A stretch of DNA of 64,000 bases from Isoetes taiwanensis (taxonomy: Eukaryota; Streptophyta; Lycopodiopsida; Isoetales; Isoetaceae), in contig JAJEKV010000002.1 of NCBI GenBank assembly GCA_021234155.1, positions 27,397,299-27,461,298 of the forward strand. The letters run 5' to 3'. The position numbers and the translations under genes are program-made. Shown here one piece after another: positions 1 to 64,000 of this stretch (position 1 is its first letter; each line of letters opens with the position of its first letter). The notes under the pieces were generated by a model. It saw nothing but the letters and a program-made list of their open reading frames with translations, did no database searches and was not told the DNA's origin.

Positions 1-1178
1 CACCTCAGCAGCCTTGTCATCATATAAGATGACATGGCATAACATGATGTGGCAATCCTGTCCAAAGGTCATCACCTTATGTAGAGTCATGTCCTTAATG
101 AAGAGTCAAGTTTGTATCCAAGAGATATATCTCTTAGGTTTCTATATGTAGATTTTTCCTGAAAGGGGTATTTGACACATTAGAAAATTGAACCATTGAA
201 TTAAACCCCGCAAACCCCCGAATTGTTTTTGTTGATATTCGTGCAGGGTGTCCAGCGGTTGGCGAGGAGCTCTACCCTTGTACATTTGTATACTATGCAT
301 TTGTATACTACATATACTAAGGTCAAAAAGACAATTTGCCATAGTAATAGGCTGAACCTCTTTTTTCTTTGGAGCTGGTATGCTTCTATATTTTTTCATT
401 GGAGGATAAATCACATTGACCCCATTGATTGGTTGGATATAGACACCACCCTTGAGAAAGATAAGAACATCCTTAGTTTCCTAATTTTCAGCATCAAAGT
501 GTGAAATAGAGAGGATGGTTATGTATATCAATCATGCTCATGCATTTTGCCAGATCATTATGTGCCTGATTTATTCTTGACACCAAATCGAACATATTAT
601 TCATTTCCAGGAAGGTTACAAAGGAGGTGCTATTTTCTTCAAGCCCAGACTCTTATTTCATAAGATATTTGTGGAGACTTGTACTGAAAATGGAGGCCAA
701 CAAGAGTTGTACGGCATTATTTGGAGGCCACATGCGAATTTCTTCGCACCCGGGCTGGATAAGATCAGCAACTGGTCTTGCTCTTCCTTAATAGATGTCT
801 TTCAAGTTCTTGATTGCGTTTTAAGCACTTCTTTTTGTAAGTTGCGGAGTAAGCTTTGTTCTTAAAGCATCCTGGGCTACTAAAATTGCAAATCATTTTC
901 TTCAGTTTGTAAGTTTGATTGAGCGCAACCATTGATTCGTGTTTTAATTTACCATCATATCTCTGTTGTATACATCTTTACTATATGTGCCTTAGACTAG
1001 GTGAAAGACATGAATTTATGGGGCTTATCAACACCTAAACACAAGAAGGAACTTTTAATAGCTACATTTTCATTTTTTTTTTGGCATTGATACTGAAGGA
1101 TTCAACTAATAGAGCAACCATTTTTTACTGGAATTTAACATCTCCATAGAGCCAGAACTGCCATTATTTTGTGATGGC
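1..1178. other. Flanking DNA without a recognised gene
   Basis: AT-rich sequence with short open frames on both strands that show no family motif. A short patch near 185-225 (an AAACCCC..AAACCCCC run after a TTGACACATT-like stretch) loosely resembles the subterminal sequence of the repeats at 17.2 kb and 56.8 kb, but it is too short to call. I see no gene, RNA or repeat boundary here. Confidence 0.4.
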
Positions 1179-1393
1179 CATCGCCATTACCACAGTTTGT
1201 TGTTTCTTTGCACCTCACCAGCATCCCATTCCAATATGTGATGACTTCTTATATATCATATCACATTAAATTCTATCTTTGTATGGTTGACGCATCTTTT
1301 GTGTCAGTGTGATTAAGATCTGCATTTCAGAGGTACTGGACTTGGAGCAAGAGCAGGCTTTTTCTATGTATTCTACATTTTTCTACATATTCT

Positions 1394-1415
1394 GGGTAAA
1401 AGCATGAAAGGGTGT
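1394..1415 (+). repeat. E1 left terminal inverted repeat
   Basis: The 22 bp are identical to the reverse complement of 10767-10788. The sequence starts with GGG directly after the target duplication TTCT. Confidence 0.93.
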
Positions 1416-1650
1416 CTATAAATGTAGCCCTTTTTGTACATATACATATGTACCGAATGCACATTTTTGGAATAACTGTCATCATGACCCGCTAGTAACT
1501 GCCATGATTAATGGCTATCCACCACTCTGAAACCGCACAATTTTCGGATTTTGAAATTCTTTCCCAAATTCTTTCTTGGTTTGCCTCTCGTTCACTATCC
1601 CGCCCCTGCCTTCTCTGCTTGAATTCCGATCACGAATTCTTCATCTAGCT

Positions 1651-4600
1651 ATGGCCCCAAAACGCCCCCAGATGAGTGCTTGCTCATCATCATAGCCCAA
1701 GCAAGAAGCCAGTGCTTCCGGCAGTGGAATTTTACCTCCAAGAAGTTTACGTTTGGGTTCTGAAGTGATCCAAGCCAAAGACCTCCGTGATAAACATGCA
1801 GAGGCCCACATACCCAACCTAGAGATGGTTATGAACGAGGTATGGGGTGAAGCTCCAAAAAATAGACGAGGATTCAAGGAAGGGAGAATCCAGAACGCAT
1901 GGAAAGATGATTTTTTTAAATATTATGAATTGGTTTATGGCAAGAAACAGGTTACAAACCATTATATTTCTACCTATTTTGCCAGAGCATTTGCTCTTCA
2001 CTTGAAGGGACGGCTTGTTGATTGGATGGATGTGGTTAGGACCACCAAAGATCTTGCCAAAACCCTCATTTCGAGGCGTTCTGAGGACCCTACAACAGGT
2101 AAAATCCTCAAATATCAAACAGGGACATCGTATTGCGTGAGAATATTAGAGCCCCAGGTTATTCTAGATCAGATGTTGACACAATAAAGCGATTCTTGAA
2201 GCATGGGTTGGAGGAGAAAACTAACCTATTGAATGAAGTAGAAGCACCTTTGGAAGAAAAAAGGAGGGATGCATTGAAGGTCATCAGCCGGATTGAGGGT
2301 AGAAAGGATATGCTATCTGAAGATCTGCAGCAGATCTGCCAGAAAATAGATGAGACAAAACAGAATTTGACAAATTGTCCCGTGATCCCTTTGGAAATCA
2401 AGTTATCTTGGTGTTGAAGTACAAGTTGGAAGACTTGGTTATGAGTAGACATGAGAAAGAGCAAAAGACACTCTTCTAAGCTAGAAATTGGTTTTGCGGG
2501 GAAGCAACTAAAGATATTGAAAGGCATGAAATCTCAATTGAACAAGCAAAGGAAAAACTTAATTGCATTGAATTGGTTCAGCAAAGGCATTCACAGATTT
2601 TGGATTTCATGGGGAGAGCAGGACCTATTGTTCTGCACCCGAGGCCTTACCCTGTAGGAGCTACTTCTATGGAGAAGTTCATCACATTCAGTTCATGTAC
2701 CTGTTGTGGCCAAGGCTTTGGCAAAACTGGTTTGTTGCTGCTAGCTCCATGCAGAGATGCTTATTGCCTCTTCTGCTTGTGTTATCTGGTCCATGAAAGA
2801 CAGAATTGCATAAAAGGTTGCATCTGGGATGAGGGCATTCGAATTCAGTTTGGTTTCCCTGCTGTGAAAGGTATGCATTGCTCTCAACCAATTTAAACTT
2901 ATATTTCTCTTAATTCATATTTGTTATTGTAATGTGCATAGTTCTACATGTATGGCTTTCAGTGCATTGCTATTCCTTGTACATGTATAACTTTTAGTGT
3001 AAATCTGTAAGCAGAGGTACATAGGCATAGATTTGCTTGTTTATTGATGCTTTTATTTTTGAGCTTGGACTGCAGTTGTATCAGTTGTACATGTATCTAA
3101 TGGAGTCTACATCTGCAAATAGATGTACATGCATTTATTTTTAGAGTGCATCTGTAGATGGATTCATAAGTATGTGCATTTTTTACATATATGTGCTTTT
3201 TTTGGGCATAGATCTACATTCCCTAACTGGATACCTGGGTACATCTGGGTACATCTGGGTGCATTGATGTACATCTATGTACATTGAGGAACATGTACGT
3301 GTACATTTGGCTACAGTTAAATGTAGTTACGTACATTTGGTACATTTTATGTACATTTTATGTACATGTTGAAGCAGAATGTACCAGATATTTCTCATTG
3401 TTTAAGTTCTGTTTTCATGTTCTTTTATGTCTATTGAAATTTAGATCATTTGTTTGTTTGCAGATGAGGCTGTTCCTATCCCAGAAGCAGCTTTAATGGC
3501 TGATGTTCTTGAGCCATCTGCATCGACTCTCTTTACAGATGTTATTGAGCATAAGCAGACCGAATCTGTAGACCCTCAACCTTCCAGCTCCAGATCACCA
3601 ATGACATTTACAGTGCCAGTAATAGAACCATCTGCAACAGTGCCTCCTCGAACATGGCAAAGTGAAGTTGAGGAAATAGAGAGGATGGCACTTGAGAAAG
3701 CTAAAGCAGTTGCAGGTGCAGAGCCTTCAATGACTGCTGCAACAGAAACACTTTCATCACCAAGTGCTAAATTAGTAATTGGAGAAGCTCCTAAGAAAGA
3801 TTCAGCTTCTGTCTCAGCATCATCTGCAGGTGCCAGTTCTGGACCTGTTACAGAAGCTACAAAGGACACAGATCCAGATTTTATCCCAGGAGATACCAGG
3901 GAAGAGGAAGTTGAGTTGGTAGTTGAGTCCACTCCAAAGAGGAGGCAAAAGAATGCTGGTGATGTAACTCCTGGAAGAGGAAAAAAACAGGCAAAATCTC
4001 CAGCAACAAAAAAATGTCCTCCGAAAAGAAAATCTCCAGGCAAAAAAGTGCCACCACCACCAAGAAAGAGGTATGTCCAAGATGAACTAATTTTGTTAAA
4101 CATCTCAGATTTATGATAATTAACCACATTTTTTTTGTGGATAGGACACAATCACAGGCCGTGAAGGAAGCTGATCCTGATCCTTCTGAATCGGAACCGG
4201 AAGAGGAAGAGGAGCTACAGAGGAAGAAGTGCAGCAGTCAGGTGATGAATTTACAAGGTGAGTAATATACAATTGATTACAATAGATATATTCTTTTGCT
4301 AATGCTGTTGTTTCCTTGTACAGTTTAGTGAACCGACTGAAAAGGTTGGTTCCATTCACTCCTTATAGGGACTGTCCTCCTAAGCCTGCACCCTCTATCT
4401 TTCAAAGTGATGTTGACGAGTTCTGCTGGAAGCTGGACTTGACCTCTAAGATGGTAGATGTCTATGGGAGGTAGGCTAGCATTTCAACATATTTATGTTA
4501 TTTCATTCCCTAAGTCACTCATCTTATGTATTAATATGTATTCTGGATTTGTGTGCAGGTACCTTTGTAGCGGTCTTCCATCTGATTGGAAACACAAGTT

Positions 4601-5357
4601 TTTTATGGTTCGACCGGACACCTTCCAGAATTTTGTGAATTCCCTCAAGAACAGGGGGGGGGGCAGATGCACAGAACACTAACATAAAGGAAGGGCTGGA
4701 TGGCATTTTGATTGCAAGATGCCAATACATATTTGTTCCAATTCTGCAAGGCCCAAATGTGGCATTGGCAATACTTGTGCTTGCTGGTCCAGTGAAAAGC
4801 ACTTTTCCATCTATAGCTAGCCCAAGTATACAGATCCTCTCTCCTGTCAAAGGCTATGTACCCGATGCTAAAGTGGTCCAGAAGTAAGTATGAGTTTCTG
4901 TTTTGTTTTTATGATTTGATTATTCTCATATTGCAATTTCTTATGCTTGATTTATTCTCACATTGCAATTTTGCAGGTTTCATAAGCTTGTGATCAATAA
5001 CATGATGCTCGGATCCAACAGCTTAAGCCATGGTAGGAAGAACTTTGATGCTCCTGTGTTCTGTCCTAAAATGCCAGAAACTAGTACCAGCAACCCTTGC
5101 ATGTACATTGTGGCTTACATGCACAAATTCATAGATGCCATGGTTGATGCACAGCCAAGCTCCATTTTTGTAAGTAGAACATGTCATTTTCCTATTAGTT
5201 ATTTGTTGGTATAGTCCTCTAATACTTGTGCACCATGCAGATGACACCCAGTTGGTTCACTGATGCCTATGCCAAGTCACGGAGGGATCATCTAATGGAG
5301 GCATTAATTGTAGAAGGCGAGATGAATATACAAGCGATTGTTCCTACCGGGGGGTAG
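1651..5357 (+). pseudogene. E1 cargo gene: coiled coil, RING-like Cys cluster, basic linker, possible Ulp1-like domain
   Basis: Reading starts at ATG 1651 and hits one in-frame stop at 1693-1695. It continues with a conserved-looking stretch to about 2130, then a charged helical coiled coil (about 2135-2600) after a frameshift. A Cys-rich cluster follows (SCTCCGQGF, then PCRDAYCLFC, near 2695-2790). Exon 1 ends near 2868. Clear GT-AG introns follow, the first with many ATGTACAT words. The next exon (3463-4070) is Ser/Pro/Lys-rich and presumably disordered. Later exons (about 4322-5357) contain YIFVPI and, further on, SNPCMYIVAYMHKF, which resemble the core and Cys motif of Ulp1 (C48) proteases. 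The usual His-Trp and Asp are not visible, so a catalytic role is doubtful. A run of ten G near 4657 causes one frameshift. Its function in E1 is unknown; Ulp1-like cargo is known in other plant transposons. Confidence 0.5.
3090..3375. repeat. ATGTACAT-rich cluster in an E1 intron
   Basis: The intron between the RING-like and basic exons is packed with GTACAT/ATGTAC words, including the 8-bp palindrome ATGTACAT. Similar clusters lie at 7085-7140 and 9110-9510 inside E1, and the word also occurs near both ends of E1. It is not enriched in the neighbouring host DNA. Confidence 0.7.
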
Positions 5358-5564
5358 ATAGTCCCTTTGACTTGTTTGTAAATTACAGCTTTGTATGAGC
5401 CATGCTCCGAGCTTCTTTGTACTCAATAAGTAATGAAAAATTAATTTATTTGTCTCACTTACACTGTGCAAATAACAATCGTATAATTATCAATGTGTTT
5501 TCTCAATTGTGTGATCCGAAATGTAATTATAAATTGTGAATCTCAAGTGTTTTCTTCTTGACAG

Positions 5565-6231
5565 TGAATCATCTAATTCAGGGAGAAAGCTCATTATCTT
5601 TGACTTAAATTACGTGTTGGGCAAGAGTGTGCACAAGAATGAAAATATTAACTCAAGATACCAACAGATCCGAAAAGATGAGCTTCAATTTAATATAGGA
5701 TCTGTTTTTTTTCTTGCGGTCGGGTTAACATCAATTTGTAGCATTTGTAAGAGAAGGGTTTGATGTTGCCATCTGGTCTTCACTCACTTCTAAAAATCTT
5801 CACCCAATTGTGGAACATATTTGTGATGATGCTTTTTCCATAAAGTCAAGTTTGTTTACGCCCGGGGCAAAGTGTTGGACTCGCCACCACGGACACCCTC
5901 TTGAACCTCAAAAGGTGTTGTTTGTGAAACCATTAGGCGTGGTATGGAAAGAGTACCCAGTACTATGGACATACAGATTTGATCGACGACGAAAGATACA
6001 AATCCACTTTGAATCTGTAGGAAGCTACATATGTCCTTTCTCTTGGACACCGATATTAGCTGGTGACAGATTGCTTGTCATGGAGCTCATTCCATGGCTT
6101 AATGGATTCAAAATGGTCGAGATGGTATAGTTTATGTGAAAGAGCATCCAATGACTAATGCAGCAGATAGCATATCAGAGCAGGTGGAACAAATTTTGCT
6201 GGCAAACTATGGCAGAACTTGGGTGCTCTAG
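5565..6231 (+). pseudogene. E1 cargo: FCP1-type HAD phosphatase-like gene (frameshifted)
   Basis: An acceptor (TTGACAG) precedes 5565. The translation gives KLIIFDLNYVLG (5587-5622), then with frame changes AIWSSLTSKNLHPI (about 5773-5814), HPLEPQKVLFVKPLGVVWKE (5896-5955) and LIDDE (5979-5993). This is the order of motifs in the FCP1/SCP homology domain: the DLN loop in place of the usual DxDxT, the WSS motif, and the IDD acidic motif. The family removes phosphate from the RNA polymerase II tail and similar substrates. The DLN variant lacks the second catalytic Asp, so this protein may bind rather than hydrolyse. The parts lie in two or three frames, so the gene is broken. It sits on the same strand as the exon at 6466-6893 and may be one gene with it. 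Confidence 0.72.
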
Positions 6232-6465
6232 CTGCCTAAATTTAGTCAATATCTGAGCAAGGAATGGAGAAACGCCATCATGTTATTGGCCTCTCGACCG
6301 CCCATTGTTGGTACAGACTTTGACTGATGTACAAATTCAAATGTTATGAATATATGTATCAAAGTTTTTGTTCATTGCACTTGAGTACTCTGTTTTTACT
6401 GTCTCTCTTATTGGTACAATTATGAGTGTGTATACATAATTAAGTGATCTTCATTTGCTTTGTAG

Positions 6466-6893
6466 ATGAATGGACTGAAACACAAAAGACTATTAAGAAA
6501 CTAAGAGATAGAGTTCTGCTGCACCCAGAGGTAATACAAACCAACACAAGCTGCAAGTACATAGGGTTGGGGACCGATCATCGCCTCTATACTGCTGTTC
6601 CTGAACTTTGGGAAAAGGTTGAGCAAATTGAAAATTATGAGGAACGAGCAACCATGAAATGTATATTGGCAGCAAATCACTTGTTGCACAACCCTTGGGG
6701 GAAGGCACGTGTCCTGGAAGATGCAGGCCATGTAGGATGGAAAGGTTTGCCAGTGGCACGTGCTATAGAAACCGCATGGACTACTGCTTTAGAGGATATC
6801 TCTTCAGCCTCTCGGCGGGCTGGAAGACATGATGCAATAGTCATAAGATATCAGGCTCCTACTGACATTTTGAAGCTTGGTCATGAATTATGA
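6466..6893 (+). CDS. E1 cargo: last plus-strand exon, unknown protein
   Basis: An acceptor (CTTTGTAG) directly precedes 6466, and the frame is open for 142 residues to TGA at 6891-6893. Composition is that of a real globular protein (ARVLEDAGHVGWKGLPVARA, then DISSASRRAGRHDAIVIRYQ). I do not recognise the family. It probably follows the FCP1-like exons as the C-terminal part of the same gene, because no other start is near and the spacing fits an intron of about 230 bp. It ends about 450 bp before the convergent transposase stop. Confidence 0.5.
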
Positions 6894-7084
6894 GCCATGC
6901 TCATTTTCGGGTGTGCTGTATTTATGTCCACAATATAAATATATCAACCATTTGTACATGAAAACCTGTCCATTTCTTATCTTTGCCATGACTGAAACTA
7001 TTTTTAATGTTTATGCAATTCAACTTTCTTGTGTTCAATTCTAATAAACTTACACTTAACAAATTTTTATAATATTTCTGGAAT

Positions 7085-7140
7085 GTACAACAGGTGTACA
7101 TAAGATGTACATCTAATGTACATTGATGTACATAATGCAC
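7085..7140. repeat. ATGTACAT cluster between the convergent E1 genes
   Basis: Several GTACAT words, among them ATGTACATCTAATGTACATT, lie in the gap between the plus-strand and minus-strand gene ends. They match the clusters at 3.1-3.4 kb and 9.1-9.5 kb. Confidence 0.6.
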
Positions 7141-7344
7141 TTCTGAAGTAGTCCAGTTCTTCAGTTCTTATCTTTTATATGAACAAAGTATTACAATATT
7201 TCTGGAAAGTACTACAGATCTGACTTAGTCCATGTCATCTACAATTGCTGGAAGTTGTGATAACAATGTCTCATGGACTTCATCTGGCAAGTGAAATGCT
7301 GTGCTTGCCCCCTTCAGCTTGTGTTTTACTTTCTTGAATGGGAT

Positions 7345-10300
7345 TCAACCCCAATCACAGTTCTGCAGTACCAAAACATTCTTAGTAGGAAGCAGTTTAT
7401 ACTTATTGTGGCAGCCTGGGATTAGTTCATAATATTGTCCTTCAATGACACTAGTGCCAGTAGAGTATTCATTTCCATAGTCATCAATTGAATCTTCTTC
7501 CAATGCATGCTTTTCCTTGGTGCACATGAGAACATAGTATGAAACACCTTCCACATTGTCTGGTGCTGCAAAAGACACAAATACATCTGAAACAGCTACA
7601 GTGTCATCTAAACCAGCCTCGTCCTCTGCATACAAAACATCCACATCATTTTCAGCTTCAACACGAGAGGCAATATGATCTGTGGGCTCCAAACGTTTTA
7701 GAGACCATTCTCCACAATGTTTAATGTTCTCACAATTCAACCAATTGAAGTTCATGCAAGCATCACAAAAGCACGAGAGTGGTCTGCATAGCAACTTTGT
7801 TGGATCTGCTGGGTTTATAGTTGACCTGTAATGTATCTGGCCGAGTACCGTGTAAAGTCTTGCAATTGAATGCTTGCTGCCTGTTCACATCTGTTTTTCC
7901 AACCTCCCAAAACACCCTTTCACAATCCGATTCCTTGGCCCTTAAAACTGCACAAGTTGTTTCTGCACCTGTCACTGGCATGCCATTTTGTTTTCTCTGC
8001 TCGCTCTCAAGCCACAACTTTGCTATACCAACCTCGCCATCATGTGTGCCTTTCCCATGGCCAGATCCAAAGAAATTCCATATCACTCGAATTTTATTTT
8101 CAACATGGTATCTACAGATTCCATACCATGCCCGTGCAGATTTGAATTGAAATGCACAACCATCCGACCATACATAATGAAGGTTTATGTGTCCACCTCC
8201 ATTATTTTTAAGCCACCCCAAATGTAATTTAAAACCATGTTGCACAAAATGAGTGTCATGCTTCCTGTCATCTGAAACATAGAAATGCACTGTTTTTTTA
8301 AGCTTACTTCTTATTTTCATCATTGAAATATGGACCAAAATACTAATTTGATCAGGATTCCAATGCTCGGATTGCACTTCTGTCCCTGGTTTCAATGTGT
8401 AGTTCTCTGCAAAGTCAACAACAGACAACACACTATTATCCGGGAGTTTCTCAACACATCTTTTAAACTGTTTGCTCTGCCAGTGTGCTGTAAAGTTATG
8501 ATCTGTAAACTTAGCAAGCTGATTTTTCATGTTCTTTAACAAAACAGATGCTTTGTCATTCTGATCAACTAATCTAAGTCTTCTGGATGTACCTTTTTTG
8601 GATGGCTCATTGACATATGCATATACTTGCCAGTCTACATTCTGAATTCCATCTTCCTCGTTTGGACAGATCCACATTCATCACATTCACCTTTGATGCA
8701 TTTTAGTTTATGCCATTCATCCGTCACATATTTCTCGCAAACTGTTGACCTCCACAAGATACTAACATTATCAAAAGTCTTCTTGTTTGCTTGACATACT
8801 CCATTGTTTTGCTGGGATGCACAGACACTGCAGCAGCACGTGCAATTAACATGTAGGGATCTCCTCATATCATTGAAGGCCTTTCTGTACAGATCTGCTT
8901 GCTCATGTTTGACACAACAACATGTGTTTCTCTCCTTCAATTTCCTTATGCAATCAGGTTTCAGATACTCGAACTGTCGAAGGCGAATTTTGGTATCAGG
9001 ATTCTGATATACAAACTGTTGATAAAGCTCAGACTGCAATAACAAAAGCATTAAAGACCATGTTAGCAAAATGATGTCGGCAACCAGATGCCAAAAGAGT
9101 ATTGAACTATACTATTGTACAATTAATGTATGTTCTATGTACATAAAATGTCCATCCAACAGTTCCACTGATCTGTTACTGTACTTCTAATGTACATCTA
9201 ATGTACATCAGTACATCTAATGTACAGCCAACAGTTCCACTGATCTGTTACTGTACATCCAATGTACATCCAATGTACATCCAGTGTACATTTAATGTAC
9301 ATCTAATTAATGTTCCAATATTAGTACACCACATTAATGTTACAATATTAGTACAACTAATGTACATATGTATGATTTGTTCGGCTTCATTATCTGAAAG
9401 TACACTAAAATATAAAATGATGTAATTTTGATATTCAAGTACATGTAAATGCAGCTGCATGGACATGTAAGTGTTAATGGATGTACATCTAAAAAGTACC
9501 TAATAGCACATCACTGCAAGATTTCTGCTACTATGTAAACAATGTAAAAATGTAAACAATGTAAAATGCAATACATTTCATGAAAACCATGTGTATTCAT
9601 TAACAAGTCACTCAGAACAGAACTAGAATGTACAGAAGCAAGTCATGAAAGAATTTTGGAAGAAAACATAATCTCCAAAACTGAATTGATTCAATTACAA
9701 GAGCAAACCTGTGAGATATCAAGGTATTGTATTGCTTGTGTTCTCCTCTTCATGACATCTCTAACCTTTGGTGAAACTTTGGTATTGTCAAGCCAAAATT
9801 CACGAACCTGACATTTGATTGAATCATCGATTCTATGTGATCTTGGCATCCTTCCTGCCAAAGCCCATACATTTGCTCCACTTAATGACATTATCTTCCT
9901 TCTTGCTGCAGCTTTGGATAAATTTCTTGGTCAGATCTTTAGCAATTTTGAAAAAACATTCTTGTTTATATCTCCTTTTTTTTCCAACAATCATTGATAA
10001 TACGATGAATGTTTTGCAGCCAATTTATCTTTGCTATTAGCGGACTTTACTTCTTGAAGCCCATCTTTCAAGTTTCGATCATTGATTTCATAACAATAAC
10101 TTCGAAGGATTTCCAATTCTGAGTTCAAAAAAAAGAAAAAAGCCTGCATCTTGCAACAAACATCTTGCAACAAACGAGCACAAAAACTAATCTTTGATAC
10201 TTGCGGCCGAAGTGTTTTTGCCATGTGTTTGCTTCGGAATTAGCGAGGATGCAATCCACCGACCAAAATCAACATGATCTTGCTTTATTTGTTTTGTGGC

Positions 10301-10414
10301 ATAACAAAAGTATCTTTGGTGGGTATCAAATAAGCAGTTCCGGCCAATGTCGGCATACTTTTGTTTTTTTTTTTTTTTTTCGCTTAGAACCATCACTTCC
10401 ATTGGAATTCTCAC
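7345..10414 (-). pseudogene. E1 transposase-like protein (DDE-type), two frameshifts
   Basis: Reading down the minus strand: helical N-terminal exons (about 10414-9690, with EFWLDNTKVSPKVRDVMKRR), an intron rich in ATGTACAT (about 9690-9040), then a Cys-rich exon (9035-8635, with CTCCCSVC and CDECG) and the core (8677-7763). The core has VVDFAENY (near 8420), WSDGCAFQFKS (near 8165) and FFGSGHGKGTHDG (near 8065). The C-terminal part (7794-7345) has CRPLSCFCDAC and ends in CDWG. Acidic residues in these three blocks fit an RNase H-like transposase core. I recall similar uncharacterised proteins being common in cnidarian and fish genomes. Frame changes lie near 8650-8690 and 7795-7810. This is the only transposase candidate inside E1's inverted repeats, so it presumably moves E1. 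Confidence 0.78.
9110..9510. repeat. ATGTACAT-rich cluster in the transposase intron
   Basis: More than a dozen GTACAT/ATGTAC words, partly as tandem units of about 10 bp (AATGTACATC repeated), lie in the intron of the E1 transposase gene. Confidence 0.7.
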
Positions 10415-10766
10415 CCTCCATGAAAATGTTTCTTAATTCAAATTGATTTGTATTTCTTGTAGATTCAATTGGCATGTGTTTGCTTCCCAAATTAAGCTTC
10501 GGTAATTAGATCCCGTGAAAGGGGGAATTTTGGAAAGGGAGGGACGGATCCATTCTTGAATTGGTTTTTTTGTAAAACAAATTAAATCTGGTTAACCAAA
10601 ATTTGGGGCTTTTAGAACAATCCTACCTTGGGGATAAGTTTTATGATGATCTTGCAATCATTGCATATCAATCGACACAAAACTTTAAACCATAGTATCT
10701 TGATGTACATCTAAAATGTACCCCAAAAAAGCACAAATTCGTCCTTCAATTCAGTACGATGTACGT

Positions 10767-10788
10767 ACACCCTTTCATGCTTTTACCC
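10767..10788 (-). repeat. E1 right terminal inverted repeat
   Basis: Reverse complement of 1394-1415 without mismatch, followed directly by the second TTCT. The bases inside it (GTACGTACATCGTAC on the minus strand) belong to the element's ATGTAC-rich subterminal sequence. Confidence 0.93.
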
Positions 10789-11213
10789 TTCTATCTATTC
10801 CTTTGTGACAATAATTATATTTACGTTCTCAATTGGCTGCTAAGTTGCACCATGTAAGAATTGTTTTATGTCCCTTTGGTTGGACTCATGTTTACATAAC
10901 TCTAACTCCAGTTTAGATGGTAGCTATCTGGATTGCAGGCTTCTTGGGAGAGTTTACAGACTTGGGACAAGTTCAATTGAGTTCAATCAAATGTGCTCGG
11001 TTATGGATGCAGGAAATGGATAGCTTTCCATGGAAAATCCATTATCTAGAGATATATCTTGAGCATAGGGCATTCAATTAAAAGAGTGATAAGGACATTG
11101 GACCTAGTAAGGTGTTAATACTTTCCTCTATTAAATTATCATAAAGCTGCAGAAGAGATGCCTTATGTAAAATGTTATAGTTGGGGCTGTTGCAACTAAC
11201 AATACAATCAATA

Positions 11214-11242
11214 CTAGAAACTTGTGCCCGGCGATGCCGGGC
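11214..11242 (-). other. Possible Helitron-type 3' end (hairpin plus CTAG)
   Basis: On the minus strand a perfect 7-bp-stem hairpin (GCCCGGC ATC GCCGGGC, 11242-11226) is followed 8 bases later by CTAG and then T. Helitron 3' ends carry a GC-rich hairpin roughly 10 bases before CTRR. The second R1 copy has the hairpin with one loop change and GTAG instead of CTAG. No matching 5' end (TC) was located, so this is tentative. Confidence 0.3.
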
Positions 11243-11770
11243 ATTAATCGTGGTGGGCACATGAATAGGCGAATGATGTAATGGCAAGCCTAGATAGAAG
11301 AGAATAGAATAGGTAGATTTAACAGAGTATGCAGACTTAATAGATAATCACACAATTTGTAAGTGAAATGAGTAAAAAATTGACCTTATATGATGCAGAA
11401 ATTACTCGTGTAATTGTGAGATGGTGGTAGTGGTACTGTGTTATAAATGTCATATTTCAAAGTGATTGTACAACTGTAAGTTTCATATAAATGACATGCA
11501 ATCGTAAGAAGTGGTAGATCTAATGAGTACTCACATGATGGTAATTGAAGTGTGATGGAACGTGGTATTGTTGTTGCTACTGCTACATGTAAGCATCATG
11601 TTGGAGATGATCCTCTAATGCAATTCATGTGATGTTGAGTATATGTAGGGATGTGTGTGTATACGGGCTTCTAACGTCGTAGAGGTGTGTGTCCATGGCA
11701 AATGATACCATGTTTAGTGAAATTATAGGTGTATACTCGAATTTCATAAAGCATAGTACTTTTATAGTGT

Positions 11771-13182
11771 AAACCTACAAATATCCTTAGACATTATTCC
11801 TAAAATATATGAGGCAAGAGCTTGAAAGAACCCTAGAAAACATATGTGACAATGGTTACATGTAATCCCGATTATGTCCATTAATAAGCATACCTTGCAG
11901 GAAGACTAATACGTATCAAATGGAAGTTTGTTGTACAATCTTGTTATTGTTAAGTGGCGATTGTGATTCCATAATTTGTGCAACAACTAAAACCAAGGAG
12001 ATCCTATGCAACAACATTTGAAATGATATAATTTTTTTTTTTATGTATAACATGTACATATCTCTGTGTGTTATGGTGGAAGTTTCAATTTCATTATTGC
12101 ACAACTACAATTTTTATTTCCTTGAACTTGTTGGCATGGACTGTAATGGTCAAATACATTCATTTTGCAAAACTTTTTGCGCTCTAATGGTCAAAATCTA
12201 AAAATAAAAAGGAAAGTTAAAAAACAGGGGGGAAAAGGAAGAAGAAAGGAAAAAAAATCAAATTCGTGTCCCACTGCCGACTCCGCCTCCGACTCCTAGG
12301 GCAACTCCTTCCAAGAATTTGCCGTCCATGTTTCTTTCCTTCTCGTCTTTCATTTTAGGGATGCCACGAACATTCTATTGATTTGCAAGGAATGTTGATC
12401 AACAACTAGTACCAGGTCATGCTCGGAAGCAGGTGCCATCTTTAGTGTTTTAGTTAACATGGGAATCCATTCTGAACCTGCTTTTAGATGTTAGCTTTCA
12501 ACTGCATAAAACAAGGTGCTGGGCAGGAAGGGTTATCTCCTGTAATCCGAGAATGTGTTTGCATGTTTTTTTGTTTTGTTGTTTCATAATGGATCTTCTT
12601 TGTTTAATATTGAGCCTTTTGAATGCTACAAACATAGAGATTCGTTTTCATAGCCCAGAAGTTCTCAGATTTCACAACTTGTGAGGTTAATTCATACAAC
12701 TTGTGAAGAAAAGAGAAGAGAAAGTATTGATAACTTCATCATGATTAAGCAATCCCATTGGACATAGATATGGTAAACTTCCTCAAGGCCTTTCTGAAAA
12801 ATTATAATGTTTTGCTATTTAGATGCACCTATTACACAGTTTCTCTGACTTAAGTGGAGGACTATTACAGGAGTCACGGCAATTGAGTTGATTGGCCCTT
12901 CCATGTAGGGGCATGTGTCTGCCATCTTCCTTTTTAGTTATAGACTGTTTGGTGCATGGTCGTCGTTAAGCTTGGGTAGTGCCATTTTGATGTTTCGATG
13001 TTTGTTGTGACATGGATGCTCGTTATCAGGTTGCCACTGCTCGTTATCAATAACAGTTGATCCTTTATCTCCTCAGTCATTACCAGAGTATGTATATTGC
13101 AATATCACATATACAAATTCATTGAACACTTCTCTAAATTTCTTTTTTGGATATCTAAGACTTGTTACTCTTTCTAATTCAG
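11771..13182. other. No recognised feature
   Basis: AT-rich sequence with only short frames. A purine-rich A/G stretch at 12216-12260 is the only compositional feature. It is probably intronic or upstream DNA of the FANCL remnant that follows. Confidence 0.4.
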
Positions 13183-14000
13183 ATGTAGATTTTTTTGGAT
13201 CAGTGATGTCTGTAGCACCACTTCGGAAGAAGCTGAATGAAAATATCAGAAAGTGGTACTTGGTTTAGAATATCAGCAAGATTCCTGAGAAAATTGGATG
13301 TATCTGCATTCTTTATGCAGGAGAAACATTGCACATGAGGACTTGAGTGCAGATTGTGGTATATGCTATGCATATCATATCAAAGAGGGTAAGCAGTTGC
13401 TATATTTAGAATCCATTCTGGGCCTGGCATTCTGTTTCAGACGAGTGACAATTAATGTCCAATCATTTTGTATCCCGTTCTTTTAATTTTGTAGGTGGCT
13501 TGTGTGGTCAAGCAGAGGGGAGCTGTACCGGACCAAGTCTGTGACAATGCTAATTGTGGGTGCCCTTTCCACTCTAGTTGCCTTGTGGAGTGATTACATT
13601 CAATAACTACTACTAGAGAGTATGCTCATCTTTGACAATTTAATTGTTACCTGTGGATAGTCTTATAATACTAATCTCCATTTTAAGTGATTACAGTCAA
13701 TAACTACTACTAGAGAGTATACTACTACTACGACAAGTCTTATGCTCCTCAAACATCTGCACTTGTTCAGGGAGTTTCTCAAAGTCCATGACCTCAACTT
13801 CTTGTTCTTTTAATTTTGTAGGTGGCTTGTGTCGTCAAGCAGAGGGGAGCTGTACCGGACCAAGTCTGTGACAATGCTAATTGTGGGTGCCCTTTCCACT
13901 CTAGTTGCCTTGTGGAGTGATTACAGTCAATAACTACTACTAGAGAGTATGCTCATCTTTGACAGTTTAATTGTTACCTATGGATAGTCTTTTAATACTA
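13183..14000 (+). pseudogene. FANCL: FANCL-like E3 ubiquitin ligase, C-terminal exons, partly duplicated
   Basis: FANCL is the RING ligase that monoubiquitinates FANCD2 in crosslink repair. Three exons with GT-AG borders are visible. 13183-13265 encodes VAPLRKKLNENIRKW; 13321-13388 encodes EDLSADCGICYAYHIKEG; 13495-13618 encodes AVPDQVCDNANCGCPFHSSC and then VE(stop)LQSITTTRE. CGICYA, CDN..C, FHSSC and the WLxSITTTR segment are the plant FANCL RING signature. The Trp of EWL is TGA in both copies of the last exon. That exon is repeated 327 bp downstream (13822-13945). The final part of the RING after TTTRE is missing. With the stop and the lost end this is a gene remnant; the upstream UBC/URD region was not found. 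Confidence 0.8.
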
Positions 14001-14110
14001 ATCTCCATTGTAAGTGATTACACTCAATAACTACTACTAGAGAGTATGCTCATCTTTGACAGTTTAATTGTTACATGTGGATAGTCTTTAAATACTAATC
14101 TCCATTGTAG
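13479..14110 (+). repeat. Tandem duplication of a FANCL exon, with extra partial units
   Basis: The block starting TTCTTTTAATTTTGTAGG at about 13477 recurs at about 13804 (unit 327 bp). The exon tail plus the following intron (AATAACTACTACTAGAGAGT onward) occurs four times, near 13603, 13698, 13931 and 14025. The joint between the two large units carries foreign P450-like blocks (13739-13805). Confidence 0.85.
13739..13805 (+). other. Shuffled P450 exon blocks at the duplication joint
   Basis: Three consecutive blocks match separate parts of the P450 exon 1 elsewhere in the window: 13739-13753 to 47600-47615, 13754-13770 (CATCTGCACTTGTTCAG) to 47536-47552, and 13771-13805 to 47664-47698 with a few changes. 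Their order differs from the gene. No other P450 sequence surrounds them. Confidence 0.75.
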
Positions 14111-14786
14111 ACCGTTTAATGTTCTGTTTGAAAATTGGCCATATTGTTCATATCCCATTGCCGTGAAAAGTTTTATTTGATAATGGATTTCTTGTTTTGT
14201 TTCCCAAAATATCCCAATATTACCTGTTAAATTGCAGTTTGGTCTATTTCCAATATATCCTAACATTGTTAAATTGCAATTTGATCTATTCCCAATATAT
14301 CCTAACATTATTTTGGCGAGTCACTTAAATTTGGATAGATAAATCTATTGTACTATGAAAAAGGAATAGTTATTGTACTAAGAAAAAGGTATAGTTATTG
14401 GTTGTCATTTTTTGGAAACCCACGACAAGAGCTAAGCAAGGACTAAAAGAAGGTATAGAAAGATGTTGTGAAGACACGAGAGTTTTTTATTGTTTCCATG
14501 TTGAAATAACATCTAAACAACTATTGTACAAACACAAAGATCTCTTGGCAACTGGCTGTTTGATAAATTAGAGCAATAGTCACTATCGACGTTTCTAGAA
14601 GATTTGTTTTCACATTCATACCATGTAACATAGAAGATTGTTTTCACATACCCCACAACACATAACCATAGGAGATTGTCTGGGAAACAAGCGCTTTTTT
14701 ATTTATCTTTGCTAAGTATCACTTGTCTACATTTGCAAAAGTTAGCTAGCAACCTTTCTTTAATAATTTACAGGTCGTACTGCCAT
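14111..14786. other. Intergenic DNA with a two-unit 41-bp repeat
   Basis: No gene is recognised. A unit of about 41 bp, ending CAATATATCCTAACATT, occurs twice in tandem at about 14227-14308. The remainder is AT-rich unique-looking sequence. Confidence 0.5.
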
Positions 14787-15508
14787 TCACAAGTAGTCAT
14801 TAATTATGTTAATTATCGATATACAAGAAGATCTATATCTAGATCCAAATAAGCTGTAATGATTCAGGTAGTGGTACAGTTTGTACAACGGCATCCTCTG
14901 CTCAAACCCTTCTTGCTTTGGCATCACCTGCAAACAAATAGCAATAAAAAAGTGCAGGAATAAAGCCTCTGTATTAGTGCAGGATGAGAGTTCTGATATA
15001 CCACCTCAAAGCAAGCATTATAGAAGTCTGTTTTGAATGATGCACACCATGACATCCCAAACTCTGCTTCATTATGCCCATCTACAAAATGTTCACATTG
15101 TAGGACATTCACTGAAAATAGTAAATAAATGGTGGATTCCAGGTCAATGGGTTTTATTAAATTCAAATACAGTAACATGTTGGATCTAGTATGACTGGTT
15201 CCCACTCCACAGATCCCGATGCAACAAACAGGGCCTTATGTCAAGTCCTCCTAATATTGAAGAAAGTTGTTTCAAAAGTCTCTGGCTGCAAATAGTTCAC
15301 ACCATCAGTCTGCGGAATTCTCAAATGTATGTTATAATGTAATTTATTCTATGCATATGGAGCCAAGCTTTACCCTTTCCATATAGGGCACTATCTCCAT
15401 ACTCCTTCTTTGCAAGTTCCAGTTGATATCCAAGCCTGTGATCTGCAAAGAATGTTACCCAAGCTTCTGTCCAAGAATTTGGCTGAGGCGTATTGCTATT
15501 ACACTAGT
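14787..15508 (-). pseudogene. Fructosamine-3-kinase (protein-ribulosamine 3-kinase), last four exons
   Basis: Fructosamine-3-kinases phosphorylate sugar adducts on lysine so they fall off glycated proteins; the plant enzyme is usually plastidial. Minus-strand exons: 15508-15374 (TPQPNSWTEAWVTFF, ADHRLGYQLELAKKEYGDS), 15285-about 15170 (QRLLKQLSSILGGLDIRPC, LLHRDLWSGN, EPVILDPTCY), 15081-15005 (DGHNEAEFGMSWCASFKTDF) and 14927-14787 (MPKQEGFEQRMPLYKLYHYL, stop at 14787-14789). Exon borders fit GT-AG. The catalytic loop reads HRDLWSGN instead of the usual HGDLWSGN. Directly after SGN about 20-25 bp are missing, which breaks the frame between SGN and EPVILDP. The N-terminal exons were not found, so this is a partial, probably dead gene. 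Confidence 0.82.
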
Positions 15509-16860
15509 CAATTGAACCAATCTTGTCAGATATGCACAATGAGACTCATCCTATGCATGGCATACTACTACTCTTAAAAGGATTGTAAGTTTTAACCAGC
15601 ACTCCATTAATGCATCAATTGTTGTTTCCAAATTCCAGTAGACCAGTTCAATTATTTGACCACACAAACGACTAAAGTCCACCATGCTGGTTAACATCTG
15701 TAAAAATATTTCTCTCTACAGCTGACCTTCTATCCAGCTCTGTTGTACTATTCTTGCTTATCAATGGGAATTTATAGCCTAAGCACAGCTTATACCTTCT
15801 CCTGTGGCAATCAAGCATTTACAGAGCCCTGGTTATAAAAAGCTTTAGATCCTCCTGCCAAGCATCACTAGGGAAAACATGAAGGCAAAAGAAAACCTTA
15901 AATGTAAAGAACTGCCGAACCCCTGCTTCAAGACATCCTAGAGCCAGCATGGCCTAGTTTTGGAAGACTGAATCTTAGTTCATGCGCCTTAATCTTTCTC
16001 CTCGTTCCCGTTTGCTGTGTATCTTCACGTTTCTTTCTTAAACCGTCTGCTTTCTAACACAACCCATCAATGTTTGCGCTTGTTGTGCTGCAGTGGTAGG
16101 ATGTATGCTGGTTTGCCTGTTCTAAGCAGGGGCAGTGCCGGTTAGCCAATTTCCACGCCGGCCGCCCAGCAACACTGGCGACCGCCAGTTTACAGGGAAC
16201 CGTAAGTTTGGAGCAGTTTTTGGCATATTCTGGACATATTCCAGCATATACTTAGAATATGCCAGAAACCCACATGAGCAAGGGTTTGCCCCCCCTAGGG
16301 GCAACCCAAAAATCAAGGAGCTCGAAATGTCTTAAGGGCACTGCATTTGACATTTCCCTCGGTTTTGGTTTGCCACAGTTAAGAAAATTGGCAACTTGAA
16401 ACCGATGCTTGTGTAGTCACACATAGAGCTTTTAGTGTATGCCAAGTTTTCCATCTGCACAATTTTCCAGGTCCCTTTTTTTTTAAAAAAAAAAGGCTTT
16501 CTATAATGTCAGTTATGGCAGTTCTTGAAGGTGGTAAGAAGAATGGGTTGATTGGTGCATCAGGTTTTTTTAAAATATTTCATATTGTCAATTGATTTGG
16601 TAAAATGTGCTTACTGCATGGTTTGCTGTCCTATTGACTCAACTACAAAGTTGCATTATTTATTTTGCTGCTATTTGAGTAATCTGTTTGATCGCTTGCT
16701 ATGTGGTGCAACTGTGTAAATTGCTTCAATTTTTGTTTTGTTAAACTATTTAGTTTTACATCTCAGCTTCAATTTTTGGTTTGTTAAACTACTTCTTTTT
16801 ACATCTCAACTTTGTATGATGTGTTTGCTTATTTACTTTATATTTTGCAGGAACATCTTA
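15509..16860. other. No recognised gene
   Basis: Sequence upstream of the kinase remnant. A GC-richer patch at 16120-16330 is open on both strands but has no family motif. It includes an imperfect inverted repeat around GGCATATTCTGGACATATTC. A T-run/A-run pair lies at about 16478-16493. Confidence 0.4.
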
Positions 16861-17014
16861 TATGAACGAGAAGGATAGTGTATTTGAGGATGCTTTGACC
16901 TATGCGATCAATGTTATTCTAAGCACATTTAACATTTAGTGGAACAACCGACGATGATTACAATGGAAATGGTGATGCTGCAGGCAGCTATGCCTGCTGA
17001 TAACTTTGTAACTC

Positions 17015-17290
17015 CGGGCAACGAGAGCTGTTGGATAGGCATATTCACCCATTATTCCTTAATCTACACCGTACACAAAGTTCCTCGTTTGTGGGGTATG
17101 GATGTATAGAATTTGTTATACTGTATAACAAGATTTGCAAAATACTATAAGATTTCAGGCAATGTACTATATGGTGTTGATTTTATACGTGCAAAACATA
17201 ATTACAGGGGCTCTCGTTGCCCTACGTCACCCCCCTGTGAATATGCACCCAAACAAAAGGGGGTTTAAGGGGGAATTTAATTTTAAACAT
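17015..17290 (+). repeat. Dispersed repeat, inverted relative to 56860-57125
   Basis: Contains GGGGCTCTCGTTGCCCTACG followed by a CCCCCCTGTGAATATGCACC segment and an AAAGGGGGTTTAAGGGGG run. The same order appears reversed at 56860-57125. Parts recur at 18165-18520, 27680-27790 and 57110-57240. It looks like the end sequence of a repeat family that also includes R3. Confidence 0.7.
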
Positions 17291-17339
17291 GTTTAATGTA
17301 ATGGTTTGTGTTAATTAATGTTAATAGTAGTTATGTTGG

Positions 17340-20300
17340 TTGTTATATTAGAAAAAATTTTCGGCCCTTCGGGCCCCAAAAGAAACAAACATAGATAAAC
17401 TCTGAGGTAAACAAAAAAATAAAAATAAAAATAAAATAAAAGTACAAAATGGATGATGTGTTATTGCAAACCATATATTTAAAATTGCATAATTTATAGG
17501 CTCCAACAAATTTTCCAGACACAACAAACATAATGAAATATCCTGCCAAACATTTTCAAAAGAGCTCCTGCACTTTCAAAAGAGCTCCTGCACGATGAGA
17601 TAGCTTAACCAATAAAGACCGAAGATGTATTGGCAACATTAGGTATATCACGTAATAGTAACACACATTATTCGTGGCAACCTTTCCTCTAGATGTGAAC
17701 CTTCTCTTCAGTTATTTTTCCCTTTGAGAACGTTACGCCTATATTTCTATCTTCAACAATAATCTTGCAGTTAGTACTCTAGTCCACTTCAAACGGCCAT
17801 CCAATCGTTGGTAAGCCACTATAAATGCTCTCCATAACAGAACCCCAACCGCAATGAGTTAGAAAGCCACCAATAGAAGCATGGCCTAAGACCAACTGCT
17901 ATATGAACGAGAAGGATAGTGTATTTCTAAATGTTTGTTGGAATTCAGAAAATTCTCCATCAATGTTATCACCATAAAAATGGCACATTTAACATTTAGC
18001 CAATGTGGAACATCTTCCAAGAATATGATTACTACCAAAGGAGATGTAAATCCGAGAATTTGGAGGACACAGCTATCCAAACATTTGAGGCACTTTCGAC
18101 ATTTTCTTTCTTAGATAACTTTGTAACTCCGGCATCGGTCCAACAGAACAAACCTTGGTCCCCATAATAGGCATATTCACCCATTATTCCTTAATCTAAA
18201 CCCAAGAAGACTTTTTCACAAAAAGTTCCCCATCTTGTTTGTGGGGTATGGATGTATAGAATTTGTTATCCCATGTATAACAAGATTTGCAAAATACTAT
18301 AAGATTTCGAGCAATGTACTATATGGTGTTGATTTTATCCACGGACGCGTGCAAAACATAATTCACACCAAAAACAAACAATGAGGGGGGCTCCCTACTC
18401 TGGGATGAAAAACCCCCACTTGGGAGGAAAAACCCTTTGCCCTGTAACCATCCCGTGAATATGCACCAAACAAAAGGGGGTTTAAAAGGGAATTTAATTT
18501 TAAACATGTTTAATGTAATGGTTTGTTTCTTCCAAGTTAATTAATGTTAATAGTAGTTATGTTGGTTGTTATATTAGAAAAAATTTTACCCTTGAGGCCC
18601 CAAAAGAAACAAACATAGATAAACTCAGGGGAAACAAAAATAAAAATAAAAATAAAATAAAAGTACAAAATGGATGATGTGTTATTGCAAACCATATATT
18701 TAAAATTGCATAATTTATAGGCTCCAACAAATTTTCCATACAACAAACATAATGAAATATCCTTCGCCAAACATTTTCAAAAGAGCTCCACTCCACTTCA
18801 CATTCAAAAGAGCTCATGAGATAAGCTTAACCAATAAAGACCGAAGATGTATTGGCAACATTAGGTATATCACGTTGGAGTAACACACATTATTGGAGTG
18901 GCAACCTTTCCTCTAGATGTGAACCTTCTCTTAGCTTATTTTTCCCTTTGAGAACGTTAAATATTTCTATCTTCAACAATAATCTTGCGGTTAGTACTCT
19001 GGTCACTTCAATATGGGCCATCCAATGGTTGGTAAGCCACTATAAATGCTCTCCATAATGTAAAACCCAACCATAATGAGTTAGAAAGCCACCAATAGAA
19101 GCATGGCCTAAGACCAACCTCTTTGGGGCACCAAATCACGGCCTAGTCTCAAATCAAAATGTTTGTTGGAATTCAGAAAAATTCTCCAAAGAAAGCCCCT
19201 TTAAATCATTTAAAATGGTCGGGTAAAATAGTGTTAAGCCCCCTAGCCAATGCAAACATCTTCCATGACATGTAAAAAACTTTTGGCTCTCTACTACCAA
19301 AGGAGATGTAAAGCCGCAAAGGATCTATCCAACCATTTGAGGCACTCGACATTTTCTTTCTTAGATGACAATCAATGCAGTCAACTAGCAACTGAAACAT
19401 CGTCCAACGTGGGAACAAACCTTGGTCCCCATAATTTACGCATTTCATCAAACACTTGAGTTTCTAATTCATGAAAGGAGTTTAAAAGGATCCAAGAAGA
19501 CTTTTTTCAAGTAATAAAGTCGTTCCCCATCTTGTTCACTATGGATAAGAAAGATTGTGAATATGTAAAGGCAAATTGTAGAGAAGTTAATCAGTATACG
19601 TGCATGGACTTTAGTGCTTCGCCATGCCCCGCTTTTAATTTCGCGATTATAGCACATCAACGATAGAGAAAATATTCAAATGCCGAACTTTTTGTATAAA
19701 AAACATACTCGAGTTTTCAAAGTGCGGTTATAGAAGAGTAACCATACTAGTTCATAATAAATAAGAATGCAATAGTGTGGACGCAGAAAATTCAAGTTTC
19801 CAAACTTATCCATCTAGTTCTAGTCTATAAAAAATTTAATGAAAAACAAACCCGGTTTTGGAGAAACATATACATTTGAGAGGCAAAAGGGTTGGCCCTT
19901 CGTAAAATGGCGGGTATATGATACTCCACGGCAATGCAAGCCGCAGAGCTTGGAAAATAACATGCTTCAGGAATGTTAAATCTTTCCGCAAGCATCATCG
20001 TCCAAACAAAAACAAAGTCATAAATGATACTCCTAACACGAGGGAGTTTGGCTATAACCTTTTCAAATGTAGAGCCGACCACCAAGCTGGGCCACATAAC
20101 GCAGATTGGCGGGAAGATCATCAGCCCAAATCAACGGGGGCAAAATCGAAAAGAAGAAAGGGCAAAAATCGAAATGAGTGTTCCGTGGAAAATCCGGCAA
20201 AGAAAATGACATGTAGTAAAATTTACCCCTCCAAAGACAAATCGTGATAACAAGGACCAAATCTCGGTTGAGTTGAATGCATGTGTTTTGTCCAGAGCTC

Positions 20301-20450
20301 CAATAACCAAACGGCACAAACAAAACCTAGAGACCGTCTCCATTCCGGCCGGATTAGCTTTTATGCCCCTGTATATCATCTTTAAAAGCTCCAGATATGG
20401 TGAATATATTTGATATACCCCCGCCAAACCTATAACTCTTATAATGTTTG
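17340..20450 (-). pseudogene. UDP-glycosyltransferase (UGT) remnant with duplicated C-terminal part
   Basis: UGTs transfer sugar from UDP-sugars to small plant metabolites. The minus strand shows, in order, N-terminal-half pieces (about 20430-19905, including KVIAKLPRVRSIIYDFVFVW and MLAERFNIPEACYFPSSAAC), the LYISFGS region (about 19390-19290), and the PSPG donor-binding box. The box reads [20 protein letters not shown] and then [12 protein letters not shown]. It is present at about 17895-17775 and, more damaged, at about 19125-19010. The C-terminal SSFENVW motif also appears twice, near 18790 and 17570. Many small indels break the frame, so this is a pseudogene or captured fragments. The second C-terminal copy follows an interleaved stretch (17895-18370). 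Confidence 0.75.
17895..18370. other. Interleaved mosaic of UGT and neighbouring sequence
   Basis: Blocks of roughly 10-30 bp alternate between two sources. One is 16860-17230 (e.g. TATATGAACGAGAAGGATAG, CACATTTAACATTTAG, GATAACTTTGTAACTCCGG). The other is the UGT segment at 19150-19440 (e.g. AAATGTTTGTTGGAATTCAG, ACTACCAAAGGAGATGTAAA). No single recombination event produces this pattern. Confidence 0.65.
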
Positions 20451-20649
20451 CCCCGTGATCAAGATTGGAGATGCAATCACTTATCGTAAGCAGGTCTTGC
20501 TAATCCCCGTTTGTTGCATTTGCAAGCCATGTTTCGCGGCCCTAAAATGCTATCCACGAGGCTTGCATGTTCAAATTTCCTAAAATAAAAAGAGGGCTTT
20601 TGTTGTGAGCCCTTGGATGTTGGACCATTGAAAAAAAAAAGCTAAATCA

Positions 20650-20788
20650 ACGACTAAGAAATAGTGCACTCTAGATGTACGCATTAGTACATCCATTCGA
20701 ATACGCCATGAAATCTTAGGAAAACCTTTGTGAAAAGCGTACAAAAACACAAAGAAAACCCCCTGTTATTATGCTACATATTAAAAGT
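20650..20788 (+). repeat. Partial copy of the R3 right end
   Basis: Matches the last ~130 bp of R3 (29985-30098 and 59400-59518), including the CATGAAATC..AAAACC section and the terminal CCCCCTGTTATT..TGCTACATAT, with scattered differences. Confidence 0.7.
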
Positions 20789-21420
20789 TCTTTAAGCAAA
20801 CTTGACGGTTGATAGCTTTGTAACATTTGCTACTTTACATTTGGGTAAGTTTTTTATTGACCTACTCAGTTTTTTGACCATCACAGCACATATAAGCACC
20901 TTCACCAAATAATTTATGTCATCATCATTTGCATCACTAATATGCTCATTATATCCTTTATATAATAGAAAACACTCATGATTTTTTGAAGGGCAATGAA
21001 GGGCTATGGAAGGGCAATGAAGGGCAGTTTGAAGGGCAATGAAGGGCGGTCGGCTCAAAAAAGACATGTGTAATAAATAAGAATGCTTTTTGAGTATGTG
21101 AATTAAAAAACCACCCATTTCCGTTTTATATAACAGTGTTATGAGCAAACTCGTATCATGCAACATGCAAACACGTATCTGGCAAGATGTTTTATATTTT
21201 TTTTTTATTAAAAGATCTATTTTTTTTAACTTTTTTTTGCAACGCATTTCATTGTTCATTAGAAGAAAACAGCTACCTTTGTAACGCTTTTTGAAACGCT
21301 TTTTATATTATTAAAATTAATAATATAGTATAATTTTAAAATAGCGTTTCAAATCAAAGTTATATTGCGTTGCAATTGATAGGTCAAGTGAAATAAGTTA
21401 CTAATTTGCAACACGTTTTA
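20789..21420. other. Intergenic DNA with GAAGGGCAATG repeats
   Basis: Contains a short array of GAAGGGCAATGAAGGGC-like units at about 20985-21050 and an AT-rich stretch with the word GTTTCAAA near the end. No gene is recognised. Confidence 0.45.
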
Positions 21421-21424
21421 TATT

Positions 21425-22680
21425 ATAATGCGTTTCAAATTTGTAACCCATAGAATTGTGATATGCGGTTCAAACAAGAGTATTTGAAACAAATTTGCAA
21501 CACGTTTCATATTATAATGTGTTTCAAATTTGAAACCCATTACAATTGTGGTATGCAGTTCAAACAAGAGTATGCGGTTCAAACAAGAGTATTTTAAACA
21601 TGCGCTTCAAACAAGAGTATGCGGTTCAAACAAGAGTATTTGAAACGTGTATCAAATTTGTATTTGTAACGTATTTCAAAAATGTCTAATATCAAGAATT
21701 CTTAAACGTGCAGTTGACTCCGAGGGGAGGATCAACCCAAACGAAGTTGATACTTTTTTGCGTTGATACTTTTTTTGAAACCCATTACAATTGTGATATG
21801 CAGTTCAAACAAGAGTATTTGAAACATGGGGTTAATTCGAACAAGAGTATGCGGTTCAAACAAGAGTATTTGAAACGTGTATCAAATTTGTATTACGTGT
21901 TTCAAAAATGTCTAATACCAAGAATTCTTAAAGACGGAGTTGACTCCGAGGGCAGGATCAAATCAAACGTAGTTGATACCTTTTTTGCAAAGGCATAAAT
22001 ATTGTGAAATTTGCAAACAAAGAGAATAAGATGGGTGTCTTGAGCAAGCGGGCATTTTTAAGGGGAGAGAAGGTATGGATTAATAATGATCTGACAAAGG
22101 AACAATATATTGAGTATAAACAGAAACTTCAGAAATTAAAAGATGCAAGGAAGAATGGTCATTATAATGTGTTTCAAATTTGAAACCCATAGAATTGTGA
22201 TATACGGTTCAAACAAGGGTATTTGAAACAAATTTGCAACACGTTTCATATTATAATGCGTTTCAAATTTGAAACCCATTACAATTGTGATATGCAGTTC
22301 AAACAAGAGTATGCGATTCAAACAAGAGTATTTGAAACATGCGGTTCAAACAAGAGTTTGCGGTTCAAACAAGAGTATTTGAAACGTGTATCAAATTTGT
22401 ATTTGTAACGTGTTTCAAAAATGTCTAATATCAAGAATCCTTAAACACGCAGTTGACTCCGAGGGGAGGATCAACCCAAACGCAGTTGATACTTTTTTGC
22501 AGTTGATACTTTTTTTGAAACCCATTACAATTGTGATATGCAGTTCAAACACAGTTCAAACAAGAGTATTTGAAACATGGGGTTAATTCAAATAAGAGTA
22601 TGCGGTTCAAACAAGAGTATTTGAAACGTGTATCAAACATGTATTTGTAACGTGTTTCAAAAATATCTAATCTACACATA
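21425..22680 (+). repeat. Short-period repeat field (TTCAAACAAGAGTATTTGAAAC)
   Basis: Units of about 18-30 bp built on GGTTCAAACAAGAGTATTTG and TTTGAAACCCATTACAATTG recur dozens of times. A longer module with TCAAGAATTCTTAAAC and GTTGACTCCGAGGGGAGGAT occurs at about 21690, 21915 and 22430. Open frames here are products of the repeat. The longer module resembles the 5' leader of the P450 gene at 46314-46365. Confidence 0.8.
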
Positions 22681-22689
22681 TATAAGTGA

Positions 22690-23849
22690 GTCTCATATTT
22701 TTCTTTTGTTCACGCTTCTATTTTTTCTCCGCCGCAATTGAAATGCATCTCGATTTGACACGTAATTCCAGAGGTTTCTCCGCCGCCTTTTCCAAAGTGT
22801 ATGCAGCTGTCATTTTCTGGATTTTGCCCTCCGGAGCTCCGCTCCAACCCGCCTGCCTAGCGCCAAATTCTGCAGCACTTCCTGCCCATCCAAATTCGAA
22901 GTAGGCCATGTGATTCATTGTCGGAATCTATTCATTCCCCAAATTCATTCGTTCTGAATGCAAAGCATGCCAAAGTAAACCCTCAGTGCTAAAACATGCA
23001 CAATACCATTTATTTCCTCCAATTCTTGAGGAGATATAACCCAACTTGCTCCTGCCTTCTATAATCAGTAAAAAAATGCCTGTAATCTACTGTTGCTGCT
23101 CAAATTTCAGCGGCTGAAGGTTTTTCTCATATGGAATGAAGCTTTAAGGTAAGATCTTACAGTCATTCAGATGAATTCTAAGTTTATTCGCATTAAACAA
23201 TATGAAAACCAAGCAAAAATTTTATGAAGTGCCTCAAAGCTTGGCCAAAGAGGCACGGAGTTGAGGACCCAAAGATTTCCGCCTACTACTAGAGAGGAAA
23301 ATCCCGCTCCACATGATAGTAGAAGCATTCTCCTATCAGTTTCCAAAAATCCAGCCCATTTTCTTCCCCTTTGTTGCATCTTATCAATCCTTTACTTCTT
23401 ACTCTGCACTGCCTCTTCTCCTAATAATTTGATTTCTGAGAAACTGGAACTTGGCTTTGCCATGAACTTTTCACAGATCCGAGATTCTGAAGCATTGCCC
23501 CTTTCTGAACCCCCATCCCGCCTACCGACAAGCTAGCTGAGGATTGGCCATGCCCAGACGAAATTAACTCCTAGCCCAAGGATGACATACCAAAAGGATC
23601 CATACTCTGTTCTGTCTGTTGGCACCGTCCATGATGAACTCTGTCTGCCATAGCAGGGTTCGAAAAGGTGGAAGAACTCTGTCTGCTATAGCCAAATCTC
23701 GCTCGGTCCCTGCATGCTGCCTTGGATTATTTTATTTGTTTCTTGCTTTGCATTTTCGCATCATATCGCTAAAAGCAAGCCGAACTGCTGCTCCTTCTTA
23801 TGCTGCTCCTTCTTAGATGCAACTGGAAAATTAATATGGATTTAAACTG
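22690..23849. other. No recognised gene
   Basis: Short frames on both strands without family motifs. Moderately GC-rich patches lie at 22840-22900 and 23500-23720. Confidence 0.4.
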
Positions 23850-24091
23850 TTAGAAATTGATCTGTAAAATATGTGCCTTTATCAGGGGAAGATGCTGATT
23901 TGGAAAAGCCTGCCTAATCCATATCTTCAAAATCCGCTTGATCGTGAATCTGATGTTTGTCCTTTTCGCCTGCATTTGAATATCATCGTCTAGAAAATTT
24001 GGAAGAGATGTCTCATACAGCCTTCCCATCACTTCTGGAGCCGATACTCCCATACAGATAATACAACTTTCGTTGGCGGCTTCATTCAAAA
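23850..24091 (-). pseudogene. Possible host exon split by E2, downstream half
   Basis: The minus strand reads LNEAANESCIICMGVSAPEV and then MGRLYETSLPNFLDD up to the left end of E2-OA. The frame can be continued on the other side of the transposon at 42366-42304, which starts MSNVVYLKQEMPVYFTHDLL. This suggests that E2 landed in an exon. The family is not recognised. Confidence 0.3.
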
Positions 24092-24170
24092 CAAGATTGC
24101 GTATTAAACGGGAGCAAATCATCGAAACGAGAGCAAAAGGAATATTCCTCAAAGATTCCTTTTTTTTTTA
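24092..24170 (+). repeat. E2-OA left terminal inverted repeat
   Basis: Shares GATTGCGTATTAAACGGGAG and CAAAGATTCC plus T-run with the left end of OB at 27112-27190, and inverted with the right ends at 37924 and 42303. Confidence 0.85.
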
Positions 24171-24461
24171 CAAAGGGGGGTAAAACTAGGTTAAAAAAGG
24201 ATGCATGAAATTCTATTTTGACCCCCAAAATGACTAATTTTTTTTGTGCAACGAAAGAATTGACATTTTTAAAGTGTCACTTTTCTTAGCAAATAGAATG
24301 TTCTTGAAGTATATTTTACGAGAGAATCTCTAATTCGAGGATAAAATATTTAACAAAAAAAATTGAAGTAAGTCCGTGAATCGAAATTGTAGTATTCTCA
24401 AAATTTGAAGATAGAATCTTCATATTCACATGCAAAATTCTGATCTTTTTCTAAGACTCGC

Positions 24462-27111
24462 TTATGTACAAAAGTGTGAGGAGTGATGAGAGGGATCCGG
24501 GACGTCATCATGTTCATTTATGCCATCCTCATCACCTTCACTTCTTTCACTATCACTAGAGGAAGTGCTTGAGTTATCTTCCTCATCACTATCAACAGAT
24601 GGTGAAGCATTGCCACCACCTTCTTCATCCTCTTCTTCGTAATTACAAGCTTTTTTAAGCAAATTGATAGTCCTCTGGCGTAGACGATTGTCAGATTTCA
24701 ATTTAAAATCATAGCATAATATAGTCACGTCATTAAGGATCAGCTCATCCCTACAACCCACCTTCTTGGACTTTCTCCCTTTTCCTTGGCTTCTCATTTC
24801 TAACTCATATATACCTTCAAAAGCATTTTCTGAGCGTGTTGCAAGCCAATGAATCTTGAGTTTAGTGACTAAGCCTTCCTCCTTGACTGTGTCAAGCACT
24901 TTTGCTATCCAGAAAGGTCGACCTTTGTCATCCTCCTCAGTTGGAAGAGCAATTAGCATACCCTTGGTAATTTCTGTGATATTACCTTGAGGCTCATTCC
25001 TGCGTCTTGGTCCGAGGTACATGACTCGATCCTCGTCTTCTTCTACTGCAGGTGCTAATGTAGCATTGCTTGGACCTGCTTGGTGATGGGGTTGATGGAA
25101 GGTGTTAGGCCATTGAAATGGTTCTTGCAACTGTCTTAGAGCTATATTTTTCACAACAATTTTCTGCTCGAGAAAGAAGTTACTCCACCACATCCGATCT
25201 TCTTCTAAGAAGTACTTAAAGCCTGAGAAAATTCCATTTTCAATGGCTTTTAAGGATGACTCTGGGGTACTTTTCTTACGCTTGGACTCCTTAGGATTTT
25301 TGAGAGGAAGTTGCTCAAAGACGCTCTACTGAAGGAAGTGTTTGGAATATATTTAAGGAAGCGTAATCCCTCTGGTGGACTCCAGTCCTTAGTTGTGGTA
25401 TACTTCTTGCCCTGTAAGAAACTCTGGCCATCCTTCAAGTAGAACTTGATGTGATGTTGAAAGGTGAGATCATTCAATTTGTTCACGCCTTGTTCTCTCG
25501 TCTGAACGTTGAGAGAAAATAAACTCTCAAAATCAGCAAATCTCTTTAAGAAGATCGATCAACGGAGTGGGACCGTAAGAATCTTCAATAATTCGAACTA
25601 AAGTAGGAAGAGAGAAAGCCTTCTTCCTTCTGAGGCGCACAGAAAATCTGCTGAACATTTGGTCAATTTGATCATGAGTGTGGCCTACAAGTAAGAAACC
25701 CAGCTTCACTTTTCTAAAGATCCCTAGCTCCACTAACATGGCACAGTACGCAAAGAGTGTTTGGTTCTTGTTCTCCCTTGTAGTATTGTCAAGTTGCAGG
25801 TAAAGCACTGGTGGTAATTGCTCTTGCTCGCACAGGACCTTGTTAAGAATTGTAATTGTGAGGTTCGGGTCACCATGCAAGTTTGGATACGTCAAGAATA
25901 CTTTGCACTTTAGACTTCCTTTGAAGACCATAGCTCCTACAAGGTGGACCTTAACAAAACATTCCTCTGGCACATCTTTAGGAATGTTCAAGAAATGCGG
26001 TAGAGTAGTTTTTTTTTGGTCCATTCCATCAATCACAACAGACATATATTGCAGTGGACGTTCAAGAGCTTTTTTTCTGTGTTTGGCAAGCTTTCTTCTC
26101 TCTGCTGCTTGTTGTTCACGATGTCTGACAAGGCTCTGTTGCACAATATCTGTAGAAGAAATGAGGTCAAAGCATTATCTTTAAAACAAGTGAGAGATTG
26201 GAGAACATGAGCTTACTTCTTTTCGACCTCTCCTGCTTTTTGCAGTTCTCTTTGACTCTTTAATTCTGCACACCTTGAGCAAATAGACATTCTATGTCTC
26301 CTGGGAATTTTCACTAAACCGAATTCACTTTTCCACAGTCTGGTGAAGTGTGAGTAAGAGATGTGCTGAAGCTGAGTGCAAGTCTCTTTGTACTCATTAA
26401 AAACATCTTTTTTGGTGATGTTATCAGTTAAATGATACATGTTACTGTTAGGCAGCTTCTCACATGTTTCTCTAAAATATTTCTCCATCCATGACACAGC
26501 AGCGGTTACAACTCTTCTTGGTCCACAATGATCATCAATTGCTGGATTTTTGTCCAGTCTTTTGTGTATTCTAGACATTCTGGTGGACCCTAAACGGTGG
26601 ACAACCATAAAGCATTTCTGGCAAACTTCTTGACGGTTAATGTAGTGCAAGAAGGTGTTGCGGTCTGGTCTTACATGATAGGCCAAATAGGCATTCTGGT
26701 CAGCCAATGTCATTGAACTGTAGTTGTCTCTAATTGCTCGTAATTTAGCCATGTTAAATTTGTTGATGCAACCCAATGAGCAGCATTTACTTCTTAAAAG
26801 TCTTCTCATTTTGTGCTCGTCCATAAGGTTTCTTCTTCTTACAGAGGAGCATGCTCTCAAACTAAAATCCACCTTGAATTTCTTGGTGGATTGGCTAGAG
26901 AATGTGTAATCTCGTTGCACTTCGTTGGTGTCTTCATCTTCTGAAGAGAGTTCTACTCTGGGGGTGACCTCCTCTACCCTTAGTGGTGTGCTTGTAGAGG
27001 AGAACAAACCACGTGAAGCTATACCCGGATAAGGCGGAGGTGCAGTGTTGAATGAAGGAGATGGGCCACCATATGATGTGCCAGCGAAAGTTGTTGTAGC
27101 TTCTTCACAAA
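24462..27111 (-). pseudogene. DUF7869-type transposase-like protein, OA copy (main part)
   Basis: The minus strand, from 27111 down, gives a linker with EDEDTNEVQRDYTF, then a Cys-containing region (CCSLGCIN, NRQEVCQKCFMVVHRLGS, MSICSRCAEL) to about 26215. After a small intron the core follows (about 26150-25533): VVIDGMDQ, VLYLQLDNTTRENKNQ and LVGHTHDQIDQMFSRFS. These are hallmarks of DUF7869 proteins, a transposon-linked family in plants and animals. The C-terminal part (25486-24462) has PFWIAKVLDTVKEEG, KLKIHW, and an acidic Ser-rich tail ending SHFCT. The Asp residues of IDGMD and LQLDN and the HTHD/IDQ motif could form the active site (inference). Two single-base insertions relative to the OB copy break the frame (near 26216 and 25520). 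The N-terminal exon was cut off by insertion of OB at 27112. Confidence 0.8.
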
Positions 27112-27190
27112 CAAAGTTGCGTATTAAACGGGAGCAAATCATTGAAACGAGAGCAAAAGGAATATTCCTCAAAGATTCCCTTTTTTTTTA
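27112..27190 (+). repeat. E2-OB left terminal inverted repeat
   Basis: Nearly identical to 24092-24170. It is followed by about 450 bp that match 24171-24635 until the R3 insertion at 27638. Confidence 0.88.
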
Positions 27191-27480
27191 CAAAAAAGGG
27201 GGTAAAATGAGGTTAAAAAAAAAAAATGCATGAAATTCTATTTTGACCCCCTAAAATGACTAATTTTTTTTTTAACGAAGGAATTGACTTTTTTAAAGTG
27301 TCACTTTTCTTAGCAAAAAGAATGTTCTTAAAGTATGTTTTAAGAGAGAAACTCTAATTTCAGAGGATAAAATATTTAACAAAAAATTGAAGTAAGTCTG
27401 TAATTGAAACTGTAGTATTCTCAAAATTTGAAGATAGAATCTTCATATTCACATCAAAATTTACAGTCTTTTTCTAAGAC

Positions 27481-27637
27481 TCAGTTATGTGCAAAAGTGT
27501 GAGGAGTGATGAGAGAGGGATCCAGGACGTCCTCATGTTCATTTATGCCATCGTCATCACCTTCACTTCTTTCACTGTCACTCGAGGAAGTGCTTGAGTT
27601 ATCTTCCTCATCACTATCAACAGACGGTGAAGCATTG
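27481..27637 (-). pseudogene. DUF7869 protein, OB copy, C-terminal tail
   Basis: Encodes the acidic Ser-rich tail (SPSVDSDEEDNSSTSSSDSE and following) matching OA 24480-24610. It is separated from the rest of the OB gene by the R3 insertion. Confidence 0.8.
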
Positions 27638-30098
27638 TACGGTCCAGATCTTGGAACAAATGGCAAATATGCCTATCCGACAGCTCTCGTTGCCCGGAGT
27701 AACCCCCCGTGTGAATATGCACCCAAACCAAAGGGGGTTTAAGGGGGATTTTTATTTAAATGTGTCAAATGCAATGGTTTGTGTTAATAATGTTAATGGT
27801 TTGTGTTAAGTAAAAAAAATTTTGGCCCCTTCGGGGCCTTAAGGATGGTGTCGGGGTGTACATATAAACATTACCTAATACTGTAATGATGGATGGTATA
27901 TCATAGCCTCACAAATCTAACAAACTAGAGGTGCTCAAATTATGGAAACAAAAACATTGCGAAGAATTAGACATATAATATTATACCAATACCAATATTA
28001 ATACATGAGGTAGTATGTGATAATAGAACTAATAATGAACAAGTCTTACACATGAGACATTCTATTTCTGTGATGCCAAATTGCCGATCAATCAAGCCAT
28101 TGGTTAAATTCATTGCCACCTATATTGACCAGTGCTAAGTTGCAGTTAGAAACTGATCAACCCTCTTTCGAGGTTCGATATGGCACTATTAATTTGACCA
28201 GCAGGTTGCTAACGGCAATTTTCATACTACCGCGTTAAACAAGAAGGAACAATTGAATATTCAAAGTCTGGATTTGGATGATTTACACTGGGATGAGTGT
28301 AGTTCCGGTCAATTATATCTTTAGGTACATTGGAATCTCGTGCAAGCTGCATTAATGCAGCAAGTGCGGAATTTGTACTTGGATTCGGTCCCCCTTCTCG
28401 TACCCTGCAAGAAACCCCGGATGTGGCCCAATAAGCAAGAAGTCTAGAGTTAACATTCAAATTCTGATTTATCACGTGGAACACCTAATCCATTTTCTTT
28501 AAAATGTTCCCTAGGGGGCATTACCATCTTAGCCTAAGATTTATGAGCAAACAAGACCATTCATACTCTTAAACACAATATAAACCACCAGATCCATTTG
28601 TTTTCCTGAGGTATTCCTAGTGCTCCTCTTTATCCACAAAATGAAAACTTAGTGGGATGTATGAAGTGTTGCTTCTAAATAATGAAACCTGGATATAAGG
28701 AGATGCAGCACTATCTTCCACTGTAATTAAGCAACTCTTAAACCTCGGGATTCCAAATAACAAAAGTTGAATGTGCAAATGCTTCAATTTGAAAAGGACA
28801 CTAACAAGTCCTCTCACATTGTGTTAGTTTCTTCTATGGATCCAATTCCTTGCTTCGATCAATGCTCATCATCCCGCTACTGTAAACAATTGTGGCTTTT
28901 CTTAACTACTACCTAACAGAGTCTCATCTGCAAGGATGTGTCATGGTTCAGACGGACACTATTTTTGTGCATAATGCATATTAAAATGTGGACCATCTTC
29001 CACAACTACATGAGCATTTCTAACCCCAGTGTTGCCACAACTGCATGTGTTGTATATGGCACGCCTTTGGGCTTGAAATGGTTTCTCACGCATGCGAGAG
29101 TCTCCAAATTATAGCACTATTGGGATGATTTACCAATCGGGCTGAGGCGCTTACAAAGAGCAACATCGGATTCATAATGAAGTCTGTAAATTATTCTTCA
29201 AACAAGTTTCTTCAAATAAACCTCGATCAGTTTTCCAACAAACCTCAACAAACGTCTGAAATTTCTAAGACATATCTGAAGATGTCTAAGAATTTACCAG
29301 GACTCTGCCTTTGAAGAGCTCTTGGTTTCAGGGTGCTCCTTGGAATTAGAGGTCTTATGGGATGAAGATACCACTCTGCAGACAATGGCATTTTCAAAAC
29401 AGAGCAATGAGGAGGATGTAAGCAAAGGAAATGACATACCATTTTAAAAAAATGACAAAAACCCTGGAACTCTCATGAAGAACACCCGCCAGAGAAAAGA
29501 CCCTGAAGATGTTTTGACAGAGGAGATCCGCAGAGAGATAGAAGATCTGATTCTTGCCCCGTAGAAGAAATACATCAGAAAACATTTTGTGAAGAAGAAC
29601 CGGCATGCTAGTTGCCGGACCAAGCACCTGTTCTCCAAAATCTTACTCGATGTCTGCCATAGACATACAAATGACCATCCATGATTTTTTTTACAAAGAA
29701 ATCCATGATCTTGATACCATTCTCTGTTCTAGCCATTTCCGCTGTCTGCTGGCATGGCACTACAGCACAGCCAAGCAAGAATCGGACAAACAAGGATTTC
29801 TCCCCATAAAAAACCCTAAAATTCTTTCTTCCACGAACCCTAAAGTAAAGGTCTCGATACTTGCATGTATTTTTGCATGTATTTTTGTATTTTTGGGAGT
29901 AAAAGAGATAAGCTATTTGTGAAGGAATAAATATGCAATGCAAAACCATTGTAAAACCATAGATGCCATTGAAATATGCATGCACTCTAAATGTACTGAT
30001 TAGTATGCCTCGTGCAATACGCCCATGAAATCATATGAAAACCATGCCAAAAAGCGTACAAAATCACAAAAAAAACCCCCTGTTATTTTGCTACATAT
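27638..30098. mobile_element. Repeat R3 copy 1, 2,461 bp, inserted in E2-OB
   Basis: Begins TACGGTCCAGATCTTGG and ends CCCCCTGTTATTTTGCTACATAT. It is almost identical over its length to 57062-59518. The OA gene is continuous at the equivalent point, so R3 was inserted into OB; about 26 bp of OB were lost at the joint. No transposase gene is visible and a YebC-like fragment is carried inside, so R3 is a non-autonomous element that has captured host sequence. Its class is unknown; no clear inverted ends or target duplication was found. Confidence 0.82.
28227..28484 (-). pseudogene. Captured YebC/TACO1-type gene fragment in R3 copy 1
   Basis: The minus strand encodes VREGGPNPSTNSALAALMQL followed by ARDSNVPKDIIDRN. 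This matches the conserved helical region of YebC-family proteins (REGG.NP..N..L...I..A...N.PKD.I.R), which in organelles help translation. Only this exon is recognised. It is flanked by stops, so it is not a working gene. The same fragment is in R3 copy 2. Confidence 0.72.
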
Positions 30099-30106
30099 TC
30101 ATAATT

Positions 30107-33100
30107 ACAAGCTTTTTTAAGCAAATTGATAGTCTTCTGGCGTAGACGATTGTCAGATTTCAATTTAAAATCATAGCACAATATAGTCACGTCATTAAGG
30201 TTCTGCTCGTCCCTACAACCCACCTTCTTGGACTTTCTCCCTTTTCCTTGGCTTCTCATTTCTAACTCATATCTACCTTCAAAAGCATTTTCTGAGCGTG
30301 TTGTAAGCCAATGAATCTTGAGTTTAGTGACTAAGCCTTCCTCCTTGACCGTGTCAAGCACTTTTGCTATCCGAACGGTTAGACCTTTGTCATCCTCCTC
30401 GGTCGGAAGAGCTAATTAGCATACCTTTGGTAATTTACGTGATATTACCTTGGGGCTCATTCTCCGCCTCTTGGTCCGAGGTACATGACTCGGTCCTCCT
30501 CGTCTTCTCTGCAGGTGCAAATGTAGCTTTCGCTTGGACCCGCTTGGTCTTTGGGGTTGATGGAAGGTGTTAGGCCATTGAAATGGTTCTTGCAACTGTC
30601 TTAGAGCTATATTTTGTACAACAATTTTACTGTTCGAAAAGAAATTACTCCACCACATCCGATCTTCTTCTAAGAAGTACTTAAAGCTGAGGAAATTCCA
30701 TTTTCAATGGCTTTTAAGGATGACTCGGGGTACTTTTCTTCTGCTTGGACTCCTTAGGATTTTTGAGAGGAAGTTGCTTTCGGCCGCTTCTATGAAGGAA
30801 GTGTCCGAATATATTTAAGGAAGCGTAATCCCTCGGCGGACTCAGTCCTTAGTTGTGGTATACTTCTTCCCCAGAAGAAGCTTTGGCCATCCTTCAAGTA
30901 GAACTTGATATGATGTTGAAAGGTGAGATCATTCAACTTGTTCACGCGGCTTGTTCTCTGTTTGAACGTTGAGAGAAAACAAACTCTCTGAAATCAGCGA
31001 TCTCTTTAAGAAGATCGACCAATTGGAGTAGGAGTGTAAGAATCTTCAATAATTCGAACTAAAGAAGGAAGACGTAAAGCCTTCTTCCTTCTAAGGCGCC
31101 ACGAAAAAATCTGGCTTTGAACATTTGGTCAATCTGATCATGAGTGTGGCCTACAAGTAAGAAACCGAGCTTCACTTTTCTAAAGATCCCTAGCTCCACT
31201 AACATGGCACAGTACGCAAAGAGTGTTTGATTCTTGTTCTCCCTTGTAGTATTGTCAAGTTGCAGATAAAGCACTGGTGGTAATTGCTCTTGCTCGCACA
31301 GGACCTTGTTAAGAATTGTAATTGTGAGGTTCGGGTCACCATGCAAGTTTGGATACGTCAAAAATACTTTGCACCTTAGACTTCCTTTGAAGACCATAGC
31401 TCCTACAAGGTGGACCTTAACAAAACATTCCTCTGGCACATCTTTAGGAATGTTCAAGAAATGTGGTAGAGTTGTTTTTTTTGGTCCATTCCATCAATCA
31501 CAACAGACATGTATTGCAGTGGACGTTCAAGAGCTTTTTTCTATGCTTGGCAAGCTTTCTTCTCTCTGCTGCTTGTTGTTCACGATGTGTCCAAGGTTAG
31601 GTTTGCACAATAACAATATCGTAGAAGAAATCAGGTCAAAGCATTTTCTCTCAAAACAAGTGAGAGATTGGAGAACATGAACTTACTTCTTTCGACCTCT
31701 GTCTTTGCAGTTTCTCGTTGACTCTTTAATTCTGCACACCTCGAGCAAACAGACATTCTATGTTTTCTAGGAATTTTCACAAGACCGAATTCACTTTTCC
31801 ACAGTCTGGTGAAGTGTGAGTAAGAGATGTCTTTGGCTGAGTGCAAGTCTCTTTGTACTCATTAAAAACATCTTTTTGGTGATGTTATCGGTTAAATGAT
31901 ACATGTTGTTTGTTAGGTAGCTTCTCATGTTTCTCTAAAATATTTCTCCATCCATGATACAAAAAAGGGGCATGCATGGTTACAACTCTTCTTGGTCCAC
32001 AATGATCATCGATTGCTTGGATTTTTGTCCAGTCTTTTGTGTATTCTAGACATTCTTGTGGACCCTAAACGGTGGACAACCATAAAACATTTCTGGCAAA
32101 CTTCTTGACGGTTAATGTAGTGCAAGAAGGTGTTGCGGTCTGGTCTTACATGATAAGCTAAGTAGGCATTACGATCGCCAATGTCATGGAACCAGTAGTT
32201 GTCTCTAAACGCTCGTAATTTAGCCATGTTAAATCTGTTGATGCAACCCAATGAGCAGCATTTAGTTCTCAAAAGTCTCCTCATTTTCTGTTCATCCATA
32301 AGATTTCTTCTTCTTGCAGAGGAGCAAGCCCTCAAACCAAAATCCACCTTGAATTTCTTTGAAGATTGGGTGGAGAACATGTAATCTCTTTGTTCCTCGT
32401 TGGTGTCTTCATCTTCTGATGAAACTTCTACTCGGGGTGACTTCCTCATCCGAAGTGGTGTGCTTGTAGAGGAAAACAGACCGCGTGAAGTTGTTCCCGA
32501 ATAGGCGAAATGTACAGTGTTAAAGGGTGGTGATGGCCCATAAGAGGTTGTGGCATCACCGTTCTTGTACCATCTTGAAAAGGAGTTCTTGCAAACATCT
32601 CCTTTAGAGCGGACTGGAATTCTCAAATCCATGTGTCACAACCGTTGTTGTGTGAAGAGGAGTGCATCTTTGGAGCTTAGTCTTCATTTGTAGTGAAGTC
32701 CCCGTGAGAGAAATTGTAGTGAATCTCACGGTCTTACGTGTTTTTCTGTGTTCCTTGTATGTTTGCAACGAAGGAGGCGAAACTACAAAAGGCGGGGGGT
32801 AGCTTGTTCTTGAGCACCCTTTGTTGTGGAGCTTCAGAGGGTCCGGGGATGGAACAAAGGGTGGTGGCAACCTGCTCGAACCGGTGGTGATTCTTTGGAA
32901 GAGGAGATGCCGGTGTCTTTGTCTGAGGACTTGGTGACGGTTGGAAGGGTGGTGGAAGTCCGTTACGTCTTTGGACTCGGTGAATTTTCAAGAAGCAAGA
33001 ACGATGAAGTAGAGGTAGGAGTCGGAGAAAACCGGTCTTGGAAGAAACGACGTTGGTCCCGGTGTGTGTCCTCGAAACTAGACGAGCTTGAGATAACGAA

Positions 33101-33137
33101 AGGTGGTGGAAGTTTGTTGACGGCGGTTTGTCATCTT
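30107..33137 (-). pseudogene. DUF7869-type transposase-like protein, OB copy (main part)
   Basis: The start is probably ATG 33137 (MTNR.., after one frame correction). A Pro-rich N-terminus follows with PPPF..SP units (about 33130-32750), then the acidic linker and Cys region (32632-31690), a small intron, and the core (31600-31020: LPPVLYLQLDNTTRENKNQ, VGHTHDQIDQMF). The C-terminal PFW/KLKIHW region reaches down to 30107, where R3 cuts it from its tail. Compared with OA it has many short clustered changes and several frameshifts. Where OA has an extra base at the exon end near 26216, OB has the in-frame version, so the two copies complement each other's damage. Confidence 0.78.
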
Positions 33138-33965
33138 AAGAACGCAAAAACGATTAGTAGAGTTTAGATAATGTTTCTCTCTTTGCAGAGCTTTTCTTAT
33201 TCCGAATACAAAGCCCGCCTACTACAAGTAGAAGTTTACCGCAACAATTAAGTGAAAGGCAAACTAAAAGCTATTCCCGAATACACTAGAGCAGAACAGT
33301 AAGGCCAAACGTATTCCACTTCACATAGAAAACGAGCAAGACGGAATGGACACCTTTAAAAGGAAATTTTGGCGCCTTCAGTTGCGTATTCCAGTCTCGA
33401 AATAAGTCGCCCGGCCCCGGTATATCGATTATAATATTCAGAGCTGTATTCCGATACTCATAGAGAAAACATGGAGAGGTGAGTAAGAAAGTACAAGGTA
33501 CAATCATTTGTGTGTCTGTTTCTTATTCCGGAATACACTTACCCCTTTCCTCGAAGGCGTAAGTGTATTCCGGAATACACTTTCGCCTTCGAGGGAAGGC
33601 GTACGTGTATTCCGGAATACACTTACGCCTTCGAGGAAAGGGGTAAGTGTATTCCGGAATACACTTACGCCTTCGAGGAAAGGCGAAAGTGTATTCCGGA
33701 ATACACTTTCGCCTTCCCTCAAAGGCGTAAGTGTATTCCGCAATACACTTTCGTGTTCTTATGTTTTGTAAGGTTATTTTTCCGTGATTTTTGTAGTAAC
33801 TTTAGGTGTTTTTTCTGCTTCTAAAACTTGTTTAGACCTGTTTTTTTGTCAAGATTGCAGTGTTGTTTTGGCATTTTTGTCCTCTTTTTGCCCTTGTTTT
33901 TTCCTTTTCGCAAGACATTTTGTATTCTGGAATAGTTTTTTGCCACTGCTTTCTCTAACAAGATC
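33137..33965. promoter_or_regulatory. Divergent upstream region between the two OB genes
   Basis: About 0.8 kb separates the start of the minus-strand transposase gene from the plus-strand methyltransferase gene, and the first recognisable plus-strand coding begins near 33966. A conserved block (33290-33500) containing CGTATTCC words recurs at 38600-38820 in OA. The palindrome array (33520-33760) lies on the methyltransferase side. A shared control region is inferred from position only. Confidence 0.5.
33518..33762. repeat. Array of six TATTCCGGAATA palindromes
   Basis: Six copies of TGTATTCCGGAATACA (the first short by two bases, the last with one change) are spaced about 42 bp apart. They alternate with CGCCTTCGAGGAAAGGCG-type spacers that are themselves inverted repeats, so arms of 20 bp or more pair on each side. 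Both strands read as repetitive frames with no protein meaning. Confidence 0.93.
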
Positions 33966-36900
33966 GTGTTTACACACAATTTGCACAGACAAGAAGGCAG
34001 CAAGAAACAACACAAGAGGACCGTTAAAATCCCAACGAAACCGCACCCACAGAGAAGGGTTGAGGAGACATCTGCGCCTGCTATCTACGAAAACTTTCAA
34101 ACTCAATGGTTTTTTACAAGGGGTACTTCTGGAAAGTACAGCACACTTACTTTTTTACATGTCTGTCGGAGTGCTGGAGCAAAAAGGTACGATGAGAGGG
34201 AATTTGTCTGCATGGGCACCATCCAGGCCGTGAGTGAAGTAGCTGGGGAGTCCGGTCAGCGAGGGAGACTGTCTTTTCAGACATCCCAAGGCTTTATTCA
34301 TGTTGATGAATCCTATTTTAGAGTGGTGAAAGTAAATCCTCATCCTCTATATAAGTATGTTTCTCACTACCTCAGCAAGAGGTCGCTCTGTGCCATCATC
34401 AACTACGTTCGAAGCACAACGAGCGAAGACTTCCCCTACAGCGAGTCATCACAAGGGGAAGAGGATGACCAACCGAGCCCGAGCAGTGCATCATCACAAT
34501 CTGGGAGTCCATCACAGTCCGGCGAAAGGCCACCGTCACCACCACCAAAGAAGCGGCCAAAGGGAAACAGTTGCTGCTAAAGAGCCTAAAAAAAAGCAGA
34601 CGGCTTTAATTGCAGCAGAGGATATTTCCGAGGAACCTAAGAAGAAGAAGGGGAAGGGTAAAGCACCTGGTGTTGCTATTAAGGAAAAAAAAGTTGACAA
34701 AAAAGATGGAAGAGATTAACCTGCACAAGTTTGTGCAAGGTGTCATTTATTTGCCAGTCACTTCAATGAAGCTTCCACCGAAAAATGAAGCTGGTGAAAG
34801 GCCACTTCAGGTTCGCAAAATTTATGCCGATCACTTAAGGAACCTGAAAGACAGAATAAGGAGCAATCCAAATGCTCATGTGGCCCCAATAGTTGTCCTT
34901 GTTGACAGGGAAGAGTGCAAAACCCCCCAGGACTATGACAGAGAAAACGCAGAGACCTACACTCACTACGTCTTGGGAGGCAATCACAGCTTTAAGGCAA
35001 GAAGGCAACTTTATAAAGAGAAGAAGAACCCGAGGTACCTCTCCGTCCTCTGCGCTGTCTACTGTGGTCTTACCGATGAAGAAGCGAAAATCGTTGCCAA
35101 CACCCACAATGCTGACAACGAATATAAACTAAAGATGAGCTTCGTCGACAAGATCCGGTTCATGCACAGGGAGTACGTAATTTTCAAGGAAAAGTACGGT
35201 GAGGACCTGAAGAAGCCAGCGTTTTCCTTGGAGCTTAAGGAGGCGTGTGCCATTGAATGCTGCCTGAAATATGACGAGGCCAACAAAAGGCAGTCTCTCA
35301 TTGGCCACGACAACTGGTTCCAGTTAGCTTTTAGAGATGGCAAGGTAAGCACAAAATGTATTCCAGAATAGCAAATCAACTATTTAACGTGAATCTTCTT
35401 GAACAGATTTGGGAACTCCAGGACCAGATATTTACAATGTTCGAGCGAGGGGAGTTAAAGAGCAAGGGAAAGGAGACAGCTAAGAAAAAAACCTCAGACG
35501 TACCCAAAAAAGAAATGACCATTACCGTCTGGCGGGAAATGCAGGGCTTCTCCGACACGGAGCTTCTCGAGCAGCTTCTCCAAAAAGTTGTTGATAAGGA
35601 GTTTAGCCTAGAAGAAATGTCAAAGGAATTGCACAAGTAAGTTCTCTGACACAAACATTAGTTATTGCATGTTAGATTCCCAAAAACATCGGCGTAGCTA
35701 GTGTATTCCAGAATACACATGCCTTCCTTTACACGGGCAATGTGTATTCCGGAATACACATTGCTTGTCTCTAGAAAGGCATTGTGTATTCCGGAATACA
35801 CATTGCCTGTGTGAAGGAAGGCATGTGTATTCCGGAATACACATTGCTCCTCTGAATGTTGGCACAGTATTACGGAATACGCATGCGTTCCTTTAGAGAA
35901 GCAATCTGTATTCCGGAATACACATTGCTTTTCTAGAGACAAGCAATGTGTTTGTCCTGTAGCAGAACTATTTTCTGCATATTGTTTCGAGGTAGCATCA
36001 CAAGTTAACCGGTTTGTATTCCAGAATACAAATAGCTTGACTTTTATTTGTTTTTCTTTTACGTTGCCTTCATTCTTTCGTTTAAACTCATTGTTTCCTT
36101 AACGTCTTGCAGCCAAAAGAACGTCATAACATGTCAAACATGTTTGATGGAGCAGCTAAACGTCGACACATGGGAAAGGTGCAAGGAACTCTACCCAATT
36201 GCCACATCCGACGAGCGCATTGTGCAATATTCACCAAATTTTGAGGGCTGGGTAATTACTCTTAGAATTCCTTTTCTCTCACAAAAGCGATCTCTTGGCG
36301 GTTGTTGTTTTGTTTTTCTTTAGAGCAAAAAGAAAAATAAAGACCTACCCAAGGGCTTTATGAATTTGGTTAGAAACAAAGACGGGAAGAGAGGTCGTTA
36401 GGCTGAAGAAGAACTGTTGAGCGAAACCATCCGACTACTGAGAGATTCTCGCATGTTTGATCAAAACAATTTATATTCAATCATTCATGGTGATTGCCCG
36501 CGAACCTTGTCGAACGGTTAAGCCACAGGACTTTACTTTGGTTATTGCTGATCTTCCCTATGGGTTTAAGCTTAAAGACAGCAGATACGACGACCAGCCC
36601 TTCAAATTTTCAGAGTTTAATGCTTTCATTGAAGGAATCAAGCAGATCTCAACGGCCAAACATTGGCGTTTAGTTACGTTCCATTCGAGCATGCAGTCTG
36701 GCTTGGTGGAATCAGCTTTCAAAAATCACTTTGGTTCTCCAGTTCAGGCAGGATATGAAAACCTTGTCTGGTAAGTCTTATTCCAGAATACAATTACTTT
36801 TCTCTTTAATTACGTAGTGTGTATTCCGGAATAGTATTTCCTGTTTCTGGTTTTCGAAGTGTTTTCTTGTTTTTGCTAACATCACTTTAAATGCTTCACT

Positions 36901-37509
36901 AGGTACAAAACGAACATCAACTACCATGGTGGAGGACCAAGGTTGCTCAGCAAGGTAGAGTACCTTCATGTAGCTTATTGGAGTTTTGATGGGAAGAGGA
37001 CCATGGAACACTTTAACACTGCCGCCTGTCAAAACTTTTCAAACGTCCTAGAGTTTCCAGCAGTCTTACAGAAATTGCAGGACCCAAGTGCACAAGGCAG
37101 GATTGTGAATCACTACCAGAAACCACAAAAGCTCATCAACCATCTCCTGGACATGTTCTCGCGTCCAGGAGATTGGGTGCTTGATGCTTTCTCTGGTTCT
37201 GGTACTACTATCGCATGTGCACTTAAGAAGGGCCGCAACTGTGTAGCCGTGGATATTGATAAGGAGGCTGTGCATTTTGTGAAGATGAGACTGGCTGCCT
37301 TACCTACTTTACCAGATGAAAATCAAGAGTTAGGGGCTAAGTCTTCATCTGATTATGCTAAACTAACGTCCTCAGAGATACAGCCTCCATTCTCCAGCTC
37401 ACTAGACGATGAGGCAACCTTTGCAGAGCTTAAAGAAGTAGCTTTAGCTACCATTCCGAGAGGGACAAGGAGGATAAAAACTCAAGTCTCCAAAGAAAGG
37501 AGCAGATAG
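33966..37509 (+). pseudogene. ParB-like domain fused to beta-class DNA methyltransferase (OB copy, nearly complete)
   Basis: Exons: 33966-35344, 35407-35636, 36113-36251, 36324-36770 and 36903-37509, all with GT-AG introns. The N-terminal 150 residues are unknown (IQAVSEVAGESGQRGRLSFQ), followed by a Ser/Pro and Lys-rich linker. Next is a ParB/sulfiredoxin-like domain (about 34720-35340) with LPVTSMKLPP, VAPIVVLVD and GGNHSFKAR (34976-35002). The methyltransferase has SIIHGDC, motif IV DLPY (36550-36561) and motif I DAFSGSG (37183-37203). IV before I is the beta order of bacterial N4-cytosine/N6-adenine DNA methylases. Damage: frameshifts near 34575, 34705 and 36510, and a TAG at 36399-36401. 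The first two lie beside A-runs and may be sequence errors. It presumably methylates DNA, perhaps the element itself (inference). Confidence 0.85.
35695..35950. repeat. Second array of six TATTCCGGAATA palindromes (intron 2 of the methyltransferase gene)
   Basis: Six sites, four of them exact TGTATTCCGGAATACA, lie in the 476-bp intron between 35636 and 36113. Flanking arms GCAATGTG/CACATTGC extend the palindromes. Further single sites lie in or beside other introns near 35360, 36014, 36781 and 36820. Confidence 0.92.
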
Positions 37510-37845
37510 AAACGAAGAAGGAGATGGCGAGAGAGCAGCAAAAAGAATGAGGAGGACTATGATGTAGATCTTTGACTACTGCATATAAAAAGTATCATTA
37601 TTTATTACAATGAATCTTCAATATTGATGTACAACAATTTATTAAAAACATAATACTTTTTTTTCCTTTCTATTCTGGTGCTTTTTTTTGTAATGCTTTC
37701 AGTCTCTTCAAGTCTATGCCTAAATTTCGCTATTTTTATGATTTCTATTTCATAAGTACAAAGTTTTCGTCTAATGATGGGCCAAAATGGCATGAAAAAA
37801 AATGCGAACCTCCATAAATTCTCAACAACTATCAAAAAAGGCTTA

Positions 37846-37924
37846 TTTTAGAAACATGGTATTTTTTTAAAGGGAATCTTTGAAACGGGAGTGATGCAAC
37901 ACTCCCGTTTAATTTGCAATCGTG
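37846..37924 (-). repeat. E2-OB right terminal inverted repeat
   Basis: Contains AAGGGAATCTTTGAAACGGG, an internal palindrome (AAACGGGAGTG..CACTCCCGTTT) and AATTTGCAATC at the outer edge. The same block ends OA at 42230-42303. Confidence 0.88.
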
Positions 37925-38458
37925 TTCACAAGGAGTTCGATCAAACATGTCTCTTATAGCAGACTGAAATTCTGCAAAACCATGTGTCACCACGGTTGTG
38001 TGAAGAGGAGTAGATGTTGCAATGTCGTCTTCATTTGTTGTGAAATCGTGGTGGGAGAAGCTGTGGTGAATCTCGCAGTCTTCAGAACGTGCTGTATTCC
38101 TTGTTTGTGTAAGTGAAGATGGAGAAACTACAAACGGCTGAGGTAGTCTATTTCGAAATATTCTATGAGGTCGAGCATTTGTAGTGTCGGGGGATGGTAC
38201 AAATGGTGGTGGAAGATTGCTACGTGCAACAGGTGAGGGTTGGAAAGGTGGTGGCAACCGGTTTCCTACTGGACTTGGAGAGGGTTGGAAAGGTGGTGGC
38301 GATCTACTAGTTCTTGGACTCGAGTGTCTTGAGAAGCAACAAAGACCTTGTCGAGGTAGGTGTTGAAGAAGCATCTCTGTCTTGTGTTCCATCTGAAGTA
38401 GAGGTACTTGGGCAAACAAATGGTGGTGGAAGTTTGTTCACGAAGCGGTTAACCATGT
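37925..38458 (-). pseudogene. DUF7869 protein, OA copy, N-terminal exon cut off by OB
   Basis: Probable start ATG 38458 (MVNRFVNKLPPPFVCPS). It is Pro-rich with repeated PPPFQPSPS/PPPFVPSPD units and ends EFQSAIRDMFDRTPCE exactly at the OB insertion point; the frame resumes at 27103. One frame change lies near 38330. It parallels OB 33137-32600. The remainder of this gene is at 24462-27111, 10.8 kb away because of the nested insertion. Confidence 0.78.
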
Positions 38459-38514
38459 TGAACAACTGAAAAAAATTGTGGACTTGTTACTAACTCACAA
38501 GTCGATTAAACTAA

Positions 38515-39195
38515 TGATATTCGAGAATACAAATGCTATTCCGGAATACTAATTTGTGTGCGGCATTTGTCGTGTGTGTGCCTGAGATGCTATTCCAGAA
38601 TACACTTGGCCAGAGTGTTTGAACAAGACGTATTCCGCATCACATAGAAAAATGCAACTGACAGTGGCCTACCTTTAAAAAGGAAAATTCAGCGCCTCAG
38701 TTGCGTATTCCGCTTCCAGAGATTTAGTCGCCAGCCCGAGCGCCTTCCGATCTATATTGATTTGCTGTATTCCGATTCACATAGCGAAAATAATGGACAG
38801 GTAAGCAATTAAAGTACATAGTACGTCTTTCGTGTGGAATACACTTTGCAAATTTTTCTGCATTTATTACCTCCATTCTTTCGAAGGTCTTATCAACTTT
38901 CTTTTCCTTTTCCCTTCTGTTTTTTTGTGCTTTCCTCGGGGATTTCAGCAACTTCAAGCTGCTGTACCTTCCGCTTCTTTGGTTCCTTAGCGGCTATGGT
39001 GGTAAACTTTGCAGAAGACACTTTGCTCACTGTCAAAGTGCAAAGTGTATTCTGGAATACACTTTGCTCTTCGCCCGAAGGGCAAAGTGTATTCCAGAAT
39101 ACACATTGCTCTTGTCCCGAAGGGCAAAGTGTATTCCGGAATACACTTTGCCCTTCAGCCGAAGAGCATAGTGTATTCCAGAATACACTTTGCTT
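38515..39195. repeat. OA palindrome array and single sites
   Basis: Four TGTATT-C-(C/T)(A/G)-GAATACA sites lie at 39042-39190 with GCCCGAAGGGC-type spacers, and single sites near 38520, 38540 and 38595. The spacers differ from those of OB, whereas the palindrome core is kept. Confidence 0.85.
38830..39020 (-). pseudogene. Inverted fragment of the methyltransferase linker in OA
   Basis: The minus strand encodes AAKEPKKRKVQQLEVAEIPE and continues to an EVINAEKFAKCI segment. This matches the OB linker and ParB-domain start at 34575-34740 (AAKEPKKK.., EEINLHKFVQ). OA also has this sequence in the plus orientation near 40090-40250, so the fragment was copied or inverted. Confidence 0.65.
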
Positions 39196-39469
39196 ATCTT
39201 CTTGAAAACACTAGTTTTTTTGCACTTGAACACCACTTTTTAGCTGTAACAGACCACTTTTTAGGTTGAACATACCACTTTTTAGTCCAATCAAGGCATA
39301 AAAAATTGTGTTAGAGAGACAATATTTGTGTTTTTTTTCTTGTCTTTTGCTAGCCTTTAGGGCACATGATTAGTAAATCTTATTACGGTGAATATTAGCT
39401 ATATCTGCCGACCACATTTAACTGGAAGGGCGACTTAACAATTTTTCATCTTAAATAGTTGTTTGTTGG

Positions 39470-41870
39470 CGGGGAAGAATGCAACAAAAGGGCATAAAAA
39501 AAGAGGAAGATTAAGCGTCCACACACCCTCAAAAGAAATCATAGCTTCAACACAAGACGAGCCCACTATTTAAAAAAACTTTCAAATCTCAAAGGTTCAT
39601 TACCGGTGGTCTCACCGAAAGTAAAAAAAAATCGTTGCCAACACACACAATGCCCCTCGAGTAAAATTAAAGATGAGCTTTGGAACAAAGTTCATGCCGA
39701 CCACAGAAGTACATGATTTTTGGGACAATTAAAGAGGTCTCGAAGGTAGCCTTACAAGGAGGTCGGCGGGAGGCTATCCTTCAAGACCTCCCAAGGGTTC
39801 ATTGTTGTGGACAAGCTGGTTTTCTTTAGAATTGTGTGCAACCACGAGAGTAACCTTTTGTATTCGGAATAACTTTTTTCACACTACCGGACTAAACCTC
39901 GCCTATCTTCACTAATTAGGACATGGGACCTACTAAACAAGCGAAGACTTTCTGGTGAATTGAGTCGAAGCAATCGATGGAGGATCATCACCTTCTCCTA
40001 AAAATTCCGGCGGTCATCGCTTTGGAGGGTCCCAAGACCTTAGAAGAGGGACATCCCCGAAAGCATAAAAAGAAACTTAGCGTGGCCAAGAGCCACCATA
40101 GAAGAAAGGAACCAAAGAAGCGAAGGTAAAAAGCAGCTTGAAGTTGCTTTAGGTTTCCCCGAGGAAAGCACAAAAAAAACGAGAATACAAAAGGAAAAGA
40201 AACACTGATAAGACCTCGAAAAGAATGGAGGTGTAAATGCACATCTCGCTTCTGTACAAAGGGTGTTCTATCTTCACTTTTGCTTTCATGAGGTGAAAGA
40301 AATTCGAATGGTTTTTAACGAATGAGTCGAAAAGTGTATTCAGGTTACAATTTGGTTTCCTATATTGGTGTTTTAAGGAACCTGAAAAGAAGTCTCATTT
40401 TGTTTCCTCCTTGTGCTCTTCCGGCCAAAAGTTGTCCTTGTTGCCAAACGAGTTTAATGGAACACCCCCGGACTATGACCGAAAAAAGTCTACAAAGACT
40501 CACTATGTCTTTGGAGGAAATCATAGCTTCAAGGCAAGAATACAGCTCCAAAAGGAAAAAAAAAGAACCCCCGGTTTCTCTTTTTAAAGTTTTTCCTTTG
40601 TGTTCTCATGAAGAAGCTTTAATCATTAACAACACACAAGAAGAACAAGGACAACGAGTACAAATTTTTAGATGAGCTTTGTCGACAAGATCAAGTTCAT
40701 GCGGACGGGAGTACATGATTTTTAAAGAAAAATATGGAGAAGACTTTCTATGAAACGATCAAAATAATTTTTATTCTATCGCTTCATGGGAAGCACTAAG
40801 TTGCCGCCTAAAGTATAAAGCCACAAGATTTTACAAACGGTCATACCGCACTTGCCATATGGTTTTAATTAGCCTTGATAGCCACTACGACGATCAAGTT
40901 TCTTTTGTATTCGGAATAAATGCTTTTGCCTTCGATGGAATTAAGCGTTCATACCACAAAGAAATGGGACCTACAAAACTTGTTTTTTCCATTTCGAAAG
41001 CATGGTGAATTGAAAAGTAAAGGAAAGGTCTTTCAAAAGAAAAAAGTTCGTGTTCCAAAAAAAAAGAAATGACGATAAAGCCGGTTATGAAAAATCATGG
41101 TCCGGTCTGAGTCCTGGACATACTAAAAGTGCCGCTCATGTGTTCTTTCTTTCAAAGTTTTTATTCATGGTTGAAATGTCCAAGGGTCTATTCTCGAATA
41201 CGTAAAACTATTCGGAACTTTCGTTTTAGGTTTCTTTATTAACTAGCACTAAGCGTATTCGAGAATACACTGAGGATCTCCATGTAACTACTACGGATTC
41301 CCGGGGTAGTCTACCATGGAGTATTCCAACAATACACAACCGCCCGAAATTTTTCTAGTGTCCAAAGTGTCCCGCCAGTATTATAGAAGCTCTAGGACCC
41401 AAGTGCACAAGGCGAGAATTGTAAATCATTATCGAAGCCACAAAAGCTAATCAACCATATTCGGACATGTTCTCACGTCCGGGGACATTGGTACCTTGAT
41501 GCTTTCTGTGCACTTAAAAGGGCGTGCATTGTGTTGTTGTGTTGTTGACATTGATAAAGAGGTCAGACTTCATCAAGATGAGGTTGTCCGCTCTACCAAC
41601 TCTACCAGGATGAAAATCAAGAGTTAGGAGCTAAATCATCATCAGATTTTGCCAAGATGACATCCTCTGAAATACAGCCTCCTTTTACAAGCTCTCCGGA
41701 AGATGAAGCTACCTTTGCAGAGCTCAAAGAAGTAGCTCTAGCTACTATTCCTGAAGAGACTGTTGACACCAAAGAAAGATAAAACAAAGGACAAAGGAGC
41801 AAACCAAGAGATAGAAAAAAGGTGAGAAAGCAAACCACACACCGAGGACTTGATTTAGACCTCACGAAGT
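39470..41870 (+). pseudogene. Decayed ParB-methyltransferase gene, OA copy
   Basis: Recognisable parts are an N-terminal piece near 39710-39840, the ParB motif GGNHSFKAR near 40514-40540, LPYG near 40852, a worn motif I region near 41470-41520, and the C-terminal tail (SSEIQPPF, DEATFAELKEVALATIP) at 41640-41760. Every section is broken by indels. Blocks of later sequence are inserted into earlier parts: 39630-39720 repeats the stretch that also occurs at 40620-40730. It is certainly non-functional as written. Confidence 0.8.
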
Positions 41871-42229
41871 TTTCTTTTGCTATATTATTTATTATTGGCT
41901 ACAAAAATCTTGCCATATTTATTTGAAAGAAATTAATAAAAAAAAAAAAAAATTTTTTTCGTATTTGGGTAAAAGCATGTTAGAAAACCTGAAATTAATA
42001 AAAAAAAAAATTTTTTTTTATTTTCATTATTTTGGATGTCTTAAGATCCTAGTAATGTTCTAGTGTATTTATTGAGTGTTACATAGGAATTCTCCTATTT
42101 TCAAATGCTCTTTTTTTTGGATGTCTACAAATGTTCCCGAGATTATCATTTTAAAGGGCCCCAAAATGCATGATATAATATTTTGTTCCACTTAAAATCC
42201 CAAGCTTCTTTTGAAAATGATCATTTTTC

Positions 42230-42303
42230 CAATCTTGGTGTTTTTTTTAAGGGAATCTTTGAAACGGGAGTGATGCAACACTCCCGTTTAATTTGCAATC
42301 CTG
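42230..42303 (-). repeat. E2-OA right terminal inverted repeat
   Basis: Differs from 37846-37924 by only a few bases. The two right ends diverge immediately after GCAATC plus three bases, which sets the element border. Confidence 0.86.
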
Positions 42304-42366
42304 TTTCAATAAGTCATGTGTGAAATATACTGGCATCTCCTGTTTAAGGTACACCACATTCGACAT
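42304..42366 (-). pseudogene. Possible host exon split by E2, upstream half
   Basis: The minus strand from ATG 42366 reads MSNVVYLKQEMPVYFTHDLL up to the E2-OA border and can join 24091 downwards (NEAANESCIICMG). The protein family is not recognised. Confidence 0.3.
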
Positions 42367-43488
42367 TGCAATTTAGGCTTTTGATTACATTCAGCTTGTG
42401 CAACAGCTAAGTCCATTTCCTTCTCCGATTTTTGCATTACTAGAAGAAGAATGGTTGTTTTTGGCCGTTTGTTACTGAAAGCTCAGAAGAAAAACGTTTC
42501 TGTTTTGCGAATTCTAGCTGGGAGAGAAAAAAAGAATTTTTTTCCAAAAGATTTAGGCAGGCAGAAAGACAGACGACACCATCCGTCAAGCTTTTGGATA
42601 CCAGCAGCAGAGGTATGTACAGAATCTGCTCATCTAGTGAATGCTTAGTGGTGTCACAGAAATAAGATTATGCTTAGTGGTGTCACAGAAATAAGATTGT
42701 GCTGCGTAATCTCAGAAACCTTCTCCATAAACCAAGTATATCCTTGAAGTAAGGCTTGATTATGGAGAGATGAAAATGCAAACACAATCTTTATGAGTGA
42801 CACCAATAAGCGCACACAGGTAAGAACACACACCAGATAAGAAGGAAAATGCATAAGAAGATAAGCAGATAAGAAATAAGATAAGCACAATCTTATTTCT
42901 GTGACAGATAAGCACAAATCAGAAGATAAGCACAGATAAGAAGGAAAATGCTAAGTCCATTTCCTTCTCCGATTTATTAAGAAGATGAAAATGCTTCACC
43001 GGTTCTGCATATCTGTTGTTGCAAACACCACACCAAGCTTCTTACTATTAGTTGGATAAAAGAAGGAACGGCAAAAATGATGGTCGAAGCAGGGAAATCG
43101 TTTCGAGAGCTTTGGATATAAGCTAATATTAATACAAGTTTATAATCAATATGCATCCTTTTTCTCCATGCATATTTGACCAACAATTTTTTTTTGATAT
43201 AGCCATGTACAGAGCACAAAAAACACAATGTTTGGGGCACAAAAATTCTACGTGTCAAAAAGAAACTCCTTTGAAGACCAATTTATACTTTTCCAAGTTT
43301 ATATGTGGCCTTTTCACCTAGGAGCTTTGCCTTACCCTTTGATGTGATAATTAATATGCCTAAACAGATGTAGGCATCAAGAAGTATCTTAATGGACGTA
43401 ATTTTGCAAGCTATTTGATGAGACTCCCCATTACTAAGCATGATGTCCACTTCTATATTATCCACCACGACTCTTTCTTAATAGCGAA

Positions 43489-43520
<32 letters not shown>

Positions 43521-44985
43521 GTACATAGGTCTTTAATAGTATCCGTGCAATTCAAGATCGTAGTTATCCCCCCTTTTTTTAACAATGTCTCCCAAATACT
43601 GTCAAAATTTTCTCTTATTTGCTTCTTCTTATAGCTTAGGAAATCCCTTAAATAACTAAAATGCACTTAGCCACTTTAACCCAAAACCTAGTGGTTATGT
43701 CATGATTAAGGAAATCGATAAACTCTGCAATGGGAATCTTATAGTCGTCATAGTCAAGGTCTTTCTATTGTGAGGGTATTAGAACACTAGGGCAAGGAAA
43801 TGTACGTTTTGAATCTTGCACGTTCCAGGTCTGGGCAGTCTCCTGATGATTTTGGCGATCTGCAGACATGATCCTATATAATCCTGTAGTTTCAGATTCA
43901 GGAACCAACAAACCGAGACCATTTCTAAAATTTTCCTTGACTGATCCTTCATCCGGCTTTTGCTCTGGTTCCGACCGAGACGGAAAGGTTGAACTAGACA
44001 TTTCGGCTCCTGATCCCGAATGAGCAAACTGATCAACGCCATCGCTGGTGACCTCTGAAGAACTCGATTGTTTTATTTTCCTTCTGCCCTAATTCCACAT
44101 ATATCTGCAACAAGTTTGGGCTTATCCAGCCTTGAAGCTATGGCTGCCGGAGTCGGCGCCTTGAGATCGCGCCATAATCGCTTGAATCTGATCTAGAAGG
44201 ACCAGAAGCAGGCCCAAAGGGGCCGATTTGATGGCCTGAGGCCTCTGCAAGGCCTGATACAGGGTGGATCGAAGGCTAGGGTGCCTTTGTTGAAGCAATT
44301 GGCAGCTTAACAAACACTGCCATTGCAGCCAGGGAGCGACCTGGAAGGTCGAAATCAGACCCAAAAGGGCCAATATAACTCTGGGAAGCACGATTCAGAA
44401 GGATCGAATGCAGGCTACAAATATAAGGATCGAATGCAGAGAAACCTCCGTTGGAGCTGTTGGGGCCACGACCCGCTTATTTCTTTGCTTCCTGTTGAGT
44501 TGTGGCAAGACAGAGCACCGCCGCTATCTGCGGTTGATTCTTGCAGCAGGGCAATCACCCACTCTGCAATTGATTTTGCCTCTACAATCGGGTGCCAGTA
44601 GTTTGCCGTGTCCGACTTCCACTGCATCTTCTGGCGCCATCCACCATAGCTGTCCACAGCTCGGGCATCTAAACCAGGGTTGCCAAGGGCAAGGATTGTA
44701 GCAAGCTGCTTCAACAGCATACAAGAAGCGAGATTCGTACTGTATGCTTCCTTTCTTGAGCTTTCTTAATACTGTACTTGATAGGTTTTCGATTAGGGCT
44801 TCCTTGATACTGTAGGCTATTACGGGAAAAGAAACAATGCCCAAGAAAGGTCCAAGTCCAACTGGTTTGCTTCCTACTCCCTGCACCCTGCCCACAACAC
44901 CCTGCACTATTTACCAGCACCTAGATATATACGTTGCGACAGCCCTGTACTCCAAATGCCCAGACCTGTACTCCAAATGCCCAGA
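42367..44985. other. Intergenic DNA, short local repeats, 30-base A run
   Basis: A 28-bp unit (GCTTAGTGGTGTCACAGAAA plus 8 bases) is tandemly doubled at about 42645-42700, and AGATAAGCACA-type words repeat at 42860-42945, partly inverted. A run of 30 A spans 43490-43519, which could be a retrocopy tail or a simple repeat; no matching gene body was found. 44.1-44.7 kb is GC-richer but holds only unrecognised short frames. Confidence 0.5.
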
Positions 44986-44993
44986 TTATCCTA

Positions 44994-45191
44994 CTTGATA
45001 AGAGCACCTGAATCCAATATAAAGCGTCCTCCAAGCTCAATCGGTCTGATACCATCTGGATTGGTCTTGCCATGACCCTCAACATAAAGGGTTCCAGATT
45101 CTGGTTCCATGCCTCTGTCACGATGCACAGAAGGGGTCTCTCCCTTAGTTTTGGCCCAGTCCAGCCAGGTGGACCCATCCTTTTTTTTCAT
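44994..45191 (-). CDS. Unidentified exon-like open frame
   Basis: The minus strand reads KKDGSTWLDWAKTKGETPSV and then LYVEGHGKTNPDGIRPIELG up to a stop. The composition (Trp, Gly, Pro and charged residues in a non-repetitive order) looks like a real protein end rather than chance. I do not recognise the family, and no upstream exon was found. It may be a gene fragment. Confidence 0.35.
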
Positions 45192-45480
45192 AACATTTAA
45201 ATTAAAATGCTAGTTAACATATGGGACATTGGCCATTAAAAAAATGTGGATCTGCCAATCTCAATCTTTCTATAGTAATTTGGCCCAGTTTATGCTGCCG
45301 CAAATTGCAAAAGTAATGTATATTGTATATACAGAATATCGAAACAATATACAATATGGTATATTGTATATGGATTTTAATATCAAATCGAAACAATTTG
45401 GATACAGTTTGTTGTGCTTCCGAGGAGAAGAAGTAGGCACTTAGAGCAAGAGTGCATGCTGCATGTGGAAAATGTGCGAA

Positions 45481-46158
45481 ATTTTTAGCCAAGACTATGG
45501 AGAAGCATGTAACGTTGCATTTATCTTAAACCGTTTTCATGTCTTCTCCATTAGAGGTAATTTGAGATCTCATTTTGTCCCATTAAGGGATGCTTAAAAA
45601 GCCACATCAGCTTTTTAAACTGTCCAATAAGAGAAGAGCTCTAGTGTATTTTATTCCAGTATTATGTGGCAGCAGTAATTAATGCAATTCTAGCTAACTT
45701 TTGCAGTGTCATTTTTCTACTATAACTTTTGATCAAAAACTCCGATTCGAACACTATTTGTGGCAATGGATTCGTCTCCTCAAGATCTTTCTAATAACAA
45801 CCCATTGTTATATCTTTTGGGATGTAAATATATAAGAAAAGAGCAAAAAACTATATTTTTTAAGGTCAACACATATGGCTTGTATTGAAATACATCATAA
45901 CCATATATCACTTGAAAGATCTTTTCATTCTGCATCTAATGCAACAAACGCCGCAGCATTTTCATGAGTAGATCAAAAGTTATAGGGAAAAAACGACAGC
46001 AATGAAGTTGTTAATGCTGCATTAATTGTAGTTTGATGTAGAGTACTCATTCTATTGGAGGATTCTTATGGGGACAAAAGGAGATCTCAAATTACCTCTA
46101 ATGACTCAATTTTTAGCCAAGACTATGGAGAAGCATGTAACGTTGCATTTATCTTAAA
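45481..46158. repeat. 50-bp direct repeat around a MITE-like element
   Basis: The 50 bases starting ATTTTTAGCCAAGACTATGG at 45481-45530 recur unchanged at 46109-46158. The MITE-like element lies between, 18 bp from the left copy and 5 bp from the right copy. Confidence 0.85.
45549..46103. mobile_element. MITE-like element, 555 bp
   Basis: The ends are inverted repeats of about 33 bp: CATTAGAGGTAATTTGAGAT at the left and the same sequence reversed at the right, continuing through CTC.TTTTGTCCC. There is no coding capacity. A target duplication could not be fixed, so the superfamily is open. Confidence 0.75.
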
Positions 46159-46376
46159 CTGTAAAATTGTTGATGAGGATGCAATTGCATAGAGTAGTTA
46201 GGTGTTTTTGCATTGCTTTTGAGCTTTTTAAGAAAAAAATTGGAGGTTAGAGTTCTCCAACTTAGACACATTTAGTTCAATTTCGCGAGTCCATAGGTGA
46301 GATCCCTTGACTTGATACCAATAATTCTTAAACACGGAGTTGACTTTTCGCAAGGACAAAATCCTCTGAAAAAACC

Positions 46377-48959
46377 ATGCCCAGTCTCAAAACGGAGAAA
46401 GACATGGGGCTTTTGTCGAGCTTCAGCTATGGCGAAGAGACACCAATCCTCATTGTTCTTCTTGTTCCACTTTTGCTTGCAACACTGGCTGCTCTTGCCT
46501 TTGTTCTACCAAACAAAAAAAGAGCTCCACCTTCGCCTCCTGCTCTGCCCATCATTGGCGGTGCCTTTTTTGGCTCCCGAAATCGGGGTCTCGCGCGGAG
46601 CAAATTTGCTTAAGCGAATTTGGGAAATTCGCTTAAGCGAATTTCAAATTTGCGAAATTCGCTTAAGCGAATTTCAAAAAGGGGGAAAGTGAAATTCACT
46701 TAAGCGAATTTCGGATTCCGTCGCCGGAAAATGCAATCACTGACATGCCCTGGCCAGGTGATTTTTGAAAAAAAAAAGCGAAAGCGAATTTCGGCTGACA
46801 CCGCCTGTGCAATACCAACTTTACAAGCAATTTTGTGGCAGATCAGATGGAACCCAAATGTAGGGCCCAAGCTCGCCGTTGAAGAGATCTCCATCCTAGT
46901 GCTTTGCTTCTCCTTCTGGGGATTCTTCGCTGGATTTGGGAGAGGAAGATTGTATGAGGAATTGTCAAAAACTCTGCAGATTCCTCCTTAAACTAGGTAC
47001 TGCACAAATCAATTAACAAGAAGATTGAATCAAGAATCAATTGCGCTGCTTATTGGCTATCATAATTCAAAGAAAAAGAACTCAAACCTGTCAACAGGGG
47101 AAGCCGTTCTTGCCGGAATTGCTGAAGTCTAAAATCACACAATCATTCCGCATTCCATATCTGCAAGAAAAGAATCCAAGATCTTGAAAACTATTCTTGC
47201 TTCCGGCATAACTTACTTAGCTATGGCGATAAAAGGGTGGAAAATTTTAACCTAACCTGGATTTAGAGTAAGCATCTGGAAACAACTCTTCTGCTATTCC
47301 CTCTTCAAGAAGCTTCGTAAGCCGGCAGGTGGAATCGCACACGCGCAGGTGGAATCGCAGGTGGAATCGCACACGCGCAGAAGGCAAACTTTTTTCAGGC
47401 AAACTCTTTTCCGGCAAACTTTTTTTCAGGCACGAAATTCGCTTAAGCGAATTTCGGCCCCAAATTCGCTTAAGCGAATTTCGGGCGCCGATGACCCCGA
47501 ATTTGGGAGCCAAAAAAGACCCCGCATCATTGGCCATCTGCACTTGTTCAGCCGGCGCCTTCACCAGGATCTGTATGGAATTGCAAAAAAACATGCCCCC
47601 CTTATGCTCCTCAAATTTGGTTCCCATCCTACCGTCGTTGCTTCATCGCCCCTCATGGCCAAGGAGTTTCTCAAAGATCATGACCGCAACTTCTTGTCTC
47701 GACCCCCCCTCTTAGCACTCAAAATTTTGTTGTACAATCATATGGATCTTGCTGCAGCAGATTATGGTGATCACTGGAAGCACATCAGGAAGCTTTTCAC
47801 TCTCAATCTTGTCTCACCTAAAAGAGTTGAAGAAACCCAACATATCAGAGCTGAGGAGGTGATGTGTATGATCAGAATCATAAGAGAGGAAAGCAAGCAT
47901 GGCAAGGAAATCAATTTGACCAAATTGATTTCTGCAACGAATCTCAATATTATAACAAGAGTGGCAATGGGGAAGAGATTCTTTGGAGAGGCAACAGATG
48001 AAGCAGCTCATTTTTCTGAGCTCCTCCGTGAATTATTGTTCTTGCTTGGAGCTGTTAATATAGAAGACTTCTTTCCTCAACTATGGTGGCTAGATTTGCA
48101 GGGGCTTAAGGGTAAAATGACAAAGCTCCACACAAAATTAGACCAGTTTTTGCATAAGGTAATTATGAAGCATAAACAGAACAGAGAGAATAACAAGGGT
48201 GAGAGTTCTTGGCACTTTGTTGATGCACTGTTATCTGCATCTCAAGATGATGTTCTAGTGGACTATGATGTGGTTAAAGGTGTCATTCTGGTAAAATCTC
48301 AGAGCCCCTTTTTTTTTCTTCCTTTCTTCCAATCCTTTAACTTAAATTTCTTGAATTAGGATGCTCTTCTAGGAGGGAGCGATACATCTACAAACACTTC
48401 GCTATGGGCACTTTCTGAGCTTCTCCTGGCTTCAAGAATTCTAGAGAGAGCACAAGAGGAGCTAGATCAGGCAGTGGGTAAAAATGGTGTTTTGACGGAA
48501 TCATGTCTAGAAAATCTGAAATATTTGCGAGCAATTGTGAAAGAAACGTTGAGGATGCATCCAGTAGCACCACTGTTGGCTCCACACAGAGCCATAGATG
48601 ACTGCACTGTAGCAGGTTATGATATTAAAAAGGGAACAAGGTTATTTGTGAATGTATGGGCAATTGGGCGAGATCCTCAAGTGTGGGACAGACCACTTCA
48701 GTTCGATCCAGACAGGTTTATGCAGAGCAGCATAGGTGTCAGAGGACAAGATTTTGAGCTCATACCTTTTGGCTCAGGTCGAAGGTCTTGTCCAGCCATC
48801 ACCATGGGTCTGAGGATGGTAGAAACCACTCTTGCTCATCTTCTGCATGCATTTAACTGGAAGATGCCTGATAATAAGAAATTTGACATGGAAGAAGACT
48901 GTGGAATCTCCATTGGCAGAGCAAGTCCTCTGTATGCCGTTGCAAGTTCAAGATCTTAA
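46377..48959 (+). pseudogene. Cytochrome P450 (CYP71 clan), exon 1 broken by a 966-bp element
   Basis: P450s of this clan are ER-anchored mono-oxygenases of specialised metabolism. A start at 46377 or 46404 gives a hydrophobic anchor (ILIVLLVPLLLATLAALAFV) and the Pro hinge PPSPPALPIIG. The frame is interrupted at 46559 and resumes at 47534 with HLHLFSRRLHQDLYGIAKKH. Exon 1 ends 48290, a 69-bp GT-AG intron follows, and exon 2 is 48360-48959. Visible motifs: I-helix GGSDTSTN, K-helix ETLR, DPDRF in place of PERF, and the haem loop PFGSGRRSCPA with the Cys ligand (Ala replaces the usual Gly after Pro). Without the insertion the frame is open throughout (about 510 residues), so the gene was lost recently or only in this allele. 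Substrate unknown; the exact CYP family cannot be named from this alone. Confidence 0.92.
46559..47524. mobile_element. 966-bp MULE-like non-autonomous element in P450 exon 1
   Basis: The target duplication CATCATTGG (9 bp) lies at 46550-46558 and 47525-47533. Ends are inverted repeats matching at 28 of 32 positions (left begins CGGTGCCTTTTTTGGCTCCC, right reversed begins CGGGGTCTTTTTTGGCTCCC). A 9-bp duplication is typical of Mutator-like elements. There is no transposase gene. Six copies of the palindrome TTCGCTTAAGCGAA, some with one or two changes, lie just inside the ends (four at 46600-46715, two at 47433-47485). Confidence 0.9.
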
Positions 48960-50953
48960 GGGCATTCTGGAGTTTTTGCCCTATTTGCCCTATTTTCAAC
49001 CATGACACTATAAAAGTAATTCGAGTATACATCTATAATGTCACGAAACATGGTATCATTTGCCATGGACACACACCTCTACGACGTTAGAAGCCCGTAT
49101 ACACACACATCCCTACATATACTCAACATCACATGATCTCCAACATGATGCTTACATGTAGCAGTAGCAACAACAACACCACGTTCCATCACACTTCAAT
49201 TACCATCATGTGAGTACTCATTACATCTACCACTTCTTACGATTGCATGTCATTTATATGAAACTTACAGTTGTACAATCACTTTGAAATATGACATTTA
49301 TAACACAGTACCACTACTACCATCTCACAATTACACGAGTAATTTTTGCATCATATAAGGTCAATTTTTTATTCATTTCACTTACAAATTGTGTGATTAT
49401 ACCCACACTTGGTTGGTGAGCTACCTCAGACCACACCAACCCATCCTGGGAAGGCCCAAACACACCAACCACCGGTTGACCCCATGCAGGCAGAGCCCTC
49501 TGGGGAAGACCATGAAGCGGGGCCACCAAGGAAGAGGCCTCGGGCAGAGGGAGAGACGTCTTCCATGAAGAGGGAGGCCCGAGCCAAGGCCCAGTCGACC
49601 CGACAGGCGGGCCATACAGGCAATCCGCCAGTCGAACCTTGGAGCCGCATCCAGGCGAGGGTTGAGGCCAACAGTGCATGCCTTGCAGGCCTCCCGACAG
49701 AGGTGGAGAACATAACATCTCGGATGTTGCGTGAGGCGCTTGGTGCCGTAAAAACGACAAATCACGTAATTGGAGGATCGCGTTTATTTTAGGGCAGATG
49801 ATAGCATCCACTTGCCGCACTTGACAGACAAAGAATACCAGCAGGAGCTTGCAGATATGAGGGGCGCGTAGACACCGTGGTTGGCAGCCATGGAAGCCGG
49901 ACGCAGATGTGAACCGGGTAGAGCAGAGACACTGTAACCCCGCTCTGATCCAGGCCGAGGTTGAGGAGGCTAAGGCCACGCGACGAGGAGCACAGGCCAC
50001 CCCTCCTCGCCGAGGTTGCGAGGCCGCCACCGTGAGACAAGGATTTCGTGCTGCTCGAAGCTAGCCGTGCGTAACCGAGCGCCTTTCTGAGTAAGGATTT
50101 AGCACGAGATCGGGAGCTACAGAGCTTCGGGCGCCGCTGCCCAAAGAAGGCAAGGGCCTCCATGCCGAGGCACATGAGCAACTCCGCCATTGCACGCTGG
50201 AGATGGCAAGACATGACAACGCCCCGCAAGAGCTGAGCTCCGCATCTCGGAGAACAAAACCACAAAGAAAGAACATACCAACCCCCAACCCACCAACCTA
50301 CGGGGCGTCAACTGCGGAACACATGCTGCGGACACATGAGATCACGCCGGGCCGCCACCACCCGGCCCCGGCCACGCGGCCTATGCCTCACCCACCTCAA
50401 CCAACACACAGTGCGGCCCCCGTAAACTCCGAATGCAGAGACGCAGGAGCCGCCGCAATGTGGTAGTCGCGAGGCACGGACGGAGGAGTCGGAGAACATC
50501 TCACTTCCCGACTCGCACCACGAGATCTTGGACGGATGATGTTCCCAAAGACCTGTGACCATTGGAAAGGCGGTCGTCATGGAATTCAAGACTCGATCGC
50601 CCCGGGTGGTCATCTTCCGCGATTGAGAGCGTGCGGAGCGGGTGGCCATCCCGCGTCGGGGCGAAAGTTGAAGGGGACGGCTCTGTACGTTGATCGGGAC
50701 TTGACCCCAGCACAGCAAGAGACCCGAAGGCGTGAGCTGGCCAAAGTCAGGGACTGCCGCAGACATGGAGGGGCAGCGGGGCTGGTCCGGGGAAGGATCG
50801 CGGGAATTGAGCAGCCAAACAGGGGATCACGGGCACTCCGCCCCTCGAAGTCCCCTCCGGGGGCCGGCCGCAGGCATCCACATCTTCCACTCCCCACAGG
50901 ACCACCACTACCATCGGACCTGAAGTGGCGATGCATGCCACTAAATAGGGATC

Positions 50954-52182
50954 GTGCCTCGGCGTGGTATCCCGGAATTGCCGTGGTTTTTCCATGGCGT
51001 ATGGGGACAGTCTCAATTCCGCCGCCATGGACATGGACCTTATCTTCCTCATGGAAACATGGGAACATGTTTGGTCACAAAGCTACCTGATTTGCCCGGA
51101 TACCAAAGCTACTCCGTCTTCAATGAGTGCACCGGAAACGAGGACACGGAGGAATGCGTGTTACTACCGGGCGGCCTTGGCCCAATCGGTCTCCCCTGTT
51201 GCAAGGCGCAGGCAGGCTGCTTGATACACGTGGGCAGTGCGTAAACGGCGATGGCAGCCCTCTCTTTGTGGCGGCTTGCTACTTCCCACATCTTTGAGAG
51301 CAACTTTTACCACACGCGCGGATGTGGGCCAGGCAGGAGCCCTATGTCGATCTATATGATGACATCTGGCCGTCTGAACAATTGGGCAAGGTCATGTTGC
51401 TTGGAGACTTCAATGCGCCGCGACAGGGGAAAGAGCGGATCCCAAAATTCGCACCTCTAGGCGAGGATGTGTTGCAAATGGACCCCGCAGATGGTTTGGC
51501 CAAGGCGTCGGATGACAGCCGGGTTACACCTGTATGGCCGGCAAATGCTGTTGTTTGGGCGAAGATCTTTGACCCGGTCATTTGCAATGGGTCAGCACGA
51601 TGGTCGTCCTCCAGCCGCTTCACTTGTAGACAGGAGAACCAGGGGGGCGGCACCAGTGTGGTGGATTACGTGCTAGCAGACGAGCAATGCCTACACTTGA
51701 TCACTCGTTTCAGTATCGGGACAGGTGGCCGGGACGAGGAAGTAGACTCCGACCATCAGCCCCTGTTCTTGCAGATAGATTGGCAGGCCAACCGAGCACC
51801 CATTGCCCCAATACCCCATGTACCACGGTTACGTCTGGACTATGATCGTGCGGCGGTCTATGCGAGGATGCTTGAGCATGAGCTGCCGGGAGTGCTGCAA
51901 CTCCCCACACTTCAACAGCAGACGGCCCAGCTGAACCAGCTCCTTCTGAGGGTAGGGGACAGATGCTTTGGGAGAGGCCGCTCTCGACGATCCACAGGGG
52001 CTGCAATCACCTTCCCTCGCAATCACTGGTTCGATGACGAATGTCGGGAGCTGAAACGATGGCTCCGCCAAGTGCTGGACCCCACCATTCGCCCGCAGGC
52101 CGTCCGTCAATACCGCTCCTTCCTCAAGACCAAGAAAGCCAGGTACCTTGCAGAGCACCAAAGAAGATGTTTGGTCTTCTAG
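50954..52182 (+). pseudogene. LINE ORF2: endonuclease domain and linker
   Basis: An early piece reads NCRGFSMAYGDSLNS and DLIFLMETWE, the N-terminal APE motifs, followed by LPGYQSYSVFNE in another frame. A long open stretch at 51322-52182 has VMLLGDFNAP (the GDFN motif), GTSVVDYVLAD and SDHQPLFLQIDW, the catalytic Asp/His region. Such endonucleases nick the target to prime reverse transcription. At least one frameshift near 51100-51300 separates the parts. Confidence 0.82.
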
Positions 52183-53290
52183 ACCGCCACCCTAGGGCCT
52201 TACGGAGAAAGGTCTTGAGTAAGCCCCCGCATTACCCGGAAATATTACCCCGGAACAATGGGTGAGATACTTGCGGCCCTTTGTATGACCCAATGGGAAG
52301 CCGGGCACCAAGTACCTCCATGAGGCAGGGCCTAGCACCGGGTCATTCTTGAAGGGGATGTCATAATGGGCCCGCAACGCCTCGCTAATCCGGGGAAGGC
52401 GGCAGATTTGGATGGTATGCGGCGAGCTTCTCAAGTGGGCGGGCCCCCAATGGTGCTTTGGTTCTCACAAAGACTCTTCAACGGGGCATTGCAAGAAGGC
52501 TTCCCCGCATTGGACTACTAGTAGAGTTGTGCCCATATACAAAGCGGGGGACCCCCACGGCCAACCAACTATCGTACCATTATGGTCGGATTAAATCTTT
52601 GCCAAGTTGCTTGCGGGATTCTTGGCGTGGCGATTGACACTTTGGGCGTGAGGATGGAGAAGTCTTGGGCTCTCACGCAGCGGGGCTTCCGCCCGGCATT
52701 CTACTATTGACCATATCTTCACTCTGCGAACACTCATAGAGGATAGCGGAATCGGCCTTGAGAATCAAATGCTTGTTGCTTTGTGGATTTCGCAAAGGCT
52801 TTTGACACGATTACCTCGGGATAAGTTGTGGGATAGATTGAGACGACTAGGGACCCCGTTGACTTGCGCGAATGCTATATCTGAACTATCTGAAGCTTGC
52901 TCCGGTCGTCTCACACCGTCCGGGGAGCCCGTTGTTAGTAGCATTGGGGTGCCGGGGCTGCCCTCTATCCCCAACGAGCTCTTCGCTTGTACATTGACCA
53001 GCTAGAAGAATGGCTAGCCGAGCACCTGGGAGGCGCGAGTTGATGCACCACATAATCCGGCAACTCATATATGCTGATGATGTTGACCTGCTCGCATATA
53101 CCCCAGAGGACATGCAACGCCACCTGGATGCTTTGGACACTTTCTGCCAATTTACTGACATGAGAGTTAACTTGGCCAAGACAAGGGTGCTGCTGGTCCC
53201 ATCATCCGGCACCACCCACGCCTTCCCTCATTCACTTACCAAAAGGCAGGTAGTGGAGGTGGCTCAGATCTTATAAGTATTTGGGCATTG
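52183..53290 (+). pseudogene. LINE ORF2: reverse transcriptase domain, frameshifted
   Basis: Pieces in several frames give TTSRVVPIYKAGDP (near 52520), PTNYRTIMVG, RGFRPAF (near 52690), a worn FAKAFDT region near 52795, and the catalytic YADDVDLLAYTPEDM at 53069-53113 followed by VNLAKTRVLLVPS. These are RT motifs of LINEs in the right order. The active-site ADD is intact, but the frame is broken at least five times. Confidence 0.8.
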
Positions 53291-53814
53291 AGTTTTCTAC
53301 TACCACACACCGGGATGCATCCATCGTTTCTGGGTCACCGCAGTCGGAAAGCCCCAGATGCAATGCAAAACAATAATCACAAGGCGTAGTATGCATGGGG
53401 TCACCGTGCACACTTGTTCGTGGCCTTGGTTGAACCGGTCCTCCTCTATGGGGCGCGTAAGTGTGGGGGCCGGTGATATCCCTCACCACTTGGAACGATC
53501 TAGAGCAGTACAGAAGGCCTTCTTGGCCCTGCACTCGAGTGAAATCCACGGTCCCCCATATCGGATCTTGCTCCAGAGACGCGGCTTCCTTCCATTCTGA
53601 GGGGGCGCTACTGAACGTCACATTATTTACTTCCGGAAGGTGGTGGCTATGGATGAAGCCCGGCTGCCCAACCTTTCTTTGGCAAGGGCGATGGGCCCGG
53701 CGACTCAAAGCCCGGGCTGGAAAGACAAGCAAGCCCGGTGGTTCTCGCTATGGAATGTGCAGCACACGATGTGTGGACCCGGTGCATACCGGCGAAGGAA
53801 CGCTGCCTTGAAGC

Positions 53815-54255
53815 GTGACTTGGATGCTTGCTTCATGGCCAAGCTTTGGGATGCAGAGGCCCCGGCCACATGTCAAGGTGACAAATTATCGTCAAGACAA
53901 ATTATCGAGGGACCCACACCACTACGCAACCCATCTACCCATGAAAAAGCGCAGGGTGATTGCTTCCATTCGCACAGGTGCACACCACCTCCGCATTGAG
54001 ACAGGGAGATGGATTCGGGAGCCGCGTGAGGACAGAGTCTGTCAATGCTGTCAACAGGGCGCCATTGAGGATGAAAGTCACGCCCTCCAGGCCTGTCCGG
54101 CGTACGAGCATATCCGGGCTCGGTATGCTCGGTTAGTTGTGCCCCATCAGGCCTTGCATGAGCTACTGAGCACGGCCTCTGTAGGCTTGTTGGGATCGTA
54201 CCTCCAGGAGGTAATGGATACGCAGACTCAGTTATGCCCCCCTGTCCGACATTAA
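53815..54255 (+). pseudogene. LINE ORF2: C-terminal part with Cys/His motif
   Basis: Open to the stop at 54253-54255. It contains RVCQCCQQGAIEDESHALQA followed by CPAYEHIRARYARL, a CxxC..H....C zinc-binding motif common at the end of LINE polymerases. It is followed by the 3' UTR with a strong GC hairpin (CCCCCGAAAACCCTTCGGGG near 54328). Confidence 0.75.
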
Positions 54256-54440
54256 CCTCAGCTGTACTTGTGATTATGTATATAACTGTGCAGTATGTCA
54301 GCATCCTTATTGCTACTAAGGTTTTTCCCCCGAAAACCCTTCGGGGCGGGGGTTTTTTAATCCTGGTAGTAATACGCCTGCTGCTCTCTCTTTGTACTTG
54401 GGTCCCATAGGCCAGTTGGTCTCCGTGGACGATAAAATCA

Positions 54441-54464
54441 TATTCTATTCTATTCTATTCTATT
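54441..54464 (+). repeat. LINE 3' tail, (TATTC)n
   Basis: Four TATTC units run into TATTAAGTC of the target. The empty site in R1 copy 1 already reads CTATTAAG, so the tail unit resembles the target at the insertion point. Confidence 0.85.
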
Positions 54465-55225
54465 AAGTCTGCATACTCTGTTAAATCTACCTATTCTATT
54501 CTCTTCTATCTAGGCTTGCCATTACATCATTCGCCTATTCATATGCCCACCACGATTAATGCCCGGCATCGTCGGGCACACGTTTGTAGTATTGATTGTA
54601 TTGTTAGTTGCAACAGCCCCAACTATAACATTTTACATAAGGCATCTCTTCTGCAGCTTTATGATAAATTAATAGAGGAAAGTATTAACACCTTACTAGG
54701 TCCAATGTCCTTATCACTCTTTTAATTGAATGCCCTATGCTCAAGATATATCTCTAGATAATGGATTTTCCATGGAAAGCTATCCATTTCCTGCATCCAT
54801 AACCGAGCACATTTGATGGAACTCAATTGAACTTGTCCCAAGTCTGTAAACTCTCCCGAGAAGCCTGCAATCCAGATAGCTACCATCTAAACTGGAGTTA
54901 GAGTTATGTAAACATGAGTCCAACCAAAGGGACATAAAACAATTCTTACATGGTGCAACTTAGCAGCCAATTGAGAACGTAAATATAATTCTTGTCACAA
55001 AGGAACAGATAGAATATGTAGAAAAATATAGAATACATAGAAAAAGCCTGCTCTTGCTCCAAGTCCAGTGCCTCTGAAATGCAGATCTTAATCACATTGA
55101 TGCAAAAGATGCGTCAACCATACAAAGACAGAATTTAATGTGATATGATATATAAGAAGTCATCACATATTGGAATGGGATGCTGGTGAGGCGCAAAGAA
55201 ACAACAAACTGTGGTAATGGCGATG

Positions 55226-56785
55226 TTATGCCTAAATATTTTACAGACTATTGTTTCGAAAATTTTGCATGCATGCTAATGTTTGGCATAATAGAAATGT
55301 TCTATGGTGTATAGGCCATAGTTATTCTGGTCGCATGTTGTTCTCTGGTCTAGGGTATAGTGCACCCAGTAGATCCTAGACTAGGGGCGCAACTGCTTCT
55401 GGATGATAGATTTAGTTGCGCGATTGCCCTAAGTACATTATGGATATAATGTAAGGGAGGGGCAATGGTTGAATGGGTTAGGCAACCCATGAAACAAAAG
55501 CTAAGGTGAAATACCTTTAATGGTTTATAAAACCATGGGTAGCAAATGTGACAATGGTTTTAAATGGCCATTGTTTAAAAGGTATATTAATGTATTAAAG
55601 ACCATTGAATATTAAAATACTAAATGGTGAGCACCCCTAAATCGGGGATGCCACCCTGTTGCTGTAATAGCAGCGTGAGCTGCGGGAGAGGAATCGGCCA
55701 CTGCCGATTTAACTCTGGACCTGAGGTGCCGGCTGGTTGGTCGCCACGTGGATTGCCACATTGGATTGACAGCTGCATCAGAAATAGGGCGGCCGGATTG
55801 TGTTCCAGAGGTTACAGTGGCAAGAGAAAAGGCCGGATTGCTCAAAAACTACTTCTAACACAAGGACTGGTTTGGGGTGGATAACCTCGGTAACCGAAAG
55901 GATCAATTGTAAGTTTCAAATCTCCTTGTTCATATAAGTAGTGCTTGATAAATTCTCCTTCTGGAGAAGGGCAGGCTTGCACAACGGTACTCTAGCTTGA
56001 CCCTTTACCTCCTTCATCTACCTACTGAGCCTAGCATAACCCTGGGGATACCACTTAGTGTATAAGAGATACGCCATGTGCGAGGAAGGGGTCATAAAAA
56101 ACCCCTTCGTATACGCTTTTTTTAAGGTCTAAAAAACCCCTTTCCGTATGAGTGGGAATTAGAACCAAACGTAGTGTCAGACATAGGGTTAGATATAGAG
56201 TCAATTGTAGCATCAGACATAGAGTCGTTATTAGAGTCAGAATTAGAATCAAAAGTAGTGTCAGACATAGAGTCACTGTAGAGTCAGAATAAAGGTCAAC
56301 ATTAAAGTTAGGCATAGAGTCAAGTCCAACACACTGACCCCAATTTTTGGTCCACAGTTGTTTTTTTGTTGTACGGAAGTGTTGTTTTATGCCAAAAACA
56401 ACACCAAAATGGCCCCAAAAGTCCACGTGGCCCGTTTATCCGGATTTGCACAAAGAGACAGTGGTTTTTTGGCAAAAAATTCCACGGTGGTTTTTCTGGC
56501 ACTTTTTTGTTTTTTTGTCAACGTGTCCTTTTTTTCAGTGTTGTTTTTACCGAACTTTTTCGACGTGTGATTTTTTTCTTGACTGTTGTTTTTTTTAGGA
56601 GCCACGTGTTGTTCTTCCTTAAAATAAGACACGTAGATTTAAATATTGCTATACGTGAAAGACTAACTTACAACAATGGTTTTTAAAAAACCCACATGTT
56701 ATTTACAAAAGAACGACACGTGTTATTGAAATCTATCTATTGTTTTTAGTGCTATTAAGTATTGTTTTTGTAAAATAAGGACATG
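55226..56785. other. Intergenic DNA with low-complexity stretches
   Basis: No gene is recognised. 56155-56330 is built of imperfect GAGTCAGA/TAGAGTCA units. 56340-56620 is T/G-rich with repeated GTTGTTTTTT words. A GC-richer patch at 55620-55880 is open on both strands without motifs. Confidence 0.45.
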
Positions 56786-57061
56786 TAAAAGAGCATTATA
56801 ATAACACAAACCATTAACATTATTAACACAAACCATTGCATTTGACACATTTAAATAAAAATCCCCCTTAAACCCCCTTTGGTTTGGGTGCATATTCACA
56901 CGGGGGGTTACGTAGGGCAGCGAGAGCCCCAAAAAATTTACAATACGTACAAAATTAACACCATTAAGTACATTCTCTCAAACCTTATAGTATTTTGCAA
57001 ACTTTAATATACGGTATACAAAAACTTGTACATGCATACCCCACAAACGAGGATCGCTATG
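56786..57061 (-). repeat. Inverted end sequence next to R3 copy 2
   Basis: The reverse complement carries the CTCTCG..TGCCC, CCCCCCGTGTGAATATGCAC and AAAGGGGGTTTAAGGGGG order also found just inside R3 (57110-57240), so the two face each other around a spacer of about 170 bp. The segment also matches 17015-17290. Confidence 0.7.
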
Positions 57062-59518
57062 TACGGTCCAGATCTTGGAATAAATGGCAAATATGCCTAT
57101 CCGACAGCTCTCGTTGCCCGGAGTAACCCCCCGTGTGAATATGCACCCAAACCAAAGGGGGTTTAAGGGGGATTTTTATTTAAATGTGTCAAATGCAATG
57201 GTTTGTGTTAATAATGTTAATGGTTTATGTTAAGTAAAAAAAATTTTGGCCCCTTCGGGGCCTTAAGGATGGTGTCGGGGTGTACATATAAACATTACCT
57301 AATACTGTAATGATGGATGGTATATCATAGCCTCACAAATCTAACAAACTAGAGGTGCTCAAATTATGGAAACAAAAACATTGCAAAGAATTAGACATAT
57401 AATATTATACCAATACCAATATTAATACATGAGGTAGTATGTGATAATAGAACTAATAATGAACAAGTCTTACACATGAGACATTCTATTTCTGTGATGC
57501 CAAATTGCCGATCAATCAAGCCATTGGTTAAATTCATTGCCACCTATATTGACCAGTGCTAAGTTGCAGTTAGAAACTGATCAACCCTCTTTCGAGGTTC
57601 GATATGGCACTATTAATTTGACCAGCAGGTTGCTAACGGCAATTTTCATACTACCGCGTTAAACAAGAAGGAACAATTGAATATTCAAAGTCTGGATTTG
57701 GATGATTTACACTGGGATGAGTGTAGTTCCGGTCAATTATATCTTTAGGTACATTGGAATCTCGTGCAAGCTGCATTAATGCAAAGAATCGCGAATTTGT
57801 ACTTGGATTCGGTCCCCTTCTCGCACCCAAAGAAGAAACCCCGGATGTGGCCCAATAAGCAAGAAGTCTAGAGTTAACATTCAAATTCTGATTTATCACG
57901 TGGAACACCTAATCCATTTTCTTTAAAATGTTCCCTAGGGGGCATTACCATCTTAGCCTAAGATTTATGAGCAAACAAGACCATTCATACTCTTAAACAC
58001 AATATAAACCACCAGATCCATTTGTTTTCCTGAGGTATTCCTAGTGCTCCTCTTTATCCACAAAATGAAAACTTAGTGGGATGTATGAAGTGTTGCTTCT
58101 AAATAATGAAACCTGGATATAAGGAGATGCAGCACTATCTTCCACTGTAATTAAGCAACTCTTCGCTTCGATTTCCAAATAACAAAAGTTGAATGTGCAA
58201 ATGCTTCAATTTGAAAAGGACACTAACAAGTCCCTCACATTGTGTTAGTTTCTTCTATGGATCCAATTCCTTGCTTCGATCAATGCTCATCATCCCGCTA
58301 CTGTAAACAATTGTGGCTTTTCTTAACTACTACCTAACAGAGTCTCATCTGCAAGGATGTGTCATGGTTCAGACGGACACTATTTTTGTGCATAATGCAT
58401 ATTAAAATGTGGACCATCTTCCACAACTACATGAGCATTTCTAACCCCAGTGTTGCCACAACTGCATGTGTTGTATATGGCACAGCTTTGGGCTTGAAAT
58501 GGTTTCTCACGTCATGCAGGAGTCTCCAAATTATAGCACTATTGGGATGATTTACATTTGGGCTGAGGCGCTTAAAAAGAGCAACATCGGGATTCATAAT
58601 GAAGTCTGTAAATTATTCTTCAAACAAGTTTCTTCAAATAAACCTCGATCAGTTTTCCAACAAACCTCAACAAACGTCTGAAATTTCTAAGACATATCTG
58701 AAGATGTCTAAGAATTTACCAGGACTCTGCCTTTGAAGAGCTCTTGGTTTCAGGGTGCTCCTTGGAATTAGAGGTCTTATGGGATGAAGATACCACTCTG
58801 CAGACAATGGCATTTTCAAAACAGACCAGAGGATGTAAGCAAAGGAAATGACATACCATTTTAAAAAAATGACAAAAACCCTGGAACTCTCATGAAGAAC
58901 ACCCGCCAGAGAAAAGACCCGGAAGATGTTTTGACAGAGGAGATCCGCAGAGAGATAGAAGATCTGATTCTTGCCCTGTAGAAGAAATACATCAGAAAAC
59001 ATTTTGTGAAGAAGAACCGGCATGCTAGTTGCCGGACCAAGCACCTGTTCTCCAAAATCTTACTCGATGTCTGCCATAGACATACAGCGGCAGCCATCCA
59101 TGATTTTTTTTTACAGCAAATCCATGATCTTGATACCATTCTCTGTTCTAGCCATTTCCGCTGTCTGCTGGCATGGCACTACAGCACAGCCAAGCAAGAA
59201 TCGGACAAACAAGGATTTCTCCCCATAAAAAACCCTAAAATTCTTTCTTCCACGAACCCTAAAGTAAAGGTCTCGATACTTGCATGTATTTTTGCATGTA
59301 CTTTTGTATTTTTGGGAGTAAAAGAGATAAGCTATTTGTGAAGGAATAAATATGCAATGCAAAACCATTGTAAAACCATAGATGCCATTGAAATATGCAT
59401 GCACTCTAAATGTACTGATTAGTATGCCTCGTGCAATACGCCCATGAAATCATATGAAAACCATGCCAAAAAGCGTACAAAATCACAAAAAAAAACCCCC
59501 TGTTATTTTGCTACATAT
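57062..59518. mobile_element. Repeat R3 copy 2, 2,457 bp
   Basis: Matches 27638-30098 end to end, from TACGGTCCAGATCTTGG to TGCTACATAT. The differences are concentrated in a few short clusters (e.g. 57782-57800, 57823-57836, 58163-58176). It carries the same YebC fragment. The shared ends with different flanks define the element. Confidence 0.85.
57651..57908 (-). pseudogene. Captured YebC/TACO1-type fragment in R3 copy 2
   Basis: Same frame as in copy 1, with GPNPSTNS and LMQLARDSNVPKDIIDRN kept. Two local changes (VREGGP to GARRGP, SALAALMQ to SRFFALMQ) coincide with clusters of differences between the copies. Confidence 0.7.
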
Positions 59519-61680
59519 AGAAAAAACAAGGTGTTGTTTCTAATTGCCTTTTAGCTAATGAAATACTGACACGTAGTATACTTTTTAAATAAAAAAAAGT
59601 TATTTTAACTAATCGAATATCAACACGTGGCATATATTTTTAAATAAAGAATTACTATTATGACATATAGAAAAACCATTGATGTTTCTAACATATCTTC
59701 TAACCAATCAAATATTGCCACATGGCATAGATTAAAATAATAATATATACTACAATTTAAAAATCAATATGATTGTATTTAAAATAAGAAAGCTTGTGGG
59801 AATCTAGTGGATCATTAAGTTTAACTGCTTCTTTGATAAATCATTATATGCAAATAAATACATGCCATTAAAACCATTGGAGGGAAAAGATGTTCATAAT
59901 TTACAGCAGATAATTTACAGCAGAATCGAGAATTGGAAAAGAAAAATACTGATAAAAAATTGTAGACTAAAACCATGAAGTTGGATATATTTTTTTTTTT
60001 TAAAGGCAAGTATTTGCCTAATACAATGCAGACTGCAACTAGTCTGATATTAGATTCAAATGAATCAATTTGGAACTACCTCTTCCACATACTCCACTCT
60101 TATATCAACATACAAAATTTGAATTTGAGAACAGACAATTTCACCTGGTCATGTAGTGACGAATCTCCTGCTTGCCATAGTTTGGTTTGCAGATGACTGA
60201 TACCCCTTCTTGCCGAAGGTTCTGCAAAATCTACAGATTCAGAATCAACTGATAAACTTCTGCGGCAAACTGGCCTTTAGGCCTTTCAAAATTGTTCTCA
60301 AACTTTGCAAAGTCGCCTATTGCACCTGTTTGCTTGCCACCCGGCAGGATCTGCCTCTGCCGGAATTAACCCTGCCATGGCAACCTCCTTGCCTCCTCAC
60401 TGCGCATGCAAAATGCTTTAGCATGCCCTAAAACAAGATGCTCGGTCCGAAAAACCTACGTGCTAGTGACTTCATTCGATTTCCATCTCTGAAGATTTCG
60501 TGAAGAACACAACAGATTGGGCTATTGTTGTGATCAGGAGGATGTGATTCCTTCTGCAACAAGAACCGCATGCAGCTGTATGATCATCCGTTCTTCTTCA
60601 ATGCTAAATCTGCCACGCTTTATATCTGGACAAAGATAATTTGTCCACCGGTTATAAAAAGAAAACAGTAAGAACAGTAAGAAAAGTAAAGAGTTAGAAG
60701 TAAAACCTAGCCCCTGCCCTTGCAAATCCGGCTAGCCTTGCCCTTGCAAATCCGGCCAGCCCCTGCCAGCTTAAAATCAGAAAGCAACAAAAACAAAAAC
60801 AGAAAAAAGTGTAACCTGCTAGCAAAGAATCAGACTACGAAGGATCCTCGGATCTGCTTGTCATGCCAGTAGATGACGCCAGCTCTCTTTCTGATCCCAA
60901 GATTTGTAATGGGAACACCGGATTTGCCATATCCAAGAAGGAAAAGAAGGAAAATAGCCTGAAGGAAAAGAAGGCTTGAAGGAAAAGAGGTTTCCATAGC
61001 CGGAAGGAGCAATGTTAGCACATGCCAGATCTCTTTGTGATCCTGAATTTGTAATGAGGATGCTGGATTTGCCATATCGAAGAACAAGCAAGGCCACTAA
61101 GGCCAGCCCTTGCCCTTGCCCTCGCCATCGCCATCGCCATCACTAAGGAAAAGAAGGTCGCCATAGCCGGAAGGAAAGAGGTCGCCATAGCCGGAAGGAA
61201 GGATAAGGCCGGAAGGAAAGGTGCAGGCACGACCCAAGGCGGGAAGGCTGACAACCAATAGGATGATACTACGAGGATCACAATCCAAACCGTTCATCGG
61301 CGCCAAATCTCGTCCGTTCATCTCGGCAAAAAAAAACCTATACTACAATTTATTTTCGACGTTGTAGTTAGGTATAATGACCCCCAATGAATATTAGTTG
61401 GGGACATTTTCCACTTTGGGGGGGGGAGGGGTCTTCCTTCAACATAGCATCCACCGCCATAGCTTCCACCTTCATAGCTCCGGTGCCGTCTATACACCCT
61501 TCGATGTTGCCATAGCTTGGCGACATATAGAAAGGCAGGCCAAACAGGCGTTGTCGCCCGCCAGAGCTCTGTTTTGAATAAAGTCCGTCCACCATAGCCA
61601 GAGCTTGGGATTAAACAGCGTCCGTCGCGAAGGGTATTTCTTGCAATCTCCATGAAATGAGTGGAGAAAATTGAAATTTG
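59519..61680. other. Intergenic DNA with weak local repeats
   Basis: 59520-59740 has three diverged units around AATATTGCCACATGGCATA/AATATCAACACGTGGCATA. 60705-61250 contains repeated GCCATAGCCGGAAGG and CCCTTGCAAATCCGGC words, and two diverged copies of a stretch with TTGTAATG..CGGATTTGCCATATC (60905-60950, 61050-61090). No gene is recognised. A run of nine G lies near 61420. Confidence 0.45.
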
Positions 61681-62130
61681 CGAAAGTTGACATGCACATG
61701 ATGATGTGGCATGCCATTGGTGATATGTCATACCAAGCAAGCAAGATAAACTTCTGACTAGGCCAAAAATATAAAAATGTGCAACTTTGGTTTCCCATGG
61801 GGTGATGTGGCAAATTTTTATGGCAAGATATGGGTGATGTGGACATGATGATGACTATGCAAGCTTTTGGGCATGTTTGTCTCCGTCTCGATGCAAAAAA
61901 TGTAGGGTTCACATTATGGGATGCTTCCCTTGCCACAAGTGGTTAGGATTTTACAAGCATGGAAAAGATGATGTGGCACTCTAAGTGTGATATGGCATGC
62001 CAAGTAAGCAATTTCAAGTTTTTGACTAGGCCAAAAATGAAAAGATATCGAACTTTTCATTTGATGATGTTGGCAAATTTTGGGTGACATGGCAAGATGG
62101 TGGTGACGTGGACATTTAATAGAATGAAAT
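61681..62130. repeat. Imperfect two-unit tandem repeat (~260-290 bp)
   Basis: The order GATGATGTGGCA, GATATG.CATACC/GCC, CTGACTAGGCCAAAAATA, GATGTGGCAAATTT occurs at 61700-61830 and again at 61965-62095 with moderate divergence. Confidence 0.65.
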
Positions 62131-62394
62131 TCCATTTTCCCTGTTGTGGTTACATGGACGACTCGTGAACAGTGGGTTGTTGAATCTCGTGAGTCCAGAT
62201 TGAGGGCTTCTAATTCCGCAACATTTCAAACAGACTAGAAGGAAAGGAAATGAATATCACAAGGTTATGTACATGTCCAATAATACGGGCGCCTACACAA
62301 GGCAAACTTGTGGACCATGATATATGATCAATCCTTGGTCCTTAATATTCTCTAGATAACCATTGAAACATTCTTTACAAAGTCAAGTCTACAA

Positions 62395-63275
62395 ACCCAT
62401 AATGCTCAACATGCCAATATGGCTCAAAACACGCCACCTAAGCTCCAACATGCCACCTAGGCTTCAACATGACAAGGTGGCTCAACCATGCCACGTGGGC
62501 TCCAACGTGCCAAGGTGTCTCAAATATGCCACCTAGGCTCCATCATTCCAAGGGTGCTCAAACATGCCACCTAGGCTTTAACATGCCAAGGTGGCTCAAA
62601 CATGCCACCTAGGCTCCAACATGCCAAGGTGGCTCAACCATGCCATGTGGGCTCCAACGTGCCAAGGTGGCTCAAACATGCCACCTAGGCTCCAACGTGC
62701 CAAGGTGGCTCAAACAAGCCACCTAGGCTCCACCATGCCAAGGTGGCTCAAACATGCCACGTGGGCTCCACCATGCCAAGGTGGCTCAAACATGCCATGT
62801 GGGCTCCAACATGCCACCTAGGCTCCAACATGTCAAGGTGGCTCAATCATGCCATGCATGAGGCTCAAACATGCCACCTAGGATCCAACATGCCAAGGTG
62901 GCTCAAACATGCCATGTGGGCTCCATCGTGCCACCTAGACTCCAACATGAGGCTCAAACATGCCATGTGGGCTCCAACATGCTACTTAAGCTCCAACATG
63001 CCAAGGTGGCTCAAACATGCCACATGGGCTCCCAACATGCCACCTAGGCTCCAATATGCCAAGGTGGCTCAAACATGCCACTCGGCTCAAACATGCCAAG
63101 GTGGCTCAAACATGCCACCAAGGTGGCTCCAACATGCCAAGGTGATGCCACCTAGGCACGAACATTCCGCCTAGGCTCAAACATGCCAAGGTGGCTCCAA
63201 CATGCCACCTAGGCTCCAACATGCCACCTAGGCTCCAACATGCCAAGGTGGCTCAAACATGCCATGTGGGCATGA
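62395..63275 (+). repeat. Minisatellite, 38-bp unit made of two ~19-bp halves
   Basis: More than twenty units of the form AGGCTCCAACATGCCAAGGT followed by GGCTCAAACATGCCACCT. Each half is a variant of GGCTC(C)AA(A)CATGCCA. Units vary by swaps such as CCTAGG/ATGTGG, and some halves are missing. Long frames over the array are by-products of the unit length. Confidence 0.92.
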
Positions 63276-64000
63276 TGACTAGGACTTCATGCAAGAAATA
63301 TGATGTCAGGGCCAACGGTGGCCATCCCAATCAAAAATCGAGGGTCTAAAGCTCACCCGGAAATACCGGGGATTTTCCTGTACGCTCGGGGCCACTTGGC
63401 AAGCCAGCTGGCTGAAAACCATGATTTTTTCCCCCCCCCATGCATTAATCATGAATTTCCTGGATCATAAACACAAAGAAAAGCACGATAAAAATTTGGG
63501 TCTCAAAAAGGTGAAATCTTGGCGGGATGTGCAGCATGACGCGTTACACGCAAAGAGAAAATGCACCGGCAATAGAAGCACAAGCGAGAGGCATGAGACG
63601 AGCTTCCGAGCCAACCCCTTCCCGGAGGCCACCGGCCAGAACGTCCCATCTTGGGCGGTGGAGCTAGCTTTGCTTCTCCGTGGTCACATGTATACCACCT
63701 AGCAGTCCTAGTGCTGCTATTCTCACTTCGATCTTCTACCAGAGCCTCAGGGTGACCCCAAGTATCTTGTTCTCGCAGGCTAGTCCAAGCTGGGGGCTGA
63801 GGACGGGCTGGACCCCCACTCAAATCGAACTGGCTCGCCAATGGACCCGAACATCCCCATTACCTAGGAGACCAAGTTTAGGTGGGCGTAAGACCACCCC
63901 TCTCCAAGAAACGCCAAAGTAGGTCGTTTACTACACACTTGTAGTCAATTGGCATGGAGGTGGATCTTTGAATACCTCCTAGTGGGGGTAAGTGATTGAT
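63276..64000. other. No recognised feature
   Basis: Moderately GC-rich sequence, possibly part of a retroelement (a GGGGGCTGAGGACGGG segment near 63795), but no domain, LTR border or tRNA primer site could be identified before the window ends. Confidence 0.35.

Follow-up and report, generated by a model that had tools for sequence, protein, structure and literature searches.

The question raised by this locus is why a DNA transposon of Isoetes taiwanensis should carry, beside a transposase-like gene, a gene for a bacterial-type DNA methylase, and on which DNA such an enzyme might act. The window, by which we mean the whole stretch of 64,000 nucleotides that was analysed, holds two copies of one terminal inverted repeat (TIR) transposon family, which on alignment prove to be nested one inside the other. 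The outer element, A, occupies 24090-42305 and is split by the inner element, B (27110-37926), into 24090-27109 and 37927-42305; each is bordered by a 4-bp duplication, tcaa at 24086-24089 and 42306-42309 for the outer and caca at 27106-27109 and 37927-37930 for the inner. Terminal inverted repeats were found at both ends of both elements, as the initial annotation had claimed: 24090-24114 (plus strand, starting AACAAGATTGC) and 42281-42305 (minus strand) in the outer, 27110-27134 (plus strand, starting AACAAAGTTGC) and 37902-37926 (minus strand) in the inner. Its count of two elements stands as well, but its span of 27112-42303 fails as a single unit, because its left boundary belongs to the inner element and its right boundary to the outer one. 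Both copies are broken: the methylase gene is heavily decayed in the outer and has frame breaks in the inner, and ~2.46 kb of foreign sequence (~27638-30097), which appears as a gap when B is aligned to A, interrupts the inner transposase gene.

Each window element does pair a DUF7869 gene on the minus strand with a divergent ParB-methylase gene. The transposase-like gene of the outer element lies at 24462-27098 (minus strand; frames 24462-25325, 25250-25558, 25533-26174, which holds DUF7869, and 26213-~27098), and its decayed counterpart in the inner element at 30098-32635 (minus strand; DUF7869 part 31059-31493). PF25273 (DUF7869) matches with E=3.7e-48 in the outer and E=2.2e-38 in the inner copy, both on the minus strand, and is the sole family above cut-off for the transposase frames in a scan of Pfam, which includes a KDZ profile. 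Acidic residues are conserved at D49/D52, D129 and D168/D171, and the protein is likely a DDE/D-type transposase. No relative of DUF7869 was confirmed in viral contigs, and the name 'DUF7869' is absent from the open-access literature as searched.

The family is high-copy in the 1.66 Gb genome, with elements of ~8-9.5 kb that start with AACAA and finish with TTGTT or nearly so. Among 17 copies with both ends (14 of subfamily A, two of C and one of D), a 4-bp target duplication is present in 16; terminal-repeat searches returned no ends for subfamily B or for the subfamily D copy of C1084, nor was the left end of the subfamily C locus on C1059 located. When the 150 transposase and 150 ParB matches listed were compared, 31 of the 150 DUF7869 matches had a listed ParB match in divergent orientation within 15 kb, where 0.1 would be expected by chance. 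All ten copies chosen by their ParB region contain DUF7869, so that the methylase gene was never found there without the transposase, and the ParB and methylase parts were recovered at all nine DUF7869 matches fetched from among the 97 that lacked a listed partner. At 16 further loci chosen by PF25273, eight have ParB and/or methylase and four more the N-terminal exon, that is, at least part of the methylase gene in 12/16. Three of the 25 DUF7869-chosen loci (L020, L024 and L035) showed no methylase sequence within the 5 kb read at each and may be copies that lack the gene. We conclude that this is an old, high-copy TIR DNA transposon family with two standard genes.

In the inner copy, comparison of 11 copies resolves the methylase gene into six exons and five GT-AG introns, one more than the minimum of four first proposed. 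All exons are on the plus strand: exon 1 at 33471-33478 (ATGGAGAG followed by GT, a boundary set by eye); exon 2 at 33989-35344, which encodes a fast-diverging N-terminal region and then the ParB-like region (34706-35344); exon 3, a linker region, at 35407-35636; exon 4 at 36113-36251; exon 5 at 36324-36770, with the start of the methylase (HGDC) and motif IV (DLPYG); and exon 6 at 36903-37509, with motifs X and I (KPQKLI and DAFSGSGTT). The frame breaks of this copy lie in exons 2 and 5. The decayed gene of the outer element covers 38770-41790 (plus strand, limits approximate), with a ParB part and an exon 6 with stops. Shared variants among copies fall at the three codon positions in the proportions 23/17/148 of 213 in the ParB region, 28/19/117 of 147 in exon 5 and 21/9/112 of 179 in exon 6, and this third-position bias, present in the four coding stretches counted (exons 3 and 4 left out), shows that the gene is under purifying selection. 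Because frame breaks distort several pairwise dN/dS values (median dS 1.5 in exon 6; 17-44 of 55 pairs usable in the stretches kept), we argue selection from codon-position counts only. The ParB-methylase is thus the element's standard equipment, selected and kept with the transposase even in diverged subfamilies, rather than chance cargo. The introns, together with the copy number, exclude bacterial contamination, and the proposal of a eukaryotic transposon family with its own methylase is upheld by a TIR family whose methylase gene is both intron-bearing and selected.

Beta-class amino-methylases have motif IV ahead of motifs X and I, a catalytic [DNS]-x-P-[YF] and an FxGxG-like motif I. The same order, HGDC...D-[LI]-P-Y-G followed by KPQKLI...DAFSGSGTT, is found here, motif IV reading D-[LI]-P-Y-G in subfamilies A, C and D, and PF01555 matches at 36880-37509 with E=1.8e-17 and 64.5 bits against a cut-off of 26.7, in agreement with the beta-order N4/N6 methylase of the initial annotation; for the 913-aa majority protein, PF01555 alone exceeds its Pfam cut-off. 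The specificity of PF01555-type domains for 6mA or 4mC has evolved repeatedly, according to PMC8885841. The best matches of this methylase are CcrM, MboIIA and RsrI, and its NCBIfam matches, CcrM and PRK11524, are both adenine-specific; on this similarity an adenine enzyme is favoured over one making 4mC. Exon 6 shares 26-33% identity with phage methylases among the matches listed, the ParB part found no relative in phage records, and searches for methylase relatives in viral contigs and in bacterial and archaeal species genomes confirmed none.

The ParB label is held less firmly. The motif GGNHSFKAR is present in the window as reported, but PF02195 (ParBc) was absent from the matches listed up to E=5 for eight members, in a search whose HMMER filters remove most weak matches. 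PHROG ParB families matched one of eight members at 4.5e-6 and others at 0.005-0.05, and the NCBIfam ParB model TIGR03764 matched the window at 2.1e-4, far under its cut-off, with no match for the locus L019. Because the same proteins match Pfam families of unrelated name at 0.002-0.01, ParB-profile matches near 1e-3 weigh little. A profile search of the ParB alignment against the PDB produced three matches with unrelated names (best E 0.055), and single-sequence structure models for DUF7869 and for this region, with pLDDT of 41 and 35, were set aside. Judged from such profile matches, the ParB identity of the region is weak.

A new observation here is that the elements carry subfamily-specific arrays of palindromes of the form TAT-NNN-N'N'N'-ATA in their non-coding parts, each subfamily having a leading core of its own (TCC, GCG, GAA or AAA); the palindrome is GTATTCCGGAATAC in subfamily A and GTATAAATTTATAC in subfamily D. 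In the inner element, one site, with one mismatch, lies between the divergent genes (33272-33283); intron 1 holds six copies of TATTCCGGAATA at 42-bp spacing (33524-33745, the last with one mismatch) and an extra site at 33923-33934, intron 2 a single TATTCCAGAATA (35359-35370), intron 3 six sites spaced by 40-42 bp (35704-35920) and an extra one at 36017-36028, and intron 5 a pair of sites with 43-bp spacing (36779-36833). None of these 18 sites is in an exon and 17 are in introns of the methylase gene, the different introns having the same palindrome and different linkers. The outer element has four sites at 42-bp spacing (39048-39185) and further sites at 38537 and 38591. Per locus, 0-0.06 palindromes of any core would be expected, and the flanks of 12 bounded copies (15.7 kb) contain none. 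Site-bearing loci have a single leading core, except for a tie in L007, and other cores are rare inside elements; the cores of subfamilies C and D are not cleanly apart, since L019 has seven C-type and seven D-type sites when one mismatch is allowed. Because sites were picked by pattern, the information peak in the palindrome is partly built in. Spacing is variable, being mostly 41-42 bp in subfamily A, 40 in B, 28-32 in D and 100-115 in C. Locus L022 has GCGCAGCTGCGC repeats and, by eye, a methylase-like frame.

These arrays lend unforeseen support to the earlier suggestion of an element that targets its own DNA. Our preferred reading, to which we assign a probability of roughly 0.55, is that the ParB-methylase recognises the palindromes of its own subfamily and probably methylates adenine there, so controlling expression of the element. 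The fusion protein would bind its cognate palindromes; the modified base would probably be an adenine, which the common TAT/ATA flanks offer; and such marking would control or de-repress the divergent promoter and the gene body, the direction of the effect being our conjecture. The action would resemble that of VANC in Arabidopsis VANDAL elements, exerted through a bacterial-type methylase. More tentatively, one could envision a switchable DNA-marking code in which adenine methylation occurs on a fixed TAT...ATA frame with a changeable 6-bp core, and in which joint change of protein and array founds a new self-marking subfamily, as a restriction-modification-like label of self and non-self for expression or transposition. 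With only four cores, co-variation of protein and site extends over at most four lineages and is explicable by common descent alone. The N-terminus is 51-63% identical in seven subfamily A copies and 40% in the decayed L011, with the palindrome unchanged; in subfamily B, the N-termini of L017 and L018, which are too decayed elsewhere for comparison, are 83% and 37% identical to that of L028, yet the palindrome is the same.

Alternatively, the DUF7869 transposase may be what binds the palindromes, or may use them to regulate a shared promoter, with the methylase acting elsewhere, for instance on intermediates of transposition or along the entire element. The transposase, too, varies from subfamily to subfamily (three diverged copies are 69-74% identical to the window's) and might therefore co-vary with the sites just as well, and the site between the divergent genes and the sites near both sides of the subfamily B locus L018 would be accommodated. 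Transposase sites are usually subterminal, however, and the sites in all 12 bounded subfamily A copies start 3.5-4.4 kb inside the left terminus and stop 1.1-2.1 kb short of the right; with 17 of 18 inner-element sites inside methylase-gene introns as well, we regard this as unlikely. Quite unlikely, too, is that the palindromes are operators for a host transcription factor or elements of pre-mRNA splicing or structure, with the methylase a general writer of 6mA or 4mC. The TTC-NN-GAA arrangement in TTCCGGAA, which we take to resemble a heat-shock element, and the intronic position of the sites would suit it, as would the bdelloid N4CMT, a bacterial-type enzyme that puts 4mC at active transposons (PMC8885841, in part). 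But TCC, GCG, GAA and AAA are so unlike each other that a single host factor can hardly serve all subfamilies, yet the TAT...ATA frame is kept, and one of the sites is located upstream of the methylase gene.

A narrower form of the preferred reading has the methylase suppress or mark, rather than activate, transposition, as in autorepression to limit harm to the host. The divergent promoter with a site between its genes, the position of the arrays within the methylase gene itself and the tie of N4CMT marks to silencing described in PMC8885841 (in part) are all consistent with it; activation and repression are not separable from the data here, though, and VANC, whose layout is the most similar, acts against silencing (PMC5735166, in part), so that we hold this form possible and rather doubtful. 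That the methylase is non-functional, hitch-hiking cargo we consider very improbable: the broken state of both window copies and of several fetched copies would agree with it, but the third-position bias and the retention of the methylase in diverged subfamilies do not.

If the preferred reading of self-marking at cognate palindromes is true, a bacterial-type adenine methylase and its sites have been evolving inside a plant DNA transposon, which the enzyme serves as an in-built regulator, and VANC-type sequence-specific self-regulation has been invented a second time, independently. The four cores imply at least three core changes, and the subfamilies would offer four related methylase/site pairs from which to learn how specificity changes. 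Contested plant adenine methylation would also become directly testable, at predicted palindromes in named elements.

Mobile elements with base-modifying enzymes have precedents. Fungal KDZ transposons are DNA transposons with TET/JBP genes, but their enzyme is an oxidase and not a methylase, and KDZ is not among the Pfam matches of our transposase frames. DNA methylases do occur in DIRS retroelements, as a Dam-like domain, and in retrotransposons that have captured DNMTs; unlike the present family these are retroelements, and they are not known to have cognate site arrays. Bacterial CcrM-like adenine methylases share the beta-class motif order and are the nearest sequence relatives, yet the similarity is remote. 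Among the matches listed in a search confined to open-access literature, none described such a transposon-borne ParB or adenine methylase. The Sola superfamily, which has a DDD-type transposase, is mostly 2-9 kb long and is present in a moss, likewise makes a 4-bp target duplication; the part of PMC10741241 consulted mentions neither a ParB-methylase nor arrays for Sola. The bdelloid N4CMT, too, is an intron-bearing eukaryotic gene for an amino-methylase of bacterial type and is linked to transposons, but it is described as captured, has a chromodomain and an SPPY motif, and makes 4mC (PMC8885841, in part), where ours belongs to a transposon and combines a ParB-like region with D-[LI]-P-Y. The closest parallel is VANC of the Arabidopsis VANDAL (MULE) elements, likewise a second element-encoded gene, accompanied by short, element-specific tandem motifs that occupy introns as well as intergenic and terminal non-coding DNA and that vary between related families (PMC5735166, in part). 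VANDAL is nevertheless a different type of transposon, its motif YAGTATTAY is non-palindromic, the word 'methyltransferase' is absent from the main text of that report, and VANC function is known from ChIP, gel-shift and bisulfite data, whereas here function is read from layout alone.

Repeat and terminal searches resolve a pair of elements from one transposon family in the window, one nested in the other: an outer element at 24090-42305, flanked by tcaa, and an inner element at 27110-37926, flanked by caca, each starting with AACAA, ending with GTGTT or CTGTT and bearing inverted repeats of ∼25 bp. The initial annotation had correctly seen two copies with inverted repeats, but its span of 27112-42303 joined the left end of the inner element to the right end of the outer one. 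Its gene arrangement is borne out: each element has a DUF7869 transposase-like gene on the minus strand (PF25273, E = 3.7e-48 in the outer and 2.2e-38 in the inner element) and, divergent from it, a gene that combines a ParB-like motif with a methylase, the predicted beta order of which agrees with a PF01555 match in the inner element (E = 1.8e-17). The methylase gene has many stop codons in the outer element and frame breaks in the inner, where the transposase gene is also interrupted by ∼2.46 kb of foreign, unrelated sequence (27638-30097). Elsewhere in the window, we noted by eye a 304-aa frame resembling another transposase (7763-8677, minus strand; GSGHGKGTHDGEVG), frames resembling a cytochrome P450 gene (47256-48959), and a frame resembling a LINE endonuclease (51298-52182) in a GC-rich stretch at 50-54 kb (up to 59% GC).

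A search of the genome (1,658,258,908 bases, 1110 contigs) gave first-look candidates numbering 3609 for the ParB exon, 10,084 for DUF7869 and 3577 for the last methylase exon; these are rough counts, with ∼150 of each scored. The family divides into subfamilies A to D, defined by the palindromes described below, and both window elements belong with A. Compared by eye, 16 of 17 copies with both ends found have a 4-bp target duplication (8/9 and 5/5, then 2/2 in subfamily C and 1/1 in subfamily D), the sole exception being L002, and the 16 duplications share no common target sequence. Copies of C and D start with AACAA and end with TTGTT, with differing inner terminal repeats; the terminal-repeat search did not find the ends of subfamily B. 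The two most similar of 11 subfamily A copies share 95% identity across the methylase half; in subfamily C, three loci show ∼97% identity at their right ends. By target-site length and acidic residues, the transposon is a candidate Sola element; the name KDZ does not occur among the Pfam matches.

The two genes travel together. Among 150 listed DUF7869 matches, 31 have a divergent match from the 150 listed for ParB within 15 kb, as compared to 0.1 expected, and in 23 of these 31 pairs the distance is 2.7-3.1 kb. The methylase was not found without the transposase in any of ten ParB-list copies, picked mostly for long open frames: all ten have a divergent DUF7869 gene together with the coding blocks sought in exons 2, 3, 5, and 6. 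A further 97 listed DUF7869 matches have no listed ParB or methylase match nearby; nine were picked by eye and fetched (six near the window's subfamily, three diverged), and all nine contain both. Sixteen more loci, picked by eye for variety from 150 PF25273 rows with those resembling the window's subfamily excluded, were read over 5 kb each: eight contain ParB and/or methylase, four (L025, L028, L031, and L032) the N-terminal exon alone, and L022 a frame of doubtful identity described below. Copies lacking the methylase, a refuting case in the initial annotation, are possibly represented by three of these 25 DUF7869-chosen loci, L020, L024, and L035, where no ParB, methylase or N-terminal exon was found in the 5 kb read. 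Frames that by eye belong to other mobile elements are lodged inside L025 and L027.

Comparison of 11 copies gives the ParB-methylase gene six exons and five GT-AG introns, one more than the minimum of four previously proposed; exon boundaries were set by hand, and individual copies deviate at individual splice sites. The 913-aa majority protein runs from an N-terminal region with no family match above cut-off through a basic stretch and the ParB-like region to a linker and, last, a beta-class methylase. The identity of the ParB-like region rests on its motif and weak profile matches; PF02195 (ParBc) did not match it, and Pfam gives unrelated names at E 0.002-0.01 for the same proteins. For the methylase, the closest solved structure is CcrM (2.2e-11), followed by MboIIA and RsrI, with cytosine-N4 enzymes behind at 0.1-0.5; the NCBIfam match is likewise CcrM (1.4e-11). 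Most A copies have DLPYG as motif IV; L016 and the C and D copies have DIPYG, and in the B copies the motif is broken. Nearest structures, NCBIfam and motif IV favor a methylase that is probably adenine-directed, in a domain that, according to passages of PMC8885841, has switched base (6mA/4mC) repeatedly. Codon positions point to purifying selection: variants common to at least two copies, split by positions 1/2/3, number 51/45/119 of 157 in the N-terminus, 23/17/148 of 213 in the ParB region, 28/19/117 of 147 in exon 5 and 21/9/112 of 179 in exon 6; in three introns, 50-57% of sites are variable.

The elements also contain arrays of a palindrome. Allowing up to two mismatches, the window holds 32 matches to TATTCCGGAATA, as compared to 2.5 expected; 24 sites have one mismatch or none, and all of these lie within the two elements, 18 in the inner and 6 in the outer. 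Of the inner element's 18, 17 are in introns 1, 2, 3, and 5, one is upstream of the gene and none is in an exon. Diverged subfamilies do not have TATTCCGGAATA but have a palindrome of their own: TATGCGCGCATA in subfamily B (L017, L018, L028, L031, and L032), TATGAATTCATA in C (L019) and TATAAATTTATA in D (L021, L023, L025, L026, L027, L029, L030, L033, and L034). In a count of all 64 exact palindromes of the form TAT-NNN-N'N'N'-ATA, covering 35 loci and the two window elements, the core TCC led in L001-L016 and the window elements, save L007, where TCC and TCT tie at one each (11 TCC-type sites if one mismatch is allowed). GCG was the sole core in the five B loci, GAA led in L019 (five, with one AAA), and AAA led in the nine D loci and occurred three times in L022; L020, L024, and L035 had none of the 64. 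With one mismatch allowed, L019 has seven sites for each of the GAA and AAA palindromes, so these two cores overlap. Stray cores were TCT (once each in L006, L007, L009, and L014), TTC (outer element), AAT (inner element) and TTG (L025); L008 has ten TCC and three AAA, with pieces of a neighboring methylase at its edge.

First-order random sequence yields 0-0.06 palindromes per locus (five loci tested), and the 45.8 kb of the window outside the elements holds one, AAT. For 12 A copies bounded on both sides, sites begin 3.5-4.4 kb in from the left end and stop 1.1-2.1 kb short of the right end, and the 15.7 kb of flank fetched for these copies holds none. In alignments of 234 A-type, 53 B-type and 161 D-type sites, information is mostly 0-0.5 bits in the linkers and 1.6-2.0 bits in the TAT/ATA ends, with partly conserved arms adjoining the site; the seven C-type sites form too small a sample. 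Choosing sites by pattern, with one mismatch allowed, itself contributes part of this peak; stronger evidence is that the same palindrome recurs between different linkers in different introns.

Two loci have further repeats. L022 (G000:C1030:12837052-12842052), possibly a fifth subfamily, has repeats of another palindrome, GCGCAGCTGCGC, often at 27-bp spacing, adjoined by a 527-aa frame, on the opposite strand to that expected, that by eye resembles a divergent version of this methylase and has no Pfam match above cut-off. L019 has a perfect 41-bp tandem with the palindrome AAATCGATTT and a 112-bp tandem repeat (4723-4803 and 6653-6917, respectively), the latter with two TATGAATTCATA sites inside and a third just past it.

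Identity from one subfamily to another is 20-33% for the N-terminus (three comparisons), 27-66% for the ParB region and 28-74% for exon 6 (the latter two over matched stretches of at least 40 residues, decayed copies included); in better preserved copies, ParB and exon 6 reach 50% and 66% from A to C, and 60% and 74% from C to D. The fast-changing N-terminus is a candidate for the part that may read the palindrome core. Within subfamily A, however, the N-terminus falls to 51-63% identity in seven copies, and to 40% in the decayed L011, with the palindrome unchanged.

Taken together, the layout, the selection and the subfamily-specific arrays fit an element that may act as a self-directed regulator. 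On our reading, the ParB-methylase fusion would bind the palindromes and probably methylate them, with an effect either activating, as with VANC, or restraining, through autorepression. We found no description of such an element among the open-access papers listed by our searches, and the word "methyltransferase" does not occur in a review of gene capture by plant transposons (PMC13317346). Every ingredient has precedent. Passages of PMC5735166 describe Arabidopsis VANC proteins as binding short motifs within their own VANDAL elements, in introns, between genes and in the terminal regions; these motifs form tandem repeats and differ by family, and their co-evolution with the protein has been proposed. 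The layout is alike, but the Isoetes sites are palindromic and share a fixed TAT...ATA frame, and the protein would be a fusion of a ParB-like region with an adenine methylase.
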